A stretch of DNA of 64,000 nt from Deltaproteobacteria bacterium (GCA_020848745.1 JADLHM010000098.1:62001-126000); one strand, 5' to 3'. Positions 1 to 64,000 are shown, numbered from the stretch's first letter. The notes: generated by a model from the letters alone, not told the origin. Program-made: numbers and translations.

Positions 1-10
1 CGGTCGCCGC

Positions 11-673
11 ATGAGCGCCGCATGGCGGATCCTGCACAAGGATCTCGTACTCGAGCTTCGGACGCGCGAGGCGCTTTCCGGTCTCGTGGTCCTCATGCTG
101 CTCGTGCTGCTGACGTTCACCTTCGCGATGGATCCCGAAGGCGCGGCCAACGCCGCTCCCGCCGTTCAGTGGGTGACGTTCGTCTTCGCCGGCCTCATGG
201 CGATCCAGCGCGCGTTCCTCCTCGAGCGCGAGAACGGCGCGTGGTACGGCCTCCTGCTCTGTCCCATCGACCGCGGCGCCATCTTCGTCGCGAAGATGGC
301 GAGCAACGTGATCGTGCTCGGCCTCGCGCAGGTCGTGCTGATGGCCTTGCTGGCCTTGCTGCTCGGCGCGTCGGTCCTCGCGGCGCCCGCCGCCGTGCTC
401 TTCGTGAACCTTCTCGGGCTCATCGGCTTCGCGGCGCTCGCGACGTTGTTCGCGGCGATCTCGGTGCGTCTGCGGGCACGCGAGATGATGCTGCCGCTCT
501 TGGTGTTGCCGCTCCTGGTCCCGCTCGTGATCTGCGCCGTGGAGGCGAGCCGCGTCGTCATGAGCGGCGGCAGCCTCGCGAGTGCCGGCGCGTGGCTCCG
601 CGTGCTCGCGGCCTTCGACGTCATCTTCAGCGTCGCCGGATGGATGGTCTTCGAACATGTGGTGCAGGAATGA
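11..673 (+). CDS. ccmB: Haem exporter membrane subunit CcmB
   Basis: Inner-membrane permease of the CcmABCD complex that releases haem-loaded CcmE during System I cytochrome c maturation. The 220-residue product has the normal CcmB length and about six hydrophobic helices. The conserved N-terminal stretch of the family is visible (KDLxLExRxRE near residues 10-20, then ERENGAW near residue 73). It has no ATPase motif and would depend on CcmA. An in-frame-shifted TGA at 12-14 overlaps this ATG, as expected if ccmA ends immediately to the left of the window (inference). The stop overlaps the ccmC start in an ATGA at 670-673, so the ccm genes are translationally coupled. Confidence 0.93.
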   Translation: MSAAWRILHKDLVLELRTREALSGLVVLMLLVLLTFTFAMDPEGAANAAPAVQWVTFVFAGLMAIQRAFLLERENGAWYGLLLCPIDRGAIFVAKMASNVIVLGLAQVVLMALLALLLGASVLAAPAAVLFVNLLGLIGFAALATLFAAISVRLRAREMMLPLLVLPLLVPLVICAVEASRVVMSGGSLASAGAWLRVLAAFDVIFSVAGWMVFEHVVQE

Positions 674-1380
674 GCGCGCCAGCTTCCTCCGTGCCGGTCG
701 TCGATCGCGTGCTGCCGATCGCCAGCACGCTCGCCATGCTGGCGGCGCTCTGGTGCGTCTTCGTGTACGTGCCGAACGAGCGCATGCAGGGCGCCGTGCA
801 GCGCATCTTCTACTTCCACGTGAACTCGGCGTGGGCTGCCTTCCTCGGCTTCTTCGTGGCCGCGGGCGCGAGCGGTCTCTTTCTGTGGCGAGGCCGCCTC
901 GAGCACGACCGGGTGGCGGTGGCGGCGGTCGAGGTCGGCATGCTGTTCTGTACGATGGTCCTCGTCACCGGTCCGATCTGGGCGCGGCCGATCTGGGGCG
1001 CGTGGTGGACCTGGGATCCGCGACTCACGATGACGGTCATTCTGTGGACGATCTACGCCGTGTATCTGGTGCTGCGATCGAGTGCCCGCGAGGATCCGCA
1101 GATCGCGCGCTATGCCGCCGTGCTCGCGGTGGTCGGGGTGCTCGACGTGCCGCTCATCCAGGTCTCCGTGCGTCTGTGGCGCGGCATGCACCCGTCGGTG
1201 ATCTCCGCGCCCGCGAACAAGGGTGGTCTCGAGGATCCACGCATGGTGGTCGCGCTGCTGGTCACGATGGTCGCGTTCATGTTGCTGTTCGTGTGGCTTC
1301 TGCGGCTGCGCTGCGAGGGCCTGCGCTTGCGCGACGAGTTGCACGATCTGGAGGATCGCGTGGAGGAGGTCGCCCGATGA
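670..1380 (+). CDS. ccmC: Haem-handling protein CcmC
   Basis: Polytopic inner-membrane protein that loads haem onto the chaperone CcmE in cytochrome c maturation. The 236 residues contain the tryptophan-rich haem-binding motif WGAWWTWD at residues 109-116. The two flanking histidines expected as axial ligands are present: His50 in FYFHV and His174 in GMHPSV. About six membrane helices are predicted. The start is the ATG in the ATGA overlap with ccmB, and the stop overlaps ccmD in another ATGA at 1377-1380. An upstream in-frame extension exists only because the GC-rich ccmB region lacks stops in this frame, so it was not used. Confidence 0.95.
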   Translation: MSAPASSVPVVDRVLPIASTLAMLAALWCVFVYVPNERMQGAVQRIFYFHVNSAWAAFLGFFVAAGASGLFLWRGRLEHDRVAVAAVEVGMLFCTMVLVTGPIWARPIWGAWWTWDPRLTMTVILWTIYAVYLVLRSSAREDPQIARYAAVLAVVGVLDVPLIQVSVRLWRGMHPSVISAPANKGGLEDPRMVVALLVTMVAFMLLFVWLLRLRCEGLRLRDELHDLEDRVEEVAR

Positions 1381-1535
1381 GCGCTACGGATCGGTTCTGG
1401 TTCCTGTTCGCCGCCTACGGCGCGATCTGGATCCTGCTGGCGGTGTTCCTGATGCACCTCGGCCGCCGCCATCGGGCGCTCGAACGGGAGTTGCGGGACC
1501 TCGAGTCCCGGGTGCCCCCACGATCCGCGCTCTGA
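1377..1535 (+). CDS. ccmD: Small haem-exporter subunit CcmD
   Basis: A 52-residue single-pass membrane protein with one hydrophobic helix (about residues 7-27) followed by a charged cytoplasmic tail rich in Arg and Glu that could form a short coiled coil. Size, topology and position directly after ccmC match CcmD, which stabilises CcmABC and helps release CcmE-haem. Sequence conservation in this family is low, so the assignment rests on layout: it overlaps the ccmC stop by four bases (ATGA). No ccmE, ccmF or ccmH follows. The next gene is an unrelated sensor kinase. Confidence 0.85.
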   Translation: MSATDRFWFLFAAYGAIWILLAVFLMHLGRRHRALERELRDLESRVPPRSAL

Positions 1536-1626
1536 CGAGTTCCCGCCGCGGTCCCGACGGACCGCATGCGACGAAATCGGCGACCGTTACGCGAATGACA
1601 GTGCAAGCGCGTTGCCGGGTGCGCGC

Positions 1627-1650
1627 GCGCGCGCCCAGGGGGCGCGCGCG
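1627..1650 (+). terminator. GC-only hairpin downstream of ccmD
   Basis: An alternating-GC inverted repeat (arms GCGCGCGCGCCC and GGGCGCGCGCGC around a 2-3 base loop) lies about 90 bases after ccmD. It has no following T-tract, so intrinsic termination is uncertain. It may simply separate the ccm transcript from the kinase promoter. Confidence 0.35.
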
Positions 1651-1713
1651 CCGACCTTCGTGAGGTTTCCCGGTGGTTTCGGATCGCGATTCCGAGGCGC
1701 GTTGCCAGGCCAC

Positions 1714-1729
1714 TGGCATGTCGCTTGCT
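1714..1729 (+). promoter_or_regulatory. Sigma-54 (-24/-12) promoter ahead of the sensor kinase
   Basis: TGGCATG-TCGC-TTGCT matches the RpoN consensus TGGCACG-N4-TTGCW with one mismatch and the exact GG-N10-GC spacing. The expected start of transcription falls at about 1739-1741, on or beside the GTG used as the kinase start, which implies an almost leaderless mRNA or a slightly downstream start (GTG 1753). Confidence 0.6.
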
Positions 1730-1740
1730 GAATACCGGCC

Positions 1741-4125
1741 GTGCGGCGCGTCGTGTCTCGAGGCCTCCGGTCGGCGGATGCCTCTCCGGACCAACCGACC
1801 GCGGTTGCCGAGCTCGAAGCCTCCGACCTCCAGGCCATCAATCACTGGCTCTGCGAGACACGCTGGCGCACCGGGCTGACCGTCGCGATCGCGATGCCGG
1901 CCATCGGATACCTCGGCGGGGTCGCGATGCGGTGGTTGCCCGTGACCCTCGTATGCGTCGCGACCGCCTGCCTCAGCCCGGTCTATCGGCGGATGATGGC
2001 GCGCGGCGCCGATCTCCGCGCGGTCGTCTACACCCAGCTGATCCTCGACACGATCGCGATCGCCGCCGGCCTCCTGCTGCTCGGGCCGACGGGGGTGCTC
2101 TTCGGCTACTTCTTCCTCATGACGATCGTTCCGGCCACGATGGTCTCGGCGCTCTGCGGCGTGGTGATCACGTCGTCCGCGGCCCTCGGGTACGGGCTCG
2201 TCGTCGCGCTCGGATCTCCGGCCGCGATCCGCGAGGTCCACGTGGGCACGCTGGTCGTCGTCGCGGTGTTCGTCTTCGCCGTCGTCGCCTCGCAGTGCTA
2301 CTTCTACAAGCGGAACCTTCGCGACAAGAACCGGTGCCTCGCCGCGACCGGCGAGCGGCTGGCCGCGACGAACGTCGAGCTGACGGTCGCCGCGGAGACG
2401 GCGCTCGGTCTCTTTCAGGTGACTCGCGCGCTCGGAACGTCGCTCGACCTCGGCATCGTGATCGATCGCCTGCACGCGGTCGCGGCCGAACGCCTCAAGA
2501 CGGATTGGTGCGCGACGATCCTCACGGATCCCAGCAGCCCCTCGGGATACTGTCTGATGGCGAGCCGCGGTCTCGGCGGGTCGCCGATCATCAACACGGC
2601 CTTCTGGGACTTCGGCGCCGTCGTGCTCGCCGAGGGCGTGGTGGAGATGCCGAACGCCGCGGAGGGCTCCGGAGCGCGCGCCGTTCGCGAGTGGAACGTC
2701 GCCTCGGGAATCTTCACGGGCATGCGCTGCGGCAATCGGACGGTCGGGATCTTCGCGACCGGAAGCCGGTCGACGCCCGGGGCGTTCTCGCCGCTGCAGC
2801 GCGAGCTGGTCGCCGGGATCGCGACCCAGGCGGCGTTTGCGATCGAGAACGCGACCTTGCATGCCCGGCAGCGCGAGGAAGCGGAGATCTCGGCGGCGCT
2901 CCTCCGCGTCTCCGAGCTGCTGAACGCGAACCCCGACGCCGACGACCGGCTCGAGCGCCTCACGGGGCTCACCTGCGACCTGGTCGGCTGCGAGTTCATC
3001 AACATCGTCCTCTGCGATCCGAAGCTGCAGACCTGCCGGGTGACGGCCGGCACGGATCGCGTCGCGCCGAGCATGCTCCTCGAGGTCAAGCAGATCGACT
3101 TCGAGCTGCGGGACTTTCCCGAGCTGACCCGCGCCGACCACCACGGCTGGTCGGAGATCGCGGGCACGGACACCGAGGTGTCCTGGATGCAGCGCTGGTC
3201 GCTGCGGTCGTGGGCCGCAGTTCCCCTGCGCCTGCGCGGCGAGATCATCGGATACCTGACGGCCGGCTCGCACACGCAGTCGGGGGCCTTCCACCCGAAG
3301 GCCCGCCGTCTCCTCGCCGGCATCGCGCAGCAGACCGTGACCGCGATCGAGAACGGTCGACTGCTCGCCAACCTGCGCGCCGCCAACAACCTGAAATCCG
3401 AGTTCATCGGCACGATGTCGCACGAGCTCCGCACGCCGTTGAACGCGATCATCGGCTACAACGAGCTCCTCTCGGACGGCGAGTTCGGACCGGTCGGGCC
3501 GGAGCAGCGGGAGGTCTGCTGCAAGGTCCTGCAGTACTCGCGGCAGCTCCTCGAGCTCATCCAGGCGACCCTGGACGTGAGCCGTATGGAATCGGGGGCG
3601 CTCCCCGTGACCCTCGAGCCGGTCGACGTCAGGCGCCTGCTCGCGGAGGTCGAGGCCGAGATCCCGGCGGCGTGGGTCAAGCCCGGGGTCGTCGTGTCGA
3701 TCGAGCCGCCGGTGGGTGTCCCGATCGTGCAGAGCGATCATCCCAAGCTCAAGATGGTGGTGCGGAATCTGGTCCACAACGCTCTCAAGTTCACCGACGC
3801 GGGCTCGGTCACGGTCCGGTCGGCGGTCGACGCGGGTCACGACGCGCTGCTCATCGCGGTGGCCGACACCGGCATCGGGATCAGCCCCGAGGGGCAGGGC
3901 ATCATCTTCGACATGTTCAGGCAGGTGGACGGGAGCGACCGTCGTCGACACGACGGCGTCGGGCTCGGCCTCTACATCGTCCGGCGGCTCACCGCGCTCC
4001 TCGGCGGGACGATCGGCGTCGAAAGCGAGGTCGGCAAGGGCTCGCGCTTCGAGATCCGGCTGCCGCTGCGACCGTGCGGCACGAGCTCGGCGGGCGCGCC
4101 GCCCCTCGAGAAGCTCTCGGCCTGA
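1741..4125 (+). CDS. Membrane sensor histidine kinase with two GAF domains
   Basis: A 794-residue sensor kinase. Residues ~44-188 form five or six membrane helices, followed by a short coiled coil (~190-220), GAF domain 1 (~225-375), GAF domain 2 (~385-545), then the HisKA dimerisation/phosphoacceptor domain with His561 in MSHELRTPLN. The HATPase_c domain follows, with N box NLVHNALKFT, G1 box DTGIGI and G2 box GVGLGLYIV. There is no receiver domain and no adjacent response regulator, so it is an orphan kinase whose signal is unknown; GAF domains often bind small ligands or chromophores. The GTG start at 1741 is chosen because no earlier in-frame start exists. GTG 1753 is an alternative. A sigma-54-type promoter abuts it. 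Confidence 0.9.
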   Translation: MRRVVSRGLRSADASPDQPTAVAELEASDLQAINHWLCETRWRTGLTVAIAMPAIGYLGGVAMRWLPVTLVCVATACLSPVYRRMMARGADLRAVVYTQLILDTIAIAAGLLLLGPTGVLFGYFFLMTIVPATMVSALCGVVITSSAALGYGLVVALGSPAAIREVHVGTLVVVAVFVFAVVASQCYFYKRNLRDKNRCLAATGERLAATNVELTVAAETALGLFQVTRALGTSLDLGIVIDRLHAVAAERLKTDWCATILTDPSSPSGYCLMASRGLGGSPIINTAFWDFGAVVLAEGVVEMPNAAEGSGARAVREWNVASGIFTGMRCGNRTVGIFATGSRSTPGAFSPLQRELVAGIATQAAFAIENATLHARQREEAEISAALLRVSELLNANPDADDRLERLTGLTCDLVGCEFINIVLCDPKLQTCRVTAGTDRVAPSMLLEVKQIDFELRDFPELTRADHHGWSEIAGTDTEVSWMQRWSLRSWAAVPLRLRGEIIGYLTAGSHTQSGAFHPKARRLLAGIAQQTVTAIENGRLLANLRAANNLKSEFIGTMSHELRTPLNAIIGYNELLSDGEFGPVGPEQREVCCKVLQYSRQLLELIQATLDVSRMESGALPVTLEPVDVRRLLAEVEAEIPAAWVKPGVVVSIEPPVGVPIVQSDHPKLKMVVRNLVHNALKFTDAGSVTVRSAVDAGHDALLIAVADTGIGISPEGQGIIFDMFRQVDGSDRRRHDGVGLGLYIVRRLTALLGGTIGVESEVGKGSRFEIRLPLRPCGTSSAGAPPLEKLSA

Positions 4126-4307
4126 CGCGCCGCGACGCGGAGTGCGTCGTCGGTCGCATCGCCGCGCGCGCGTGCAGGTCGTGATCGGCGGCCGCAGCTT
4201 GCGCGCGAGCGGGGAGCTGCGGTAGAGCGCCATACGCATCGCCGTCCGGCGGTGCGCCATTCTCGAAACGGACGCGTGGGGCAGCGCGCGCGCGGAGGAG
4301 GGACGTC

Positions 4308-6095
4308 ATGGTGAAGCGCACGCAGCGGATGCTGGCGTGGCTGGTCCTCGCGGTGCTGATCGGAGTCGCCGGCCGCGCGGAGGCGACGCAAAAGTTCGGC
4401 CCGCTCGAGCTGTCGGGGAACGTGCAGTCGCAGCAACTCATCCGTCATCCCGACATCGACCAGTACTACTTCATCCAACAGCGCAACACGTTGCGAGTGC
4501 GCGTCGACTACGAATGGATGAAGCGGGGCGGCAAGTTCCTCGACCGCTACGACCTCTCCGACTGGATCGAGAGTTCGCACCTCTTCCTGCTGTACCGCGG
4601 CGTCTACGACAGCATCTACGATCTGACGCCCGGATTCACCGACGAGTTCGAGTTCACCGGCGAGAAGATCGACAAGCGCTATCAGCATCTCGACGACATG
4701 AATCATGGCTGGCGGAACGCCATGAAGTACGAGAACGACCTCCGCGAGGCGTACGTCGACATCAAGTTCCGCGGCAACTTCAGCTTACGGGCTGGCAAGC
4801 AGCAGGTCATCTGGGGCGAGTCCGACGGCTTTCGCCTCCTCGACCGCGCCAACGCCCTCGATCTGTCGTGGCACTTCTTCTACGAGCTGCCGCCCCCGGC
4901 CTTCGGTCTCGACGATCTGCGCATGCCGTTCTGGATGATCAAGGGTCTCTACGATTTCGGGAGTGTCGGCTCCTGGAGCAACGTGTTCGCCGAGGCCTAC
5001 TGGAACCCGGGTGACTGGAGCCCGAGCAAGCTCAGCTTCCTGCCGAACCCCTGGGGCGTCCGGCTCGGCAATCCGCTCACCAATCCCCGGAGCGGCGCCT
5101 TCTACGCCGTCTTCTCGGGCATCGAGCGCCTCAACAACGGCACGAGCCTCCGCCAGGGCAACTACGACCGGAACCCGATCGACAACAGCCAGTTCGGCAT
5201 CCGGTTCAACGGCGTGACCGGTCCGGATACGCCGATCCTGCCCGAAGGGCTCCAGATCCAGATCGGCTATCTCTACCAGCGTTTCGCCCCGAGCGGCGGT
5301 GCGACCAGCAGCGCGGCTCTCGCGCGCGGCATCCCGCCGACCGAGGCCGGTCAGATCCGCACCCAGGAGCTCGTGAGCCGCGGCACGCTGCCGGTGGAGT
5401 TCTACACGCCGTACATCCACACGATCGGCATCGCGGCCAACTACTTCGACGAATGGACCAAGATCGTGTGGCGTACGGAGCAGGCCTACGACTTCGGCAT
5501 CCCGTTCTACTCGTGCGCGCACGACGCGGACCAGGTGAACCGGCGCCTGGACGCCGGTCAGCGCGCGTGTACGCGCGACACGACGTTCGCGCCGTTCCTG
5601 CCCGGCATCCGCAACCACGACGTGTGGTCGGGGCTGATCGCCTTCGATCGCCCGACGTGGATCCGCCCGCTCAACAAGAAGACGACCTTTTTCATCACCG
5701 GCCAGCTGTTCCACACCTACATGATCCAGAAGGCGAACAGCACGATCGGCGGTCTCGACCTTCCGACCAAGACGAAGACCATCGGCCAGGCGAAGCCGAT
5801 TGCCTACCGCGACGACATCCACCGCTGGGAGATGCTGATGACGTTCGCGATCATCGGCTTCTACCGCGGCGGCAGCGTGGCGCCAGCCTTCATCTACCTG
5901 CTCGATCCGGTCAACAGCTACAGCCAGTCGGCCATCTGGGGGGTCGACTACTTCGTGACGCCGAACTTCGCCGTGAACCTCTCGCAACGGTTCATCATCA
6001 ACCCCACGCGCGAGATCAACTTCGAGCCCTGGGGCCTCGCCGGCCTGAACCGCGGCCGCTCGGAGACCGGCATCCGCTTCAGCTACCAGTTCTGA
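4308..6095 (+). CDS. DUF1302-family outer-membrane protein
   Basis: A 595-residue exported protein: an N-terminal signal peptide (about residues 1-26, ending near GRAEA) followed by an aromatic- and Asn-rich body with many alternating short strands. It ends in a terminal Phe-containing strand (FSYQF), the hallmark of an outer-membrane beta-barrel. The GKQQVIWGESDGFR stretch is typical of DUF1302 proteins. Family members are abundant in environmental proteobacteria and Binatota and are often found beside lipid, sterol or hydrocarbon catabolism genes. No substrate is established. The ATG has a good GGAGG site about 8 bases upstream. It is monocistronic: a terminator follows and the next gene is convergent. 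Confidence 0.85.
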   Translation: MVKRTQRMLAWLVLAVLIGVAGRAEATQKFGPLELSGNVQSQQLIRHPDIDQYYFIQQRNTLRVRVDYEWMKRGGKFLDRYDLSDWIESSHLFLLYRGVYDSIYDLTPGFTDEFEFTGEKIDKRYQHLDDMNHGWRNAMKYENDLREAYVDIKFRGNFSLRAGKQQVIWGESDGFRLLDRANALDLSWHFFYELPPPAFGLDDLRMPFWMIKGLYDFGSVGSWSNVFAEAYWNPGDWSPSKLSFLPNPWGVRLGNPLTNPRSGAFYAVFSGIERLNNGTSLRQGNYDRNPIDNSQFGIRFNGVTGPDTPILPEGLQIQIGYLYQRFAPSGGATSSAALARGIPPTEAGQIRTQELVSRGTLPVEFYTPYIHTIGIAANYFDEWTKIVWRTEQAYDFGIPFYSCAHDADQVNRRLDAGQRACTRDTTFAPFLPGIRNHDVWSGLIAFDRPTWIRPLNKKTTFFITGQLFHTYMIQKANSTIGGLDLPTKTKTIGQAKPIAYRDDIHRWEMLMTFAIIGFYRGGSVAPAFIYLLDPVNSYSQSAIWGVDYFVTPNFAVNLSQRFIINPTREINFEPWGLAGLNRGRSETGIRFSYQF

Positions 6096-6129
6096 TCCGA
6101 CGGCTCGCCGCGCGAGCGCGGCGACCGAA

Positions 6130-6171
6130 GCGAGGGCCTGCGGCGGACGAGCCGTGGGCCCTCGCCGTTTT
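6130..6171 (+). terminator. Intrinsic terminator after the DUF1302 gene
   Basis: Perfect 9-bp stem GCGAGGGCC / GGCCCTCGC with an 18-base loop, followed two bases later by TTTT. It sits between the convergent DUF1302 and cupin genes and could serve either strand, although only the plus strand has the T run. Confidence 0.6.
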
Positions 6172-6221
6172 CGGAGACGCTCGCTTCGGCGCGCGGGACG
6201 ATCAGCCGTCCGCCCGCCCGC

Positions 6222-6527
6222 CTACGGCTTCTCGCCGATCAGGTAGGCCGCGCCCGCGGAGCCGACCGTTGCGCCGTGCAGCGTGTCGCGCGGCAGCATG
6301 AGGCGGTCGCCGGGATCCAGACGGTAGTCGTGCCCGTCGACGTGGAACGTGATGGAGCCGCGCACGCACCAGAGCGACTCGTGGTGGGCGTGTCGATGCG
6401 GGGTGTAGATGCGGCCCGGAGGGTCGCTCCACGCCACGACCTCGAAGCCGTCGGCGGCGAGCCGCGCGCGCAGCGCCGACTCGCGCGGCGGATCGCCGTC
6501 GCCCCAGGCGATGCGTTCGAGCCTCAT
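6222..6527 (-). CDS. Small cupin-domain protein
   Basis: A 101-residue single-domain cupin. The metal-binding first motif is visible as PHRHAHHESLWCVRG and the second as DPGDRLMLPRDTLH, giving the two-His-Glu-His ligand pattern of RmlC-type cupins. Such stand-alone cupins can be oxygenases, isomerases or metabolite sensors, and nothing here distinguishes these. The start at 6527 (MRLERIAW) is preferred because a GAGAG sequence precedes it. An upstream ATG at 6575 would add 16 residues that do not look like cupin sequence. It lies 129 bases downstream of the OPT transporter in the opposite direction of neither gene's coupling, so co-transcription is uncertain. Confidence 0.75.
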   Translation of the reverse strand: MRLERIAWGDGDPPRESALRARLAADGFEVVAWSDPPGRIYTPHRHAHHESLWCVRGSITFHVDGHDYRLDPGDRLMLPRDTLHGATVGSAGAAYLIGEKP

Positions 6528-6656
6528 CGCGTCGCTCTCGCGAGGCGACGCGGCCGGACGCCGTGGAACATGCACGCGGCGGCGGGCGCGCAGGACGTCA
6601 TGGCCGCCGGACCGCGGCCTCGTCGCGCGCAGTCGCCTCGTCAGTCGGCATCGCGT

Positions 6657-8537
6657 TCATTTCCGTCCGGCGCACGCCTGTCGGGCGAGCAACCCCATGA
6701 GCGCCAGGAACGGAGCGACGGTCAGCACGGCTTCCGTCGTGGCGCCCCCGGACCCCGGCGCTCGAAGCGCCAGCGTGCTCGCGAGTCCGCCGACGGTGAG
6801 CGCCGCGACGCCGATCCCCATCAGGGCATCGCCGGCGATCAGACCCGAGGCGAACAGCACCGGGCGGTCCTCGAGCGGTCGCGAGTCCCGGGACAGGAAG
6901 GCACGGAGGAGGCCGCCGAGGATCAACGGGGCGGTGGTCGTGATCGGGAGGTAGATGCCGATCGCGAAGGCGAGCGGGATGACGCCGCAGGCCTCGGCTG
7001 CGAGCGCGATTCCCGCCCCGAGCGCCATGAGGGCCCAGGGGAGATTGCCGTCCATGACGCCGGTCACGAGGGTCGCCATCAGCTTGGCTTGCGGCGCGGG
7101 GAGGGCGGGTGAACCGAGGGTGTACGCCGCGTGCAGCAGCAACAGAACCGAGCCCGCGCGCAGCGCCGCCGCGACGACCCCGATCATCTGCCCGATCTGG
7201 AGGCGGTACGGAGTGGCGCCGAGCAAGGCTCCGGTCTTCAAGTCCTGCGCGAGGTCCCCGGCGAGCGCGATCGAGATCGCCACGAGGGCGCCGACCGTGA
7301 TGCACGCGGTGACTCCGGCGGGACCGCGTTCGCCGAGCGCGGCGAGGCTGAGCGTGGTTCCGAGGAGCGCCGTGATCGTCATGCCCGACACCGGCTGCGA
7401 GGTCGTCCCGACGAGCCCCACGATGCGGCCGGAGACGACGACGAAGAAGAAGCTGAACCCTACGGCCAGGACGGTCGCGGGAAGCGACAGGTGGAACGCG
7501 GGGACCAGCCAGAAGGCGAGCGTGAGGGTCGCGACGCCGGCCGCCACGACGGACGTCGGAAGGTCGCGCTCGGTGCGCGCGACGCTCCGCACCGCCGCGC
7601 GGTTCGCGGGCCGCAGGCGGGCCAGCGCCGCGATCATCACCGGGACGGCGCGGACGACCGCGGACACGCCCCCGGCCGTCACGGCGCCGGCCCCCACGTA
7701 GCGGACGTAGCGGCTCCAGATGTCGGTCGCGGCGAGATCCCGGACGGTGGCGGGGATGCCGAGCCACGCCCCGACCCCGGGCCCGCCGATCGCGTCGAAC
7801 CATGGCAAGAGAACGGTCCAGCCGAGCACCCCGCCCGCGAGCATCGTCGCCGCGATCCGCGGTCCGATGAGGAAGCCGACCCCGAGGAAGAGCGGAGACA
7901 GCTCCATGCCGAACGTCGCCTTGTGGAAGCGGTGCAGCGTGATGCCGACGCTGTCCCGCCAGAGCGAGCAGCCCCGCATCGCGAGCTGGTAGAGCGCGCC
8001 GAGCGCGATCCCGGCGAAGACCGGTCGGGCGGTCACGCCGCCGCGATCCCCCGCGATCAAGACCTGGGCACACGCCGTGCCCTCCGGAAACGGCAGGGTG
8101 CCGTGCTCTTCGATCGTCAGCGCGTGGCGGAAGGGGATCATCAACAGGATGCCGAGGATCCCGGCGCAGACCCCGATCAGGAATACCTCGAGCGCGCTCG
8201 GATGCAGCTCGAGGAAGATGAGGGCGGGGATCGTGAAGATGACCCCGGCGGCGAGGGATTCGCCGGTCGAGGCGATCGCGTGCACGACGTTGTTCTCGAG
8301 AACCGTACCGCGCCGCAGGATACCCCGGAGCACGGCCATCGAGAGGACCGCCGACGGGATCGAGGCCGAGACCGTGAGTCCGATCTTGAGGCCGAGATAG
8401 GCGTTCACCATTCCGAACGTGAGCGACAGTACGATCCCGAGAGCCACGGCGAGCGGGGTGAGCTCCGCGGGCTCGTCGTCGGCCCGCACGTAGGGCGTGA
8501 AGGTCGCGGAGGACTCGTCGCTCGGAGGGGACGTCAT
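6657..8537 (-). CDS. OPT-superfamily transporter
   Basis: A 626-residue inner-membrane transporter with about 14-16 hydrophobic helices. The N-terminal signature of bacterial OPT proteins is clear: GLKIGLTVSASIPSAVLSM near residue 50, then NNVVHAIASTGESLAAGVIF near residue 83. OPT proteins are proton-coupled importers of oligopeptides or metal chelates such as siderophore- or nicotianamine-like complexes. The substrate cannot be told from sequence. The gene starts at an ATG 30 bases before the Asp/Glu-rich N-terminal tail and stands alone, with a 440-base gap upstream. Confidence 0.9.
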   Translation of the reverse strand: MTSPPSDESSATFTPYVRADDEPAELTPLAVALGIVLSLTFGMVNAYLGLKIGLTVSASIPSAVLSMAVLRGILRRGTVLENNVVHAIASTGESLAAGVIFTIPALIFLELHPSALEVFLIGVCAGILGILLMIPFRHALTIEEHGTLPFPEGTACAQVLIAGDRGGVTARPVFAGIALGALYQLAMRGCSLWRDSVGITLHRFHKATFGMELSPLFLGVGFLIGPRIAATMLAGGVLGWTVLLPWFDAIGGPGVGAWLGIPATVRDLAATDIWSRYVRYVGAGAVTAGGVSAVVRAVPVMIAALARLRPANRAAVRSVARTERDLPTSVVAAGVATLTLAFWLVPAFHLSLPATVLAVGFSFFFVVVSGRIVGLVGTTSQPVSGMTITALLGTTLSLAALGERGPAGVTACITVGALVAISIALAGDLAQDLKTGALLGATPYRLQIGQMIGVVAAALRAGSVLLLLHAAYTLGSPALPAPQAKLMATLVTGVMDGNLPWALMALGAGIALAAEACGVIPLAFAIGIYLPITTTAPLILGGLLRAFLSRDSRPLEDRPVLFASGLIAGDALMGIGVAALTVGGLASTLALRAPGSGGATTEAVLTVAPFLALMGLLARQACAGRK

Positions 8538-8739
8538 GGCTCAGACGCTCGGGCGGCGCGCGATGCTACGGCCCATGGCGCACGAACGCAACGGACATTG
8601 CGTCCGTGCACGTCGCGCGCCGCGATGCGCGTTGCAAGTGGATCACGATCGTGCGCGTGCGTTGCCGTGACGATCGTCGCGTGCTCCTCGGCGACGTTTC
8701 CGACTATCCACGCGACACGGAGGGGCGATATGGTGTCGC
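8538..8739. other. Non-coding gap upstream of the OPT gene
   Basis: Part of a 440-base interval. The only structure I see is a perfect 10-bp palindrome CACGATCGTG at about 8644-8653, flanked by TTGCAAG and GTTGCCG. It could carry the promoters for the leftward OPT gene and a rightward small gene. No recognised operator. Confidence 0.3.
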
Positions 8740-8931
8740 ATGATGAATCTCGGCGCAAAGCAATCGTCGACCAGGAAGGCGCGCCGCGTTGTTCCCGGCG
8801 CCGAGCGGCGTCTGCGCTCGTCGTTTCCCGAGGTGTGGGCGTGGTACGAGCTGCTCGTCGCCGCGCGCACGACCGCCGAGAATGTCTGCAAGCACGAAGA
8901 GCCGCCGCGCCGCTCGTCCGCGCGCCGCTGA
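8740..8931 (+). CDS. Possible small basic protein, unrecognised
   Basis: A 63-residue reading frame with strongly GC-biased third codon positions and a plausible amphipathic helix in the middle (EVWAWYELLVAAR), flanked by Arg/Lys-rich ends. A GGAGGGG sequence lies about 15 bases before the first ATG, which is too far for an ideal ribosome site; a nearer ATG at 8730 is in another frame. No family recognised. It could be a genuine small protein or chance coding potential in GC-rich DNA. It occupies an otherwise empty 440-base interval. Confidence 0.35.
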   Translation: MMNLGAKQSSTRKARRVVPGAERRLRSSFPEVWAWYELLVAARTTAENVCKHEEPPRRSSARR

Positions 8932-8975
8932 GGCATCGATCGTCGGGGTGCGCGCCCGTCGGGCACGGCCCACGC

Positions 8976-9821
8976 TCAACTCGCTCCGTCGTCGTCCTTC
9001 TGGAGCGCCACGCGCTTCTCGACGATGGTCATCGGGCCGCGATGCGAGACGAGCACGACGTCGGTCGGCAGCTCGGTGCCCTGCAGCTTCAGGATGACGC
9101 GCATCCGCTCCTCGGCTTCCCGGGACACGTCGCTCGTTCGCACGCCGCGCTTCTCGACGTCTTTCCGGACGGTGTACTCGCGGACTTCTTTCTCGAACTC
9201 CGCGTCCGACAGCCGGTAGAGCTGATCGCCGCTGCGGATCGCGATCCTGTTCGCGAGGCGGGTACGCTTGCTCGGATCGATCTCGCTCACGACCAGGGTG
9301 TCCTGCTCGCGCCGGATCTTCTGCGCGACCTCCTGCAGGAGATCCTCGTCCTCGGTGCGGGCGCGCTGGTGGGCCTGGGTGAGCATCAGGACCGTGAGCG
9401 GCAACACCAGGGTCACGAAGCTCGCGAGGGTGCCGAAGCCCATGCGTCGGTTGACCTCGAGGTGCCGCCCCAGGTCCGAGAGCACGAGATCCGAGCCGAT
9501 CGGCAGCGCCACCGCGACCACGGCGACCGCGAGCACCATCGCGCCGTCGACATCGCCGCGGAGATGGCTCGAGAGGACGAAGAAGCTCGAGACGATCAAC
9601 GCCGCGTACAGCGCGAGCACCCAGCGTTTGGGCGATTCGTCGTAGATCAGGGCGAGAGCACCCGCGGCCCCCACGATCGCGAGAAGGGGCCCCACGCTGT
9701 CGCCTTCGCCGTAGACGACGCCGCCGGCGAGCGCGAGCGAGACGGCGGTCGCCGCACCGAGCGCCACGCCCGCCCCGATCGTGATCCAGCCGGGCGTCAG
9801 CACGGGGACCTGCTTGCGCAT
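8976..9821 (-). CDS. Unrecognised membrane protein with C-terminal soluble domain
   Basis: A protein of about 281 residues: six or so hydrophobic helices in the first half (from GWITIGAGVALG to FVTLVLPLTVLML), then a highly charged cytoplasmic-looking half (EDEDLLQEVAQKIRREQ and onward) with repeated Glu/Arg heptads that may form helices. No family recognised. ATG 9821 (MRKQVPVLTP) is preferred. A TTG at 9857 would add 12 residues, and neither has a strong ribosome site. It lies 76 bases downstream of riboflavin synthase on the same strand and could be the last gene of that operon. Confidence 0.65.
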   Translation of the reverse strand: MRKQVPVLTPGWITIGAGVALGAATAVSLALAGGVVYGEGDSVGPLLAIVGAAGALALIYDESPKRWVLALYAALIVSSFFVLSSHLRGDVDGAMVLAVAVVAVALPIGSDLVLSDLGRHLEVNRRMGFGTLASFVTLVLPLTVLMLTQAHQRARTEDEDLLQEVAQKIRREQDTLVVSEIDPSKRTRLANRIAIRSGDQLYRLSDAEFEKEVREYTVRKDVEKRGVRTSDVSREAEERMRVILKLQGTELPTDVVLVSHRGPMTIVEKRVALQKDDDGAS

Positions 9822-9897
9822 GACGCGGAGTATACGGAGGGCATGGCCGGGTAACAATGCGCATCTGCGGCGGCGAGCCCGCAGACGCTACAGCGGA

Positions 9898-10494
9898 CTA
9901 CGATCGGCGCAGACGATGCGCCACGGCGCGATCGACGTAGCGCGCGAGCATGTCCGTTTCCAGATTGACCCGGTCCCCGGGCCGTTTCCGGCCGAGGGTG
10001 GTCGCCGCCGCCGTGTGCGGGATGACCGCCACGGTGAACGACCGGCGGCCGCAGTCGAAGACCGTGAGGCTCACGCCGTCGACCGCGATCGAGCCTTTCT
10101 CGACGAGAAACCGCGCGAACCCCCTCGGGAGAGAGAAGCGGTAGAGGGCGCTCCCGCCCTCGGGTTCGATCGCCTCGACGGTGCCGATCCCGTCGACGTG
10201 GCCGAACACGAAATGTCCACTCAGGCGATCCGAGAGGCGGAGGGAGCGCTCGAGGTTGACCGGATCGTCGCGGCGCAGTGCCCCGAGGGTGGTCCGGCGC
10301 AGGCTTTCGGCCGACACGAGGACCGTGAAGGTGGAGCCGCGGCGCGACGTCACGGTCATGCAGGCGCCGTTCACCGCGATGCTCTCCCCGAGCACGAGGC
10401 CGCGGAACCGGCTCGTGAGCGTCAACTCGGCGTCGCTCCGCGCCCGGCGAACGGCCGCCACGGTACCGACGCACTCGATGATACCGCTGAACAC
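9898..10494 (-). CDS. ribE: Riboflavin synthase, alpha subunit
   Basis: Dismutates two 6,7-dimethyl-8-ribityllumazine molecules to riboflavin plus the pyrimidinedione, the last step of riboflavin synthesis. The 198 residues comprise two lumazine-binding barrels. The invariant N-terminus MFSGIIE begins barrel one, with NGACMTVT near residue 41. Barrel two begins around GHFVFGHVDG (~residue 92), with DGVSLTVF near residue 137. Length and both repeats are normal. It is the only riboflavin gene here (no ribA/B, ribD or ribH beside it). It starts 18 bases after a zinc-ribbon gene that may be co-transcribed. Confidence 0.95.
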   Translation of the reverse strand: MFSGIIECVGTVAAVRRARSDAELTLTSRFRGLVLGESIAVNGACMTVTSRRGSTFTVLVSAESLRRTTLGALRRDDPVNLERSLRLSDRLSGHFVFGHVDGIGTVEAIEPEGGSALYRFSLPRGFARFLVEKGSIAVDGVSLTVFDCGRRSFTVAVIPHTAAATTLGRKRPGDRVNLETDMLARYVDRAVAHRLRRS

Positions 10495-10512
10495 CCGTAC
10501 GCCGCGCCGCGG

Positions 10513-10845
10513 TCAGTCCGAGCGTCCGAGAAAGCGCGACAACCAACCCGAGCTCTCGCGCTCGGAGAGCTTGGGGATCTCCCCCGAGTCGAGCCATACG
10601 CCGTGCCCTTGCGGACACTCGTCGAGCTCGACGTCGAGCTTGTGGCGTACGACGAGCGACTCGCCGCATTTCGGGCAGCGCATGCGCGCGAGCTCGCGGG
10701 CCGCCTGTTCTTCCTGGGCGCCGGTCTGGGCCTTCAGCTTCTGAAGCAACTCGCGGTCGCGATCCGCGAAGAACTTGTCCTCGCGCGCCTTTTCGACGTC
10801 GCGCAGCTTGTCGCCGAAGCGATCTTTTTCATCGTCTGGCATCAT
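10513..10845 (-). CDS. Zinc-ribbon (zf-TFIIB type) protein
   Basis: A 110-residue soluble protein. The N-terminal half is a charged helix (DRFGDKLRDVEKAREDKFF). The C-terminal half has a zinc ribbon with ligands CPKC at about residues 57-60 and a second knuckle ECPQGHGVWLD, the pattern of the zf-TFIIB family, where the last Cys is replaced by His. Function in bacteria is unknown. The start (MMPDDEKD) overlaps the upstream small membrane protein gene by 17 bases, and riboflavin synthase follows 18 bases later, so the three genes probably form one leftward transcript. Confidence 0.8.
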   Translation of the reverse strand: MMPDDEKDRFGDKLRDVEKAREDKFFADRDRELLQKLKAQTGAQEEQAARELARMRCPKCGESLVVRHKLDVELDECPQGHGVWLDSGEIPKLSERESSGWLSRFLGRSD

Positions 10846-11083
10846 CGGCCTCCATGGGCGTCATGGACTGCGGTTCGTGGGGGTTCGATCGCCGCCAGCC
10901 GACGCGCCTTTCGACGTACTCGAGCAGCGCCTTGCAGTGACGATTCTCCGAGGACAGCAACGTCAGACCTCCGAGCAAGAAGGGGATCTGAGGCATGACC
11001 GGCAGCATCAATCCGATGACGCCGAGGATCAGGAGCAGGACCCCGAGCGAGATCTTTCCAGCCCTCCAGATGTGTCGCGTCAT
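10829..11083 (-). CDS. Small two-helix membrane protein
   Basis: An 84-residue protein with two hydrophobic segments joined by a tight PVMPQIP turn (residues ~14-45), followed by a charged tail. It resembles the small PGPGW/DUF454-like membrane proteins, but the core motif is not exact, so no family is assigned. ATG 11083 (MTRHIWRAGK) is taken as the start because upstream in-frame sequence is Pro/Arg-rich and lies in the clpB promoter region. Its 3' end overlaps the next gene by 17 bases. It is divergent from clpB. Confidence 0.6.
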   Translation of the reverse strand: MTRHIWRAGKISLGVLLLILGVIGLMLPVMPQIPFLLGGLTLLSSENRHCKALLEYVERRVGWRRSNPHEPQSMTPMEADDARR

Positions 11084-11249
11084 CGCTCCGTCACGTCCCG
11101 TCGATTGTAGCGGCCGATGCCGCGGATCGTCAATTACGGCGCCACCTTGTGCGCCACTTTGGCGGATTGCGCCGCTGCGGGGGTGAGGTCCCGCCGGCGG
11201 GTGGCGCGTGCTCTTGCGGTGCGTCGATCGATGATTACCTCTGAGGGCC

Positions 11250-13880
<2,631 letters not shown>

Positions 13881-13952
13881 CCGGGCGGTCGCGTTCCGCG
13901 ACCCTTGCGCGCGGAGGTCGGGTTTCGTAGCGTTGCGCCGCTCGGTCTCCGT

Positions 13953-14540
13953 ATGGACACGCGCCAGAAGATTCTCTCCTCGGCTACCAGGCTCTTCTCG
14001 ACACAAGGTTACGCGACGACGTCGCTCGCGCAGGTCGCCAAGGAAGCGCACGTCTCGAAAGCGCTCATCTTCTGGCATTTCGCGAGCAAGGAAGACCTGT
14101 TCCGCACCGCGCTCACCGAGTCCCTCGCGCCGTACTCGATCGACGTGCTCGAGGCGCTCTCCGGTCTCGGCGAGTTCGAGCAGATCGGCAAGCTGATCGA
14201 CGTCTACTTCGAATTCGTCAGCCAGAACGTCTACTCGGTGCGGTTCCTGCTCTCGCTCGTCGTGCGGGAGGAGAAGAACCTCGACGACGTCCTCGATCGC
14301 ACGACCGAGCTTTTCCGCATCTATCGCAATCTTCTCGCCGATATCCTGCGGACGGGCCGGGAGAAGGGCGTGTTCCGCGCTACCGTTGTTCCCGAGGCGG
14401 ATGCGACGCTGATCATGGCGACCCTGAACGGCATCCTCGTCCAGGGATTCGCCGCGAGCAGCCTGCAGGCGGACTCCAAGCCTCTACTGGAGCACATGAA
14501 GACCGGTCTCGCCGAACGGTTGCTCGTGCGAACCGCGTAA
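13953..14540 (+). CDS. TetR-family transcriptional regulator
   Basis: A 195-residue repressor. The N-terminal TetR helix-turn-helix is clear (residues ~6-52: ILSSATRLFSTQGY, then TSLAQVAKEAHVSKALIFWHF). The C-terminal ligand domain is of the TetR_C type and unassignable. ATG 13953 (MDTRQKILSS) is chosen because it places the HTH at the usual distance; an upstream start would add 16 unlikely residues. The gene is followed 25 bases later by a hypothetical gene on the same strand, which is its likely partner or target. Clearly different from the second TetR gene at 53.9 kb. Confidence 0.9.
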   Translation: MDTRQKILSSATRLFSTQGYATTSLAQVAKEAHVSKALIFWHFASKEDLFRTALTESLAPYSIDVLEALSGLGEFEQIGKLIDVYFEFVSQNVYSVRFLLSLVVREEKNLDDVLDRTTELFRIYRNLLADILRTGREKGVFRATVVPEADATLIMATLNGILVQGFAASSLQADSKPLLEHMKTGLAERLLVRTA

Positions 14541-14565
14541 TTTGCAAAGCAATTTTCTTTCACAT

Positions 14566-15093
14566 ATGGCAGCCGCCGGAATGCGCGACTGGGTGCGTAC
14601 CGTCGCCGAGAAGGCCGAGCGCAAGATGGCGTCGAACGGCCGGGTCGGCCGTCGCGTCAACCGCGAGAAGGATCTCTTCACGCTCCGCGCGCGGCATGTG
14701 AAGCAGCTGTTCGCGGACGTCGAAGGGCTCGCGAGCGCCGTCAACAAGGAGCTCGCCGAGCAGGCGATCAAGCTGCATCGCGCGCTCAACCCGAAGAACC
14801 TCGGAGGCATCGAGGTGCCCGACGGGGCGCGGCTGGCGCTCGAGTTTCTGGAGCGCCGGTTGGAAGTCGTCGTGCAGCCGCTCGCCTCGATCGGGGGAAA
14901 GCCGGCACCGCTCGGACCGCTCGCGACGGCGTCGGTCATCCAATACGACCGCTCCGATCCGTCCGCGGCCGATTGGTTCGATCTGTCGCTGCGTGAAGAT
15001 GGCGCGTGGCTGCGCAAATCCCCCGACGGCGGCGGGGGTGCGCCGCTCACCGAGAAGGACGTCCAACAGCTGATCGAGTGGCTGGTCAGCTAG
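14566..15093 (+). CDS. Unrecognised soluble protein downstream of TetR
   Basis: A 175-residue protein without signal peptide or membrane segments. The N-terminal two thirds are helical and highly basic (VGRRVNREKDLFTLRARHV), the C-terminal third is more strand-like with a glycine linker near residue 155 and a final amphipathic helix (EKDVQQLIEWLV). No family recognised. It starts at ATG 14566 after an unusually A+T-rich 28-base spacer for this genome, containing the short inverted repeat TTGC-AAA-GCAA. That could be a separate promoter or a translational element. It is convergent with the TPR gene. Confidence 0.7.
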   Translation: MAAAGMRDWVRTVAEKAERKMASNGRVGRRVNREKDLFTLRARHVKQLFADVEGLASAVNKELAEQAIKLHRALNPKNLGGIEVPDGARLALEFLERRLEVVVQPLASIGGKPAPLGPLATASVIQYDRSDPSAADWFDLSLREDGAWLRKSPDGGGGAPLTEKDVQQLIEWLVS

Positions 15094-15103
15094 CGACTCG
15101 AGG

Positions 15104-15595
15104 CTAGTTCAGCTGCAGGCGAATCGCCGCGAGCGCGCCCTGCGCGAAGCGGGACGTCGCGTCGAGCTCGAGCGCGCGCTCGAACTCGGCGATCGCTCGA
15201 TTGAGCATGCCCTTGGCCCAGTAGATCCGTCCGAGGTTGCAGTGCGGATAGTGACGCGCCTCGTAGCGCCTCGCGTGCACCGCCTTGTCGAGCCAGGGGA
15301 TCGCATCGTCGAGCTTCCCCTGTTTCAGCAGGTACGACCCGATGTCGTTGTAGGGGTTCCCGAAGTCCGGATCGACCGCGATCGCCTTCTTGCACTCCGC
15401 GATCGCGTCCTCGAGTCGGTCGAGGAAGCTCAACGCCCAGCCGAGGAACGTGTGAGCCTCGGCAGTCGGTCGGCTCGCGATCGATTCCTGGTAGCGGCCG
15501 ATCGCAGCCTCGAGGTCGCCCGCCATGTGCAGGCGGTACGCTTCGACGAAGAGCTGGTGCGCGCGGCGGAGGCGGTCGGAGGATTCCTCGCTCAT
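15104..15595 (-). CDS. TPR-repeat protein
   Basis: A 163-residue protein of about four tetratricopeptide repeats. Repeat signatures are visible at residues ~25-50 (AGDLEAAIGRYQESIA), ~60-85 (LDRLEDAIAECKKAI), ~95-115 (QGKLDDAIPWLDKAV) and ~135-155 (KGMLNRAIAEFERAL). TPR proteins are scaffolds and no catalytic domain is present. The ATG at 15595 overlaps the stop of phosphatidylcholine synthase in a four-base ATGA, so the two are translationally coupled. Why a TPR scaffold is tied to phospholipid synthesis is unknown. Confidence 0.85.
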   Translation of the reverse strand: MSEESSDRLRRAHQLFVEAYRLHMAGDLEAAIGRYQESIASRPTAEAHTFLGWALSFLDRLEDAIAECKKAIAVDPDFGNPYNDIGSYLLKQGKLDDAIPWLDKAVHARRYEARHYPHCNLGRIYWAKGMLNRAIAEFERALELDATSRFAQGALAAIRLQLN

Positions 15596-16380
15596 GATCG
15601 GCCGGTCGCCTGAAGCCAGAACGACACGCCGCAATAATACGCCGGGTAGGCGAGGCTCGCCCAGAGCAGAAGTGCCGGCGCATCGGGCAACGTCCAGATC
15701 GCGTAGAGCATGATCAAGCCCCACACCGCGCCGAGGCCGATCGACGAGCGCCGAAACCGGGAGGCCCGCGACGGATAGAGGAACTTGAGGGGCGCGAACA
15801 CGAGCGCGGCCAGTCCGACGATCCAGAGTGCCGTCGCCTCCGGGGAGACGCGCAGCCCGTAGGCGTAGAGCGCGACGACGTTCCAGTACGAGGGAAAGCC
15901 GCGGAAGTAGTGGTCCTCGGTCTTCGCGTCGCTACGGCAAAACCCATACGCACTCGCGAGGAGCGGCGCGGCCGCGACCCAATGGGCGTAGGGTGCGGGG
16001 AAGAAGCCGCCGAGGTACAGCATGACGATCGGCACCAGGACGTAGGTCAAATAGTCGACGATGTCGTCGAGCCGGGCGCCGTCGTAATAGGGCAGCACCC
16101 GTTTCACGCCGACCGCGCGTGCGAGGGCGCCGTCGGTGCAATCGATCGCGAGGGCCACCGCGAGCCAACGGAACACGTCGGGAAAGCGCTGCTCGGCCGC
16201 GGCCGCGAGCGCCAGGTACGCGATCACCGCCCCGCTCGCCGTATAGGCGTGGACACCCCACGCGGCCGTGCGACGCAGGGCGCTTGGCGGGGCTTCCGCG
16301 TCGAGGACCGTCATGGCGTCGCGATTCGTCCGGCGGTGGTCGCGCGGAGGAACGCGCGGCTCGCGCGGCGGCTCGGTCAT
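15592..16380 (-). CDS. pcs: Phosphatidylcholine synthase (CDP-alcohol phosphotransferase)
   Basis: Condenses CDP-diacylglycerol with choline to make phosphatidylcholine in one step at the inner membrane. About eight membrane helices. The CDP-alcohol phosphotransferase motif is present as DCTDGALAR, then 10-11 residues, then a second acidic cluster GARLDDIVDY (residues ~80-110). The surrounding sequence HAYTASGAVIAYLALAAAAE and VLPYYDG closely follows alphaproteobacterial Pcs. The first ATG (16380) is 16 bases after the thiolase stop. ATG 16314 would remove 22 Pro/Arg-rich residues and give a more typical Pcs N-terminus. A choline source, probably uptake, is not encoded in this window. Confidence 0.88.
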   Translation of the reverse strand: MTEPPREPRVPPRDHRRTNRDAMTVLDAEAPPSALRRTAAWGVHAYTASGAVIAYLALAAAAEQRFPDVFRWLAVALAIDCTDGALARAVGVKRVLPYYDGARLDDIVDYLTYVLVPIVMLYLGGFFPAPYAHWVAAAPLLASAYGFCRSDAKTEDHYFRGFPSYWNVVALYAYGLRVSPEATALWIVGLAALVFAPLKFLYPSRASRFRRSSIGLGAVWGLIMLYAIWTLPDAPALLLWASLAYPAYYCGVSFWLQATGRS

Positions 16381-16396
16381 GCTGGCCGCACGGTGC

Positions 16397-17575
16397 TCAG
16401 CGCTGGCCTTCGACGATCATGGCGATCGCTTCGCCGCCGCCGAGGCAGAGCGTCGCGAGCCCGAAACGGGCATGACGCTCGTCGAGCGCGCCGAGCAGCG
16501 TCGCCAGCACGCGCGCGCCGCTCGCGCCGATCGGATGCCCGAGGGCGATCGCGCCGCCGTGGACGTTGACGGCCGCGGGGTCGAGATCGAGCGCGCGGAT
16601 GGCGGCGAGCGCGACGACCGCGAACGCTTCGTTGATCTCGAAGAGGTCGATGTCCGAAAGGCGAAGGCCCGCACGATCGACGACCTTGCGGATGGCGTCG
16701 ACGGGTGCGATCGGGAACTCGGCGGGCGCGCGCCCCGCGACCGCCGTCGCGACGATGCGGGCACGCGCTCGGCCACCGTAGCGGGCCGCTGCCGACTCGC
16801 TCGCGACCACGAGGGCGGCCGCGCCGTCGGCGAGCGTCGACGCGTTCGCGGCGGTGATCGTCCCGTCTCTCGCGAAGCTCGGGCGGAGGCTCGCGATGCG
16901 GTCGAAGGCGACGCGGCTCGGCTCCTCGTCCTCGCGGACGGAGACCGGCCCGCCGCGACCCGGCACCTCGACCGGGACGATCTCGTCGGCGAACGCGCCG
17001 GCGGCGACCGCGGCTTGCGCCCGTCGGTAGCTCTCGACCGCGTAGCCGTCCTGGGCTTCGCGGTCGATGGCTCGATCGCGGGCGCACCCCTCCGCCGCGC
17101 TCCCCATGTGGAAGTCGTTGTACGGATCCCACAGACCGTCGAGGATCATCGCGTCGAGGAGCGCCCCGTGGCCGAGACGCTGGCCGTCGCGCGCCCGCGG
17201 AACGAGGTAGGGCGCGCGCGACATGCTCTCCATGCCGCCGGCCGCGACGACGTCGGCTTCGCCGAGGCGGATCGACTGCGCCGCCAGCGCCACCGCCATC
17301 AGGCCCGAGCCGCATACCTTGTTCACGGTGAGCGCTCCATGGCCGCGCGGCAGCCCGGCACCGAGGCCGGCTTGTCGCGCCGGCGCCTGTCCGAGGCCGG
17401 CCGCGATCACGTTGCCCATGATCACCTGCTCGACGTCCTCGGGCGGAACCTGCGCGCGCTCGACGGCCGCACGGAGGACGACGGCGCCGAGTTCGGGGGC
17501 GGTACGTTGTGAGAGCGTGCCGCGGAAACCTCCGATCGGCGTTCGCACGGCGCTCAGTAGGTAGGCGTCACCCAT
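16397..17575 (-). CDS. Acetyl-CoA C-acyltransferase (thiolase)
   Basis: A 392-residue thiolase that condenses or cleaves acyl-CoAs. All catalytic motifs are present: nucleophile Cys88 in NKVCGSG, NEAFAVVALA, GHPIGASG (His) and the C-terminal CLGGGEA Cys. The length and the MESMSRAPYL stretch match the acetyl-CoA acetyltransferase (AtoB/PhaA) branch, but a role in fatty-acid or other acyl degradation is possible. It is the first gene of a leftward run with pcs and the TPR gene. No dehydrogenase or phaB/phaC genes are adjacent. Confidence 0.92.
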   Translation of the reverse strand: MGDAYLLSAVRTPIGGFRGTLSQRTAPELGAVVLRAAVERAQVPPEDVEQVIMGNVIAAGLGQAPARQAGLGAGLPRGHGALTVNKVCGSGLMAVALAAQSIRLGEADVVAAGGMESMSRAPYLVPRARDGQRLGHGALLDAMILDGLWDPYNDFHMGSAAEGCARDRAIDREAQDGYAVESYRRAQAAVAAGAFADEIVPVEVPGRGGPVSVREDEEPSRVAFDRIASLRPSFARDGTITAANASTLADGAAALVVASESAAARYGGRARARIVATAVAGRAPAEFPIAPVDAIRKVVDRAGLRLSDIDLFEINEAFAVVALAAIRALDLDPAAVNVHGGAIALGHPIGASGARVLATLLGALDERHARFGLATLCLGGGEAIAMIVEGQR

Positions 17576-17641
17576 GGACGATGCTCGCGAGCGCCGCGAA
17601 TTGTCGCAACTTCGTCTTCCAGCATCAACCTCGCGCGCGCA

Positions 17642-18823
17642 TCAGCGCGCGCGCGGAGCTCGCGGGGCGAAGAAATAGAGGTCGCCTGCCGAACGCAGGC
17701 GCCCGGCGATCGCCGCCGCGTCGGTGGCGTCGCCGAAATAGACGTCGACGCGGCCGGCGCCGCGGATTGCGGCGCCGGCGTCCTGGTTCAGGACCAACCG
17801 GGACAAGGCGACGCCCGGCCCCGCTTCGGGGACGGAGATGAAGGCGAGCGCGCCCGGCGGGAAGACCATCGGGTCGGTGGCGATCGTGCGGCCGGTCGTG
17901 ACCGGGACACCGAGACTCCCGAGCGGCGGCCCGTCGAGCGTGCGGAAGAAGACGTAGCGCGCGTTCGTCTGGAGCAGTCTCGCCTCCTCCTCGGGGTGGA
18001 TGCGGAGCCATTCGCGGATGCCCGCCATGGACGCTTGATCGAGCGTGAGCTCGCCGCGGTCGACCAGGACGCGTCCGATGCTCGTGTACGGCCGACCGTT
18101 CGAGGCCGCGAAGCCGATCGTGCGACGGGTCCCGTCGGGGAAGACGAGCACCCCCGATCCCTGGATCTGGAGGAAGAAGAGCCCGACCGGGTCGTCGATC
18201 CACGCCAGCACGGATCCGCCGCGGGCGGCGCCGGCGTCGATCTCGGCGCGCGTGAAATAGGGCGCGAGCGCCCCGCCGACGACGCGGCCGACGACCTGCT
18301 CGCGACAGGCGCACGGGGCCCCGAAGTCGGCGAGCGACGCCGTCACGAGATCCGAGGGGCGTCCGAGCACCGGTACGCGGAAGCGCGCGTCGCGAGTCGC
18401 GCGCGCCGGCAGGATCGGGAGGTAGTAGCCGGTGAAGGTCACGCCGCCGGGCGGCGCCACCCGGTAGACGTCGAATCGCCGTCCGAGCTCGACGGCGAGC
18501 TCGGCGGCCGAGGGCGCGCGGGTCAAGAGCTCGGCGACGCCTTCCAACGCGGCGCGCATCTCCCCGGCGGTGTAGGTCGTCGGCCCGAAGGCGAGCGGAC
18601 GGTCCGCCGGCAGGCGGGCGAAGTAGCGGACGCTTTCTCCGACCGCCGCCGCGAGGCTCGCCCGATCCCCGTCGTCCACGAAGGCCGGGGCCGCCGCAAG
18701 GCGGCGAAGCGACGCGCCCGGAGCGCGCCCGGTCGGCCCGCAGGCGGCGACGCTCAACAGCAGCACGGTCGCGACCCACGGGACGACCCGCTGCACGCGC
18801 GTTGACAGCGAGAAAACATCCAT
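17642..18823 (-). CDS. mltA: Membrane-bound lytic murein transglycosylase A
   Basis: A lipoprotein that cleaves peptidoglycan glycan strands with formation of 1,6-anhydromuramic ends. Signal peptide with lipobox LSVAAC near residue 28. The MltA barrel domain follows (FTGYYLPI near residue 130; IQGSG and FAASNGRPY near 225-250), and the C-terminal 3D domain holds the catalytic Asp in VDVYFGDA. ATG 18823 (MDVFSLS) is fixed by a GGGGAAG ribosome site; an earlier ATG at 18859 is rejected. It is monocistronic and divergent from a small membrane-protein gene. Confidence 0.92.
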   Translation of the reverse strand: MDVFSLSTRVQRVVPWVATVLLLSVAACGPTGRAPGASLRRLAAAPAFVDDGDRASLAAAVGESVRYFARLPADRPLAFGPTTYTAGEMRAALEGVAELLTRAPSAAELAVELGRRFDVYRVAPPGGVTFTGYYLPILPARATRDARFRVPVLGRPSDLVTASLADFGAPCACREQVVGRVVGGALAPYFTRAEIDAGAARGGSVLAWIDDPVGLFFLQIQGSGVLVFPDGTRRTIGFAASNGRPYTSIGRVLVDRGELTLDQASMAGIREWLRIHPEEEARLLQTNARYVFFRTLDGPPLGSLGVPVTTGRTIATDPMVFPPGALAFISVPEAGPGVALSRLVLNQDAGAAIRGAGRVDVYFGDATDAAAIAGRLRSAGDLYFFAPRAPRAR

Positions 18824-18921
18824 GTCAACTTCCCCGTGGTTGCGCGCCTCTACGGGCACCGTCGGCGCGCGGGATGGTGTGCGGAGAGCAGGGCGGGCGC
18901 CCTGCGGGTGAGGAGGGGAAG

Positions 18922-19104
18922 ATGAGTCCCGGCGTTCGCAGCTTCATGCTCGGGTTCGTGTTCGGCATCGTCGCGTGTATGGGATTCATCACGTACTACG
19001 GCGACCGCGGCGGCGATTGGCTGATCGAGATGGGTCGCAAGATGAAGACCGTCGCCCAGGGCGACGGTGCGCGATACGAGACCCGCCCCGTTCAGACCTA
19101 CTGA
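18922..19104 (+). CDS. Small single-pass membrane protein
   Basis: A 60-residue protein with one hydrophobic helix (SFMLGFVFGIVACMGFITYY, about residues 7-26) and a short charged tail. The start is well supported by AGGAGGGG at 18911-18918, one of the strongest ribosome sites in the window, so this is likely a real expressed small protein even though no family is recognised. It sits 14 bases before the convergent stop of the aminotransferase gene and is divergent from mltA. Confidence 0.75.
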   Translation: MSPGVRSFMLGFVFGIVACMGFITYYGDRGGDWLIEMGRKMKTVAQGDGARYETRPVQTY

Positions 19105-19117
19105 GCCCCGGCTCCGA

Positions 19118-20311
19118 CTACGCCGCTCCGTAGACCCGGTCGGCGGCCGCCAGAGCGACCCCGGCATCGCACCCGAATCCGTGTCGGGGCAGCACGCGTC
19201 CGAGAGCGGTCAGCAACCGCCGCACGCTCGCGTCGGTGCTCGACTCGCCCATGAGGCCGATGCGCCAGGTCTGGCCCTTCAGCGGACCGAGCCCGCCGCC
19301 GATCTCGATGCGATCCTCCTCGAGCAGCGCGCGGCGCACGGCCGCGTCGTCGACGCCGGCCGGAATGCGGACGCTGCTCAACATCCAGAGCCGCCGCTCC
19401 GGCGCGACCGCCATCGCGAGGCCGAGCGCTTCGAGACCGGCCACCAGCGCCTCGTGGTTGCGGCGGTGGCGCGCGAAGCGCGCGTCGAGCCCTTCCTCCA
19501 GCACGACGCGCAGTGCTTCGTAGAGCGCGTAGTTCATGCTGATGGGCGCCGTGTGATGGTACACGCGCTCCTCGCCCCAGTATTTCTCGAGCATCGTGAG
19601 GTCGAGGTACCAGCTCTGGACCTTGTGCGTGCGGGCGCGCAGGCGCTCGACGGCGCGCGGGCCGAACGTGACCGGTGAGAGTCCCGGCGGGCAGCTCAGG
19701 CACTTCTGCGTGCCCGAGTAGGCCGCATCGACTCCCATCCGGTCGACGTCGACGGGGCATCCGCCGAGCGACGTCACGCAGTCGATCACGAACAGCGCGC
19801 CGTGCTCGTGCGCGAGCCGGCTCGCCTCTTCCAGCGGCTGCCATGCGCCGGTCGACGTCTCGGCGTGCACGAGGACCAAGAGCCGCGGCTTTCTCGCGCG
19901 GCCGAGCGCCGCCGCGATCGTCCCGGCCGGCACGACCTCGCCCCAGGGAGCCTCCGCGCGCACGACGGTCGCGCCCGCGCGCTCCGCGACGTCGGTGAGG
20001 CGCGTGCCGAACACGCCGTTCACGCCGACCACGACCTCGTCGCCGGGCTCGACCAGGTTCACGATCGCCGCTTCGAGCCCGGCGCTGCCGGTTCCCGAGA
20101 TCGGGATCGTGAGCCCGTTCGTCGTGCCGAAGACCTCGCGCAGCATGCGCTTGGTCTCGTCCATGAGGGCCACGAACGCCGGGTCGAGGTGGCCGACAAG
20201 CGGTAGGCCGAGGGCGGCCAGGACGCGCGGATGGACCTGGCTCGGACCAGGGCCGAGCAGCAAGCGCTCGGGCGGCGGAAAGACCTTGGAGGGCGGGATG
20301 AGGGACATCAT
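19118..20311 (-). CDS. Class V aminotransferase, alanine/serine-glyoxylate type
   Basis: PLP enzyme of about 397 residues that transfers an amino group to glyoxylate, making glycine. The N-terminus [17 protein letters not shown] is the hallmark of the alanine-/serine-glyoxylate aminotransferase family. The PLP lysine lies in [12 protein letters not shown], preceded by VDCVTSLGG for the cofactor Asp. The glcDEF operon is divergent from it with 69 bases between the starts, a natural pairing because glycolate oxidase produces glyoxylate. ATG 20311 (MMSLIPPSK) has a GAGG site. Amino donor (Ala or Ser) cannot be told. Confidence 0.9.
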
Positions 20312-20347
20312 GGACCTCGTGGGGCGTCGCGACTCGCGCGCGCCGGG

Positions 20348-20363
20348 CGGCACGTTCGGTGCT
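20348..20363 (+). promoter_or_regulatory. Candidate sigma-54 promoter ahead of glcD
   Basis: CGGCACG-TTCG-GTGCT matches TGGCACG-N4-TTGCW at 10 of 12 fixed positions, with invariant GG and GC in correct spacing. Predicted transcription start about 20374, seven bases before the GTG used for glcD. Weaker than the other three sites in this window. Confidence 0.35.
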
Positions 20364-20380
20364 TATTGTGGTATCGTCGC

Positions 20381-21826
20381 GTGGTGTCAACGTCGATCGC
20401 GCCATCGCCCGTGTTGGCGCGGGAGCTCGCCGCGATCGTGGGCCCCGAGGGCGTGGTCGCCGACCTCGCGGCGCGAACCGTCTACGAGTGCGATGGATAC
20501 ACCCTCGCGCGCGCCGTTCCGGATCTCGTCGTGCTCCCGCGGTCGACCGACGAGACCGCGCGCGTGCTGCGGGCTGCGTGGCGGGCGGGCGTGCCGTTCG
20601 TGCCGCGCGGCGCGGGCACCGGGCTCTCGGGGGGATGCCTCGCGGCTCCGGCGCGGCTCGTCGTCTGCACGAGCCGGATGCGGACCGTCCGCGCGATCGA
20701 CGTCCCGAACCGGCGCATGACCGTGGAGGCCGGCGTCGTGAACGCGGAGGTGTCGCGCGCCGTGCGGGAGGCCGGTCTGTACTACGCGCCCGATCCGTCG
20801 AGCCAGAACGCGTGTACGATCGGGGGCAACGTCGCCGAGAACTCGGGCGGACCACACACCTTGAAGTACGGCGTGACGACCAATCACGTCCTGGCCGTGG
20901 AGCTCGTGCTGCCGGACGGCGAGGTCGTGCCGCTCGGCGACGGCGTCGACGACGGCCTCGGCTACGACCTGACCGGCGTCGTGTGCGGCGCCGAGGGTAC
21001 GATGGGGATCGTGACGGCGGCGACGCTGCGGTTGATGCCGCTGCCGGAGTCCGTCGTGACGATGCTCGCGGTCTTCGCGACGGTGGCCGAAGCGACCGCG
21101 ACGGTGTCGGCGATCATCGCGGCCGGCATCGTTCCCGCCGCCCTCGAGATGATGGACCGGACGATCGTCGCGGCCGTAGAAGCGGCCTTTCGCGTCGGGT
21201 TTCCGACCGATGCCGGAGCCGTGCTCATCATCGAGATCGACGGCGACGCCGCCGGGCTCCCCGCGGCGGCGGAGCGGATCGAGGGTCTCTGCCGCCGACA
21301 CGGCGCGCGCGAGGTCCGGCGGGCGGCCGGCGAAGCGGAGCGCGCCGTCCTCTGGAAGAGCCGCAAGCGCGCGTTCGGCGCGGTCGGTCGCTTGTCCCCG
21401 AGCTATTGCACGCAGGACGGCGTCGTGCCGCGGACGCGGCTGCCGGAGATCCTCGTCCGCATCGCGGCCGTGGCGGCGCGCTACGGCCTCCGCATCGGCA
21501 ACGTGTTCCACGCCGGCGACGGCAACATCCATCCGATCGTGCTCTACGACGAACGCGACCCGGAGGAGGCAGCGCGCGCCCTCGCGGCGGGACGCGACAT
21601 CCTGCGCGCATGTCTCGAGCTCGGCGGCAGCGTGACGGGCGAGCACGGCATCGGGGTCGAGAAGATGACCGAGCTCGCCCTCGCGTTCGGCCCCGACGAT
21701 CTCGCGCTCATGCGGCGCGTGCGCGGCGTCTTCGATCCCGAGGAGCGCGCCAACCCGGGGAAGATCTTCCCGACCCCGGGCGGGTGCGTCGAGCAGCGCG
21801 CCCCGCGCCGGCGGGCCGCCCTGTGA
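20381..21826 (+). CDS. glcD: Glycolate oxidase FAD subunit GlcD
   Basis: FAD-linked oxidase of the membrane-associated glycolate oxidase complex (glycolate to glyoxylate). About 481 residues. The FAD_binding_4 domain carries FVPRGAGTGLSGGC near residue 70 and NVAENSGGPHTLKYGVT near residue 150. The FAD-oxidase C domain carries FHAGDGNIHP and TGEHGIGVEKM. GTG 20381 (VVSTSIAPSP) is chosen because the upstream frame runs into the divergent aminotransferase gene; GTG 20384 is equally possible. The stop overlaps the glcE start in a GTGA at 21823-21826. Confidence 0.93.
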   Translation: MVSTSIAPSPVLARELAAIVGPEGVVADLAARTVYECDGYTLARAVPDLVVLPRSTDETARVLRAAWRAGVPFVPRGAGTGLSGGCLAAPARLVVCTSRMRTVRAIDVPNRRMTVEAGVVNAEVSRAVREAGLYYAPDPSSQNACTIGGNVAENSGGPHTLKYGVTTNHVLAVELVLPDGEVVPLGDGVDDGLGYDLTGVVCGAEGTMGIVTAATLRLMPLPESVVTMLAVFATVAEATATVSAIIAAGIVPAALEMMDRTIVAAVEAAFRVGFPTDAGAVLIIEIDGDAAGLPAAAERIEGLCRRHGAREVRRAAGEAERAVLWKSRKRAFGAVGRLSPSYCTQDGVVPRTRLPEILVRIAAVAARYGLRIGNVFHAGDGNIHPIVLYDERDPEEAARALAAGRDILRACLELGGSVTGEHGIGVEKMTELALAFGPDDLALMRRVRGVFDPEERANPGKIFPTPGGCVEQRAPRRRAAL

Positions 21827-23118
21827 CGACGGGGCACCCGCCGTCGGACGCCGCGGCGGCCATCGCCGCCCGCCTCGGCCGCTCGGTCGACGCGGCGGAT
21901 GAGGCGCGCGCCGCGTGGGTCGTCGGCGGCGTGACGCCGGCGCTCGTCGCGCGTCCCGCCGACGTGGACGAGGTCGCGGCGGCGGTTGGCGTGGTCGCCG
22001 CCGCGGGCGGCGCGCTCGTGCCGCTCGGGCGGGGTGCGCACCGCGACCTCGGCCACCCTCCCGCACGCTACGACGTCGCACTCGTGACCGACCGTCTCGC
22101 GCGGATCCTCGACTACACGCCCGCCGACATGACGGTCACGGTCGAAGCGGGCGTCACGATGGCGGAGCTGTTCGCGCTGCTCGCGCGCGAAGGCCAGTGG
22201 CTGGCGCTCGAGCCCCCGCTGCCGGCGTGCACGACCGTCGGTGGCCTCCTCGCGGCCGACCGCTCCGGATGGCTCGCGGCTTCGCAGGGGCGGGTGCGCG
22301 ACGTCGTCATCGGGATCGGCGTCGTGACCGCGGAGGGCGTGCGCGCGCGGGGGGGCGGTCGCGTGGTGAAGAACGTCGCCGGCTACGATCTCATGAAGCT
22401 CTGCATCGGCTCGCTCGGGTCGCTCGCCGTGCTCACCGACGTCACGTTCAAGGTGCGACCCGTCCCCGAGCGCCAGCACGGTCTCGTGCTCCGCTTCGGC
22501 ACGACGATGGCCGCGCTCGCGTGCGGGGCGACCGTGGAAGGCGCGCTCGCCGTGGCCGTCGCGGGCGCGCTCGGCGGCGGAACGGACGGCGCGGCGGTCG
22601 TCGTGCGCCTCGGCGGCGCCGACGCCGACGTCGCCGCGCAGCGCGCTCGCGTGCGGGAGCTCGCACGGCGCCACGGCGCCGAGGTCGAGCTCGACGCCGA
22701 CGCCGCCGATCCCGCCGTCGCCGCGCGATTCTCGACGCTGCGGGACTTCCCGGCGTCTGGCGCCGGGCGGCTGGCGGTCCGGTTCGCCTGTCTACCGTCG
22801 CGCCTCCACGCGGTCGTCGCCGATGCGATCGCCGCCGTCGCGGGTGCGCGCGGCGCGTGGCAAGCCGATCCCCGCCGCGGAATCGCGCTCGTCGAGCTCG
22901 CGACCTCCGGGGCGCCGGCGGCGACGCCCGCCGACCTCACGCGCGTCGCTGACGCGCACGCCGCGCATCTGGTCGTCGAGCGGTGGCCGCCCGCGCTCGC
23001 GTCGAGCGTCGAGGTATGGCACCCGATGCCGCCCGCGCTTCCGCTCATGCGCCGGATGAAGGCCGCGCTCGACCCCGCCGGCGTGCTCGCGCCGGGCCGC
23101 TGCCTGGGGCGACTCTGA
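21823..23118 (+). CDS. glcE: Glycolate oxidase FAD-binding subunit GlcE
   Basis: Second flavoprotein subunit of glycolate oxidase. 431 residues with one FAD_binding_4 domain: PLGRGAHRDLG near residue 65, TVGGLLAADRSGW near 140 and KNVAGYDLMKLCIGSLGSL near 180-200, all GlcE signatures. The C-terminal part is Ala-rich and less conserved. Both ends overlap neighbours (GTGA with glcD, TGATG with glcF), the strict D-E-F order and coupling of the classical operon. No glcC regulator or glcG/glcB gene is present. Confidence 0.9.
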   Translation: MTTGHPPSDAAAAIAARLGRSVDAADEARAAWVVGGVTPALVARPADVDEVAAAVGVVAAAGGALVPLGRGAHRDLGHPPARYDVALVTDRLARILDYTPADMTVTVEAGVTMAELFALLAREGQWLALEPPLPACTTVGGLLAADRSGWLAASQGRVRDVVIGIGVVTAEGVRARGGGRVVKNVAGYDLMKLCIGSLGSLAVLTDVTFKVRPVPERQHGLVLRFGTTMAALACGATVEGALAVAVAGALGGGTDGAAVVVRLGGADADVAAQRARVRELARRHGAEVELDADAADPAVAARFSTLRDFPASGAGRLAVRFACLPSRLHAVVADAIAAVAGARGAWQADPRRGIALVELATSGAPAATPADLTRVADAHAAHLVVERWPPALASSVEVWHPMPPALPLMRRMKAALDPAGVLAPGRCLGRL

Positions 23119-24413
23119 TGGCGCCCGCCCGCTCCGCCGCCCCGCCGCGCGGCGGCTTCGCGCCGACCGAACGCTTTCTCGAGTGCGTGCATTGCGGTCT
23201 CTGCCAGAACGCGTGCCCGACCTACCTCGCGCTCGGCGCCGAGGCGGACTCGCCGCGCGGCCGCATCCATCTCATGCGGGCGCTCCAGGAAGGGCGGCTC
23301 GCGCTCGATGCCGGCGCCGTCCGCCATCTCGACCTCTGCCTGGGGTGCCGCGGCTGCGAGACGGCCTGTCCGTCCGGGGTCGCCTACGGCGAGCTCATCG
23401 AGGCCGCGCGGCCGTGGATCGAAGCGCGGTACCGACGGCCGCTCCCGGAGCGTTGGCGGCGGCGCATCGTCGTGCGCGCGCTCACGAGGCCGCGGCTGCT
23501 GCGTGCGCTCGTGACGCCGCTGCGCGTGCTCGATCGGCTCGGCGTGCTCAGGCTCGTCCGCGCGTTCGCCCCGCGGGTGTCTCCCGGGCTGCATCTGCTG
23601 CCGGCGTCGATCCCGCCGCGTGCCGTGATGCCGCCGGCACCGGCGGTCGCGGCAGGCGACGCGCGCGGAACGCCCGTCCATCTCGTGCCCGGCTGCGTGA
23701 TGCCGGAGCTTTGTGGCGATACCGTGCGGAGCACGGCCCGTGTGCTCGCGGCGAACGGATGGCGCGTGACCGTCCCCGCGGGCGTCGGGTGCTGCGGCGC
23801 GCTCGCGTTGCACGCCGGCGATCGCGCGGCCGCGCTGACGGCCGCCCGCCGGACCCTCGACGCGCTCGCCGCGGCGACCCCGACGGACGATGGCCCGCCG
23901 ATCGTCGCGACCGCGGCCGGGTGCGGCGCGATGATGAAGGGGTGGGACGACCTCTTCGCGGACGACCCGGCGCGCGCGGCGGCCGCGGCGAGCGTCGCGC
24001 GGCGCGTCCGTGACGCGACGGAGCTCCTGACGGAACGGCCGCTCCGGGATCCCACGTCGCGCCCGTCGCGGCGGGTCGCCTACCACGATCCGTGTCACCT
24101 CGCGCACGCGCAGGGCGTCCGCGCCGCGCCGCGCGCGCTGCTCGCCGCGATCCCCGGGCTCACGCTCGTGCCGATGGACGACGAGGACCTCTGCTGCGGG
24201 AGCGCCGGCCACTACAACGTCATACAGCCGGCGATGGCCCGGACGCTCGTGGCGCGCAAGGTGGCCGCCATCCGGGCGAGCGGCGTCGACCTCGTCGCGA
24301 CGGCGAACGCGGGGTGTGCGCTCCAGCTCGCGGCCGGTTTGCGTGCGGCCGGCCTCGCGATCCCCGTGCGTCACGTCGTCGACCTGCTCGCCGAGGCGTA
24401 CGATCGGCGCTGA
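23118..24413 (+). CDS. glcF: Glycolate oxidase iron-sulfur subunit GlcF
   Basis: Electron-transfer subunit of glycolate oxidase that passes electrons to the quinone pool. 431 residues with two 4Fe-4S ferredoxin motifs, CVHCGLCQNACP (~residue 23) and CLGCRGCETACP (~75), then two CCG domains (VGCCGAL and DLCCGSAG) typical of heterodisulfide-reductase-like Fe-S subunits. Start overlaps the glcE stop in TGATG. With the divergent aminotransferase this operon would convert glycolate to glycine. Last gene of the operon; 150 bases separate it from the NERD-like gene. Confidence 0.94.
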   Translation: MAPARSAAPPRGGFAPTERFLECVHCGLCQNACPTYLALGAEADSPRGRIHLMRALQEGRLALDAGAVRHLDLCLGCRGCETACPSGVAYGELIEAARPWIEARYRRPLPERWRRRIVVRALTRPRLLRALVTPLRVLDRLGVLRLVRAFAPRVSPGLHLLPASIPPRAVMPPAPAVAAGDARGTPVHLVPGCVMPELCGDTVRSTARVLAANGWRVTVPAGVGCCGALALHAGDRAAALTAARRTLDALAAATPTDDGPPIVATAAGCGAMMKGWDDLFADDPARAAAAASVARRVRDATELLTERPLRDPTSRPSRRVAYHDPCHLAHAQGVRAAPRALLAAIPGLTLVPMDDEDLCCGSAGHYNVIQPAMARTLVARKVAAIRASGVDLVATANAGCALQLAAGLRAAGLAIPVRHVVDLLAEAYDRR

Positions 24414-24533
24414 CGTCCCCCCGTCGTTGCCGTGGCAGTTTTGTACCGCTCGCGAGTACGCCGTCCCGTCGTCGCCGGCGTGGGACCGTCGATTGTTCGC
24501 GTGGTTCCGATCGCCAGGGGCCGGTCTCCCGCC

Positions 24534-24549
24534 TGGCATGGCAGTTGCT
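24534..24549 (+). promoter_or_regulatory. Sigma-54 (-24/-12) promoter ahead of the NERD-like gene
   Basis: TGGCATG-GCAG-TTGCT has one mismatch to TGGCACG-N4-TTGCW and correct GG-N10-GC spacing. The predicted transcription start (about 24560) is only about four bases before the ATG at 24564, giving a nearly leaderless mRNA, the same oddity as at the sensor kinase. Confidence 0.6.
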
Positions 24550-24563
24550 GCCGGGCATGGGAG

Positions 24564-25358
24564 ATGGCCGAGCCTGCCCCGCGCAAACCGCCGCTCGAGC
24601 GCACCGAGGCGCGCTGCGCGGCCGCCGTCTACGTGACCCTCGCGGTGGCGATCGCGCTCGTTGCGCTCGCGGTACGAGGCGCCTGGGTGCCCTGGGCGAC
24701 CTTGCTGCTCCTGCCGATCTTCGTGGCCGCGCTCGCCGATGCGACGCGCACGACGACGACGGTCTGGCGGGACTGGCGGGCGTACGAGCTCGGCGTGAAC
24801 GTCAAGCGCGCGCTCGCGGCGCTGCGTCCCGCGTACCGTGTCGTGACGCGCGGACCGACGCTCGTCGAACGCGATCGCCACGTCGCGATCGGGCCGAACG
24901 GCGTGTTCCTCATCTTGTCGAGCGACGACGGCGGACGGGTGACTGCGTCCGACCAGCGGCTCTTCGTGAACGCGCGTCTCCCGTGGCGGAACCTCGTGGA
25001 GGATTGTCGCGTCGAGGCGCTGCGCGTCGCCGATCGAGCGCAACGCGCGCTCGGACGGCCGGTGCCGGTGCATGCGGTGTTGTGCTTCACGCGCGCCCTC
25101 GTCGCCGTCGGGCAGGAGATCCGGGGCGTGAAGATCGTCCAGGTGCCGCGGCTCGCGCGCCTGATCGAAAGCGTCGCCACACCGACGTCGCTCAGCGAGC
25201 AGGACGTCGAGGCGGTACGCGCGGCACTCGCGGCGACGGCGCCCGCGGCCCCCGCGCGCAAGATTTTCCGTTTGACGCCGCGACCAGCGGCCACGCGGAA
25301 CGAGCGTCCGTCGACGCTCGTCGGGAGGCCATCGAGACCGCATCACAGTCTCTCGTAG
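24564..25358 (+). CDS. Membrane protein with NERD-like (nuclease-related) domain
   Basis: A 264-residue protein: two membrane helices near residues 20-65, then a cytoplasmic domain resembling NERD (YELGVNVKRALAAL for the first helix, AIGPNGVFLILSSDDGG where canonical NERD proteins have an IDHVVVGPxGVFVIETK-type strand, then a long helix and a final beta-strand unit VKIVQVPRLARL). The Asp and Glu-x-Lys catalytic residues of active NERD nucleases are not conserved (SSDDG instead of ETK), so a catalytically dead fold is likely. Function unknown. The tail (~last 35 residues) is disordered and basic. ATG 24564 is the only good start. Confidence 0.65.
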   Translation: MAEPAPRKPPLERTEARCAAAVYVTLAVAIALVALAVRGAWVPWATLLLLPIFVAALADATRTTTTVWRDWRAYELGVNVKRALAALRPAYRVVTRGPTLVERDRHVAIGPNGVFLILSSDDGGRVTASDQRLFVNARLPWRNLVEDCRVEALRVADRAQRALGRPVPVHAVLCFTRALVAVGQEIRGVKIVQVPRLARLIESVATPTSLSEQDVEAVRAALAATAPAAPARKIFRLTPRPAATRNERPSTLVGRPSRPHHSLS

Positions 25359-25373
25359 CGCGGCGTTCGTAGC

Positions 25374-25390
25374 TGCAAGTATCGCTTGCA
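25374..25390. repeat. Palindrome TGCAAG-N5-CTTGCA upstream of the cold shock gene
   Basis: Perfect 6-5-6 inverted repeat (TGCAAG TATCG CTTGCA) about 150 bases before csp. A candidate -35 TTGCAA (25387-25392) with 17-base spacing to TAGGAG overlaps its right arm, so the palindrome is placed like an operator. It is not a sigma-54 site: the GG element is absent. Confidence 0.4.
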
Positions 25391-25541
25391 ATGCGAAAAT
25401 CGAGTTGCTAGGAGGGCGCGCAGTCGTGAGGTGAAGGTAGTACGTCCGTGGAGCGGCCGTGGCGAAACTTGCCGCGGCTTTGTCTTATGGCAGCGAATCT
25501 TCCCTCGATGACGAGTTTAACGGACGAAAGGAGGGGAGATT
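25391..25541 (+). promoter_or_regulatory. Long 5' leader of the cold shock gene
   Basis: Roughly 150 bases without a gene before csp. Long structured leaders are usual for cspA-type genes, where they control translation with temperature. A very strong ribosome site, AAAGGAGGGG, lies at the 3' end just ahead of the ATG. I cannot assign a specific fold. Confidence 0.4.
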
Positions 25542-25745
25542 ATGGCAATCGGTCACGTGAAGTGGTTCAACCCCGAGAAGGGCTTCGGGTTCATCCGCCA
25601 AGAGAACGGCGAGGACGTGTTCGTGCACTACTCGGCGATCTCGGGCGAGGGGTTCCGGACGCTCGAAGAGGGTCAGAAGGTCGAGTTCGAGATCACCAAG
25701 GGCCCGAAGGGTCTGCAGGCCTCCAACGTCACCAAGGCTGCGTAA
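25542..25745 (+). CDS. csp: Cold shock domain protein
   Basis: A 67-residue single CSD protein that binds single-stranded RNA/DNA and melts mRNA structure. The two RNA-binding motifs are intact: KGFGFIRQ (RNP1-like, residues 13-20) and DVFVHYSAI (RNP2-like, residues 25-33). It starts [14 protein letters not shown] and ends with the usual ASNVTKA. The ATG has an excellent AAAGGAGGGG site. It is monocistronic, flanked by a long leader and a textbook terminator, so it is probably highly expressed. Confidence 0.97.
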
Positions 25746-25780
25746 GGCGCTCGCGCCCACGCGCTGACCAATCCAGTACG

Positions 25781-25811
25781 GCCCCGGGAGCTTCGGCTCC
25801 CGGGGCTTTTT
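25781..25811 (+). terminator. Strong intrinsic terminator after csp
   Basis: Perfect 11-bp stem GCCCCGGGAGC / GCTCCCGGGGC closed by the stable TTCG tetraloop and followed by TTTTT. The clearest rho-independent terminator in the window. Confidence 0.95.
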
Positions 25812-25856
25812 CGTTGGGGGGCGCGAAGAGGCAGCCATTGCGAGAGGAGACATCCC

Positions 25857-27014
25857 ATGGACGCGAAGACCGGCGCGCGTGAGCGTCTCGAGACCCGGCG
25901 CGAGGCGTTGATCGCGCTCAGCCATCGCATCCACGCGCACCCCGAGGTGGGGTTCGAGGAGGAGCGCGCGGCCGGTTGGCTTTGCGACGACCTCGCCGCG
26001 GCCGGCTTCGAGGTCACGCGCGGCGTCGGGGAGCTGCCGACCGCGTTCGTGGCGCGCGCGGGAAGCGGTCCGCTGCACGTCGCATTCTGCGCGGAGTACG
26101 ATGCGCTTCCCGGCATCGGCCATGCCTGCGGCCACAACATGATCGCCGCGATGGCGGTCGGCGCCGCGTCGGCGGCCGCGCGGATCGCCGACGATGTCGG
26201 CTTGACGGTGAGCGTGATCGGGACGCCCGCCGAGGAGGGTGGCGGCGGCAAGATCCTGCTCCTCGACCGCGGCGCCTTCGCCGGCGTCCATGCGGCCATG
26301 ATGGTGCACCCCGCGCCGATGGACGTCGTCGAGCAGCCGTTTCTCGCCTGCGCGCAGTTCGAGGTCCGGTACACGGGCAAGGAGGCGCACGCCTCCGCGT
26401 TCCCCGAGCGCGGCATCAACGCGGCCGACGCGCTCACCGTGGCGCAGACCGCGATCGGTTGTCTCCGCCAGCACATCCGCCAGACGGACCGCGTCCACGG
26501 CATCGTCACGCACGGCGGCGACGCGCCGAACATCGTGCCGGCGCATACCGCCGCGCACTACATCGTCCGCGCCCGGACGCTCGCCGAGCTCGACGAGATC
26601 CACGGCAAGGTCGTGCGCTGCTTCGAGGCGGGAGCGCTCGCCACGGGCTCCACGCTCGAGATCAAGGAGGATCACCTGCCGTACGCGGAGGTGAAGCCCG
26701 ACGCCGACATCGCCGCCGCGTATCGCCGGAACGTGATCGCGCTCGGCCGCGTCCTCCCGGATCTCGGCCCGATGCTCGAGCGCATGGCGGGATCGACCGA
26801 CATGGGCAACGTGTCGCTCGCGCTGCCGTCGATCCATCCGATGATCGGCATCGAGTCGCTGCCCGCGGTGAACCACCAGCCGGAGTTCACCGCGCACTGC
26901 GCGACGCCGGTCGCGGACCGCGCCGTCATGGACGGGGCGCTGGCGATGGCGTGGACGGCGATCGACCTCGCGAGCGATCCGGTGATGGTGGCGCGCCTGC
27001 GCGCGCCGCGCTGA
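25857..27014 (+). CDS. M20-family amidohydrolase / peptidase
   Basis: A 385-residue metalloenzyme of the M20D type (AbgB/PMDM-like). The metal and catalytic residues are visible: EYDALPGIGHACGHN (~residues 80-95), GTPAEEGGGG (~125) and MVHPAP (~150), followed by the dimerisation domain (~170-280) with YTGKEAHASAFPERG. Related enzymes hydrolyse aminoacyl-amides, p-aminobenzoyl-glutamate or folate breakdown products; substrate unknown. AGGAG ribosome site precedes ATG 25857. The stop codon's last base is the first base of the palindromic repeat that follows. Confidence 0.88.
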   Translation: MDAKTGARERLETRREALIALSHRIHAHPEVGFEEERAAGWLCDDLAAAGFEVTRGVGELPTAFVARAGSGPLHVAFCAEYDALPGIGHACGHNMIAAMAVGAASAAARIADDVGLTVSVIGTPAEEGGGGKILLLDRGAFAGVHAAMMVHPAPMDVVEQPFLACAQFEVRYTGKEAHASAFPERGINAADALTVAQTAIGCLRQHIRQTDRVHGIVTHGGDAPNIVPAHTAAHYIVRARTLAELDEIHGKVVRCFEAGALATGSTLEIKEDHLPYAEVKPDADIAAAYRRNVIALGRVLPDLGPMLERMAGSTDMGNVSLALPSIHPMIGIESLPAVNHQPEFTAHCATPVADRAVMDGALAMAWTAIDLASDPVMVARLRAPR

Positions 27015-27175
27015 GAGGCTGTGAAGAAATCCCCTCCCGTCGCCGGGCTTCAGAGCGCCGTCGCATCGCGGCGTCGCAAGTCCTCGGAATACCTTCCAGG
27101 TATTCCTGCGGGTTGCTCCTTGCGCTGCTCGGCGATCTTCGCCCGGCTCGGTCCGGGGATTTCTTCACAACCTCT
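27014..27175. repeat. 162-bp palindromic MITE-like repeat element
   Basis: The ends are 21-bp inverted repeats that differ at one base: AGAGGCTGTGAAGAAATCCC and the complement of GGGATTTCTTCACAACCTCT (27155-27175). At the exact centre is a 9-3-9 perfect palindrome GGAATACCT-TCC-AGGTATTCC (27086-27106). The arms between are imperfectly complementary (CCGGGC, GCGCC/GGCGA, GCAAG/CTTGC patches), so the whole element could fold into one long hairpin. No transposase, and no clear target duplication. It begins on the last base of the preceding gene's stop codon and ends 32 bp before the convergent symporter gene. Looks like a REP/MITE class repeat; copies elsewhere are expected. Confidence 0.75.
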
Positions 27176-27207
27176 GAGGACGCCGATGGCCCGCGGCGTC
27201 GCGTCCG

Positions 27208-28494
27208 TCACTCGACGTCCGGGACCATCAACGGCACTTCGAGCGCGCCCTCGGATCTCGCCACCACCACGGCCGCGGTGATGTCGCCGCTGACGTTGAG
27301 CACCGTGCGGCACATGTCGAGCAGGCGGTCCACGCCGAAGATGACGCCGATGCCTTCGGCCGGTACGCCGACCGTCACGAGGACCGGCACGATCAGGGGC
27401 AGCGAGCCGCCCGGGACTCCGGCGGTCCCCACCCCCGCGAGGATCGACATCAGCACCACGACCAGCTGCGACTGCAGGCTCAGCTCGACGCCGTAGAATT
27501 GGGCCAGGAACAGCACGGTCACCCCCTCGAACAGCGCGGTGCCGTTCTGGTTCGCCGTCGAGCCGAGGGTGAGCACGAAGTTGGCGATCTCCCGCGGCAC
27601 GCCGAGGTTGCGCTCGGTGACGGCGAGCGCGAGCGGCAGGGTCGCGTTCGAGGAGCTCGTCGAGAACGCCGTGATCATCACGGTGCGGATGCGTTGGAAG
27701 AAGAGGCGCGGCGACATGCCGCCGAGGAAGCGGACGATGAGGGCGTACGTCCCGAACTGGTGGATCGCCAGCCCGAGCAGCACGACCGCGACGTAGCTCG
27801 CGAGCTGGCGGAGCACGCCCGCGCCGAGCCGCGCGGTGAGCGTGAAGAGAAGGCAGGCGACCCCGTAGGGCGCGAGCCGCATCGCGAGGTCGATCACCTG
27901 CATCACGACGGCGTAGAGGGCCTCGAGCACGGCGATCAGCGGGGCGACGGTCGCGCGCGGCGCGAGCGCGAGCCCGAGCCCGAGCATCAACGAGAAGAAC
28001 ATCACCGCCAGCATGTCGCCGTTCACCGCGGCGCGGAGCGGGTTGTCGGGGACGATCGCCAGCACCGCCTGCAACCCGACCGGGGCGTCCGCCGGCGCGA
28101 CGATCGCGCCGCGGCTCGCGTTCGCCGCGAGGGCGGCGCGCGTCGCCTCGGGAAGTCCGGCCCCGGGACGGAGGACGTTCACGAGGGTCAGGCCGAGGGC
28201 GACCGAGAGACCGGTCGCGAGGATCGTGTAGGCGAAGGTCTTGGCGCCGATCCGGCCGAGGCGGCCGATGTCGCCGAGGCCGGCGACGCCGAGCACGAGC
28301 GCCGAGAACACGAGCGGCAGGACGACCATGAAGATGAGGCGCAGGAAGATGCGCCCGAACGGCTCCGTCACGTGGTCGATCGTCCAGGTGAGCCAGGGCG
28401 CTCCGCCGGCCGCGACGTTCGCGGCGATGCCCGTCGCGACGCCGACCGCGAGCCCGAAGAGGATGCGCCAGTGCAGCGGCCAGCGTCGGGACAT
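27208..28494 (-). CDS. Dicarboxylate/amino acid:cation symporter (DAACS family)
   Basis: A 428-residue sodium- or proton-coupled symporter of the GltP/DctA fold. Eight membrane helices plus two re-entrant hairpins. HP1 carries the serine-rich STSSSNATLP motif, and helix 7 carries the TANQNGTALFEG motif (NxxG, cation site). HP2 has AGVGTAGVPGGS, and the substrate-contacting helix 8 has DRLLDMCRTVLNVSGD, with the Asp and Arg positions of the family. Aspartate/glutamate or C4-dicarboxylates are likely substrates. ATG 28494 is supported by AAGGGG; the earlier GTG 28512 lacks a site. Convergent with the M20 gene across the repeat. Confidence 0.92.
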   Translation of the reverse strand: MSRRWPLHWRILFGLAVGVATGIAANVAAGGAPWLTWTIDHVTEPFGRIFLRLIFMVVLPLVFSALVLGVAGLGDIGRLGRIGAKTFAYTILATGLSVALGLTLVNVLRPGAGLPEATRAALAANASRGAIVAPADAPVGLQAVLAIVPDNPLRAAVNGDMLAVMFFSLMLGLGLALAPRATVAPLIAVLEALYAVVMQVIDLAMRLAPYGVACLLFTLTARLGAGVLRQLASYVAVVLLGLAIHQFGTYALIVRFLGGMSPRLFFQRIRTVMITAFSTSSSNATLPLALAVTERNLGVPREIANFVLTLGSTANQNGTALFEGVTVLFLAQFYGVELSLQSQLVVVLMSILAGVGTAGVPGGSLPLIVPVLVTVGVPAEGIGVIFGVDRLLDMCRTVLNVSGDITAAVVVARSEGALEVPLMVPDVE

Positions 28495-28577
28495 GCGCCC
28501 GCCCCTTATCACGCGGGGGCGCCTCCCGAGAGAGAGCCTAGTGGTCGCGTGCCCGGAAGGTCCGGTATCATCGACCC

Positions 28578-29669
28578 ATGCAACCAGTCCCCACGCCCTC
28601 GACCCAAGTCCAGGAGATCGTCGCCCAGGTCCTCGCCGAGGCCGGTCCCCTCGGCACGCCGCAACAGGAACGGTACCTGCGGGAGATCCTGACGACCGTC
28701 GTCCGATTGATGCGCGACAACGCCTCGACCGGCGACCTCAAGATCATCAACACCGCCCTCAAGGAGATGCGCCAGGCCTTCAAGGTGTTCGCGCCGTACC
28801 GGCACATCCGGAAGGTCAGCGCGTTCGGGTCGGCGCGCACCAAGGACACCTCGGCGGCCTACCGGCAGGCCAAGGAGTTCGCGGAGCGCATCTGCCGCGA
28901 AGGGTTCATGGTGCTGACCGGGGCCGGGGGCGGCATCATGCGCGCCTGCCAGGAAGGCTCGGGGCGCGAGCGCAGCTTCGGGGTCAACATCCGGCTGCCG
29001 TGGGAGCAGGGCGCGAACGAGTTCATCGCCCGTGACCCGAAGCTCATCACCTTCAAGTATTTCTTCACCCGCAAGCTCATGTTCATCAAGGAAGCCGACG
29101 CGATCGTCCTCTTCGCCGGCGGCTTCGGCACCCACGACGAGGGCTTCGAGTCGCTCACCCTCGTGCAGACGGGCAAGTCACGGCCGCTGCCGATCGTCTT
29201 CCTCGACGCCCCCCGTGCGACCTCCTGGAAGACGTGGAAGCGGTACGTCGACGACCACCTGCTCCGGCCGGGGCTCATCTCCGCCGAGGATCTTCACCTC
29301 TTCAAGGTGACCGACGACATCGACGAAGCCGTCGCCGAGATCCGGTCCTTCTATCGCGTGTACCACTCGTCGCGATACGTCGGGGATCGCTTCGTGATCC
29401 GGCTGAACGCGGCGCTTCCGCTCGCCCTGGTCGACCGGCTGAACGCGGAGTTCCGGGACGTCTTGCAGGAGGGGGCCTTCGAGGTCGCCGAGGCGTTGCC
29501 CGAGGAGCGCGGCGAGCCCGAGATCACGCATCTCCCCCGGCTGGTGTTCCGCTTCAATCGCATGCGGTTTGGCCGGTTGCGGGCGATGATCGACTTCATC
29601 AATCGAGCCGGGCCCGAGCCGACGGTGCTCGCCCCGCCGCAACACACGGCCGAAGGCGGATTGGTGTGA
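28578..29669 (+). CDS. LOG-family Rossmann protein with extended ends
   Basis: A 363-residue protein whose core (~residues 80-230) is a LOG/TIGR00730 Rossmann fold, the family including nucleotide 5'-monophosphate phosphoribohydrolases that release cytokinins or nucleobases. Motifs: FGSAR at ~82, TGAGGGIMRACQEG at ~112 and AGGFGTHDEGFE near ~180, where the canonical PGGxGTxxE proline is Ala. About 75 residues precede and 130 follow the core, making it nearly twice the usual length. The extra C-terminal region is unrecognised. Function therefore tentative. It is convergent with a small hypothetical gene 12 bases away. Confidence 0.8.
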   Translation: MQPVPTPSTQVQEIVAQVLAEAGPLGTPQQERYLREILTTVVRLMRDNASTGDLKIINTALKEMRQAFKVFAPYRHIRKVSAFGSARTKDTSAAYRQAKEFAERICREGFMVLTGAGGGIMRACQEGSGRERSFGVNIRLPWEQGANEFIARDPKLITFKYFFTRKLMFIKEADAIVLFAGGFGTHDEGFESLTLVQTGKSRPLPIVFLDAPRATSWKTWKRYVDDHLLRPGLISAEDLHLFKVTDDIDEAVAEIRSFYRVYHSSRYVGDRFVIRLNAALPLALVDRLNAEFRDVLQEGAFEVAEALPEERGEPEITHLPRLVFRFNRMRFGRLRAMIDFINRAGPEPTVLAPPQHTAEGGLV

Positions 29670-29681
29670 GCGGTCCGGCGC

Positions 29682-29945
29682 TCAGCTGAGCGCCGGCTTC
29701 TCGTCCGCGAGCTCGCCGTTGGCGGCGAGGAGCGCGCGCAGCAGCTCGGCCAGGGTCAGGACTTCGGCGTTCGCCCGTACGAAGGCCTCGACGGCCTTCA
29801 GCCACTCGTCGCGCCGTTCGTTCCCGCCGACCGGGGGCGCGTCGGGATTCAGGCTCACGACCTTGCGCATCCCGTCGAGCAGCCCTTCGGAGATGCCGTG
29901 GAGGTGTCGCGTGATGTCGCTGAACGTGCTGGTGTCGATGACCAT
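29682..29945 (-). CDS. Small hypothetical helical protein
   Basis: An 87-residue soluble, mostly helical protein (MVIDTSTFSDITRHLHGI to the C-terminal LLRALLAANGEL). Acidic, with no signal peptide, and unrecognised. Coding is supported by GC-biased third positions and by fitting exactly between the LOG gene (12 bases to its convergent stop) and the hydrolase gene. It may be co-transcribed with that hydrolase, but a stem-loop lies between them. Confidence 0.55.
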   Translation of the reverse strand: MVIDTSTFSDITRHLHGISEGLLDGMRKVVSLNPDAPPVGGNERRDEWLKAVEAFVRANAEVLTLAELLRALLAANGELADEKPALS

Positions 29946-29979
29946 CGCTCAACGCGGTTAACAAGAACGATGCCAGCGT

Positions 29980-30005
29980 CGGAATCCCGAGCCCTCGGGA
30001 ATCCG
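29980..30005. terminator. Stem-loop between the hydrolase and the small gene
   Basis: CGGAATCCCGAG-CC-CTCGGGAATCCG, 11 of 12 base pairs. It lies between the stop of the leftward hydrolase gene (30105) and the start of the next leftward gene (29945). No T-tract follows, so termination is unproven. Confidence 0.4.
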
Positions 30006-30104
30006 CGCGTTCCCCCGCACCCCGGGTCGAGGCGTCCGGCGGCAAAACTGCGAGACCGTCGGGGCGAGTTGCATCCCTGCGAGCGGCCGCGGACGGGCGG
30101 CGGA

Positions 30105-30905
30105 TCAGGCGCTCGGCGGCTCGAATGTCGCCCGCAGGAAGTCGAACACCTCGCGGTAGATTCCCGCGCCCCATTGATGGTGGGTGCCGGGCCGCCAGCG
30201 CAGCTCTTTCGGCTCGCGGGCCGCCGCGAAGAGCGTCTCGACGGCGTCGCGCGGGAAGACCGGGTCGTCGAGCGTGTTCACCATGAGGAACGGACGGGGC
30301 GCGATCGCGGCGGCGAAGAAGGCGGGGTCGGTCGCTTCCGCGGCGGCCAGCCGGCGTCGCCGATCCTCCTCGGTGGCGCCGCGCTCCCAGTAGCGCGTGT
30401 GCGCGAAGCTCCCGGCGATCACGATCGCCGCCGCCGCGATCCGCGGCTCGCGGGCCGCGAAGACCGTGCCGAGCATGCCACCGAGACTGAAGCCGACGTA
30501 GCCGATGCGCGCGGCGTCGACGCCCGGGGCCGCCGTCAGCACGTCGATGCCCGCGGCGAGGTCGCCGACGCTCTGCTCGACGAAGGCAGGCTTGCCGATC
30601 AACCTCCGGCGCACCAGCGGATCGCCCGGCGTCGCCGTGGCGCGCTCACCGTGCTCGGCGAGGTCGATCGCGAATACCGTCCATCCGTGTTTCGCCCAGC
30701 GTCGGGCCGGCGCCTGGATGTAGTAGTCTTCCTTGCTGGTGTTGGCTCCGTGCTGGAGGACGACGGCGGGCGCGGACGCCGTCGCGTTCGCCGGCTGCCA
30801 CAGGATCGCCGGGACCCGTATCCCGCCCGCGCCCGCGTAGCGGACGCGCCGTACCCGCACGTCGCCTTCGACGCGCTCGTCGACGGGCACGACCTCGGCC
30901 GTCAT
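30105..30905 (-). CDS. Alpha/beta hydrolase, dienelactone-hydrolase-like
   Basis: A 266-residue cytoplasmic alpha/beta hydrolase. The nucleophile elbow GFSLGG places Ser at about residue 148. The acid is probably Asp in NTLDDPVFP (~residue 215) and the base His in GTHHQW (~residue 243). The oxyanion-side VLQHGAN motif is at ~50. The fold resembles acetyl-esterase/dienelactone hydrolases, but substrate is unknown. ATG 30905 is 23 bases from the divergent coaE start, so the two genes share a very short promoter region. Confidence 0.85.
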   Translation of the reverse strand: MTAEVVPVDERVEGDVRVRRVRYAGAGGIRVPAILWQPANATASAPAVVLQHGANTSKEDYYIQAPARRWAKHGWTVFAIDLAEHGERATATPGDPLVRRRLIGKPAFVEQSVGDLAAGIDVLTAAPGVDAARIGYVGFSLGGMLGTVFAAREPRIAAAAIVIAGSFAHTRYWERGATEEDRRRRLAAAEATDPAFFAAAIAPRPFLMVNTLDDPVFPRDAVETLFAAAREPKELRWRPGTHHQWGAGIYREVFDFLRATFEPPSA

Positions 30906-30928
30906 GGGCGGGCGTTGTTGCAGAGCGG

Positions 30929-31546
30929 TTGCGCCTGCGCAACAAGAGCCTGGTGATCATCGGGCTCACCGGCGGCATCGGATCGGGCAAGAGCGTCGTT
31001 GGCCGCATGCTGGCGGAGCTCGGCGCCCACGTCATCGATACCGACAAGGTCGGCCATCGCGTCTACGCGCCCGGCAGCGAGGGATTCGCGCGCATCGTCG
31101 AGGCATTCGGTCGTTCGATCGTCGCCCCGGACGGCACGATCGACCGCAAGAAGCTCGGAGGGATCGTCTTCGCCGATGCGGAGCGGCGGGCGGCGCTGAA
31201 TGCGATCGTACACCCGCTCATCTTCGGCGAGATCATGCGCGAGATCGCCGAGCGCCGGAACGCGGGCTTCACGGGCCCCATCGTGCTCGAGGCGCCGATC
31301 CTGGTCGAGGCGAAGGGGACCGGACTCGTCGATCAGATCTGGGTGGTGGCCGCCCCGCCCGACGCCGTGCGCGCCCGTCTCGCGGCCGATCGCTCCATGA
31401 GCCGCGCCGAGATCGGCGCGCGCGTCGCGGCCCAGCTCGACGACGCCGAACGGCGCCGCCACGCCGACGTCGTCATCGAGAACGACGGCGATCTGGCGAG
31501 CCTGCGCACGGTCGTCGCGGCGGCCTGGAGGACGCTCCTTGCCTGA
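30929..31546 (+). CDS. coaE: Dephospho-CoA kinase
   Basis: Final step of coenzyme A synthesis: ATP-dependent 3'-phosphorylation of dephospho-CoA. About 205 residues. P-loop GGIGSGKS directly after IIGLT, the conserved DTD (IDTDKVGHRVY) and the HPLI motif, the LID region and the DAVRARL helix are all in place. Start uncertain: TTG 30929 gives an eight-residue extension, whereas GTG 30953 (VIIGLTGG) fits the usual CoaE N-terminus better. The crotonase gene follows 66 bases later. Confidence 0.93.
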   Translation: MRLRNKSLVIIGLTGGIGSGKSVVGRMLAELGAHVIDTDKVGHRVYAPGSEGFARIVEAFGRSIVAPDGTIDRKKLGGIVFADAERRAALNAIVHPLIFGEIMREIAERRNAGFTGPIVLEAPILVEAKGTGLVDQIWVVAAPPDAVRARLAADRSMSRAEIGARVAAQLDDAERRRHADVVIENDGDLASLRTVVAAAWRTLLA

Positions 31547-31612
31547 AGATCGTCGCGAGCGGCTCACCGCCGAGGCGGAGCGCGGCGCGGCGACGGCGAC
31601 GCGGGCGACGCC

Positions 31613-32485
31613 ATGAGCGCCATCCGGACCGAGACCGCGGACGGGGTCCGCTCGATCGTCTTCGCTCGTCCCAGCGAGTACAACACCATCACGCCGGCGT
31701 TCCGCGACGAGCTCGCGGCGGCCATCGACGACGCCGACGCGGACCGCGCCGTGCGGGTGATCCTGCTGCGCGCCGAGGGGCCCGCCTTCTGCGCCGGCTA
31801 CGGCCTCGACTGGTCGACGGTCGCGCAAGCGACCGAGGAGGAGCGCGAGCGGCGCTGGGACTCCGTGAGCGACCTCCGCATGATGGGCCGCTTCGTCGAG
31901 GTCTACATGAAGCTCTGGTACGCGGCGAAGCCGACGATCGCCGCCGTTCAGGGATGGTGCATCGGCGGGGGCACCGACATGGTGCTGTGCGCCGACATCG
32001 TGATCGCGGGCGAGGGCGCGACGTTCGGGTACCCGCCGGCGCGGGTGTGGGGCACGCCGACGACGGCGATGTGGGTCTACCGGATGGGCCTCGAGAAGGC
32101 GAAACGCTACCTGCTCACGGGCGACGAGATCCCGGCGGCGGAGGCGGCGCGCATCGGCCTCATCCTCGAAGCCGTTCCCGACGCCGAGCTCCAGACCCAT
32201 GCGATGGCGTTCGCGCGCCGCATGGCCCGGCTCCCGGCCAATCAGCTCGTGATGCTGAAGCTCCTCTGCAATCAGACCGCGGAGAACATGGGGCTCACCT
32301 CGAGCCGTACGCTCGGCACGCTCTTCGACGGGATCGCCCGCCACACGCAGGAGGGGCTCGCCTTCGTGAGCCGCGCGCAGGAAGTCGGATTCCGCTCGGC
32401 CGTTCGCGAGCGCGACGACCCCTTCGGGGACTACGGCTCCGGACCCCGCTCGCGGGCGCACAAGCCCCGTACGCCGAAGCCGTAG
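31613..32485 (+). CDS. Enoyl-CoA hydratase/isomerase-family protein with altered active site
   Basis: A 290-residue crotonase-fold protein. Oxyanion-hole segments are visible (FCAGYGLDW near residue 62 and GWCIGGGTDMVL near 120). However, both catalytic glutamates of true hydratases seem changed: GGGTDM replaces GGGCEL (Glu to Asp) and FGYPPARVWG replaces FGxPE (Glu to Pro). A hydration reaction is therefore doubtful; isomerase, hydrolase, decarboxylase or another crotonase reaction is possible. The C-terminal tail (~last 25 residues) is basic and Pro-rich. It lies between coaE and the HAD-PlsC gene, all rightward. Confidence 0.85.
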   Translation: MSAIRTETADGVRSIVFARPSEYNTITPAFRDELAAAIDDADADRAVRVILLRAEGPAFCAGYGLDWSTVAQATEEERERRWDSVSDLRMMGRFVEVYMKLWYAAKPTIAAVQGWCIGGGTDMVLCADIVIAGEGATFGYPPARVWGTPTTAMWVYRMGLEKAKRYLLTGDEIPAAEAARIGLILEAVPDAELQTHAMAFARRMARLPANQLVMLKLLCNQTAENMGLTSSRTLGTLFDGIARHTQEGLAFVSRAQEVGFRSAVRERDDPFGDYGSGPRSRAHKPRTPKP

Positions 32486-32549
32486 GCCTACCGCGGCGGC
32501 CCGGGTCGGCCGTGCGTCCCGGGGGCTTCGTTGCTAAAGAGCATCCCCC

Positions 32550-33971
32550 ATGGCGCTGCACGCCGAGCTCACGCGCGAGATCGACGACGGGCCCCCGGGA
32601 CCGCAGGTCGCGGCGTTCTTCGATCTCGATCGCACGCTGCTCGCGGGCTTCTCGGCGGCGCATTTCATCCGCGAGGACCTGCTCGCCGGCCGCATGGGCG
32701 TCAAGCACTTCGCGCAAACGATGCTCGCGGCGACGCTCTTTCAGCTGCGGCAGATCGGGTTCTCCGGCTTCGTGGCGAGCACCATGGAGCGTCTCCGCGG
32801 CGTGGACGAGGCCGAGCTCGCCTCGCACGCGGAGCACATGTTCATCGAGCATCTCGCGGCCGACGTGTATCCGGAGGGGCGGGCGCTCGTGCAGGCGCAC
32901 CGCCGCCGGGGCCACACGATCGCGGTCGTCTCGTCGGCGACGCGCTACCAGATCGATCCGCTCGCCCGCGACTTCGGCATCGAGCACGTGCTCTGCACGC
33001 AGCTCGAGGTGCAGGACGGCAAGCTCACCGGGCGCGTCGTCGAGCCGGCGTGCTACGGCCCGGGGAAGGCCTCGGCGGCCCTCGAGTTCGCCGCGGCCCG
33101 CGGCATCGACCTCGGCGCGAGCTACTTCTACACCGACAGCGACGAGGACCTTCCCCTGCTCGAGATCGTCGGAAATCCGCGGCCGACGAACCCCTCGAAC
33201 CGGCTCGCCGAGATTGCCGCCAAGCGCGGCTGGCCGGTGAACCGCTTCACGAGCCGCGGCACGCCGGGACCGCTCGAGGTGGTGCGCACCTCGCTCGCGG
33301 TCGGCGCGCTGTTTCCGTCGCTCATGCTGGGAGTGCCGGCCGCGGTGCTCGGCTGGAGCTGGCGGCGTGCCATCAACATCGCGATCACGACGTGGGGTGA
33401 GCTCGGAACGGCGCTGGCCGGCGTCGACGTCTCGGTCGTCGGCGAGGAGCATCTCTGGTCGCATCGCCCGGCCGTCTTCATCTTCAACCACCAGAGCGGC
33501 ATCGACATGCTGGTGCTCTGCCGGTTGCTCCGCCGCGACATCATCGCCGTCGCGAAGCAGGAGGTGCGACGGAACCCCATCTTCGGACCGGTGTTCGCCG
33601 CGGTGGGGACGGTGTTCATCGACCGCTTCAACCATGACAAGGCCGTCGCCGCGCTGAAGCCCGCCGTCGAGTCGATCCGCCGGGGGCTCTCGCTGGTTCT
33701 CGCGCCGGAGGGGACCCGCAGCGCCACCGGACACCTCGGTCGATTCAAGAAGGGCGCGTTCCACATGGCGATGGCGGCCGGCGTGCCGATCGTGCCGATC
33801 GTGCTCCGCAATACGCTCGACGCGTTGCCGAAGCACGGGATCATCGTACGGCCGGCGACGATCGAGGTCGTGGTGCACCCGCCGGTGCCCACGACCGGCT
33901 GGAAGGTCGAGGACGTCGACCGCCACATCGAGGAGATCCGGAACCTCTACGTCGAGACGCTCGGGGAGTGA
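32550..33971 (+). CDS. HAD-IB phosphatase fused to PlsC-type acyltransferase
   Basis: A 473-residue bifunctional lipid enzyme. Residues ~20-225: HAD superfamily IB phosphatase with nucleophile motif FFDLDRTLL (DxDxT), VVSSATRYQ (motif II) and YFYTDSDEDLPLL (motifs III-IV, Lys in CYGPGKAS). Residues ~265-470: 1-acyl-glycerol-3-phosphate acyltransferase with NHQSGID (NHx4D), VFIDRF, APEGTRS and VPIVPIVLRN. A membrane helix joins them. The same fusion is known in mycobacterial and other bacterial PlsC proteins, and suggests phosphatidate or lysophosphatidate turnover in membrane lipid synthesis. It lies after the crotonase gene and is convergent with the ICMT-family gene. Confidence 0.92.
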   Translation: MALHAELTREIDDGPPGPQVAAFFDLDRTLLAGFSAAHFIREDLLAGRMGVKHFAQTMLAATLFQLRQIGFSGFVASTMERLRGVDEAELASHAEHMFIEHLAADVYPEGRALVQAHRRRGHTIAVVSSATRYQIDPLARDFGIEHVLCTQLEVQDGKLTGRVVEPACYGPGKASAALEFAAARGIDLGASYFYTDSDEDLPLLEIVGNPRPTNPSNRLAEIAAKRGWPVNRFTSRGTPGPLEVVRTSLAVGALFPSLMLGVPAAVLGWSWRRAINIAITTWGELGTALAGVDVSVVGEEHLWSHRPAVFIFNHQSGIDMLVLCRLLRRDIIAVAKQEVRRNPIFGPVFAAVGTVFIDRFNHDKAVAALKPAVESIRRGLSLVLAPEGTRSATGHLGRFKKGAFHMAMAAGVPIVPIVLRNTLDALPKHGIIVRPATIEVVVHPPVPTTGWKVEDVDRHIEEIRNLYVETLGE

Positions 33972-34014
33972 GCGTCCCGCGCGGGCCGACGGGGAGGGTG
34001 ACGTCGGCCCTGGA

Positions 34015-34620
34015 TCACGTCAACCGCCCGATGCCGGGCAGGAAACGGCCGGTCGCGGCGGCGTAGCGCCGATAGTGGTCGCCGTGGACGCGCAGGAGGT
34101 ACGGCTCCTCGACCCCGCGCACCTGGAGTTCGAGCGCCAGGACGAGCGCCGCGAACGCCGCGAGCGCGAGCGCGTTCGGAGCGAGGAGCGCGAGACCCGC
34201 GCTCGCGAATGTCATCCACGTGAAGATCGGGTTGCGCACGAAGCGGAACGGACCACCGGACACGAGCCTCGTTCGCGCCGTCTGGTCGACGCCGATGCGC
34301 CACGACGCGCCCATCGCGAGCTGCGCCCAGAGGGTACCGGTGATGCCGAGCGCGCTGCAGACGAGCCCGAGGCCGCGGGCGATCCCGCCGTCGATCGCGG
34401 CCCACGCCTGTACGACGCCCGCGAGCTGCCCCACCGGAGCGAGACCGCTGCCGAGCACGGCGCCGCCGAACAGCACGCCGGCCCACCATTCGAGCGAGAG
34501 CGGACGACCGGAGAGCCCGACCCAGCCCGTCGAGCCGGTCCGGCGCCAGTGGATGACGGCGCGGAGGCCGAAGGCGAGGAGGAGAAAGACGGCGTATCCG
34601 ACGAGCGCGACGAACGGCAT
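34015..34620 (-). CDS. Isoprenylcysteine carboxyl methyltransferase-family membrane protein
   Basis: A 201-residue membrane protein with about five helices. The C-terminal half has the ICMT/PEMT catalytic signature: GPFRFVRNPIFTW followed by a helix, then VEEPYLLRVHGDHYRRYAAA, where RNP, EE and GxxY contact S-adenosylmethionine and the acceptor. In bacteria this family methylates lipids or small molecules rather than prenylated proteins. The substrate is unknown. It is divergent from a lipoprotein methyltransferase gene across a 230-base region with repeated motifs. Confidence 0.85.
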   Translation of the reverse strand: MPFVALVGYAVFLLLAFGLRAVIHWRRTGSTGWVGLSGRPLSLEWWAGVLFGGAVLGSGLAPVGQLAGVVQAWAAIDGGIARGLGLVCSALGITGTLWAQLAMGASWRIGVDQTARTRLVSGGPFRFVRNPIFTWMTFASAGLALLAPNALALAAFAALVLALELQVRGVEEPYLLRVHGDHYRRYAAATGRFLPGIGRLT

Positions 34621-34651
34621 GGGCGACCTCCGTGTTGGCGCCGGCAGGATA

Positions 34652-34687
34652 CGAGTAATTACTCGGATTCGGCTACTCGGATTCGGC
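34652..34687. repeat. Palindrome plus tandem 14-bp repeats in a divergent promoter region
   Basis: CGAGTAATTACTCG (34652-34665), a perfect 14-bp palindrome and an A+T-rich island, overlaps two head-to-tail copies of TACTCGGATTCGGC (34660-34687). A near-identical motif, CGGCTACTCGGAATCGGC on the minus strand, lies just ahead of the ferredoxin gene. Placed between the divergent ICMT-family and methyltransferase genes; operator or promoter duplication are both possible. Confidence 0.55.
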
Positions 34688-34850
34688 GCGGCACCGGGCG
34701 CGCGCCGGACGCGCGTAGCGTCCCGGAATGCCGGGACGAGCGCGTCGCCGTCGCCCGGGCCCGGCGGGGCGTGGCGCGCGCGGCTCGGATTCGCGTCGGC
34801 GCGCGCGTCCTCCGTTGAACGAGCCCGGGCCCTGGGATAGTCGGCGCCTC

Positions 34851-35651
34851 ATGCGTTCACCCACGACGAAGACGAAGCTCCTGCTGCTGGCCGCGCTTCT
34901 CGCGAGCGCGGGGTGCGTCAAGCGGCAGACCCACGTCAACTCGCCGACGAGCATCGATCCCGCCCTGCTCGACATGGCACGGGCCGTGGTCGGCGCGCCG
35001 GACCGCTCCGCCGCCGATCGCGCCCTCGATGCGGGCCGCCGTCCCGAGCAGTTGCTCGCGTTCATCGGCGCCCGGTCCGGCATGCGGGTCGCCGAGATCG
35101 GCGCGGGATTCGGCTATACGGCCGAGCTGCTCGCCCGTGCGGTCGCGCCGACCGGCGTCGTCTACGGCCAGAACAACGCGTTCATCCGCGAGCGTTTCGC
35201 CGAGGCGCCCTGGACCGCGCGTCTCGCGAAGCCGGTCATGAAGAACGTGGTGCGAGTCGACCGCGAGTTCGACGACCCGCTGCCTCCGGACGCCGGGAAT
35301 CTCGACGCGGTGGTCAACGTGCTCCTCTATCACGATACCGTGTGGATGAAGACGAACCGCGCGAAGATGAATCACGCGATCTACGGGGCGCTCAGACCGG
35401 GCGGCGTCTACGTGGTCGTCGACCACTCCGGACGCCCGGGCACGGGCGTCACGGAGACCGAGTCCCTACACCGTATCGAAGAGCGGGTCGTCCGGCAGGA
35501 GATCGAAGCCGCCGGCTTCCGCCTCGTGGCCGCCGCCGACTTCCTGCGCAACCCTGCCGACGTTCGCGACTGGAACGCCTCGCCCCGCAAGGCCGGCGAC
35601 AGGCGCGGCACCAGCGACCGCTTCGTCCTGAAGTTCGCGAAGCCGATCTAA
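34851..35651 (+). CDS. Lipoprotein SAM-dependent methyltransferase, COG4798-like
   Basis: A 266-residue protein with an N-terminal signal peptide ending in the lipobox LLASAGC (cleavage near residue 22) and a class I methyltransferase core. SAM motif I is MRVAEIGAGFGYTAEL (~residues 78-93); downstream LDAVVNVLLYHDTVWM and GGVYVVVDHSG match predicted methyltransferases of the COG4798 type. An exported, probably membrane-anchored methyltransferase is unusual because SAM is cytoplasmic. ATG 34851 is chosen; an earlier ATG 34728 would put an Arg-rich leader ahead of the signal peptide. A hairpin follows the stop. Confidence 0.85.
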   Translation: MRSPTTKTKLLLLAALLASAGCVKRQTHVNSPTSIDPALLDMARAVVGAPDRSAADRALDAGRRPEQLLAFIGARSGMRVAEIGAGFGYTAELLARAVAPTGVVYGQNNAFIRERFAEAPWTARLAKPVMKNVVRVDREFDDPLPPDAGNLDAVVNVLLYHDTVWMKTNRAKMNHAIYGALRPGGVYVVVDHSGRPGTGVTETESLHRIEERVVRQEIEAAGFRLVAAADFLRNPADVRDWNASPRKAGDRRGTSDRFVLKFAKPI

Positions 35652-35652
35652 G

Positions 35653-35672
35653 GAAACAGATCGGCCTGTTTC
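35653..35672. terminator. Inverted repeat between convergent genes
   Basis: GAAACAG-ATCGGC-CTGTTTC, a perfect 7-bp stem beginning one base after the methyltransferase stop. A short A-run on one side and T-run on the other suit a weak bidirectional terminator for the methyltransferase and the convergent ferredoxin gene. Confidence 0.5.
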
Positions 35673-35681
35673 TGCGATCCG

Positions 35682-36035
35682 CTACGTGTCGAGGCCCCAC
35701 TTGCGCTTGTTCGCCTCGATCTCGACCGCCGTCGGATGTTCCTTCTTCTCGGTGGGACTCACCGCGAAGTCGTCCTTGGCCTCCATCATCTTGTAGTTGA
35801 GCTGCGTGTCGTCGGCGAAGATCGCCGGTACCGCCGCCTCCTCGAAGATGGCCTGCCACGGACACTCCGGCTCGCACGCGCCGCAGTCGATGCACTCGTC
35901 GGGATGGATGTAGAGCTGGTTCGGAAACGTCGCGTGATCCGCGCCCTTGTACTCGTAGATGCAGTCGACGGGGCAGACGGTGACGCACGCGGTGTCCACG
36001 CAGTCGCGGCAGAGGCGCGTGATGATGTAAGCCAT
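35682..36035 (-). CDS. 7Fe/8Fe ferredoxin, FdxA type
   Basis: A 117-residue low-potential electron carrier. The N-terminal cluster ligands Cys9, 12, 17, 21 and 25 ([14 protein letters not shown]) and the second set Cys48, 51, 54 and 58 ([12 protein letters not shown]) match the 3Fe-4S/4Fe-4S FdxA pattern. An insertion of about ten residues ([11 protein letters not shown]) separates the halves, and there is a long acidic C-terminal tail, also typical of FdxA. It starts 33 bases after the stop of the vWA operon on the same strand, so read-through is possible. A TTGACA with the CGGCTACTCGGAATCGGC motif just behind it suggests its own promoter. Confidence 0.9.
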
Positions 36036-36045
36036 GGGCGCGGCT

Positions 36046-36072
36046 TTTGCCGATTCCGAGTAGCCGTGTCAA
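36046..36072 (-). promoter_or_regulatory. Candidate ferredoxin promoter with the CTACTCGG motif
   Basis: On the minus strand: TTGACA (36067-36072) followed directly by CGGCTACTCGGAATCGGC. The latter differs at one base from the tandem repeat at 34660-34687. A small CGGC-AAAA-GCCG hairpin precedes the ATG. No clear -10 box, so the assignment is tentative. Confidence 0.4.
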
Positions 36073-38651
36073 AGCAGCATCAGCCGCCGGATCGCGACGT
36101 CGGCGAGCACCAGCGCGAGCGCGAGCGGCGCCAGTACCCCATCGAGGGGCAGGGTCTCGTGCCGCACGCCGGGACGGGCCGCGAAGACGCGCGCCGGTTC
36201 GGGATCGACGGCGCCGCCGGTCGCCGCGGCGACTGCGCTCAACAGCGCCGCGTTGGTTGCGACGGTGCGCAACTCGCGGTCCGTGTCGGCGCTCGCGGGT
36301 ACGAGCAGGTCGAAGCGTTCCGGGCTTCGCGACCCGGCGCGCGCGAGCGCCGCGGGATGGACTCCCGGACGGAGGTTCGGAACGGTCGCGGCGAAGCTCC
36401 GCGGTCCGACCTGCCGTAGCACGACGTCTTCGGCATCGTCGAGGCGGAGCGTGAAGGGGCCCGCGTCGTCCGCCACCGTGTCGAGCGCGATGCGGGTTCC
36501 GTCCCGGCGCCGCGTCGCCTCGACGTGGTGGTCATCCGCGAGTCCGCGCGCCGCCGTCCATTCGGCGAGCTGGGTCCAGAGCTTCGCGAAGCCGCGCCAC
36601 GCGGGCCACGCGGATGCTCCGCCCTGGAAGTCGAGCGGCACGACGGCGACGCGGCCGAGCTCGTACTGCCAGGTGGCGAGCAACGGGTCGCGCGCCTGGC
36701 CGTCTTCGACGAAGAGGCGCACCTCCGCGCCGCGCTTGGCCTCCACGACGGCCCAGCGCGCGACCGGCGGCACGTCCCGCTCGGGGATGCCCGCGAGGAT
36801 GGCGCCGCCCTCCGCGGCGCGGGCGGGCGTCTCGCGGCGCTCGGTCGAGCGGCCCATCAGGCGCTGCGCGTCGCGGATCATGAGCTGCGGCAACTGCTGC
36901 GCGTCCTCGACGTGGTGGAAGCTGCCGCCGGTCGCCCGCGAGATCGCGTCGAGCAGGTCGAGGTTGACGGTGTCGCTTCCGATGCGGATGCTCGTCACGG
37001 TGATTTCGGCGCGCGCGAGCGCCGCGATCACGGCCGCGTGGTCCTCCGCCGAGCGATTGCTGTCGCCGTCGGTGAGCAGGATGATGTGGCGGACCGGGCG
37101 TCCCGAGGCGATCAGGTTCCGGCGCGCGATCTCGAGCGCTTCCTTGAAATCGGTGCCGCCGCCGTACTGGATCTGCTGGATCCGCGCGGCGAGCGCGGCG
37201 CGGCTCTCGCCCGCGGGTAGGAGCGGGCCGAGCTCGTACGGCTGCGAGTCGAAGGCGATGGTCGCGACGAGGTCGCGCTCGCCGAGCTGGTCGAGCACGG
37301 CGAGCGCGGCGCGCTTGGCGTACGCCATCTTCTCGCCGTTGTGCAGCGCGGGTTGATGGCTCGCGTAGCCCATGCTGTTGGATCGGTCGATGACCAGGTA
37401 GATCGCGATGGGCTCGCGCTCCTGCGGCGACGCCGTCTGCGCCCGCACCGCGACCGGCAGCACGCGCTCGAACGCGCTCCCGGTGTACGCGGCGTCGCCG
37501 AAGAGATGCTCGCCGCCCGTCGCGATGAGGCCGCCGCCCCGCGCGACCCAGGCGGCGAGCGCTTCCAGGGTCGCGTCGCTCAGGTCGGCGCGCGCCACGT
37601 CGTCGAAGATCACGAGGTGCTGGCGCGCGAGCCCGTCGATGCGCTCGGCGAGCGCGCGCGGCGACGCCAGCTCGACGTGCATGCCGCGCTCGGCGAGCGC
37701 CGTCGCGACGATCGGCGACGGGCGCTCGCTCACGACGAGCACGCGCAGCGGCTCGGTGACGGCGATCGCCGCGCGCCTTCGTCCGGGAAGCGCCGCGCCG
37801 TCGCTCGCGAGCGCGAGCTCCGCCTCGAGCGCGTACTGTCCGACGCCGCGCAGGCGATACGGCATGCCGATCACGTTGAGTCCCGGCGCCAGACGCGCCC
37901 GCTCTCGCGTGAGGAGCTCGCCGTTGGCGAGCAGGCGCAGCTCGGCGGACATCGGCACGGGCGCGCGGCTCTCGACGACGAGCTCGAGCGGCAGCACCGA
38001 GCGCTCGGGCGCGAAGCTCGGCGCGAGCACGCGCCGGATCACCGCCGACGGCAGCGCCGCGCCGTTCGGCGCGAAGGCGTAGACGGGAACGCGGGTTCCG
38101 GCGCGCGCGGCCTCGGCGGCGAGGCTGCCGCTCGTCTCGTTGCCGTCGGAGAAGAGGAGGAGCGCGCGCTCCTTCCCGGCCGGACAGAGCGCGCTCGCCA
38201 GGGTGAAGGCGGCGGCGAGGTCGGTGTCCCCGCTTTCGAAGCCGGTCAGGTCGCTGGCCGGCGCCGGCAGGAGCGTGGCGACGTCGCGTACGTCGTGCCG
38301 CGGATGGGCGACCACCCGCGCTCGCGCGGCGAACGCCAGGGAGCCGAGCATGTCCTCGGGTCCGAGCCGGCCGATGACGGCGTCGAGGACTTCGCGCGCC
38401 CGCGCGACGGCGGCGTCCTGCACGCTCGCCGATACGTCGATCGCGGCGACGAGGCACGTGCCCGCCTCGGGTCGCGGGCGCTCGAGGTGCGCGCCCGCGA
38501 GGCTCGCGATCGCCGCCGCCGCGGCCGCGGCGCGCGTCAGCGCTGCGAGAAGCGGTGCCCACCCCGTGCGGACGCCGCGCTTGCGCGCGAAGAGCAGGGG
38601 AAGGAGCCCGAGCAGCAGCAGGACCGCGGGCGCGTCGATGCGGACGCTCAA
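36069..38651 (-). CDS. Large membrane protein with two vWA domains and an amidotransferase-like domain
   Basis: Last gene of a five-gene operon. About 860 residues. Two N-terminal membrane helices (~7-55), a first von Willebrand A domain with MIDAS DVSAS (~residue 70), a beta-rich middle, a glutamine-amidotransferase-like region (GGGLIATGGEHLFGD, ~365) and a second vWA domain with MIDAS DRSNSM (~425) and LLTDGDS. A C-terminal helix ends the protein. TTG 38651 (MSVRIDAPAV) is chosen because it overlaps the preceding stop as TTGA, like the ATGA/GTGA junctions upstream; a longer start would overlap the upstream gene by about 80 bases. Similar proteins accompany MoxR ATPases; exact role unknown. 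Confidence 0.82.
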   Translation of the reverse strand: MSVRIDAPAVLLLLGLLPLLFARKRGVRTGWAPLLAALTRAAAAAAAIASLAGAHLERPRPEAGTCLVAAIDVSASVQDAAVARAREVLDAVIGRLGPEDMLGSLAFAARARVVAHPRHDVRDVATLLPAPASDLTGFESGDTDLAAAFTLASALCPAGKERALLLFSDGNETSGSLAAEAARAGTRVPVYAFAPNGAALPSAVIRRVLAPSFAPERSVLPLELVVESRAPVPMSAELRLLANGELLTRERARLAPGLNVIGMPYRLRGVGQYALEAELALASDGAALPGRRRAAIAVTEPLRVLVVSERPSPIVATALAERGMHVELASPRALAERIDGLARQHLVIFDDVARADLSDATLEALAAWVARGGGLIATGGEHLFGDAAYTGSAFERVLPVAVRAQTASPQEREPIAIYLVIDRSNSMGYASHQPALHNGEKMAYAKRAALAVLDQLGERDLVATIAFDSQPYELGPLLPAGESRAALAARIQQIQYGGGTDFKEALEIARRNLIASGRPVRHIILLTDGDSNRSAEDHAAVIAALARAEITVTSIRIGSDTVNLDLLDAISRATGGSFHHVEDAQQLPQLMIRDAQRLMGRSTERRETPARAAEGGAILAGIPERDVPPVARWAVVEAKRGAEVRLFVEDGQARDPLLATWQYELGRVAVVPLDFQGGASAWPAWRGFAKLWTQLAEWTAARGLADDHHVEATRRRDGTRIALDTVADDAGPFTLRLDDAEDVVLRQVGPRSFAATVPNLRPGVHPAALARAGSRSPERFDLLVPASADTDRELRTVATNAALLSAVAAATGGAVDPEPARVFAARPGVRHETLPLDGVLAPLALALVLADVAIRRLMLL

Positions 38652-40537
38652 CGCCGTCCGCTCCCCGGTCGTTCCGCGAGGGCCGGCGGCTTCGCGCGCC
38701 GGACCTGCGCCGCACGCCAGAGCGCCCATTCACCGGCCATCGCGGCGAGCGCGGCGACGTACAGCCAGGGCGCGAGCGGGCGGCCGCTCGCCGTCGGTGC
38801 GGGCGAGGCCGGGCGCGCGCTCGCCCGCCATTCGGCCGCGCCGCTCCGGCCGACGTCGGATTCGCGGTCGTCGAAGAGGTTCGCGAGCACGAGGCGCTCG
38901 CCGCCCGGCGGCCCGAGCGTGTAGACGCCCGCGCGCTCGGCGACCACGACGGGCGGATCTCCCGCGATCTCGAGCCCGTCGCCTCCGCCCGCCGCGATCG
39001 GAGCGGAGCCGGCGAGCATCGGACGGCCGGTCTCGACGAGGAGCGCGCGCGGGCCGAACGGCTCCGCGAGCCAGCGCAACGTCGCGAGCGTCAGCAAGAG
39101 GAGCGGCAGGCGATCCGACGACCCGAGCGAGCCGCCGAGCTCTGCGCCGAGGCAAGCCGTGCGGCGACCGTTCCGCTCGCCGGCGACGAGCAGCGGAAAC
39201 GCGGCGCGGTGCGCCGCCGCGAGCACGATCGGCGTTCCCCACGACACGTCGCCGAGCTCGACGACGCCGTCGACGCCGAGCGCGTGCAGCGCGTCGAGTC
39301 CCGCGAGCGCCGGATGCGATTCGTCCCAGTCGACCACGGTGGCGCCGTCACGTCGCGCGCCGCTCGGGCAGACGTCGTTGCCGGGGGGCGGAGCCACGTA
39401 GAGCGCATTCACGGCGAGCGGCAGCGTCGCCGGCACGAATCCGTCGAAGAGCGCGACGCGTCGCCCGGCCGGCGGCGCCGCTTCGAAGCGCTCGCGCGAG
39501 GTCACCTCGACGCGGCTGCCGGCGAGCGCGCTTGCCACGCCGGCGAAGGCGTCGGCGAGAGCGCGCGAGTCCGTCACCAGAAGCAGGTCGAGGGGCGCGC
39601 CTGCTCCGATCCACGCGGTCGCGTGGTCGTCGACGGCAAGGGCGTCGTCGCCGCCGAGCCGCACCTCGAGCGGGCCGCTCCCGGGCGGCCGCGTCAGCAG
39701 CACGTGTTCGGTGGCCCGCGGTGCGATCGTGAAGGCGCGCCGCGCCCACGGTGTGCCGGCGACGCGGGCCTCGAGCACCGCCTCGCGGCTCGTACGCGAG
39801 TAGTTCCGGACGTCGATGGTCGCGGTCGCATCGCTCGATCCGTGGAACGGCGGGGTGGTGACGGTGATACCGGCGATTCCGACGTTGTCGTCGCTCCGTC
39901 CGAGCTGCACGTAGTCGAGCGCGGCGCGCGCCTCGGGTGTCAGGCCGCTCGCTTCGGGCGGGAGATCCGTGAAGACCGCGATACTCGCGCCGGGTCGGTC
40001 GGCGGCGATGGCGCGGGCGAGCTCGAGGGCCGGCGCCAGGTCGGTCGGGGCGTCGGTCGGCGCGAGCGCTTCCAGCGACGCGCGGACGCGCGCGCGGTCG
40101 CGGCTCCAGTCGAGGACGACGCGCGGTCGCGTGGCGGCGGTGAGGATCATGACCTCGTCGTCGGCGGCCGCCTCGCCGACGCGGGCGAGCGCGCGCCCGC
40201 GCGCCTCCGCGAAGCGTGTTCCATCGTCCTCTCGCGTCTGCATGCTCGCGGACACGTCGAGCACCAGCACGAGCGGCGCGCCCGGCGCGGGCGGCGCCGC
40301 GCGTTCGAGCACCGGTCGGACGTAGGCGGCGACCAGCGCGAGCACGATCGCGAGCTGCGCGAAGAAGAGCCGGTCGGGTCGGAAGCGTTCGCGCTCGCGC
40401 GGCGGGCTCTCGACGCGCTGCCACAGGAAGAGGTTGCCGACCGGGATGGTGCGCCGCCGCCGGTCGTAGAGGTAGAGCACCACGAGGACGGCGACGGCGC
40501 CGAGCGCGGCGAGGCCGGCGGGATTCCCGAGTCTCAC
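38648..40537 (-). CDS. BatA-like membrane protein with vWA domain
   Basis: A 629-residue protein with the BatA N-terminal double helix (LGNPAGLAALGAVAVLVVLYLYDRR and ~60-75), a vWA domain with MIDAS motif LDVSASM near residue 93 and conserved Thr/Asp positions further on (FTDLPP), then a long beta-rich region and a final membrane helix (~595-615). This matches the BatA/aerotolerance-type partners of MoxR-DUF58 operons, thought to assist folding or assembly of envelope complexes with MoxR. It begins 10 bases after the DUF58 stop (40548) and overlaps the next gene by four bases (TTGA). Confidence 0.82.
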   Translation of the reverse strand: MRLGNPAGLAALGAVAVLVVLYLYDRRRRTIPVGNLFLWQRVESPPRERERFRPDRLFFAQLAIVLALVAAYVRPVLERAAPPAPGAPLVLVLDVSASMQTREDDGTRFAEARGRALARVGEAAADDEVMILTAATRPRVVLDWSRDRARVRASLEALAPTDAPTDLAPALELARAIAADRPGASIAVFTDLPPEASGLTPEARAALDYVQLGRSDDNVGIAGITVTTPPFHGSSDATATIDVRNYSRTSREAVLEARVAGTPWARRAFTIAPRATEHVLLTRPPGSGPLEVRLGGDDALAVDDHATAWIGAGAPLDLLLVTDSRALADAFAGVASALAGSRVEVTSRERFEAAPPAGRRVALFDGFVPATLPLAVNALYVAPPPGNDVCPSGARRDGATVVDWDESHPALAGLDALHALGVDGVVELGDVSWGTPIVLAAAHRAAFPLLVAGERNGRRTACLGAELGGSLGSSDRLPLLLLTLATLRWLAEPFGPRALLVETGRPMLAGSAPIAAGGGDGLEIAGDPPVVVAERAGVYTLGPPGGERLVLANLFDDRESDVGRSGAAEWRASARPASPAPTASGRPLAPWLYVAALAAMAGEWALWRAAQVRRAKPPALAERPGSGRR

Positions 40538-40547
40538 GCGCGCTCCG

Positions 40548-41462
40548 TCATCGCCGCCGGACGAGTCCGGTCTGCGCGAGATCGACCGTGACGAAGGTGG
40601 CGAGGTCCGTTCCAGCCGTCCACCGCGCGTAGGTGCAGCGCGTGCGCGCGGCGACCTCCCGGAGCGCGGCGAGATGCGCTTCGAGCACTTCGCGATAGCG
40701 CCCGGCCACCGCGGACGTCAGCACCATGGGATGGGTCGCGCCGGTCTCGACGTCGACCAGGATCCCGCGCGTGAAGTGGCCCGCCGGATCCAGCTCGCTC
40801 GCACCGATCACGTGCAGGAGATGCACCTCGAAGCGTCGTGCCTGGAGCGCGAGGATCCCGCGCTCGACCTCCGCGGAATCGGTCATGAAGTCGGAGACGA
40901 GGAGGGCGGCGCCGGCCTCGGGATGGCGCCGTGCGTAGTCCTCGCACGCGGCGCCGAGCCGAACCGCACCCCCGACCTCCGACGCGGCCAGCAGCTCGGC
41001 GAGCGCGAGGGTGCCGCGGCGGTGGCGATAGACGGGCGAGGTCGCGACGGCGCCGTCGCCGCGGAGGCACGCGACCTGCACCGCGTCGTTCGCCGCGAGC
41101 CCGACGTACGCGAGCGCCACGGCGAGCGCGTGCGCGCCGGCGCGCTTTGCGTCCTCGGGCGGGGCGTCCATCGAGGCGCTCGCGTCGAGCAGTACGTGAA
41201 ACCGCACTTCGCGCTCGGCGGTGAAGCGGCGGACCAGGAGCTGATCGAGGCGCGCCATCGCCGACCAGTCGAGATGGCGGAGGTCGTCGCCCGGCGTGTA
41301 CGGACTGTAGGCTTCGATCTCGACGCCCGAGGCCTGCGCGCGCCCCGGGAAGCGGCGCTCTCCCGGGCGCTCGCCCATGCCGCGGCGGACGTGCAGGGTC
41401 AGACCGTCGAAACGCGCGAGCCCGCCGAAATCGAGCACGCCGGGCGTCGCCGGCGGGCTCAC
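40548..41462 (-). CDS. DUF58 (MoxR-associated vWA) protein
   Basis: A 304-residue cytoplasmic protein. Residues ~35-85 hold the DUF58 core with EIEAYSPYTPGDDLRHLDWSA (YxPGDDxRxIDW signature), and a vWA-like fold follows with FHVLLDASASMD (MIDAS-like). DUF58 proteins pair with MoxR AAA+ ATPases as adaptors. The GTG start at 41462 overlaps the MoxR stop by four bases. Function in this organism unknown but tightly linked to the flanking ATPase and vWA proteins. Confidence 0.9.
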   Translation of the reverse strand: MSPPATPGVLDFGGLARFDGLTLHVRRGMGERPGERRFPGRAQASGVEIEAYSPYTPGDDLRHLDWSAMARLDQLLVRRFTAEREVRFHVLLDASASMDAPPEDAKRAGAHALAVALAYVGLAANDAVQVACLRGDGAVATSPVYRHRRGTLALAELLAASEVGGAVRLGAACEDYARRHPEAGAALLVSDFMTDSAEVERGILALQARRFEVHLLHVIGASELDPAGHFTRGILVDVETGATHPMVLTSAVAGRYREVLEAHLAALREVAARTRCTYARWTAGTDLATFVTVDLAQTGLVRRR

Positions 41463-42481
41463 GTGCGCAGGCGGCGCGCCGCGACCAGCACGCGCTCGAC
41501 GATCTCGGCGGGCGCGACGCCGGCTGCCTCGGCGGCGAAGCTCATGACCAGCCGGTGCCGGAGCGCGGCCACGGCGACCTTGTCGACGTCGTCGTAGGTG
41601 ACGTGCGGACGGCCGTCGAGGAGCGCCATGACCTTCGCCCCGAGCACGATCGCCTGGGCGCCGCGCGGACTCGCGCCGTAGGTGACGTAGCGCCGCACGT
41701 CGTTTTCCGCCTCGCTGTCGCCGCGCGCGCCGGCGGGCGTCGTCAGGCGTACGAGCCCGGCGACGTACTGCTCGACGTGCGGCGCCACCAGCACCTCGCG
41801 CACGAGCCGCTTCAGCTCCTCGGCGCGCGCCGCCGCGCGGTCCGCGGACAGCACGGGGCGAATCGTCGGCGGATCGGCGACGGTCGTCGCGGCGAGGATG
41901 CGCGTGAGCTCCGGCTCGCTCGGATACTCGAGCAGCACCTTGAAGATGAACCGGTCGAGCTGCGCCTCGGGCAGCTGGTAGGTGCCCTCCATCTCGATCG
42001 GGTTCAGCGTGGCGAGCACGAAGAACGGCGCCGCGAGGCGATAGCTCGAGCCGGCCACGGTCACCTGCTGCTCGGCCATCGCTTCCAGCAGCGCCGACTG
42101 CGTCTTCGGCGTCGCGCGGTTGATCTCGTCGCCGAGGAGCAGGTGCGCGAAGATCGGCCCCGCGACGAACACCAGCTCGCGGCGCCCGTCGGGGTGCTCC
42201 GTGATGATGCGCGTGCCGGTGATGTCCGCCGGCATGAGGTCGACCGTGAACTGGATGCGGTTGAAGCTCAGGTTCAGGGCCTCGGCCAGCGAGCGCACGA
42301 TCAACGTCTTGCCGATTCCGGGTACGCCCTCGATGAGGACGTGGCCGCCCGCGAAGAAGGCGGTCAGGATCGTCTCGATGGCCCGCTCGTGCCCGATCAC
42401 GACGCGTGCGATCTCGGCGCGGACGGCGGCGAAGGTCTGTTGGAAGTCCTCGATGGCGGCGGCGGCGATCGCGGGTGTCAT
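41459..42481 (-). CDS. MoxR-family AAA+ ATPase
   Basis: A 340-residue AAA+ ATPase of the MoxR branch that acts as a chaperone for assembly or metal insertion into partner complexes. Walker A EGVPGIGKT at residues 51-59, Walker B LLLGDEINRA near residue 113, sensor 1 LATLNPIEMEGTY and the lid with the conserved DRFIFK (Arg finger region) are present. Its ATG overlaps the upstream gene stop by four bases, and its own stop overlaps DUF58, so the whole operon is coupled. MoxR-DUF58-vWA is a recognised gene set. Confidence 0.93.
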   Translation of the reverse strand: MTPAIAAAAIEDFQQTFAAVRAEIARVVIGHERAIETILTAFFAGGHVLIEGVPGIGKTLIVRSLAEALNLSFNRIQFTVDLMPADITGTRIITEHPDGRRELVFVAGPIFAHLLLGDEINRATPKTQSALLEAMAEQQVTVAGSSYRLAAPFFVLATLNPIEMEGTYQLPEAQLDRFIFKVLLEYPSEPELTRILAATTVADPPTIRPVLSADRAAARAEELKRLVREVLVAPHVEQYVAGLVRLTTPAGARGDSEAENDVRRYVTYGASPRGAQAIVLGAKVMALLDGRPHVTYDDVDKVAVAALRHRLVMSFAAEAAGVAPAEIVERVLVAARRLRT

Positions 42482-43746
42482 GGCTCCTCGCGGTGGGCGA
42501 ACACTTCGCGCACCACCTGCTCGTATGCGGCGGGGATGGGCATGCGGTGCGCCGCCGCTTCGCGCCGCTGATCGGCGGCGAGGGCGGGGTGCGCGTCGGG
42601 GTCCGCGTCGGGCGCGGCGCCGCCGGCTTGACGGCGGCCGGCCTGGTCGTTGCGCATGCGCGCCGCGAGCGACAGCTCGAAGGAAGCGTTGGTGTCCGAG
42701 GTGTCGACGCTCGCGCCGGTGAAGAGATCGCCGGGGGAGGTGTCGTTGCCGGCGCCGCTCACGCCGTCGCTTCCGTCGCGCGGCTCATTGCCGTCGGCCG
42801 CGGCGGCCGTCGGGTCGCTGTCTTCCCGGTCGTCGCCGGCCTCGCGCCCGCCCCGGCCCTCGCCGCCGCGCCGCTCGCGTTGCGCGAGGCGCGCGTCGTC
42901 CGCGCCAACGACGTCGAGCTCGGCGTCGTCGATGGCGTCCTCGCCGGCCACAGGCTCCGCTCCGCTCGCTCCGGCCCGCGCCAGGGCGTCGCGGACGCGC
43001 TCCCAGGCCGTGCCCCAGACCTGCTCGCGGACGTTTTCCTGCAGCGCGCTCGAGAGCTGCGTCAGGCGGGAGTCGGCGCGCGCCGGGCCGCGCGAGTCCG
43101 GCCGACCGGCGTCGCGCGGCGCCGCTCCCGGCGCGTTCGGCGCGACGATCACCCGGTCGCCGACCGCCGTTTCGGGCGCGCGCGCGGTGCGCGTGCCGGG
43201 GGTCGCGACGGGCCCCGCCGCCGCCGGCGACACGAGCGACGCCAGGCGCACCGCCGCGGCGAGCAGGAGCAGCGCGGCGAGCGCCGACGCGCAGGCGCTC
43301 CGTGGTACGCGCCGCGGCACGAGCCGTCGCGGCGTCCAGGCCGGCAACGTCGCGCCGACCTCCGAGACGAGGAGCGGGTGGAAGAAGCCCGCCGCGAGTC
43401 CGGGCGCCGCGCCGAGCTCGAGGAGCGTACGCACGCGGCCGGCGAGGACGCCTTCGCGCTCGATCCAGGCGATTGCGTCGGGCCGCGAGAGCCAGCGGCG
43501 CACCGCCGTTCCCGCGAGCCGCACCCCGGCCACGACCAGCGCCACGAGCATGCTCCACGCGGCGATGGCGAAGACCTCGACGCGCGCGAACAACGCGATC
43601 GGCAGCAGCACGACGCCGGCGCCGCCCGCGACCGCGATCGACAGGTAGAACGCTCGCTGCAGCTCGTAGAGGTTCTTGCGCCGGCGCACGCGGCGAACCT
43701 GCCGTTCGACCACATCGACGGCACCGGTGGGCGTGAGTTCCGGCAT
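42478..43746 (-). CDS. Unrecognised membrane protein at the head of the MoxR operon
   Basis: A 422-residue protein. Three hydrophobic helices (~residues 35-70, ~170-190) are followed by a large low-complexity, Asp/Glu/Gly/Ala-rich, probably disordered region (~240-380) and a short C-terminal helix. The basic stretch VRRVRRRKNLYELQ precedes the first helix. It resembles DUF4175-type proteins that often precede MoxR operons, but I cannot confirm this. ATG 43746 (MPELTPTGAV) is preferred. A longer start would run into the convergent-side terminator region. It is the probable first gene of the five-gene operon. Confidence 0.7.
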   Translation of the reverse strand: MPELTPTGAVDVVERQVRRVRRRKNLYELQRAFYLSIAVAGGAGVVLLPIALFARVEVFAIAAWSMLVALVVAGVRLAGTAVRRWLSRPDAIAWIEREGVLAGRVRTLLELGAAPGLAAGFFHPLLVSEVGATLPAWTPRRLVPRRVPRSACASALAALLLLAAAVRLASLVSPAAAGPVATPGTRTARAPETAVGDRVIVAPNAPGAAPRDAGRPDSRGPARADSRLTQLSSALQENVREQVWGTAWERVRDALARAGASGAEPVAGEDAIDDAELDVVGADDARLAQRERRGGEGRGGREAGDDREDSDPTAAAADGNEPRDGSDGVSGAGNDTSPGDLFTGASVDTSDTNASFELSLAARMRNDQAGRRQAGGAAPDADPDAHPALAADQRREAAAHRMPIPAAYEQVVREVFAHREEP

Positions 43747-43793
43747 GGATCGTCGCGCGACCGGATCGACGATAGTGAAGGCCCGCAGGCCGG

Positions 43794-44522
43794 TCAATTC
43801 CGGACTCGGCGTCGGGCCCGCGTTCCCGCCCACGTCATCTGCCGCGCGACCCCGAGCAGCATCTGCACCTCGCCGTCGTCGAGCGCCGCGCGCCCGAGCA
43901 TCGTCCGCAGACGCCGCATGATCGCCGGCGCCTCCTCGCCGTGGAGGAAGCTCACGGCCGAGAGGCCCGCCTCGAGCTTCGACCAGAGGAGCTCGAGCCG
44001 TTCGTGCGACGCGAGCTCGCGCGCCGGCGCGGGCGGTGCGGCGGCCGTCCAGAGCTCGTACGCGCAGAGCACGACCGCCTGCGCGAGGTTCAGCGACGCG
44101 TAGGCGTCCGAGGTCGGAATCGCGAGCACGTGTTGGCAGAGCTTCAGCTCCTCGAGCGCGAGCCCGTGATCCTCGGGTCCGAACACGAGCGCGACGTCGT
44201 TCGCGGCCGCCGCCGCGAGCACGATCGGCGCGAGGGCGCGCGGCGTCGTCGCGGCGTCGCGCGCCGCGGTCGCGCGGCCGCTCGTGCCGACGACGAGCCC
44301 GCAGCCGGCGAGCGCCTCCGCGAGCGACGCCACGTGCCGCCGCGCCGCGAGCACGTCCTGCGCGTGCACGGCGAGGGTCGCGGCCCGCGCCTGGTCGACG
44401 GCGGGCGCGTCGACGAGCACGAGCCGGGCGAGCCCCATGTTCTTCATGGCGCGCGCGACCGCGCCGACGTTCCCCGCTTCGCGCGGGCGGACGAGCACGA
44501 TGCGGATGCGGTCGAGTTCCAT
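43794..44522 (-). CDS. tRNA/rRNA 2'-O-methyltransferase, TrmJ/SpoU type
   Basis: A 242-residue SPOUT methyltransferase that 2'-O-methylates RNA, probably tRNA position 32 as in TrmJ. The knotted-fold signatures are present: RPREAGNVGAVARAMKNMG (residues ~12-30), VALVFGPEDHGL (~115) and a SAM-binding IPTSDAYASLNLAQAV (~135-150). The C-terminal helix bundle matches TrmJ length. It is separated by about 48 bases from the MoxR operon and 25 bases from nth, all leftward. Confidence 0.9.
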   Translation of the reverse strand: MELDRIRIVLVRPREAGNVGAVARAMKNMGLARLVLVDAPAVDQARAATLAVHAQDVLAARRHVASLAEALAGCGLVVGTSGRATAARDAATTPRALAPIVLAAAAANDVALVFGPEDHGLALEELKLCQHVLAIPTSDAYASLNLAQAVVLCAYELWTAAAPPAPARELASHERLELLWSKLEAGLSAVSFLHGEEAPAIMRRLRTMLGRAALDDGEVQMLLGVARQMTWAGTRARRRVRN

Positions 44523-44546
44523 GGCGGCCTCAGCGCGCCCCGCCCG

Positions 44547-45326
44547 TCATCGCTGGCTCTCGACGCCGCGACGCGGGCAGTAGGTCGCGATCGGACAGCG
44601 CGAGCAGTGCGGGGAGATCGGTCGGCAGAGCTTCTGTCCGAACGCGACCAGCAGGTCGTTGATCTCGATCCAGTGCTCGGCCGGCAGGATCCGGCGGAGC
44701 GCCTGTTCGGTGTCGTTCGGCGTCGTGGTGCGGACGTAGCCCCAGCGGTTCGTGATGCGATGCACGTGGGTGTCGACGCAGATCCCCTGCGAACGGAAGC
44801 CGAGCGTCAGCACGAGGTTGGCGGTCTTGCGGCCGACGCCGTTCAGCGTGAGGAGCGCGTCGAGGTCGTTCGGCACGTGGCCGCCGAAGCGATCGAGGAG
44901 GGCGCGGCAGACGTCGCGGATGGCGCGCGCCTTCGTGCGGTAGAAGCCGACGGGGTAGATGAGCTTCGCGATGGTCGCCGCCGGGAGCTTCGACATGGCG
45001 GCGGGGTCGGCGGCGCGCGCGAAGAGCCGACGCGACGCGACCGCCGTCGTCTCGTCCTGCGTACGGAGGCTCAGAATGGTCGAGATCAGCACGCGGAAGG
45101 GATCGCCGGTCGTCTCCGCGATCAGCGTGACGGCCGGGGATCCCCATCCCGGCGCCGCCCGGCGCAGGACGTCCATGACGATCCCTATCTCGTCGCGCCG
45201 GAGCGCGCGCCGCCGCCGGGGACCGGTCGCGACGGTGCGCTCCGTTGCCGTGCGCCTGCCGCGCGTCCCGGCCCGCGTCGCCGCCTTCGCCGCCGTCCGC
45301 GTGCTCGCCGCCGGTCGCCGTGCCAT
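44547..45326 (-). CDS. nth: Endonuclease III (DNA glycosylase/AP lyase)
   Basis: Base-excision repair enzyme acting on oxidised pyrimidines. The helix-hairpin-helix LNGVGRKTANLVL carries the catalytic Lys, and VDTHVHRI carries the catalytic Asp. The C-terminal 4Fe-4S ligands are C-x6-C-x2-C-x5-C (CRPISPHCSRCPIATYC). About 259 residues if ATG 45326 is used; the first 50 are Arg/Ala/Thr-rich and look disordered. ATG 45176 (MDVLRRAAPGW) would give a standard Nth and may be the true start. Divergent from the MFS gene. Confidence 0.93.
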   Translation of the reverse strand: MARRPAASTRTAAKAATRAGTRGRRTATERTVATGPRRRRALRRDEIGIVMDVLRRAAPGWGSPAVTLIAETTGDPFRVLISTILSLRTQDETTAVASRRLFARAADPAAMSKLPAATIAKLIYPVGFYRTKARAIRDVCRALLDRFGGHVPNDLDALLTLNGVGRKTANLVLTLGFRSQGICVDTHVHRITNRWGYVRTTTPNDTEQALRRILPAEHWIEINDLLVAFGQKLCRPISPHCSRCPIATYCPRRGVESQR

Positions 45327-45452
45327 CCGGGCTGTATGCCGCGCGCGTGGCGCGCCGGCAATCGCCGGCGCGCGTTGCGTGGGTCCGGGGGATGCGGTCT
45401 AACGACGCGCGCCGCGCGCACGTCGCATCCCAGCGCCACGAGCCGAATCGCG

Positions 45453-46655
45453 ATGTCGTCCAACGAGCGCCTGCCGCGCGACTTCCATCTGGTCACCGCC
45501 GCGAACTTCGTCTTCTTCCTGAACTTCGCCTCGTTCTTCCTGCTGCCCGTGCATCTCCACGACCTCGGCGCGAGCGCCGAGACCATCGGCTACGTCATGG
45601 GGACGGCGGGCTTCGCCGGCATCGTCGTCCTGCCGTTCCTCGGCGTGCTCCTCGACCGCGTCGACCGGCGCCGGTTCGTGATCGCGGGCGGGGCGATCAT
45701 GGCGACCGCGTCCTACGCGTACCTCCTGGTGCCGGGCGCGAGCCCGCTGATCTACGGGGTGCGGGTCGTGCAGGGCGTGGCGTTCACGGCGGCCTTCGTG
45801 ACGGCGTCGACGCTCGCGGCCGAGCTCGCGCCGCGCGCGATCCGCGGTCGAGCGCTCGGGATCTTCGGCATCTCGACGCTGCTCACGCACGCGATCGCGC
45901 CGGCGATCGGCGAGGTGATCGCGAGCCGGTTCGGCTTCTCGGCGCTGTTCGCGTTCGCGGGAACACTCGGGCTCGGCTCGGTCGGCTTGAGCGCGATGGT
46001 GCGCGCTCCGCGGGCGCACGGCCCGGACCGTAGCGCGCCGGCGGGCGAGGGCTCGCTCCGCCGCGAGCCCGTGCTCTGGCTCGCGGCGGCGACGATGACG
46101 GCGTGCGGCATGGGCTTCGGCACGGTGCTGACCTTCGTGCCGACGTTCGTGCGCGCCGCCGGCATCGAGCGCGTCGCGCCCTTCTTCCTGTCGTACTCGC
46201 TCGCCGCGATCGCGGTGCGCATCGTCCTCGGCGGCCTCTCGGACCGCGTCGGGCGCCGGCCGGTGCTCTTCCCCGCCATGGCCGTGCTCGCCGCGGCGAT
46301 CGCGACCCTCGGCCTGGTCGCGAGCGTGCCGGCGCTCGTCGCGGTCGGCCTCGCCTTCGGCGCGGGACAGGGCATGGTCTATCCGACCGCGAACGCGCTC
46401 ATGGTCGACCTCAGCCATGCCGGGAACCTCGGACGGGTGCAGACCCTCTTCTCCGGGTCGTTCAGCGTCGGGGTCGCGATCAGCGCGTTCGTCTTCGGCG
46501 GCATCATCGAGCGCTTCGGCTACCCGCTCGCGTTCGCGGCCGCGTCGGCGTGCGTCGTCTGCGGCATGGGGCTGCTGCGGCTCGCACCCCCCTTGTCAGC
46601 CGCGATGGGGGTTGCGAATGTGCCGCGCGAGTCCCGGGAGGAGGCCCCATGTTGA
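45453..46655 (+). CDS. MFS transporter
   Basis: A 400-residue major facilitator superfamily transporter with twelve helices and the normal length. The loop 2-3 signature appears as GVLLDRVDRRRFVIAGG and repeats in the second half as GGLSDRVGRRPVLFP (GxLaDrxGrkxxl). Probably an exporter or drug/metabolite antiporter; substrate unknown. ATG 45453 (MSSNERLPRD) is chosen; longer in-frame extension upstream is chance GC-rich coding across the nth gene. The stop overlaps the following DUF4412 gene by seven bases. Confidence 0.9.
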   Translation: MSSNERLPRDFHLVTAANFVFFLNFASFFLLPVHLHDLGASAETIGYVMGTAGFAGIVVLPFLGVLLDRVDRRRFVIAGGAIMATASYAYLLVPGASPLIYGVRVVQGVAFTAAFVTASTLAAELAPRAIRGRALGIFGISTLLTHAIAPAIGEVIASRFGFSALFAFAGTLGLGSVGLSAMVRAPRAHGPDRSAPAGEGSLRREPVLWLAAATMTACGMGFGTVLTFVPTFVRAAGIERVAPFFLSYSLAAIAVRIVLGGLSDRVGRRPVLFPAMAVLAAAIATLGLVASVPALVAVGLAFGAGQGMVYPTANALMVDLSHAGNLGRVQTLFSGSFSVGVAISAFVFGGIIERFGYPLAFAAASACVVCGMGLLRLAPPLSAAMGVANVPRESREEAPC

Positions 46656-47425
46656 GTCGTCTCGTGTCGCAGATGCTCGTCCTGGCCGCCGTCGCCGACA
46701 CCGCGTCGGCCGGCGTCGTGATCGTCGGCACGTACACCGGCACGAAGACGCCGAAGGGCCGCACCGTCGAGTTCCGCATCCAGGACGGTCGCGGACGGAT
46801 CTCGAGCCAGCCGGGCCAGTTCATCTACTACGACCACGGCAAGCGCACGGCCTACATCGTCGACATGGAGAAGAAGACCTCCTTCGCCGTCGACGAAGCG
46901 CGCGCCAAACAGATCAGCGCCCAGCTCGACGAGGCCCAGAAGATGATGGAGGCGAAGCTCAAGGATCTGCCCCCCGAGCAGCGCGCCATGGTCGAGAAGA
47001 TGATGAAGGAGCAGGGCGGCGGCCGCCCGACCGGCGCCCGGAAGCCCCTCGACTTCCTCAAGGTCAGCGAGGACACGATCGGCGCCTGGCCGTGCGCGCG
47101 TTACCGAGCGTCGGGGGACGGCCGGAAGGTCGAGGTCTGCACCGCAGAGGCCGACGCTCTGAACATCCCGCCCGACGACGTGGCCGTCTTCGAGGGCTTC
47201 CTGGACCTGTCCGAGCGGATGGCCGGCGAGTCCGGACCAGGGGGCGGAGCCGCGGAGCGCGGGTACGAAGGCCTCCCGCTCGAGCGCAAGGAGCTGCGGG
47301 ACGGGGTGGTCACCGACCGCTTCGTGATCGACAGCATCACCACCGAGTCGATGCCCGCCGAGGACCTGCGCGTTCCGAGCGGCCTCAAGGAAGTCACTCC
47401 TCCCGGTCCCCCCTCCGCCCGCTGA
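46649..47425 (+). CDS. Exported DUF4412-domain protein
   Basis: A 258-residue protein with a signal peptide (about residues 1-22, ending TASAG). A mature beta-rich domain follows with FIYYDHGKRTAYIVDMEKKT, EARAKQISAQLDEAQKMMEAK and a later VCTAEADAL stretch, matching the DUF4412 family of envelope proteins of unknown function. An excellent GGGAGGAGG site precedes ATG 46649. It overlaps the MFS stop by seven bases, so it is probably co-translated; this linkage may hint that the transported substrate and this protein act together (inference). Confidence 0.82.
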   Translation: MLSRLVSQMLVLAAVADTASAGVVIVGTYTGTKTPKGRTVEFRIQDGRGRISSQPGQFIYYDHGKRTAYIVDMEKKTSFAVDEARAKQISAQLDEAQKMMEAKLKDLPPEQRAMVEKMMKEQGGGRPTGARKPLDFLKVSEDTIGAWPCARYRASGDGRKVEVCTAEADALNIPPDDVAVFEGFLDLSERMAGESGPGGGAAERGYEGLPLERKELRDGVVTDRFVIDSITTESMPAEDLRVPSGLKEVTPPGPPSAR

Positions 47426-47604
47426 ATCGTCCCGGCACCGAGCCTCTCTGCCTGCGGGATGGGCAGTCGCGGTCCAATTTCCAAGCAGCGATTCGTGGAC
47501 CCGTTCCCTTGCCGCCGGCCGTCGGGATCCTCGCGCACATCGATTGCTCTACATCCAGTGGGTGGTTCTCCGTCCATCCGAATCCCCGGAGATCATCAAA
47601 TTGA
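47426..47604. other. Non-coding part of the DUF4412-amt interval
   Basis: First part of a 313-base gap. Holds the end of the DUF4412 transcript and an imperfect GGTGG...CCATCC inverted repeat near 47564-47580, possibly a second activator half-site for amt. No gene or terminator recognised. Confidence 0.4.
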
Positions 47605-47624
47605 GGTGGAGATTGATCTCCACC
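47605..47624. promoter_or_regulatory. Perfect palindrome upstream of the amt sigma-54 promoter
   Basis: GGTGGAGAT-TG-ATCTCCACC, a 9-2-9 perfect inverted repeat, centred about 67 bp upstream of the predicted amt transcription start (47682). A half-like repeat GGTGGATCAT (47631-47640) follows, and GGTGG...CCATCC lies further upstream (about 47564-47580). Placement suits a bacterial enhancer-binding protein. It is not the classical NtrC site GCACC-N5-GGTGC. Confidence 0.6.
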
Positions 47625-47655
47625 CTCGGGGGTGGATCATAGACCCGCAATCGCA

Positions 47656-47671
47656 CGGCATGTCGGTTGCT
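47656..47671 (+). promoter_or_regulatory. Sigma-54 (-24/-12) promoter of amt
   Basis: CGGCATG-TCGG-TTGCT matches TGGCACG-N4-TTGCW at 10 of 12 fixed positions, with exact GG-N10-GC spacing. The predicted start is near 47682, giving a normal 57-base leader to the amt ATG. RpoN control of an ammonium transporter is biologically expected, which makes this the most convincing of the four. Confidence 0.7.
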
Positions 47672-47738
47672 GATCGCTCCTTTCCGATCGGTTGCACCAC
47701 ACCCCAGCCGCGGCTTCACGCCGGAGGAGGAGCGTTTG

Positions 47739-49094
47739 ATGAATCGGACCATTCGGAGAATCGGGTACGCCGCCCTGGGCGCCGTGCTCGCCATGGCGAG
47801 CTCGGCGGGCGCCGAGGAGGCCGCCGGGGCGGCGGCCGCCGCCCCTCCCACCTTCGACACCGGCGACACGGCCTGGATGCTCACCAGCACGGCGCTCGTG
47901 CTGATGATGACGATTCCCGGCCTCTTCCTCTTCTACGGCGGCCTCGTGCGGTCGAAGAACGTGCTCTCGACCGTCATGCACAGCTTCTTCTGCGCGGCGC
48001 TGGTCAGCGTGACCTGGGTGGTCTACGGCTACTCGCTCGCGTTCGGCCCGGACAAGGGCGGGTTCATCGGCGGCCTCGACTACGCCGGCATGAACGGCGT
48101 GCTCGGGACGGCGCAGGCGCTGGCGCCGACGATCCCGCACATCCTGTTCGTGGTCTACCAGGCGACCTTCGCGGTCATCACTCCCGCGCTGATCTCCGGC
48201 ACGTTCGCCGAGCGCATCAGCTTCCCGGCCTTCGCGCTCTACATGCTGCTCTGGTCGACGTTCATCTACAGCCCGATCGCCCACTGGGTGTGGGGCGGCG
48301 GCTGGATCGGCGCCCAGATCGGTGCGCTCGACTTCGCGGGCGGCACCGTCGTTCACATCTCGAGCGGCATCTCGGCGCTCGTGACCGCGCTCTACCTCGG
48401 CAAGCGCATGGGTTATCCGCAGCAGCCGATGCCGCCCCACAACCTCGTCTTCTCGGCGATCGGCGCCTCGCTCCTCTGGGTCGGGTGGTTCGGCTTCAAT
48501 GCGGGCAGCGCGGTCGCGTCGGGGGAGCTCGCGGCGACGGCCTTCCTCAACACCAACACCGCGGCCGCCGCGGCGACCCTCGGCTGGATGGCCGCGGAGT
48601 GGATGCGCTCGGGCAAGCCGACGCTGCTCGGCGCCGCGTCCGGCGCGGTCGCCGGTCTCGTCTGCATCACGCCGGGCGCGGGTTTCGTGACGCCGATGGC
48701 GTCGATCCTCATCGGCCTCGCGGGCGGCGTGGTCTGCTACTACGCCGTCAGCCTGAAGCCCACCTTCGGCTACGACGACGCGCTCGACGTGGTCGGCGTC
48801 CACATGGTGGGCGGAACGCTCGGCGCCATCCTCACCGGCGTCTTCGCGACCAAGGCCGTGAACTCCGCGGTGCCGACGCTCAGCCTCGGCCTCGACGGTG
48901 GTCTCCTCTACGGCCACCCGGAGATGGTGCTGAAGCAGGTCATCGCCGTCGCGGCGACCTACATCTTCTGCGGCGTCGGCACCCTCGTCATCCTCGTCGT
49001 CGTGAACGCCATCACGCCGCTCCGTCCGATCGCCGACGACGAGAGCATGGGGCTCGACCTCTCGCAGCACAGCGAGCAGGCCTACACCAGCTGA
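47739..49094 (+). CDS. amt: Ammonium transporter
   Basis: A 451-residue Amt/Rh channel that takes up ammonium. An N-terminal signal-peptide-like helix (~1-24) precedes eleven helices. Pore histidines are visible as His206 in GGTVVHISSG and His355 in VVGVHMVGG. The gate-side NAGSA and the FGYDDALDVVGVH signature are intact. ATG 47739 (MNRTIRR) is fixed by GGAGGAGG (47723-47730); an upstream TTG is not used. No glnK/glnB is adjacent, which is unusual for this family. A sigma-54 promoter and a palindromic site lie upstream. Confidence 0.95.
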   Translation: MNRTIRRIGYAALGAVLAMASSAGAEEAAGAAAAAPPTFDTGDTAWMLTSTALVLMMTIPGLFLFYGGLVRSKNVLSTVMHSFFCAALVSVTWVVYGYSLAFGPDKGGFIGGLDYAGMNGVLGTAQALAPTIPHILFVVYQATFAVITPALISGTFAERISFPAFALYMLLWSTFIYSPIAHWVWGGGWIGAQIGALDFAGGTVVHISSGISALVTALYLGKRMGYPQQPMPPHNLVFSAIGASLLWVGWFGFNAGSAVASGELAATAFLNTNTAAAAATLGWMAAEWMRSGKPTLLGAASGAVAGLVCITPGAGFVTPMASILIGLAGGVVCYYAVSLKPTFGYDDALDVVGVHMVGGTLGAILTGVFATKAVNSAVPTLSLGLDGGLLYGHPEMVLKQVIAVAATYIFCGVGTLVILVVVNAITPLRPIADDESMGLDLSQHSEQAYTS

Positions 49095-49123
49095 TCGCGG
49101 CGCCGTCCGCATCGCCATGATCC

Positions 49124-49163
49124 GGCGCGCGCGCGACCGAGCGGCCTCGGTTGCGCGCGCGCC
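49124..49163. terminator. Long GC hairpin after amt
   Basis: GGCGCGCGCGCGACCGA-GCGGCC-TCGGTTGCGCGCGCGCC, 16 of 17 base pairs with a six-base loop, 30 bases after the amt stop. Very stable, but no T-tract follows, so it may stop transcription poorly or act as a barrier element. Confidence 0.5.
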
Positions 49164-49237
49164 GTCATTCGTCTACTCGCGATGCGCGGCCGGCGCGCGC
49201 CTCGAGAGCGCGCTGCCGTTGACGAGTGACGAGAAGC

Positions 49238-49858
49238 ATGGCGACGCGCATCGTTCTCGCGGATGACCACGCGATCTTCCGGCAGGGACTGCGCTCGCTC
49301 CTGCGTCAGCAGCCCGACGTCGAGGTCGTGGCCGAGGTCGAACGCGCGGCCGATCTCCTCGGCACGCTCGCCGTCACGCCCTGCGATCTCCTGCTGCTCG
49401 ACCTGCAGATGGAGCGCTGGATGATGAACGACATCGAGCACCTCTCGAGCGTGACACGCGTCATCGTGCTCACGGCGAGCGAGCGGATCGAGGACGGGCT
49501 CGCCGCCATCCGGCTCGGCGCGCGCGCCATCGTCCAGAAGCGTTTCGGCGTCGAAACGCTCATGGAGGCGATCCGCGCCGTACAGGAAGGGCTCGTCTGG
49601 ATGCCGGCGACGCTCCAGGCCGAGCTTGCCTCGCAGCTCCGGGGCGCGCCCGCCGTGAAGCTCACGACGCGCGAGGGCGAGGTCGTCCGCTGCGTCGCGC
49701 TCGGCATGCGCAACGCCGAGATCGCCGAGCGCTGTCAGATCAGCGAAGCGACCGTGAAGACGCACATCAACAACATCTTCGCGAAGCTCGACGTCCGCGA
49801 CCGCGTCGAGCTCACGCGCTACGCCTTCCGCACGGGACTGCTCAGCCCGCGCGAGTGA
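49238..49858 (+). CDS. NarL/FixJ-type response regulator
   Basis: A 206-residue two-component regulator. The receiver domain (~1-120) has phosphoacceptor Asp55 in DLLLLDLQM, Asp9/Asp10 in the acidic pocket, Thr79 and Lys101. The LuxR-type HTH (~145-200) has TTREGEVVRCVALGMRN and SEATVKTHINNIFAKL. Unusually, the linker carries WMMNDIEHLS just after the phosphoacceptor strand. ATG 49238 follows GACGAGAAG. No histidine kinase is nearby, so it is an orphan. The kinase at 1.7 kb is far away and not an obvious partner. Confidence 0.92.
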   Translation: MATRIVLADDHAIFRQGLRSLLRQQPDVEVVAEVERAADLLGTLAVTPCDLLLLDLQMERWMMNDIEHLSSVTRVIVLTASERIEDGLAAIRLGARAIVQKRFGVETLMEAIRAVQEGLVWMPATLQAELASQLRGAPAVKLTTREGEVVRCVALGMRNAEIAERCQISEATVKTHINNIFAKLDVRDRVELTRYAFRTGLLSPRE

Positions 49859-49873
49859 CCGCGCGCCGCGCGG

Positions 49874-50152
49874 CTACGCGTGCCCCGCGCCTTCGAGATC
49901 GACCAGGCAATACTCGGGCGTCAGCTCGAGGTACTCGGCGCGCGCGACCAGGCCGTCGAGCCTCCGGTAGACGAGGCCTTCGGCGACCTGGCCCCGCGGA
50001 TTGCGGAAGCGGCGGCGGCGCGGCGGCTCGGCGACGATCCAGATCTCCGCTCCGTTGTGCTCGGGGGCCACACGCCAGGCGCCGTAGTCACCGGCGCGGA
50101 CGCGGGCTTTGCGGAGGAGGGTGGCTTGGGGCTTCTCGCGTGCGTCCAGCAT
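49874..50152 (-). CDS. Small hypothetical protein
   Basis: A 92-residue soluble protein with a mixed alpha/beta composition (AEIWIVAEPPRRRRF strand-turn and EYLELTPEYCLVDLEG at the C-terminus). No family recognised. ATG 50152 (MLDAREKPQ) is preferred to ATG 50200, which would add 16 residues. GC-biased third positions and fit in the interval between the response regulator and the oxidoreductase support coding, but no ribosome site is strong. Low certainty of function. Confidence 0.5.
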   Translation of the reverse strand: MLDAREKPQATLLRKARVRAGDYGAWRVAPEHNGAEIWIVAEPPRRRRFRNPRGQVAEGLVYRRLDGLVARAEYLELTPEYCLVDLEGAGHA

Positions 50153-50296
50153 AGGCGCCGCGAAGCTGCATGACCGATGCCATGGACGAGCAGTAGGCAA
50201 ATCGAGGGGTTTTCGCTACCTGGAGCGGGCGAGGCCGGCAAGAAACTGTCGGTCGCCGGGTCCTTTTGCCGGCGGCCTGACTCGCGGGAGGCGCCG

Positions 50297-51265
50297 TTGG
50301 CGATCGGAGTCGGCATCATCGGGACGGGCAAGCACGGGGGGCGCTACCTGCGGCACGTCGCGGACGTGCCGCGCCTCCGGGTGGCGGCGCTCTGCCGCCG
50401 CGACCGGGTCGCGGGGGAGCGGCAAGCGGCGGCCGTCGGCGCCCGCTTCCATGCCGACCCCGAAGCGCTCGTCGCCGACCCCGCCGTCGATCTCGTGGTG
50501 CTCGTCGTCCCTCCGACCCTGAACGTGCGGCTCGCGACCGCCGCCGCCCGCTCCGGGAAGGCGCTGCTCATCGAGAAGCCGCTCGCCCCCACGGTCGCCG
50601 AGTGCCGCGTCATCGCGGAGGAGGCCACGCGCGCCGGCGTGACCGCGATGGTCGCGCACACCCTCCGCTTCAACGGGGTGGTGCGCGCGCTCCGCGAGGC
50701 GCTGCCGTCGATCGGCCGGCTCCATGCCGCGGTGCTGACCCAGCGCTTCGAGCCGTCGGAGCTCGGGTGGCTCGATCGCCGCGCCGAGTCGGGCGGCGGC
50801 ATCGTCCTCCACACGGGTGTCCACGGCTTCGACGCCCTCCGCTTCCTCACCGGCCGCGAGGCGATGCGTGTGAGCGCGGCGGCCGGGCGGGTCGCGACGC
50901 GCGACACCGAGGACAATTTCGCGGCGACGATTGCGCTCGACGACGGGATCCTGGCGCAGGTCGCGGGCTCGCGCGCCACCGTCGGTCGCGGCGGCGCGAT
51001 CGAGCTCGCGGGGCGCGCGGGCCAGCTCGTCGGCGATCACGTCCACGGCATCGCGGCGCGCCTCGTCGGCACGACGCGCATGGAGCTCGCCATCGGCGCG
51101 CCGGCGATGACCGTCGAGGCGGTCCTCGCGGAGATGGCGGCGGCCCTCGTGCAGCGCCGGACCCCCGCGATCACGCTCGCCGACGGCGCCAAGTCCGTCG
51201 CCATCGCCGAAGCGTGCTATCGCTCGATCGCGAGCGGCCGCGCCGAGGCCGTCGAGCGCTGGTGA
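50297..51265 (+). CDS. Gfo/Idh/MocA-family oxidoreductase
   Basis: NAD(P)-dependent oxidoreductase of about 322 residues. The N-terminal Rossmann fold begins VGIIGTGKHG (GxGxxG), then DLVVLVVPPT and LLIEKPLAPT (the EKPLA motif of the family, catalytic Lys), followed by the C-terminal alpha/beta domain with GGGIVLHTGVHGFDALRF containing the conserved His. Substrate is a sugar or cyclitol-like alcohol; not determinable here. The start TTG 50297 is chosen because GGGAGG (50287-50292) precedes it; an ATG at 50177 lacks a site and would add a 40-residue leader. Confidence 0.88.
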   Translation: MAIGVGIIGTGKHGGRYLRHVADVPRLRVAALCRRDRVAGERQAAAVGARFHADPEALVADPAVDLVVLVVPPTLNVRLATAAARSGKALLIEKPLAPTVAECRVIAEEATRAGVTAMVAHTLRFNGVVRALREALPSIGRLHAAVLTQRFEPSELGWLDRRAESGGGIVLHTGVHGFDALRFLTGREAMRVSAAAGRVATRDTEDNFAATIALDDGILAQVAGSRATVGRGGAIELAGRAGQLVGDHVHGIAARLVGTTRMELAIGAPAMTVEAVLAEMAAALVQRRTPAITLADGAKSVAIAEACYRSIASGRAEAVERW

Positions 51266-51379
51266 GGCCCGGACGCGGCGCCGCGGCCATGCGGTTCGTC
51301 GTGAACGCGCCGTAGCCGTCGGCGACGAGAAAGCGCGCGCGGCTGCGAGGATCGCGGCGACCGTCGCCTGCGAGCGCGC

Positions 51380-52159
51380 TTGCGAGGGCAATTCGCGCGG
51401 TCACGAGGCGGTGGGAGGGCGCATGGTCGAACGCGAGTTGTAAACACGAGCGCGCGCTCGTATCCCTACGCGGTCGCGAAGGAGGCCGCACTGCACGAAG
51501 CGCTGAGGGATCCGAAGGTGACGGCGACGTTGGATCGGCTGCACGCCGCCGCGAAGGGCGACCGTTGGGTGTTCCTGCGCGCGGCGCCGGCCGGGCTCTG
51601 GTCTGTGCTGACCGGCCGCTCGATGCTCGACGGCGTCCTGCCGTACTTGAAGGATGCCTACATTCCGATCTCGCCCGAGCAAGGCGAGCTCCTCTACCTC
51701 ACCGCGCGCCTGATCGACGCGCGCACGATCGTCGAGTTCGGCACGTCGTTCGGCATCTCGGCGCTCTACCTTGCGGCAGCGGCGCGGGCGAACGGCGGGC
51801 GCTTCTTCGGCAGCGAGCGCGAGCCGAACAAGATCGCCTCCGCGCGCGCCAACCTCGCCGAGGCGGGGCTCGCCGACGTCGCCGAGGTGCGCGAGGGCGA
51901 CGCCATGGAGACGTTCGCCGACCTGCCGCCGCCGGTCGACCTCGTGCTCCTCGACGGCTGGAAGGACCTCTATCTGCCCATGCTGCGGCTCCTGCAGCCG
52001 AAGCTCCGCAAGGGTACCGCCGTGTTCGCCGACAACATCTTCACCTTCCCGAAGGAGCTCGCGTCGTACGTCGCCTTCGTGCGCGATCCGGCCAACGGCT
52101 TCGAGTCCACGACGATTCCGCTCGGGCACGGCCTCGAATACTCGGTGCGGGTGCGCTGA
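51380..52159 (+). CDS. Class I SAM-dependent O-methyltransferase
   Basis: A methyltransferase of about 259 residues. SAM motif I is VEFGTSFGISALYLAAAA (~residues 115-132), motif II in RFFGSEREPNK (~140), and a metal-dependent O-methyltransferase-type DLVLLDGWKDLYLPML (~185-200). It resembles caffeoyl-CoA or catechol O-methyltransferase-like enzymes. The start is uncertain: the only upstream candidate is TTG 51380, whereas CTG about 51491, after AAGGAGG, or GTG 51518 would shorten it by 37-46 residues. The methyl acceptor is unknown. It is followed, convergently, by the PEP-mobile-domain gene. Confidence 0.82.
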   Translation: MRGQFARSRGGGRAHGRTRVVNTSARSYPYAVAKEAALHEALRDPKVTATLDRLHAAAKGDRWVFLRAAPAGLWSVLTGRSMLDGVLPYLKDAYIPISPEQGELLYLTARLIDARTIVEFGTSFGISALYLAAAARANGGRFFGSEREPNKIASARANLAEAGLADVAEVREGDAMETFADLPPPVDLVLLDGWKDLYLPMLRLLQPKLRKGTAVFADNIFTFPKELASYVAFVRDPANGFESTTIPLGHGLEYSVRVR

Positions 52160-52205
52160 GCGCGGCGCGCGGGCGTGCTCCGAGGTCGCGGTCCGACCGC
52201 GCTTT

Positions 52206-53879
52206 TCATCCCTCCCGCGTGACCGTGCCCGCGCCCGCGTCGAGGACGAGGCGCTCGCCGTCGCGGAGGCGGCGGGTGGCGTCGAGCACCCCGACGAGCG
52301 CCGGGATGCCGAGTTCGCGAGCCACGATCGCTCCGTGCGAGAGGATGCCGCCGGCCTCGAGCACGAGACCGGCGGCGCGTTCGAGGACCGAGGTCCATCC
52401 CGGATCGGTGTAGACGGCGACGAGCACGTCGCCGGCGGCGACGCGCTCGAAGTCGCGTGGATCGCGGACGATCCGGGCCGGGCCGACGCAGCGTCCGGGC
52501 GCGCCGAGCTCGCCGGCGAGGACGCGGTCGTCGTTCGCGCCCACCCGCGCCGGCGGCGTCGCGACGTCGAGCGTCTCGGGCGGGGGGGCCGCCGCGTCGC
52601 GCGCCGCCGCCTCGCGCCGCGCCGCGATCCGCGCCGCGAGCGGAGCCGGATCGTCGAGGGCGAGCACGAGCTCTTCGACGTCGAGCCAGAAGACGTCGTC
52701 GGCGGCCGCGACCCTGCCGCGTGCGACGAGGGTCGCTCCGAGGGCGCGTACGACCTGGCGGAGTCGCGCGAGGAAGAAGTCGGCGTGATACCGCATGTTC
52801 TCGCGGAGCGCGTAGTAGCGCTGCGCGTAGTCGAGGAGCCAGCCGAACGCAGCGCGGCGGGCGGCGCCGGTCGGGCCTCCGCCGAAGGCGGCGAGGAAGC
52901 GCGCGGTCGCCGCGAGCCGGCGCTCGACCAACGCGGCGCGATCGAGCGCGGCGTCCGTCCCGGCGGCGAGCGCGAGCTCGACGACCATCGCGGGCGATTC
53001 GGCCCAGGTCGGGCACGAGAGGTCGCGGCCGGTCAGGCGATGCCCGTGCTGGTCGAGGAAGCGGCGAAACGCCCGCGCGGCGGCGCCGCCGTCGTCACGG
53101 AGGAGGAGCGCGGCGGCGGTCTCGAGGTCGTGGGCGGATACCGCGGCGCCGACACGCGGCTCGGCGCGGAACAGGCGCGCGAGCGTGTGGAGGTCGTAGT
53201 GCGCCTCCAGGGACGCGACGCCGGGGACGCCGACCGTGAGGGCCGCCAGATCCTCGGGACGCCCTGGCGCCCAGCGCCGGCCGAGCTCGTGCACGAGATG
53301 GAAGAAGACGTAGGCGAAGACCATCCCCCAGCTCACCACGTCGAGGAAGCGACCGAGACGCTCGGCGACGTGGACGAGCTCGTCGCGGAGGTTGCGCGGC
53401 GATGGTTCGGCGCCGAACGTGCCTCGGTTCTGGAACCCGCGCCGGACCTCGATGCACTCGCGGTCGAAGGCGGCGGCGCGCTCCCAGGGCGCCCAGGCGG
53501 GCTCGTTCCGCCAGGCACGCTCGGCGATCGCGAGCGCCCGGAGGCCGCCGCCGATCCACGACGCGCCCGATCCGAGCCCGGCGCGCGCGACGCCCGGAAG
53601 GAGGCCGAGAAGCCCCTCGCTGCGGAGCCCGGCGGGCAGGAGGCGGAGCGTCTCGGCGACGAGCGCCCCGTTCACGTAGACGTGGCTCGCGTGGTGCCGG
53701 AGCGCCGGCATCGCGGCGAGCGCGTCCAACCCCGCGGCTTGCAAGGGGCGGCGCATCATGTGCTCCGCCATCGGCTCCGCGAGGAGGGAATAGGTGAGCG
53801 GCGTCACCGGCCCGCTCCAGAGCTCGCTGGCGATCCGGCGCGTCCAGAGGGGTGGAGGAATGAGAAAGGTGCTTGACAT
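52206..53879 (-). CDS. PEP-utilizing enzyme mobile-domain protein, lacking ATP-grasp
   Basis: A 557-residue cytoplasmic protein. The C-terminal ~100 residues are the PEP-utilizing enzyme mobile domain with catalytic-type His in GGILSHGAIVARELGIPAL, as in PPDK, PEP synthase and rifampicin phosphotransferase. The N-terminal two thirds are helical (for instance LRENMRYHADFFLARLRQVV), and show neither the ATP-grasp nor the PEP-binding barrel. Phosphotransfer would therefore need a partner or has been lost. ATG 53879 overlaps the TTGACA of the divergent TetR promoter; a shared palindrome (53902-53915) implies joint control. Role unknown. Confidence 0.8.
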   Translation of the reverse strand: MSSTFLIPPPLWTRRIASELWSGPVTPLTYSLLAEPMAEHMMRRPLQAAGLDALAAMPALRHHASHVYVNGALVAETLRLLPAGLRSEGLLGLLPGVARAGLGSGASWIGGGLRALAIAERAWRNEPAWAPWERAAAFDRECIEVRRGFQNRGTFGAEPSPRNLRDELVHVAERLGRFLDVVSWGMVFAYVFFHLVHELGRRWAPGRPEDLAALTVGVPGVASLEAHYDLHTLARLFRAEPRVGAAVSAHDLETAAALLLRDDGGAAARAFRRFLDQHGHRLTGRDLSCPTWAESPAMVVELALAAGTDAALDRAALVERRLAATARFLAAFGGGPTGAARRAAFGWLLDYAQRYYALRENMRYHADFFLARLRQVVRALGATLVARGRVAAADDVFWLDVEELVLALDDPAPLAARIAARREAAARDAAAPPPETLDVATPPARVGANDDRVLAGELGAPGRCVGPARIVRDPRDFERVAAGDVLVAVYTDPGWTSVLERAAGLVLEAGGILSHGAIVARELGIPALVGVLDATRRLRDGERLVLDAGAGTVTREG

Positions 53880-53901
53880 TACAGGGTCATCCGCCTACTT
53901 C
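53873..53901 (+). promoter_or_regulatory. Sigma-70 promoter of the TetR operon
   Basis: Consensus -35 TTGACA (53873-53878), then 17 bases, then TACTTC (53896-53901) as a weak -10 box. The candidate operator begins at its 3' edge, so a bound repressor would block transcription start. Confidence 0.55.
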
Positions 53902-53915
53902 TGAACGGCCGTTCA
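53902..53915. promoter_or_regulatory. Candidate TetR operator, perfect 14-bp palindrome
   Basis: TGAACGGCCGTTCA is perfectly self-complementary. It lies downstream of the TetR gene's -10 box and about 23-36 bp upstream of the divergent PEP-mobile-domain ATG, the standard place for TetR autoregulation and control of the divergent gene. Confidence 0.75.
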
Positions 53916-53941
53916 TTTCTGAATTGAAGCTCACCAGCCCC

Positions 53942-54571
53942 ATGCCGACACGTACAGCGACCCTCGCCAACCTCGATGATCGGAGCCGGCAGGACCGCCG
54001 CCGCGCCCGCACCCGGAGCCGGCTCCTCGCGGCGGCCAAGCGGATGCTCGCGACCAAGGGATTCCACGGCACCAAGATCGCGGACATCGCGGCCGCCGCC
54101 GACGTCGGCACCGGCACGTTCTACCTGTACTTCCCCACCAAGGATGCGCTCTTCGCCGACCTCGTGCGCGAAACCGCGCTCGCCGCCAAGGAGGCGATGG
54201 ACGCCGCCAAGGCCGCGCACGCGAATCCGGTGGAGCGTGCCCGCGTCGGCGGCGAGACCTTCTTCCGGTTCGCCGCCGAGAACCGCGACGTCTTCAAGAT
54301 CCTCTTCGGCCACAGCGCGCATTTCAACGAGCTCTTGCGCGAGGTCCATCAGATCTTCGTGGCCGACATCGAGCAGGATTTCGCCGCCGGCGTCGCCGCC
54401 GGCGCGTTCCGCGACCTCCCCCCGGCGTTCGCCGCCCAGGCGATCGTCGGGTTGCTCACGCAAGTCGTGTCCTGGTGGATCGACCGCCGGGACGTCTCCA
54501 TCGAAGAGATCACGTCCATGACTCACCGCATGCTCACGCAGGGCACGACGGTGCAAGGAGAACACCCATGA
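53942..54571 (+). CDS. TetR-family repressor of the di-iron/WS-DGAT cluster
   Basis: A 209-residue TetR regulator. The helix-turn-helix spans about residues 18-65 (LLAAAKRMLATKGF, then KIADIAAAADVGTGTFYLYF), with a C-terminal ligand domain that resembles fatty-acid or xenobiotic sensing members, not further assignable. ATG 53942 (MPTRTATLAN) places the HTH normally; an earlier TTG 53873 would add 23 residues and lie inside the promoter. Its stop overlaps the di-iron gene start in ATGA (54568-54571), so the two are coupled. The palindrome upstream is its likely operator. Confidence 0.9.
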   Translation: MPTRTATLANLDDRSRQDRRRARTRSRLLAAAKRMLATKGFHGTKIADIAAAADVGTGTFYLYFPTKDALFADLVRETALAAKEAMDAAKAAHANPVERARVGGETFFRFAAENRDVFKILFGHSAHFNELLREVHQIFVADIEQDFAAGVAAGAFRDLPPAFAAQAIVGLLTQVVSWWIDRRDVSIEEITSMTHRMLTQGTTVQGEHP

Positions 54572-55566
54572 CCGAGCCCGCCGTCGCCGCGAGCGACCTC
54601 GACGCCGTCGAGGACTTCACCGAGCGCCTCTCGACCACCTTCGACACCTGCTACACGTGGTCGTACGACTCGTTCAAAGCCGGTCTCCGCGCCCTCTACG
54701 ACAAGGCCAAGCAGAATCAGTGGGACCAGGCGACCGCGCTCGACTGGTCGATCGACGTCGATCCCGAGGCCGAGAACCTTCCCGACATGAACAACCCGCT
54801 CTTCGGGACGCGCCTCTGGGCGAAGCTCACCGAGCGCGAGATCCGGAAGTTCCGCCAGGAGCAGCTCTCGTGGAGCCTCTCGCAGTTCCTGCACGGCGAG
54901 CAGGGGGCGCTCCTCGCGACCGCGCAGATCGTCGACGCGGTGCCGTGGATGGACGCCAAGTACTACGCAGCGACGCAGGTGATGGACGAGGCGCGCCACG
55001 TCGAGACCTACGACCACTACCTGCGCGACAAGGTCAAGAAGGAATACCCGATCAACCCGCACTTGAAGACGCTGCTCGACCAGATCCTCACCGACTCGCG
55101 CTGGGACATGAAGTACCTCGGCATGCAGATCCTGGTGGAAGGCCTCGCCATGGCGGCCTTCGGGCTCATGGAGAAGTTCTCGAACGAGCCGCTCTTGAAG
55201 CAGCTCACGCAGTACATCATGCGCGACGAGTCGCGCCACGTGGCATTCGGCGTGCTGTCCCTCGAGGGCGTGTACAAGGACTTCAACGAGCGCGAGCTCC
55301 GCGAGCGCGAGGAGTTCACCTACGAGGGCTGCCGCCTCATGCGCGACCGCCTCTACGCGGTGGAGGTGTGGCAGGAGATGGGGCTGCCGATCGAGGAGAC
55401 GCACCAGATCGTGATGCAGTCCGAGATCATGCGCGAGTTCCAGAAGATGCTGTTCTCGAAGGTGGTGCCGAACTGCAAACGGCTCGGGCTTCTCACCCCG
55501 TGGGTGCGCGAGCGGTTCCACGAGCTCGACATCCTGAAGTTCGAGCACGAAGAAGCGAGCGCGTAA
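54568..55566 (+). CDS. Ferritin-like di-iron protein, AurF/R2 type
   Basis: A 332-residue helical di-iron protein. The complete carboxylate-histidine ligand set is visible: Glu111 (LHGEQ), Glu141/His144 in DEARH, Glu191 (LVEGLA) and Glu221/His224 in DESRH. That is the E...ExxH...E...ExxH pattern of the AurF/ribonucleotide reductase R2 group. Enzymes of this fold oxygenate amines or reduce nucleotides; others are oxygen sensors or desaturase-like. Here the TetR coupling and the WS/DGAT neighbour suggest a lipid- or xenobiotic-linked oxidation (inference). No radical-carrying Tyr can be assigned. Confidence 0.88.
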   Translation: MTEPAVAASDLDAVEDFTERLSTTFDTCYTWSYDSFKAGLRALYDKAKQNQWDQATALDWSIDVDPEAENLPDMNNPLFGTRLWAKLTEREIRKFRQEQLSWSLSQFLHGEQGALLATAQIVDAVPWMDAKYYAATQVMDEARHVETYDHYLRDKVKKEYPINPHLKTLLDQILTDSRWDMKYLGMQILVEGLAMAAFGLMEKFSNEPLLKQLTQYIMRDESRHVAFGVLSLEGVYKDFNERELREREEFTYEGCRLMRDRLYAVEVWQEMGLPIEETHQIVMQSEIMREFQKMLFSKVVPNCKRLGLLTPWVRERFHELDILKFEHEEASA

Positions 55567-55625
55567 CACCCGTCGTGGCGAGCGTCGGGCTTGAGGTCTC
55601 CCGGCGACTCGGTAAGGTCGTACCC

Positions 55626-57095
55626 ATGAGCGTCGAGCAGCTCCGTGCGGCGGACGCGGCGTATTTCTACCTGGAGACGCCGAGCCAGCACATGCACGTG
55701 ACGGCGACCATGTTGTTCGAGCCGCCGGGCGTTCGCCTGCCGGACGGCGAGGCTCCCGACGCGCAGATGGTCGCCGCATCCACGGCCGAGCGCCTCGCGC
55801 GTCGCCTCGCGTCGGAGCCGACCTTTCGCAAGCGGCTCGTCGAGGCGCCGCTCACGATCACCCATCCCGCCTGGGTGCAGGCCTCCGAGTTCGATCTCCG
55901 CGACCACTTGCGTCTGGTGACGCTGCCGCCGCCGGGATCGCGCGAGCAGCTGCTGGAGCACGTCGGCCGCATCGCCGGCACGCCGCTCGCCCGCGAGCGG
56001 CCGCTCTGGGAGCTGTGGGCCCTGGCCGGAGTGGAAGGCGGCCTGGTGGGCATCGTGCTGAAGGTCCATCATTCCATGGTCGACGGCGTCTCCGGCGTCG
56101 AGCTCTTGGGACGCCTCTTCGCCGACGCCTACCTGAGCGGCGCGCCCGAGGCGCCCGCCGCCGGGCCGACCGAGCCGTCGCTCCCCGAGCTCGCCGCGTC
56201 GGTGCTATCGTCGGCGTTGGCGCTGCCGCTGCGGGTGTACCGCACGCTGGCGCGAACCGTTGCCGCTCTCGGACCCGTGATGCGCACCGCGATCGAGAAC
56301 GCCAATGCCGACGCGGCGCCGACGCTGCCGTTTTCGGCGCCGCGCACCCTCCTGAACCGGGCGCTCACCGCGGAGCGCCGGGTCGCGTTCGGAAGCGTGC
56401 CTCTCGCCGCGGTGAAGGAGGTGAAGGCCGCCTTCGGCGTGACGGTGAACGACGTGGTGCTCGCCGGCTCCGCGCTGGCGCTCGGCGAGTACCTGCGCGC
56501 GCACGGTGAAACGCCGGGCCGACCGCTGGTCGCCAGCGTGCCCGTCTCCGAGCACGGCGCCCCCGGGGCCGGGCCGGCGACCAACCGCGTCTCCGTGATG
56601 TTCGTCGGCCTGCCGGTGCACCTCACGCGCGTGGAGGACGTTCTGGCGTTCGTGCACGGGCAGACGAGCGGCGCCAAGAAGATCCACGGGTCGTTCGGCG
56701 CGACGATGCTCGCCGAATGGGTCGATCTCGCGCCGCCGGCGCTGTTCGCCGCGGCGATGGGGCTCTACTCGCGCTGGCGGCTCGCGGACCGCTTGCCGCC
56801 GCCCCATAGCGTGGTGATCTCGAACGTTCCGGGGCCGCCGTTCTCACTGTCGGTCGGGAACGCCCGGCTCGTCGCGGCATATCCGATCGGTCCCGTGCTC
56901 GAAGGTGCGGGCGTCAACATCAGCGTGGTGAGCTACATCGACACGATCCACGTCGGGTTGGCCACCTGCCCGCGCGCGGTGCCGGACCCGGCCAAGCTCG
57001 CCGAGGGCATCGTGCGCGCCGTAGGCGCCATGCAGGAGGCGGCGCGCCGCCCCCGGGATACGGAGCGCGTCCGTACCTCCGGAAGCGGCGCGTGA
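55626..57095 (+). CDS. Wax ester synthase/diacylglycerol acyltransferase
   Basis: A 489-residue WS/DGAT that esterifies fatty alcohols or diacylglycerol with acyl-CoA, making storage wax esters or triacylglycerol. The catalytic motif HHSMVDG lies at residues 148-154; the N-terminal signature MSVEQLRAADAAYFYLETPS and the C-terminal SNVPGPPFSLSVGNARL are present. Length is normal. It begins 59 bases after the di-iron gene and probably belongs to the same transcript. It ends only four bases before the convergent dodecin stop. Confidence 0.93.
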   Translation: MSVEQLRAADAAYFYLETPSQHMHVTATMLFEPPGVRLPDGEAPDAQMVAASTAERLARRLASEPTFRKRLVEAPLTITHPAWVQASEFDLRDHLRLVTLPPPGSREQLLEHVGRIAGTPLARERPLWELWALAGVEGGLVGIVLKVHHSMVDGVSGVELLGRLFADAYLSGAPEAPAAGPTEPSLPELAASVLSSALALPLRVYRTLARTVAALGPVMRTAIENANADAAPTLPFSAPRTLLNRALTAERRVAFGSVPLAAVKEVKAAFGVTVNDVVLAGSALALGEYLRAHGETPGRPLVASVPVSEHGAPGAGPATNRVSVMFVGLPVHLTRVEDVLAFVHGQTSGAKKIHGSFGATMLAEWVDLAPPALFAAAMGLYSRWRLADRLPPPHSVVISNVPGPPFSLSVGNARLVAAYPIGPVLEGAGVNISVVSYIDTIHVGLATCPRAVPDPAKLAEGIVRAVGAMQEAARRPRDTERVRTSGSGA

Positions 57096-57099
57096 TGCG

Positions 57100-57309
57100 C
57101 TAGTCCTCGTACTTGAAGGAGACCTTGACCTTCGCCCGGTAGAGGGTGACCTTGCCGTCCTCCACCGTCATGTCCAGTTGGACGATCTCGGCAACGCGGA
57201 GATCGCGCAGGGTCTTCGCGGCGCGCTCGACGGCGACCTTGGCCGCCTTCTCCCAGGAATCGGGGCTGGTGCCGACGAGCTCGATGATCTTGTACACGCT
57301 GTCCGCCAT
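57100..57309 (-). CDS. Dodecin flavin-binding protein
   Basis: A 69-residue dodecin. These form dodecameric hollow spheres that sequester FMN/FAD or riboflavin. Sequence features: YKIIELVGTSPDSWEKAA, the Trp that stacks on flavin, and LRVAEIVQLDMTVEDGKV ending in YRAKVKVSFKYED. Length is exactly typical. ATG 57309 has a strong GGAGGTG site. Convergent with WS/DGAT with four bases between stops. A flavin buffer next to a di-iron oxidase cluster is suggestive but unproven. Confidence 0.93.
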   Translation of the reverse strand: MADSVYKIIELVGTSPDSWEKAAKVAVERAAKTLRDLRVAEIVQLDMTVEDGKVTLYRAKVKVSFKYED

Positions 57310-57473
57310 GGGACACCTCCTTGTCGGGTTGGGTTCAATTGGGCCAACGAACGCCCACGAGCCTACTCCCAAGAACCGCGCCAACGAAATCTCCTCGTCC
57401 CGGCGGTCCCGTTTTCCCAGGCCTGCGTGAGACGGGGCGGGCCGCCTCCCCGCGCGCGGGAAACGCGCCGGGG

Positions 57474-58217
57474 TCAGCCGGCGAGGCGGCAGACCAGCAG
57501 GATCTCGTCGGCCCGCTCGAGATCGACGAGGCCCCGGGTCAACACGAGCTTGCGTTCGAAGCGGAGCGCTAGCGGCATGAAGACGTGGTTGTACCACCAG
57601 ATCGCCCGGCCGCGGCGGTGCACGAGGAACCACATCCCGCAGTCGATGAGCCGGGACGACTTCGGCTGCATCGAGTGCTCGGCCGTCTGCTCGACCACCA
57701 GCCCGTGTCGGTCGAGCATGGCGAGCAGGCGTGCGGGCTCGTAGCGGCGACAGTGCCCGACCAGCTCGTCGAGCATCGTCCAGCGCTCGGGGTGCAGGGG
57801 GATCGAGAGGAGGAACGTCGCGCCCGGCGCCGCGGTCCGGGTGAGCTCGCCGAGCGCCGCGTCGTCGTCCTCGACGTGCTCGACGATGTCGAGCGCGCAG
57901 ACCAGCTGGAAGCGCCGGCTCGGAAACGGCAGGGCCGTGATCGACGCGCGCGTCGCGTGACCGCCGTGCGCGCGGAGCGCGGCGACCGCCGGGCCGCTGA
58001 TGTCGGCGAAGTGCGTGCCCGCGATCGGCAGGCGCGGCCGCAGCCCGGGCGCCACCTCGAGCCGCCGCGTTGCCCCGGCGGCGAGGTCGCGGACGAGCGG
58101 CCAGGTGTTGAAACGCTCGGGGCCGATCAGGCGCGACTCGCGCCAGAGGTCGTCGAAGAACCGCTGGTTGGTCGTGCGGAGATCCTGGTCGCTGCGCGGG
58201 CGCGCGGGTCCGGTCAC
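57474..58217 (-). CDS. SAM-dependent methyltransferase
   Basis: A 247-residue class I methyltransferase. The core contains a degenerate motif I (LEVAPGLRPRLPIAGTHFADIS, residues ~53-75), VCALDIVEHVEDDDAALGELTR (~105-127) and the later GATFLLSIPLHPERW. It resembles UbiE/methyltransferase-11 family enzymes. The GTG start at 58217 is the only in-frame choice before an upstream stop. Substrate unknown. About 50 bases downstream of the CoA-transferase gene on the same strand. Confidence 0.82.
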   Translation of the reverse strand: MTGPARPRSDQDLRTTNQRFFDDLWRESRLIGPERFNTWPLVRDLAAGATRRLEVAPGLRPRLPIAGTHFADISGPAVAALRAHGGHATRASITALPFPSRRFQLVCALDIVEHVEDDDAALGELTRTAAPGATFLLSIPLHPERWTMLDELVGHCRRYEPARLLAMLDRHGLVVEQTAEHSMQPKSSRLIDCGMWFLVHRRGRAIWWYNHVFMPLALRFERKLVLTRGLVDLERADEILLVCRLAG

Positions 58218-58267
58218 GCGCCGCTCGGTTCCCGACCGCGAAGAACTTCGGGTCGCACGCCCCGGCC

Positions 58268-59491
58268 TCAGCCGAGCACGCCGTCGGCGGCGAGGCGGGC
58301 GATCTCCTCGTCATCGACGCCGAGCTCCGCCAGCACCTCGAACGTGTGCGCGCCGGCCTCGGGTGCGCCGCCGCGCGGACCGACGTCGGCGCCCGCGATG
58401 TGGAACGGCGTGCCGATCGTCTCGAAGCGGCCGAACGTCGGATGGTCGATCTCGGTGATCCACCCCATGGCGCGCGCCTGCGGGTCGGCGATGACGTCGG
58501 GGAGTGTCGCGACGGGCGCCCAGATGAGGCCGTGGGCGTCGAGCCGCGCCGCCCACTCCGCGCGCGGCCTGGTCGCGAACGCCGCGGCGATCGCAGCCGT
58601 CAGCTCGACCGTCTCGTCGCGCCGCTTCGCGAGCGAATCGTAGCGCGGATCGCTTCCCCACTGCGGCTTTCCGAGCGCGGCGCAGAAGCGCGGCCAGTAC
58701 GGATCGGGCTGCGGCATGACGAGCAGGATCCACTCGCCGTCGCGGCATTGGTACGAGTTCCAGATCGGGTTCGCCGGGCGTGAGCGGTCGTGCCGGCGCG
58801 GCTGCTCGCGCTGCACGAGCGCGGCCTGGAAGTCGGTCGCGAGCGTGTACATGCCCGTGCCCTGCAACGTGACCTCGACGTACTGCGCTTCGTCGGTGCG
58901 GTCGCGAACGCGGAGCGCGGCGAGTACGGCGGCGAGGACGTTGAGCGCGGTCGTGTGGTCCCCTTGTCCGGCGCGGCAGAGCGGGGGCGGCGAGGGCGGC
59001 TCGCCGACGAGGCCCATGATGCCCGTGCGCGCCCAGAAGGCCGCGTAGTCGAAGCCGGGTCGGCCCGCGTCGGGACCGCGGCGTCCGTAGCCGCTGAAGG
59101 CGGTGTAGACGACGCGCGGGTTCACGGTGCGCACGTCGTCGAAGTCGAGGCCGTAGCGTACGCAGCGCGGTTGGATGAGGTTCGTGAGGAACACGTCGAA
59201 CGTGGCGGCGAGCCGCCGCACGAGCGCGGGACCGCCGGGGCGATCGAGCGCGACCGTCACGGAGCGTTTGCCGCGGTTGTCGCACTCGAAGGCGTAGTTG
59301 TGCTCGAAGGGCCGCGAGTAGCCCATCGACGTCATGCGGTAGCCGCGAAAGACGTCGCCTTCGGGCGGCTCGATCTTGACGACCTCGGCGCCGAGATCCG
59401 CCATGAGCGCGCCCGCGGCGGGCGCCGCGAGCCAGTTCGCGACCTCGAGCACGCGAATGCCGGAGAGCGGGGCGATGCGGGACGCGGTCAT
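58268..59491 (-). CDS. CaiB/BaiF family CoA transferase
   Basis: A CoA transferase of about 407 residues that moves CoA between acids. The family start is clear (LSGIRVLEVANWLAAPAAGALMADLGAEV), the catalytic Asp lies in AGQGDHTTALN, and the C-terminal domain has WITEIDHPTFG. ATG 59491 (MTASRIAPL) is preferred to ATG 59536. Substrate acids are unknown; such genes usually sit in catabolism of aromatic, alkane or terpenoid acids. Part of a leftward run with P450 and MAPEG genes, spaced by 56 and 40 bases. Confidence 0.92.
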   Translation of the reverse strand: MTASRIAPLSGIRVLEVANWLAAPAAGALMADLGAEVVKIEPPEGDVFRGYRMTSMGYSRPFEHNYAFECDNRGKRSVTVALDRPGGPALVRRLAATFDVFLTNLIQPRCVRYGLDFDDVRTVNPRVVYTAFSGYGRRGPDAGRPGFDYAAFWARTGIMGLVGEPPSPPPLCRAGQGDHTTALNVLAAVLAALRVRDRTDEAQYVEVTLQGTGMYTLATDFQAALVQREQPRRHDRSRPANPIWNSYQCRDGEWILLVMPQPDPYWPRFCAALGKPQWGSDPRYDSLAKRRDETVELTAAIAAAFATRPRAEWAARLDAHGLIWAPVATLPDVIADPQARAMGWITEIDHPTFGRFETIGTPFHIAGADVGPRGGAPEAGAHTFEVLAELGVDDEEIARLAADGVLG

Positions 59492-59547
59492 CGGGCTCGC
59501 ATATGCGCGCGCCGGAGCGACCGCAAGCGGGCGCACGCCGTCGCCGC

Positions 59548-60744
59548 TCAGCGCAGCAGGAGCGGCAGCGCGCGGATGCCCGCGATCACCGACGACTCGG
59601 TGCGCACGACCTCACCCGCGAGCTCGACCGTCGCGAAGCGTTCGAGGAGCTTCTCGAGGAGCGCCCGACCTTCGAGGCGGGCGAGCGCGGCGCCGAGGCA
59701 GACGTGCGGGCCGAAGCCGAACGCCACGTGCGGGTTCGGGGTGCGGTCGACCTGGAACTCGCCGGCGTTCGAGCCGAACACGGACTCGTCGCGGTTGGCC
59801 GATGCGTAGAGCATCAGGACCGGCTCACCGGCCGCGATCGCGACGCCGCCGAGCTCGGTCGCGCGCGTCGCCGTCCGCATGAACGAGATGACGGGGGTCG
59901 TCCAGCGCAGCCACTCCTCGACCGCCGGCGCCACGAGCGCCGGCTCGGCGCGTAGGCGCGCCCACGCCTCCGGGCGCGTCGCGAGCGCCGCCATCCCGCC
60001 CGAGATCATGTTGCGGGTGGTCTCGTTGCCGGCGATCAGGAGCTGCTCCTGGAACAGGAGGATCTCGTCGTCGGTGAGGCGGTCGCCGTCGATCGCGGCG
60101 TTGGCGAGCGCGGTCGTGAGGTCGTCGCCGTCGACGCCGCGCCGGGCGATGGTCGCGGCGAGGAGCGTCGTGCGCTGATCCGCGCGGGCCGCCTCGATCT
60201 CCTCCCGCGTCATGGGCGTCGATCCGGGGATCGCCGCGTCCGACCAGCGCAGGACGCGCGCGTCGTCGACGTGGTCGAGTCCGAGGAGCTCGCGGATGAT
60301 CGCCACCGGGAAGGGGATCGCGACCGCTTCGGTGAAGTCGACGGTCGTGCCCGCGGTGAGCCGCTCGACGAAGGCGCCCGCGCGCGTCCGCACCCGCGTC
60401 TCGAGCGCGCGCATCACGCGCGGAGCGAACCCGGGCTGGACGAGGTTCCGATACCGGGAGTGCTCCGGCGCGTCGGTGTGCATCATCGTGGGCGGGAACG
60501 GGTAGGTGACGCCGATCTCCACCGCGAGGACGCCCTGCGAGGAGCAGAAGGTCGCGGGGTCGCGCGAGACCGTCATGACGTCGGCGTGATGGGCGAGAGC
60601 CCAATAGCGGAACACGGGGTTCCACAGGACCGGTGCCTCGCGACGCAGGCGCGTGAGGTGCGGCCCCGGATCGCCGGCCCAGAAGGCGGGGTCGTTGAGC
60701 GGCGCCCAGAGCTCCTCGGGCGCGTTCCTGGGATCGACGGTCAT
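59548..60744 (-). CDS. Cytochrome P450
   Basis: A 398-residue soluble class I P450 monooxygenase. I-helix oxygen-activation motif AGNETTR at residues 238-244, ExxR (Glu277/Arg280), and the haem-thiolate motif FGFGPHVCLG with Cys349. It belongs to the bacterial soluble CYP type that needs a ferredoxin and reductase. The 7Fe-type ferredoxin at 35.7 kb is not adjacent, so the redox partner is unknown. It lies in a leftward run with the CoA transferase, consistent with hydroxylation then CoA activation of a hydrophobic substrate (inference). Confidence 0.94.
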   Translation of the reverse strand: MTVDPRNAPEELWAPLNDPAFWAGDPGPHLTRLRREAPVLWNPVFRYWALAHHADVMTVSRDPATFCSSQGVLAVEIGVTYPFPPTMMHTDAPEHSRYRNLVQPGFAPRVMRALETRVRTRAGAFVERLTAGTTVDFTEAVAIPFPVAIIRELLGLDHVDDARVLRWSDAAIPGSTPMTREEIEAARADQRTTLLAATIARRGVDGDDLTTALANAAIDGDRLTDDEILLFQEQLLIAGNETTRNMISGGMAALATRPEAWARLRAEPALVAPAVEEWLRWTTPVISFMRTATRATELGGVAIAAGEPVLMLYASANRDESVFGSNAGEFQVDRTPNPHVAFGFGPHVCLGAALARLEGRALLEKLLERFATVELAGEVVRTESSVIAGIRALPLLLR

Positions 60745-60784
60745 TGCTCGCGGCCGGGCATCGGTCGGCGTCGCCGGTGCCCGT

Positions 60785-61231
60785 TCAGAGCGTCGTCCAC
60801 AGCACCCGGAGCGCCATGAGGACGGTCGCCGACGTCGCGACGACGAAGCTCACCGCCCGCCACGGCTGGATGTGATGCATGTAGCAGTAGGTGTGCGCCA
60901 GGCGCGCGAGCGTGAAGGTCCAGCAGAAGACCTTGGCGCCGAAGGGCGACGCGCCCGTCAGCACGTAGACGAGGCCGACCGCGAAGAAGATCGGAATGGC
61001 TTCGAGGTCGTTCCGTTGGATGCGGAGCGCGTGCGCGACCTCGGGGTGCTCCTGGTCGCCGGCGGTCGCGCCCGGCGGTCCGAACGTGGCGGCGTCCTCG
61101 GCGTTGATGAAGCCTCGGGTCCGCGAGCGTTGCGTGCCGGTGTAGACGGCCGAGAACACCATCTTCAGGCCGAGGATGGCGGTGCAGAAGGCGTAGGTCC
61201 GAAAGGCGGGATTGGCCAACAAGGTTTCCAC
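60785..61231 (-). CDS. MAPEG-family membrane protein
   Basis: A 148-residue membrane protein with four helices. The MAPEG glutathione-dependent signature RNDLEAIPIFF is at residues ~80-90 (RxxNDLExxP), with the later HTYCYMHHIQPWRAVSF. Family members conjugate or isomerise lipophilic electrophiles. GTG 61231 (VETLLANPAF) is chosen because AGGGAGGA precedes it by five bases; an ATG at 61273 would add a 14-residue basic leader without a site. It lies upstream of the P450 gene, same strand. Confidence 0.88.
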   Translation of the reverse strand: METLLANPAFRTYAFCTAILGLKMVFSAVYTGTQRSRTRGFINAEDAATFGPPGATAGDQEHPEVAHALRIQRNDLEAIPIFFAVGLVYVLTGASPFGAKVFCWTFTLARLAHTYCYMHHIQPWRAVSFVVATSATVLMALRVLWTTL

Positions 61232-61377
61232 GCGCGTCCTCCCTCGTGAGCGGTCGTCGCTCGCCAGTGCCATGCGTCCGGGTGACGGTCAATGGCGCGC
61301 GCCGCGCGGGTCGACCTCCGGGCGCGGCCCGCGCGGCGCGTGGCGCGGGTCGCGGCGCGCGTGTAGGAAGTCCGGCG

Positions 61378-63186
61378 ATGCGGTCGTCGCCGGTCCGCGC
61401 GGTAGTCGTCGCGCTCGTGCTCCTCCTCGCCGCGTGCACGCCCGCGGCGCGCATGCATGGACCGTGCACGGACGACGGCGCGGTCGACGAGGCGCGCAAG
61501 CTCACCGCGGTCGTCGCCGCGTTCACCGAGGCGCGCAAGCGCGTCGACCCGTACTGGGCCTACTACTTCGGCATCGAGGACGATCTCCCGAAGTTCGGCG
61601 ACTATCCGAGCCCCGAGCAGCGCGAGCGCTCTCGCCGGACGTACGAGACCGCGCTCGCGGCCCTCGGCGCGGTTCGGCCCGAGCGGCTCGCGCCTCGCGA
61701 TCGCCGGACCTTCTCACTCTTTCGCGGGGATGTGGAGGTGTCGCTCCTCGGCTTCGATTTCCCGAGCGAGCTTCTCGACTTCACCCAGATGGACAACCGC
61801 GCCCTCCGCTTCCTCGACGACACCAATCCGGCGCTCACCGACTTTCCGTTCGACTCGGTCGCGCACTACGAGGCCTTCCTCGCCCGCGCCGACGGCTTCC
61901 CGGCGTACGTCGACCGGCAGATCGCGACACTTCGGCGCGGCATCGCCGCGGGGATCGTCCAGGAGTGCGGCATCGTCGACGCCTCGCGGAAGACCTACGC
62001 GGCGGCGCTCGCGGCGGCGGACGAGGCCCATCCGTTCTGGCGTCCGATGACGGTGATGCCGGCGGAGTTCGCTGCCGCCGACCGGGCGCGGATCGGCGCC
62101 GGCTTCCGGCGCGCGATCGCCGACCTGATCGTGCCCGGCTACCGGAAGCTCGACGCGTTCCTGCGCGACGAGTACCGCCCGCGTTGCCGTCGCAGCCTCG
62201 GGCTCGGCGGCCTGCCGCGCGGGGGCGAGTGGTACGCGTACGCGATCCTCGCCAATACCGATCTGCCGCTCGCGGCGGCCGACGTACACCGGATCGGCCT
62301 CCGCGAGGTGGCACGCATCCGCGCAGAGATGGACGCGATCCGGCGCGAGGTCGGCTTCGCGGGCTCGCGCGCAGCCTTCCTCGCCGCGTGGCGCCGGGCG
62401 CCCGCGAACCGCTTCCGCGACGCGGACGAGATGTTCGCGGCGTTCCGCGGAGTGAAGCGCGAGATGGACGCGCTCACGCCGCGCTGGTTCCACCTGCGCC
62501 CGACGAGCGACTACGAGATCGTGTCGGCGAGCAACCCGCGGAGCGCCGCCGCGAGCTACTCCGGACCGACCGACACCGTGCCGCGCGGCCGTCTCGTCCT
62601 CAACACGATGAACCTCGCCGCCGTCGCCAGGGACCGCGTGCCGACGCTCTCGCTCCACGAGGCGGTCCCGGGACATCACTTCCAGATCGCGCTCGCCTTC
62701 GAGATGAAGGACCGGCTGTCCGAGTACCAGCGGAAGATCTTCGGCTCGACCGCGTTCGTCGAGGGATGGGCGCTCTATGCCGAGAGGCTCGGGCGCGAGA
62801 TGGGCGTCTACCGGACGCCGATGCAGCGGCTCGGCAACCTGAACGACGAGATGCTGCGCGCGGTGCGCCTCGTCGCGGACACCGGCATCCATGCGTACGG
62901 CTGGTCGCGGGCGCGCGCCCGCGCCTACATGCGCCGGAACCTCGCGCACGATCCGGGCGACATCGCCGTCGAGGTCGATCGCTACGCGGTCTGGCCGGGC
63001 CAGGCGCTCGCCTACAAGATCGGTGAGCTCGAGATCCGCGCCCTCCGCCAGCGGGCGGAGACGGGGCTCGGCGCGGCATTCGACGTCCGCGAGTTCCACG
63101 ACGTCGTGATCGGGAACGGCACGGTGTCGCTCGGTGTGCTGCGGAGCCAGGTCGAGGAGTGGCTCGCGACGAAGCGCGCGGATTGA
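61378..63186 (+). CDS. DUF885-family lipoprotein, putative metallohydrolase
   Basis: A 602-residue exported lipoprotein. Lipobox LLLAAC near residue 20. The C-terminal half carries the zinc-protease-like motif LSLHEAVPGHHFQ (HExxGHH) around residue 425 and a second-shell EGWALYAE at ~460, the DUF885 hallmarks. Members are predicted metallopeptidases of unknown target. ATG 61378 is chosen. It is divergent from the MAPEG gene across 146 bases. No terminator was identified downstream. Confidence 0.88.
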   Translation: MRSSPVRAVVVALVLLLAACTPAARMHGPCTDDGAVDEARKLTAVVAAFTEARKRVDPYWAYYFGIEDDLPKFGDYPSPEQRERSRRTYETALAALGAVRPERLAPRDRRTFSLFRGDVEVSLLGFDFPSELLDFTQMDNRALRFLDDTNPALTDFPFDSVAHYEAFLARADGFPAYVDRQIATLRRGIAAGIVQECGIVDASRKTYAAALAAADEAHPFWRPMTVMPAEFAAADRARIGAGFRRAIADLIVPGYRKLDAFLRDEYRPRCRRSLGLGGLPRGGEWYAYAILANTDLPLAAADVHRIGLREVARIRAEMDAIRREVGFAGSRAAFLAAWRRAPANRFRDADEMFAAFRGVKREMDALTPRWFHLRPTSDYEIVSASNPRSAAASYSGPTDTVPRGRLVLNTMNLAAVARDRVPTLSLHEAVPGHHFQIALAFEMKDRLSEYQRKIFGSTAFVEGWALYAERLGREMGVYRTPMQRLGNLNDEMLRAVRLVADTGIHAYGWSRARARAYMRRNLAHDPGDIAVEVDRYAVWPGQALAYKIGELEIRALRQRAETGLGAAFDVREFHDVVIGNGTVSLGVLRSQVEEWLATKRAD

Positions 63187-63330
63187 CCCGTCCGCGCCAC
63201 GGGGTCTGGGTTCCACGATCGGCTGGCCGTCGCAGGTGCTCGCGCCGGTGACGACCGTCCCGGGACCAGCAACGGCCTGTTCGTCGCCTTTGCCCGCGAC
63301 GGAGACCGAGGACAAGGCACCGGCACCGAC

Positions 63331-63699
<369 letters not shown>

Positions 63700-63713
63700 T
63701 CAAAGACCGCGGC

Positions 63714-63746
63714 TCATTCGCGCTGGAGGAAGGTGAACTGGCTCAT
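63714..63746 (-). pseudogene. Truncated start of an hsdR-like gene
   Basis: ATG plus nine codons (MSQFTFLQRE) then TGA. The beginning strongly recalls the MSNFxFLQxEWP start of type I restriction subunits. It has a GGAGGTG site and a four-base ATGA overlap with the upstream DUF4143 gene stop, so the start region is intact while the body is lost. Supports a deletion that joined hsdR and hsdM remnants. Confidence 0.45.
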
Positions 63747-64000
63747 GCGGCCGACACCTCCTCGCACAGGTCGACGAGCGAGGCGGCCTCCACGCCTTCG
63801 GCGAGTGGAAAGCGCTCCGTTCCGCCGTAGACCACGAGGCGCCGTTCGGGCCGGACGTCATCGCAGGCCAGGTGGAATCCGCGCTCGAGCTGCGGCGCGA
63901 GCCCGCGCTTCACCTCGATCGCCCACGGCTTGCGTCGGCCCGGAATCTTCAGCAGCAAGTCGATCTCCGCGCCGGCCGCGGTGCGGAAGAAGTACGCTTC
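63743..64000 (-). CDS. C-terminal part of a DUF4143 AAA-type ATPase, partial
   Basis: Runs off the right edge of the window; 85 residues are visible. The segment FFRTAAGAEIDLLLKIPG followed by AIEVKRG and a C-terminal VYGGTERFPLAEGVEAASL is the C-terminal restriction-endonuclease-like domain (DUF4143) of ATP-binding proteins that carry an N-terminal AAA domain. The EIDLLL and EVK residues are the expected nuclease-type motif. Such proteins are often mobile or defence-associated. Stop at 63743 overlaps the hsdR-like start by ATGA. Confidence 0.75.
   Translation of the reverse strand, partial: EAYFFRTAAGAEIDLLLKIPGRRKPWAIEVKRGLAPQLERGFHLACDDVRPERRLVVYGGTERFPLAEGVEAASLVDLCEEVSAA

Follow-up and report, generated by a model that had tools for sequence, protein, structure and literature searches.

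In the dikinases HpeHI, CreHI and PpsAB, the ATP-grasp domain is a protein separate from HpeH, CreH or PpsA (PMC12167813). The swivel histidine of HpeH is essential, HpeH alone can move phosphate between phenol esters, and a serine precedes the swivel histidine in CreH and in phenylphosphate synthase (PMC12167813). N-oxygenases of the AurF type have a 3-His/4-carboxylate metal site (PMC12101540, PMC6783550). Here we describe a locus in which a protein resembling HpeH, CreH and PpsA is encoded beside a TetR-family regulator and a ferritin-like di-iron protein, for which we use the label FDO.

The locus lies in a stretch of 64,000 nucleotides (the window) from a 4.88-Mb genome (155 contigs, 99.5% complete) of an uncultured bacterium that we take to belong to the phylum Binatota, class Binatia. 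It was compared across the window's genus (g1; three genomes), the family that contains it (f1; six genomes in three genera, the other two being g2 and g3), a sister family (f4; five genomes) and another Binatota family (f14; ten genomes). All four genes and the operator named in a preliminary description of this DNA were found in the window. On the minus strand lies a gene for a 557-aa protein with a swivel histidine at position 515 (52206–53879); it resembles rifampin phosphotransferase (RPH) without an ATP-grasp domain and had been reported as a PEP-mobile-domain gene, correctly as to its presence but not its boundary, since it reaches further left, to 52206. On the plus strand follow tetR (53942–54571; 209 aa), the FDO gene (54568–55566; 332 aa) and a gene for a WS/DGAT-family acyltransferase (55626–57095; 489 aa). 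The last three had been called a coupled run. This holds for tetR and FDO, which share 4 bp (an ATGA overlap), but a 59-bp gap separates FDO from the WS/DGAT gene. The core of the system is the two-gene unit tetR-FDO. Within the genus, dN/dS values of 0.09–0.11 (FDO), 0.16–0.20 (RPH-like), 0.19–0.32 (TetR) and 0.28–0.35 (WS/DGAT) indicate purifying selection on all four genes, weakest on WS/DGAT.

The window TetR matches TetR_N (58.0 bits) and TetR_C_24 (39.6 bits), both over the Pfam cut-off, and has orthologues in its own family and in the sister family. Its best NCBIfam match is FadR, and structure 3whb, a 'fatty acid metabolism regulator protein', is among its PDB matches. This likeness to the FadR-type TetR regulators of fatty acid metabolism is common to many TetRs and far under the cut-off; at 53.8 bits against an equivalog cut-off of 200, we rejected identification as the Bacillus FadR equivalog. 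A similarity so far below the curated threshold weakly suggests an acyl ligand, whilst an aromatic ligand is weakly suggested by analogy with HpeH and CreH alone.

Between the divergent gene and tetR, the perfect 14-bp palindrome of the preliminary description was recovered as TGAACGGCCGTTCA at 53902–53915 (box 1); TGAACGNNCGTTCA has a single occurrence in the 4.88-Mb genome. The conserved form of box 1, TGAAY-N4-RTTCA, is present in 11/11 orthologous tetR promoters (six from the window's family and five from the sister family), which supports the earlier proposal of a TetR with an operator at its own promoter. A second TGAA...TCA box follows exactly 18 bp on in the promoters of the window's family; in the window this is TGAATTGAAGCTCA (box 2, 53920–53933), an imperfect copy, and in three loci (L067, L069 and L070) the second box fits the full pattern. 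Across Binatota loci totalling 367,813 bp there are 14 matches to TGAAY-N4-RTTCA, made up of the 11 first boxes and three second boxes, and none lies away from the 11 tetR-FDO promoters. It is this conservation of the half-sites, with every match at an orthologous tetR promoter, that places the operator beyond chance. The perfect palindrome itself was rejected as the conserved element: across the aligned promoters the central bases, including the CGGCCG core, vary and the constrained part is TGAA-N6-TTCA, so the perfection seen in the window would be partly coincidence. A wider regulon of this TetR was also rejected, as a genome-wide search gave one other place with TGAAY-N4-RTTCA (C35:3143, L181) and a reversed-pattern control likewise gave one, consistent with chance. 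TGAA-N6-TTCA was not found upstream of FDO-linked TetRs in Actinobacteria. The regulator combines a TetR helix-turn-helix domain with a conserved inverted repeat at its own predicted promoter, the features of a TetR-family local repressor.

The tetR promoter has a -35 element, TTGACA (53873–53878, plus strand), at the same place in 6/6 loci of the window's family and, with slightly different spacing, in 4/5 of the sister family. After a 17-nt spacer, the promoter alignment of the window's family points to TACTTC (53896–53901, plus strand) as the likely -10 element, the TA of which is conserved there. A simple consensus scan missed this promoter, the TTGACA going unflagged because the -10 is poor. 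In the window's family the boxes come after TTGACA-17-TAnnnn, so TetR, once bound, would sit over the start region of the operon it belongs to. The divergent RPH-like gene has its start codon at 53877–53879, overlapping the tetR -35 element. Transcription of that gene must therefore start within the operator or past it, and co-regulation of the RPH-like gene by TetR is accordingly likely. As had been proposed, the divergent gene shares its control region with tetR, and does so in 6/6 genomes of the family.

The preliminary description had suggested looking for co-occurrence of the four genes in other genomes. All four stand together in the genus (three genomes), three of them in the family (six genomes, three genera) and two in the sister family (five genomes); the full order does not extend beyond the genus, so that the refutation named in that description, a gene order not kept in relatives, comes out mixed. 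The order RPH-like (divergent)/tetR/FDO is kept in 6/6 genomes of the family, the only family in which the RPH-like gene flanks tetR. The sister family has tetR-FDO adjacency in 5/5 genomes, as the window's family has in 6/6, with neither the RPH-like nor the WS/DGAT gene. The upstream flank has a Gfo/Idh gene in g1, in g3, in the g2 genome whose contig reaches that far and in three sister-family loci. In f14 the RPH-like gene occupies a different and constant setting, among methylmalonyl-CoA mutase, HEAT-repeat, NUDIX and FtsH-type genes, with no FDO or TetR gene alongside, so the RPH-like protein need not act with FDO. These distributions give some weight to a looser arrangement, in which TetR controls itself and FDO whilst the RPH-like gene is independent, with a promoter that happens to adjoin that of tetR and a product that has an unrelated role and perhaps a kinase partner encoded far away: the RPH-like gene has a constant neighbourhood elsewhere, and tetR-FDO exists without it. 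Against this, the divergent order over the operator is kept in all six genomes and three genera despite divergence of the RPH-like proteins to about 50% identity and differing outer flanks, and the RPH-like start codon overlaps the tetR -35 element or lies close beside it. We consider such independence rather unlikely.

Outside Binatota, among the matches listed (80 loci), the nearest upstream gene of the FDO homologue encodes a TetR in 42/75 cases (34 on the same strand and 8 divergent), against 19/589 for other genes, with related genomes included in both counts. The pairing, with other TetRs, is wide in Actinobacteria. In many Acidimicrobiia the pair stands before apparent dapA, ribonuclease J and ftsK genes, as read from protein N-termini. 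We rejected the idea that these are orthologous TetR-FDO pairs across phyla: FDO-adjacent TetRs of other phyla score no higher against a Binatota TetR profile than other nearby TetRs do (Mann-Whitney p = 0.77). On a quick tree of FDO, TetR adjacency changed at least 21 times. The recurrence counts and the lack of a specific relationship among the TetRs indicate that the pairing recurs with changing regulators, so it may come from a tendency common to TetRs and not from a pathway that these loci share.

The only Pfam domain found in the RPH-like protein is PF00391 (79.5 bits). Its AF2 model (pLDDT 86.5) aligns end to end with residues 323–867 of Listeria RPH (Z 28.4, 493 residues, 21% identity; Foldseek E about 1e-19), and both this starting point and the single Pfam domain bear out the earlier statement that the protein lacks its ATP-grasp part. 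Judged from the model, it comprises the substrate-binding and swivel domains of rifampin phosphotransferase minus the ATP-grasp domain, and is better named an HpeH/CreH/PpsA-like substrate-binding and swivel component. Identity as a rifampin phosphotransferase was rejected, there being no ATP-grasp domain in the chain and the single-chain RPH score being 124.6 bits where the cut-off is 999. All 16 orthologues have His515, which follows a serine. RIF-binding-like and swivel domains, a conserved swivel histidine and no ATP-grasp domain make up the layout of the H component of a two-component dikinase. In the 16 genomes with an RPH-like protein, a PF01326 search gave no evident stand-alone ATP-grasp partner among its long matches. 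Almost all matches lie in long multi-domain proteins such as PPDK, and in G095, G096 and G097 they fall within one long PPDK-looking gene; the remainder are some short frames of 160, 266 and 308 codons in draft genomes. A partner may also lie outside PF01326. That the partner has been permanently lost, leaving an orphan phosphotransferase charged in trans or from substrate to substrate, and that its control by TetR together with an uncharacterised class of 2-His/4-carboxylate di-iron oxygenase amounts to a new Binatota oxidation/phosphorylation pathway, is a bolder proposal that we regard as unlikely.

The fourth gene product scores 404 bits against TIGR02946 (cut-off 310), carries the HHxxxDG motif as HHSMVDG and matches the structures 6chj and 7nxg. 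At this locus, WS/DGAT is present in the window's genus only (3/3) and is missing from g2, g3 and the sister family; its nearest relatives in g2 and g3 lie on other contigs at no more than 48% identity. It is a genus-only addition at the end of the run. The preliminary description had tentatively put forward a ligand-induced system that oxidises and stores lipids or xenobiotics. In a single pathway of this kind, the inducer, a lipid or xenobiotic, would be oxidised by FDO and then laid down by WS/DGAT as wax ester or triacylglycerol, the PEP-mobile protein playing an accessory part. The four genes do stand together under one operator in the three genomes of the genus, all under purifying selection, and WS/DGAT retains its motif and family score. 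However, the locus lacks WS/DGAT in the family's other two genera and in the sister family, the gene is set 59 bp apart and is less conserved by dN/dS than the other three, and no other FDO-WS/DGAT neighbourhood occurs among the matches listed (80 loci). Since the four-gene order is limited to the genus, the storage step depends on a gene that the locus lacks elsewhere; the claim is weak and unsupported beyond that genus, and we judge the single pathway improbable.

FDO exceeds the gathering cut-off of Pfam AurF (PF11583; 42.8 against 29.6 bits). Its six ligands, which the preliminary description had said were all kept, are E111, E141, H144, E191, E221 and H224, and 94/94 homologues retain them together with D140 and D220; catalytic activity, also claimed, can be predicted from this as probable. 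The position of the third AurF histidine, four before the last ligand glutamate, is I217 in FDO and V, I or T in 94/94 homologues. In the helical model (pLDDT 87.6) the E, ExxH, E, ExxH ligands sit in a four-helix bundle, a 2-His/4-carboxylate arrangement. Structural matches to R2lox, RNR R2, AurF and ADO are near ties at Z 21–23, and thus the fold does not choose among them; AurF (3chh) gives the longest alignment (Z 21.2 over 275 residues), whilst R2lox and RNR R2 match as high as or higher than AurF. The R2-like ligand-binding oxidase equivalog of NCBIfam was rejected as an identity (30.3 bits, cut-off 194). The ligands argue against AurF chemistry and, read from sequence, mark FDO as an oxidase or hydroxylase type of 2-His/4-carboxylate protein rather than an AurF-type N-oxygenase. 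The earlier label 'AurF-type' therefore stands for the Pfam match and falls in its functional sense. An AurF/CmlI-type N-oxygenase acting on amines, for which the Pfam score and the long 3chh alignment speak, is highly improbable given the substituted third histidine ligand (PMC12101540; PMC6783550) and the equal or higher R2lox and RNR R2 matches, so amine N-oxygenase activity is not the natural first assumption to test.

The FDO family is large (at least 568 encoded relatives) and is multi-copy in Binatota. Those members that carry an annotation are named only 'ferritin-like', and no paper on the family's function was found in the literature searched. One annotated relative, on a Rhodococcus opacus plasmid, lies between a molybdopterin oxidoreductase and the ferredoxin FdxA, and another, on a Streptomyces plasmid, lies in an acyl-activation/carrier-protein cluster. 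These plasmid contexts hint that ferredoxin may drive the oxidation of acyl- or carrier-bound substrates. Paralogues in the window's own genome stand beside MdoG and an ABC transporter, or beside radical SAM, aldo-keto reductase and acyl-CoA dehydrogenase genes and a C-terminal piece of WS/DGAT; no consistent theme was found among these neighbourhoods.

The explanation we favour, with modest confidence, is that a ligand-sensing repressor switches a di-iron oxygenase and an orphan phosphotransferase. It builds on what the sequences display directly: gene layout, conserved operator, ligand set, RPH-type architecture without ATP-grasp and purifying selection. From these we infer repression in which a TetR dimer would bind the TGAA-N6-TTCA boxes that overlie the start region of the tetR promoter, shutting off tetR-FDO. 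This would be a self-repressing switch, and the divergent phosphotransferase gene, starting in the same control region, would probably be repressed too. A small-molecule inducer would release TetR; fatty acid, acyl-CoA or aromatic compound are guesses. FDO, with its 2-His/4-carboxylate site, would then activate O2 and oxidise the inducer or a derivative of it. The RPH-like protein may bind a small hydroxylated substrate and move a phosphoryl group to or from it via His515, the phosphoryl group presumably coming from a donor in trans or from another phosphorylated metabolite. WS/DGAT would have been added downstream in the window's genus.

Each protein of the locus belongs to a known superfamily. 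The preliminary description knew of no pathway joining its three functions, and in the literature searched we likewise found no papers joining them. Nor did that literature yield a description of the widespread pairing of TetR with a 2-His/4-carboxylate 'AurF-like' protein, or of an apparently partnerless HpeH-like component tied to tetR-FDO. The conserved operator and local regulator would offer a direct handle on the inducer of FDO, and hence on its substrate. The orphan RPH-like protein raises the question of where a swivel phosphotransferase lacking an ATP-grasp partner obtains its phosphoryl group, which is testable for the recently recognised two-component dikinases.

Compared with known systems, the RPH-like protein is closest to the H/A component of HpeHI, CreHI and PpsAB: judged by layout and structure rather than by direct sequence comparison, it shares the architecture without ATP-grasp and the conserved histidine, with a preceding serine as in CreH and PpsA. 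Unlike those dikinases, its gene has no adjoining ATP-grasp partner, with none evident in 16 genomes, and sits with a TetR and a di-iron gene. With Listeria rifampin phosphotransferase (5hv1/5fbt) it shares the fold of residues 323–867, but the entire ATP-grasp domain is missing. FDO shares with the N-oxygenases AurF, AzoC and CmlI the Pfam AurF score, the fold and six of seven ligands, and also the Asp before each ExxH glutamate (D135 and D226 in AurF), but in 94/94 FDO homologues the third His ligand is missing. With the R2-like ligand-binding oxidases, RNR R2 and the aldehyde-deformylating oxygenases, FDO shares the complete 2-His/4-carboxylate set and the four-helix bundle at Z 21–23, although at only 12–19% identity.

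Directly after the WS/DGAT acyltransferase gene, and convergent with it, lies a dodecin gene (57100-57309, minus strand), a position it retains in each of the genus's three genomes. Also beside the tetR-di-iron locus are genes for a class III CoA-transferase and a cytochrome P450, both in the same orientation (58268-60744, minus strand).

The orphan RPH-like gene, i.e. one with no evident ATP-grasp partner, is also carried by ten genomes from a different family of Binatota (loci L078-L085, L088 and L089), where its neighbourhood is constant and comprises methylmalonyl-CoA mutase, HEAT-repeat, NUDIX and FtsH-type genes.

The class-wide search showed a strong expansion of the di-iron family in some parts of the class, the highest number being the 11 matches of genome G078 (E <= 1e-10). 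In the di-iron tree, three sequences labelled 'Bifidobacterium breve' (CAMAYJ010000001.1, CAMDCC010000047.1 and CAMDLK010000020.1) cluster with those of Acidimicrobiia, and these titles look wrong.

Relatives of the di-iron protein were also found on two plasmids. That of Rhodococcus opacus (47% identity; NZ_CP082159.1, region 5387-9438) is flanked by a molybdopterin-dependent oxidoreductase on one side and the ferredoxin FdxA on the other, neighbours that may represent an electron-donor context. That of Streptomyces sp. NBC_00536 (37% identity; NZ_CP107820.1, region 1-12921) lies among genes for AMP-binding enzymes, carrier proteins, a PaaI thioesterase and an acyl-CoA dehydrogenase, and by an anthranilate-synthase-like gene; together these look like an uncharacterised biosynthetic cluster.
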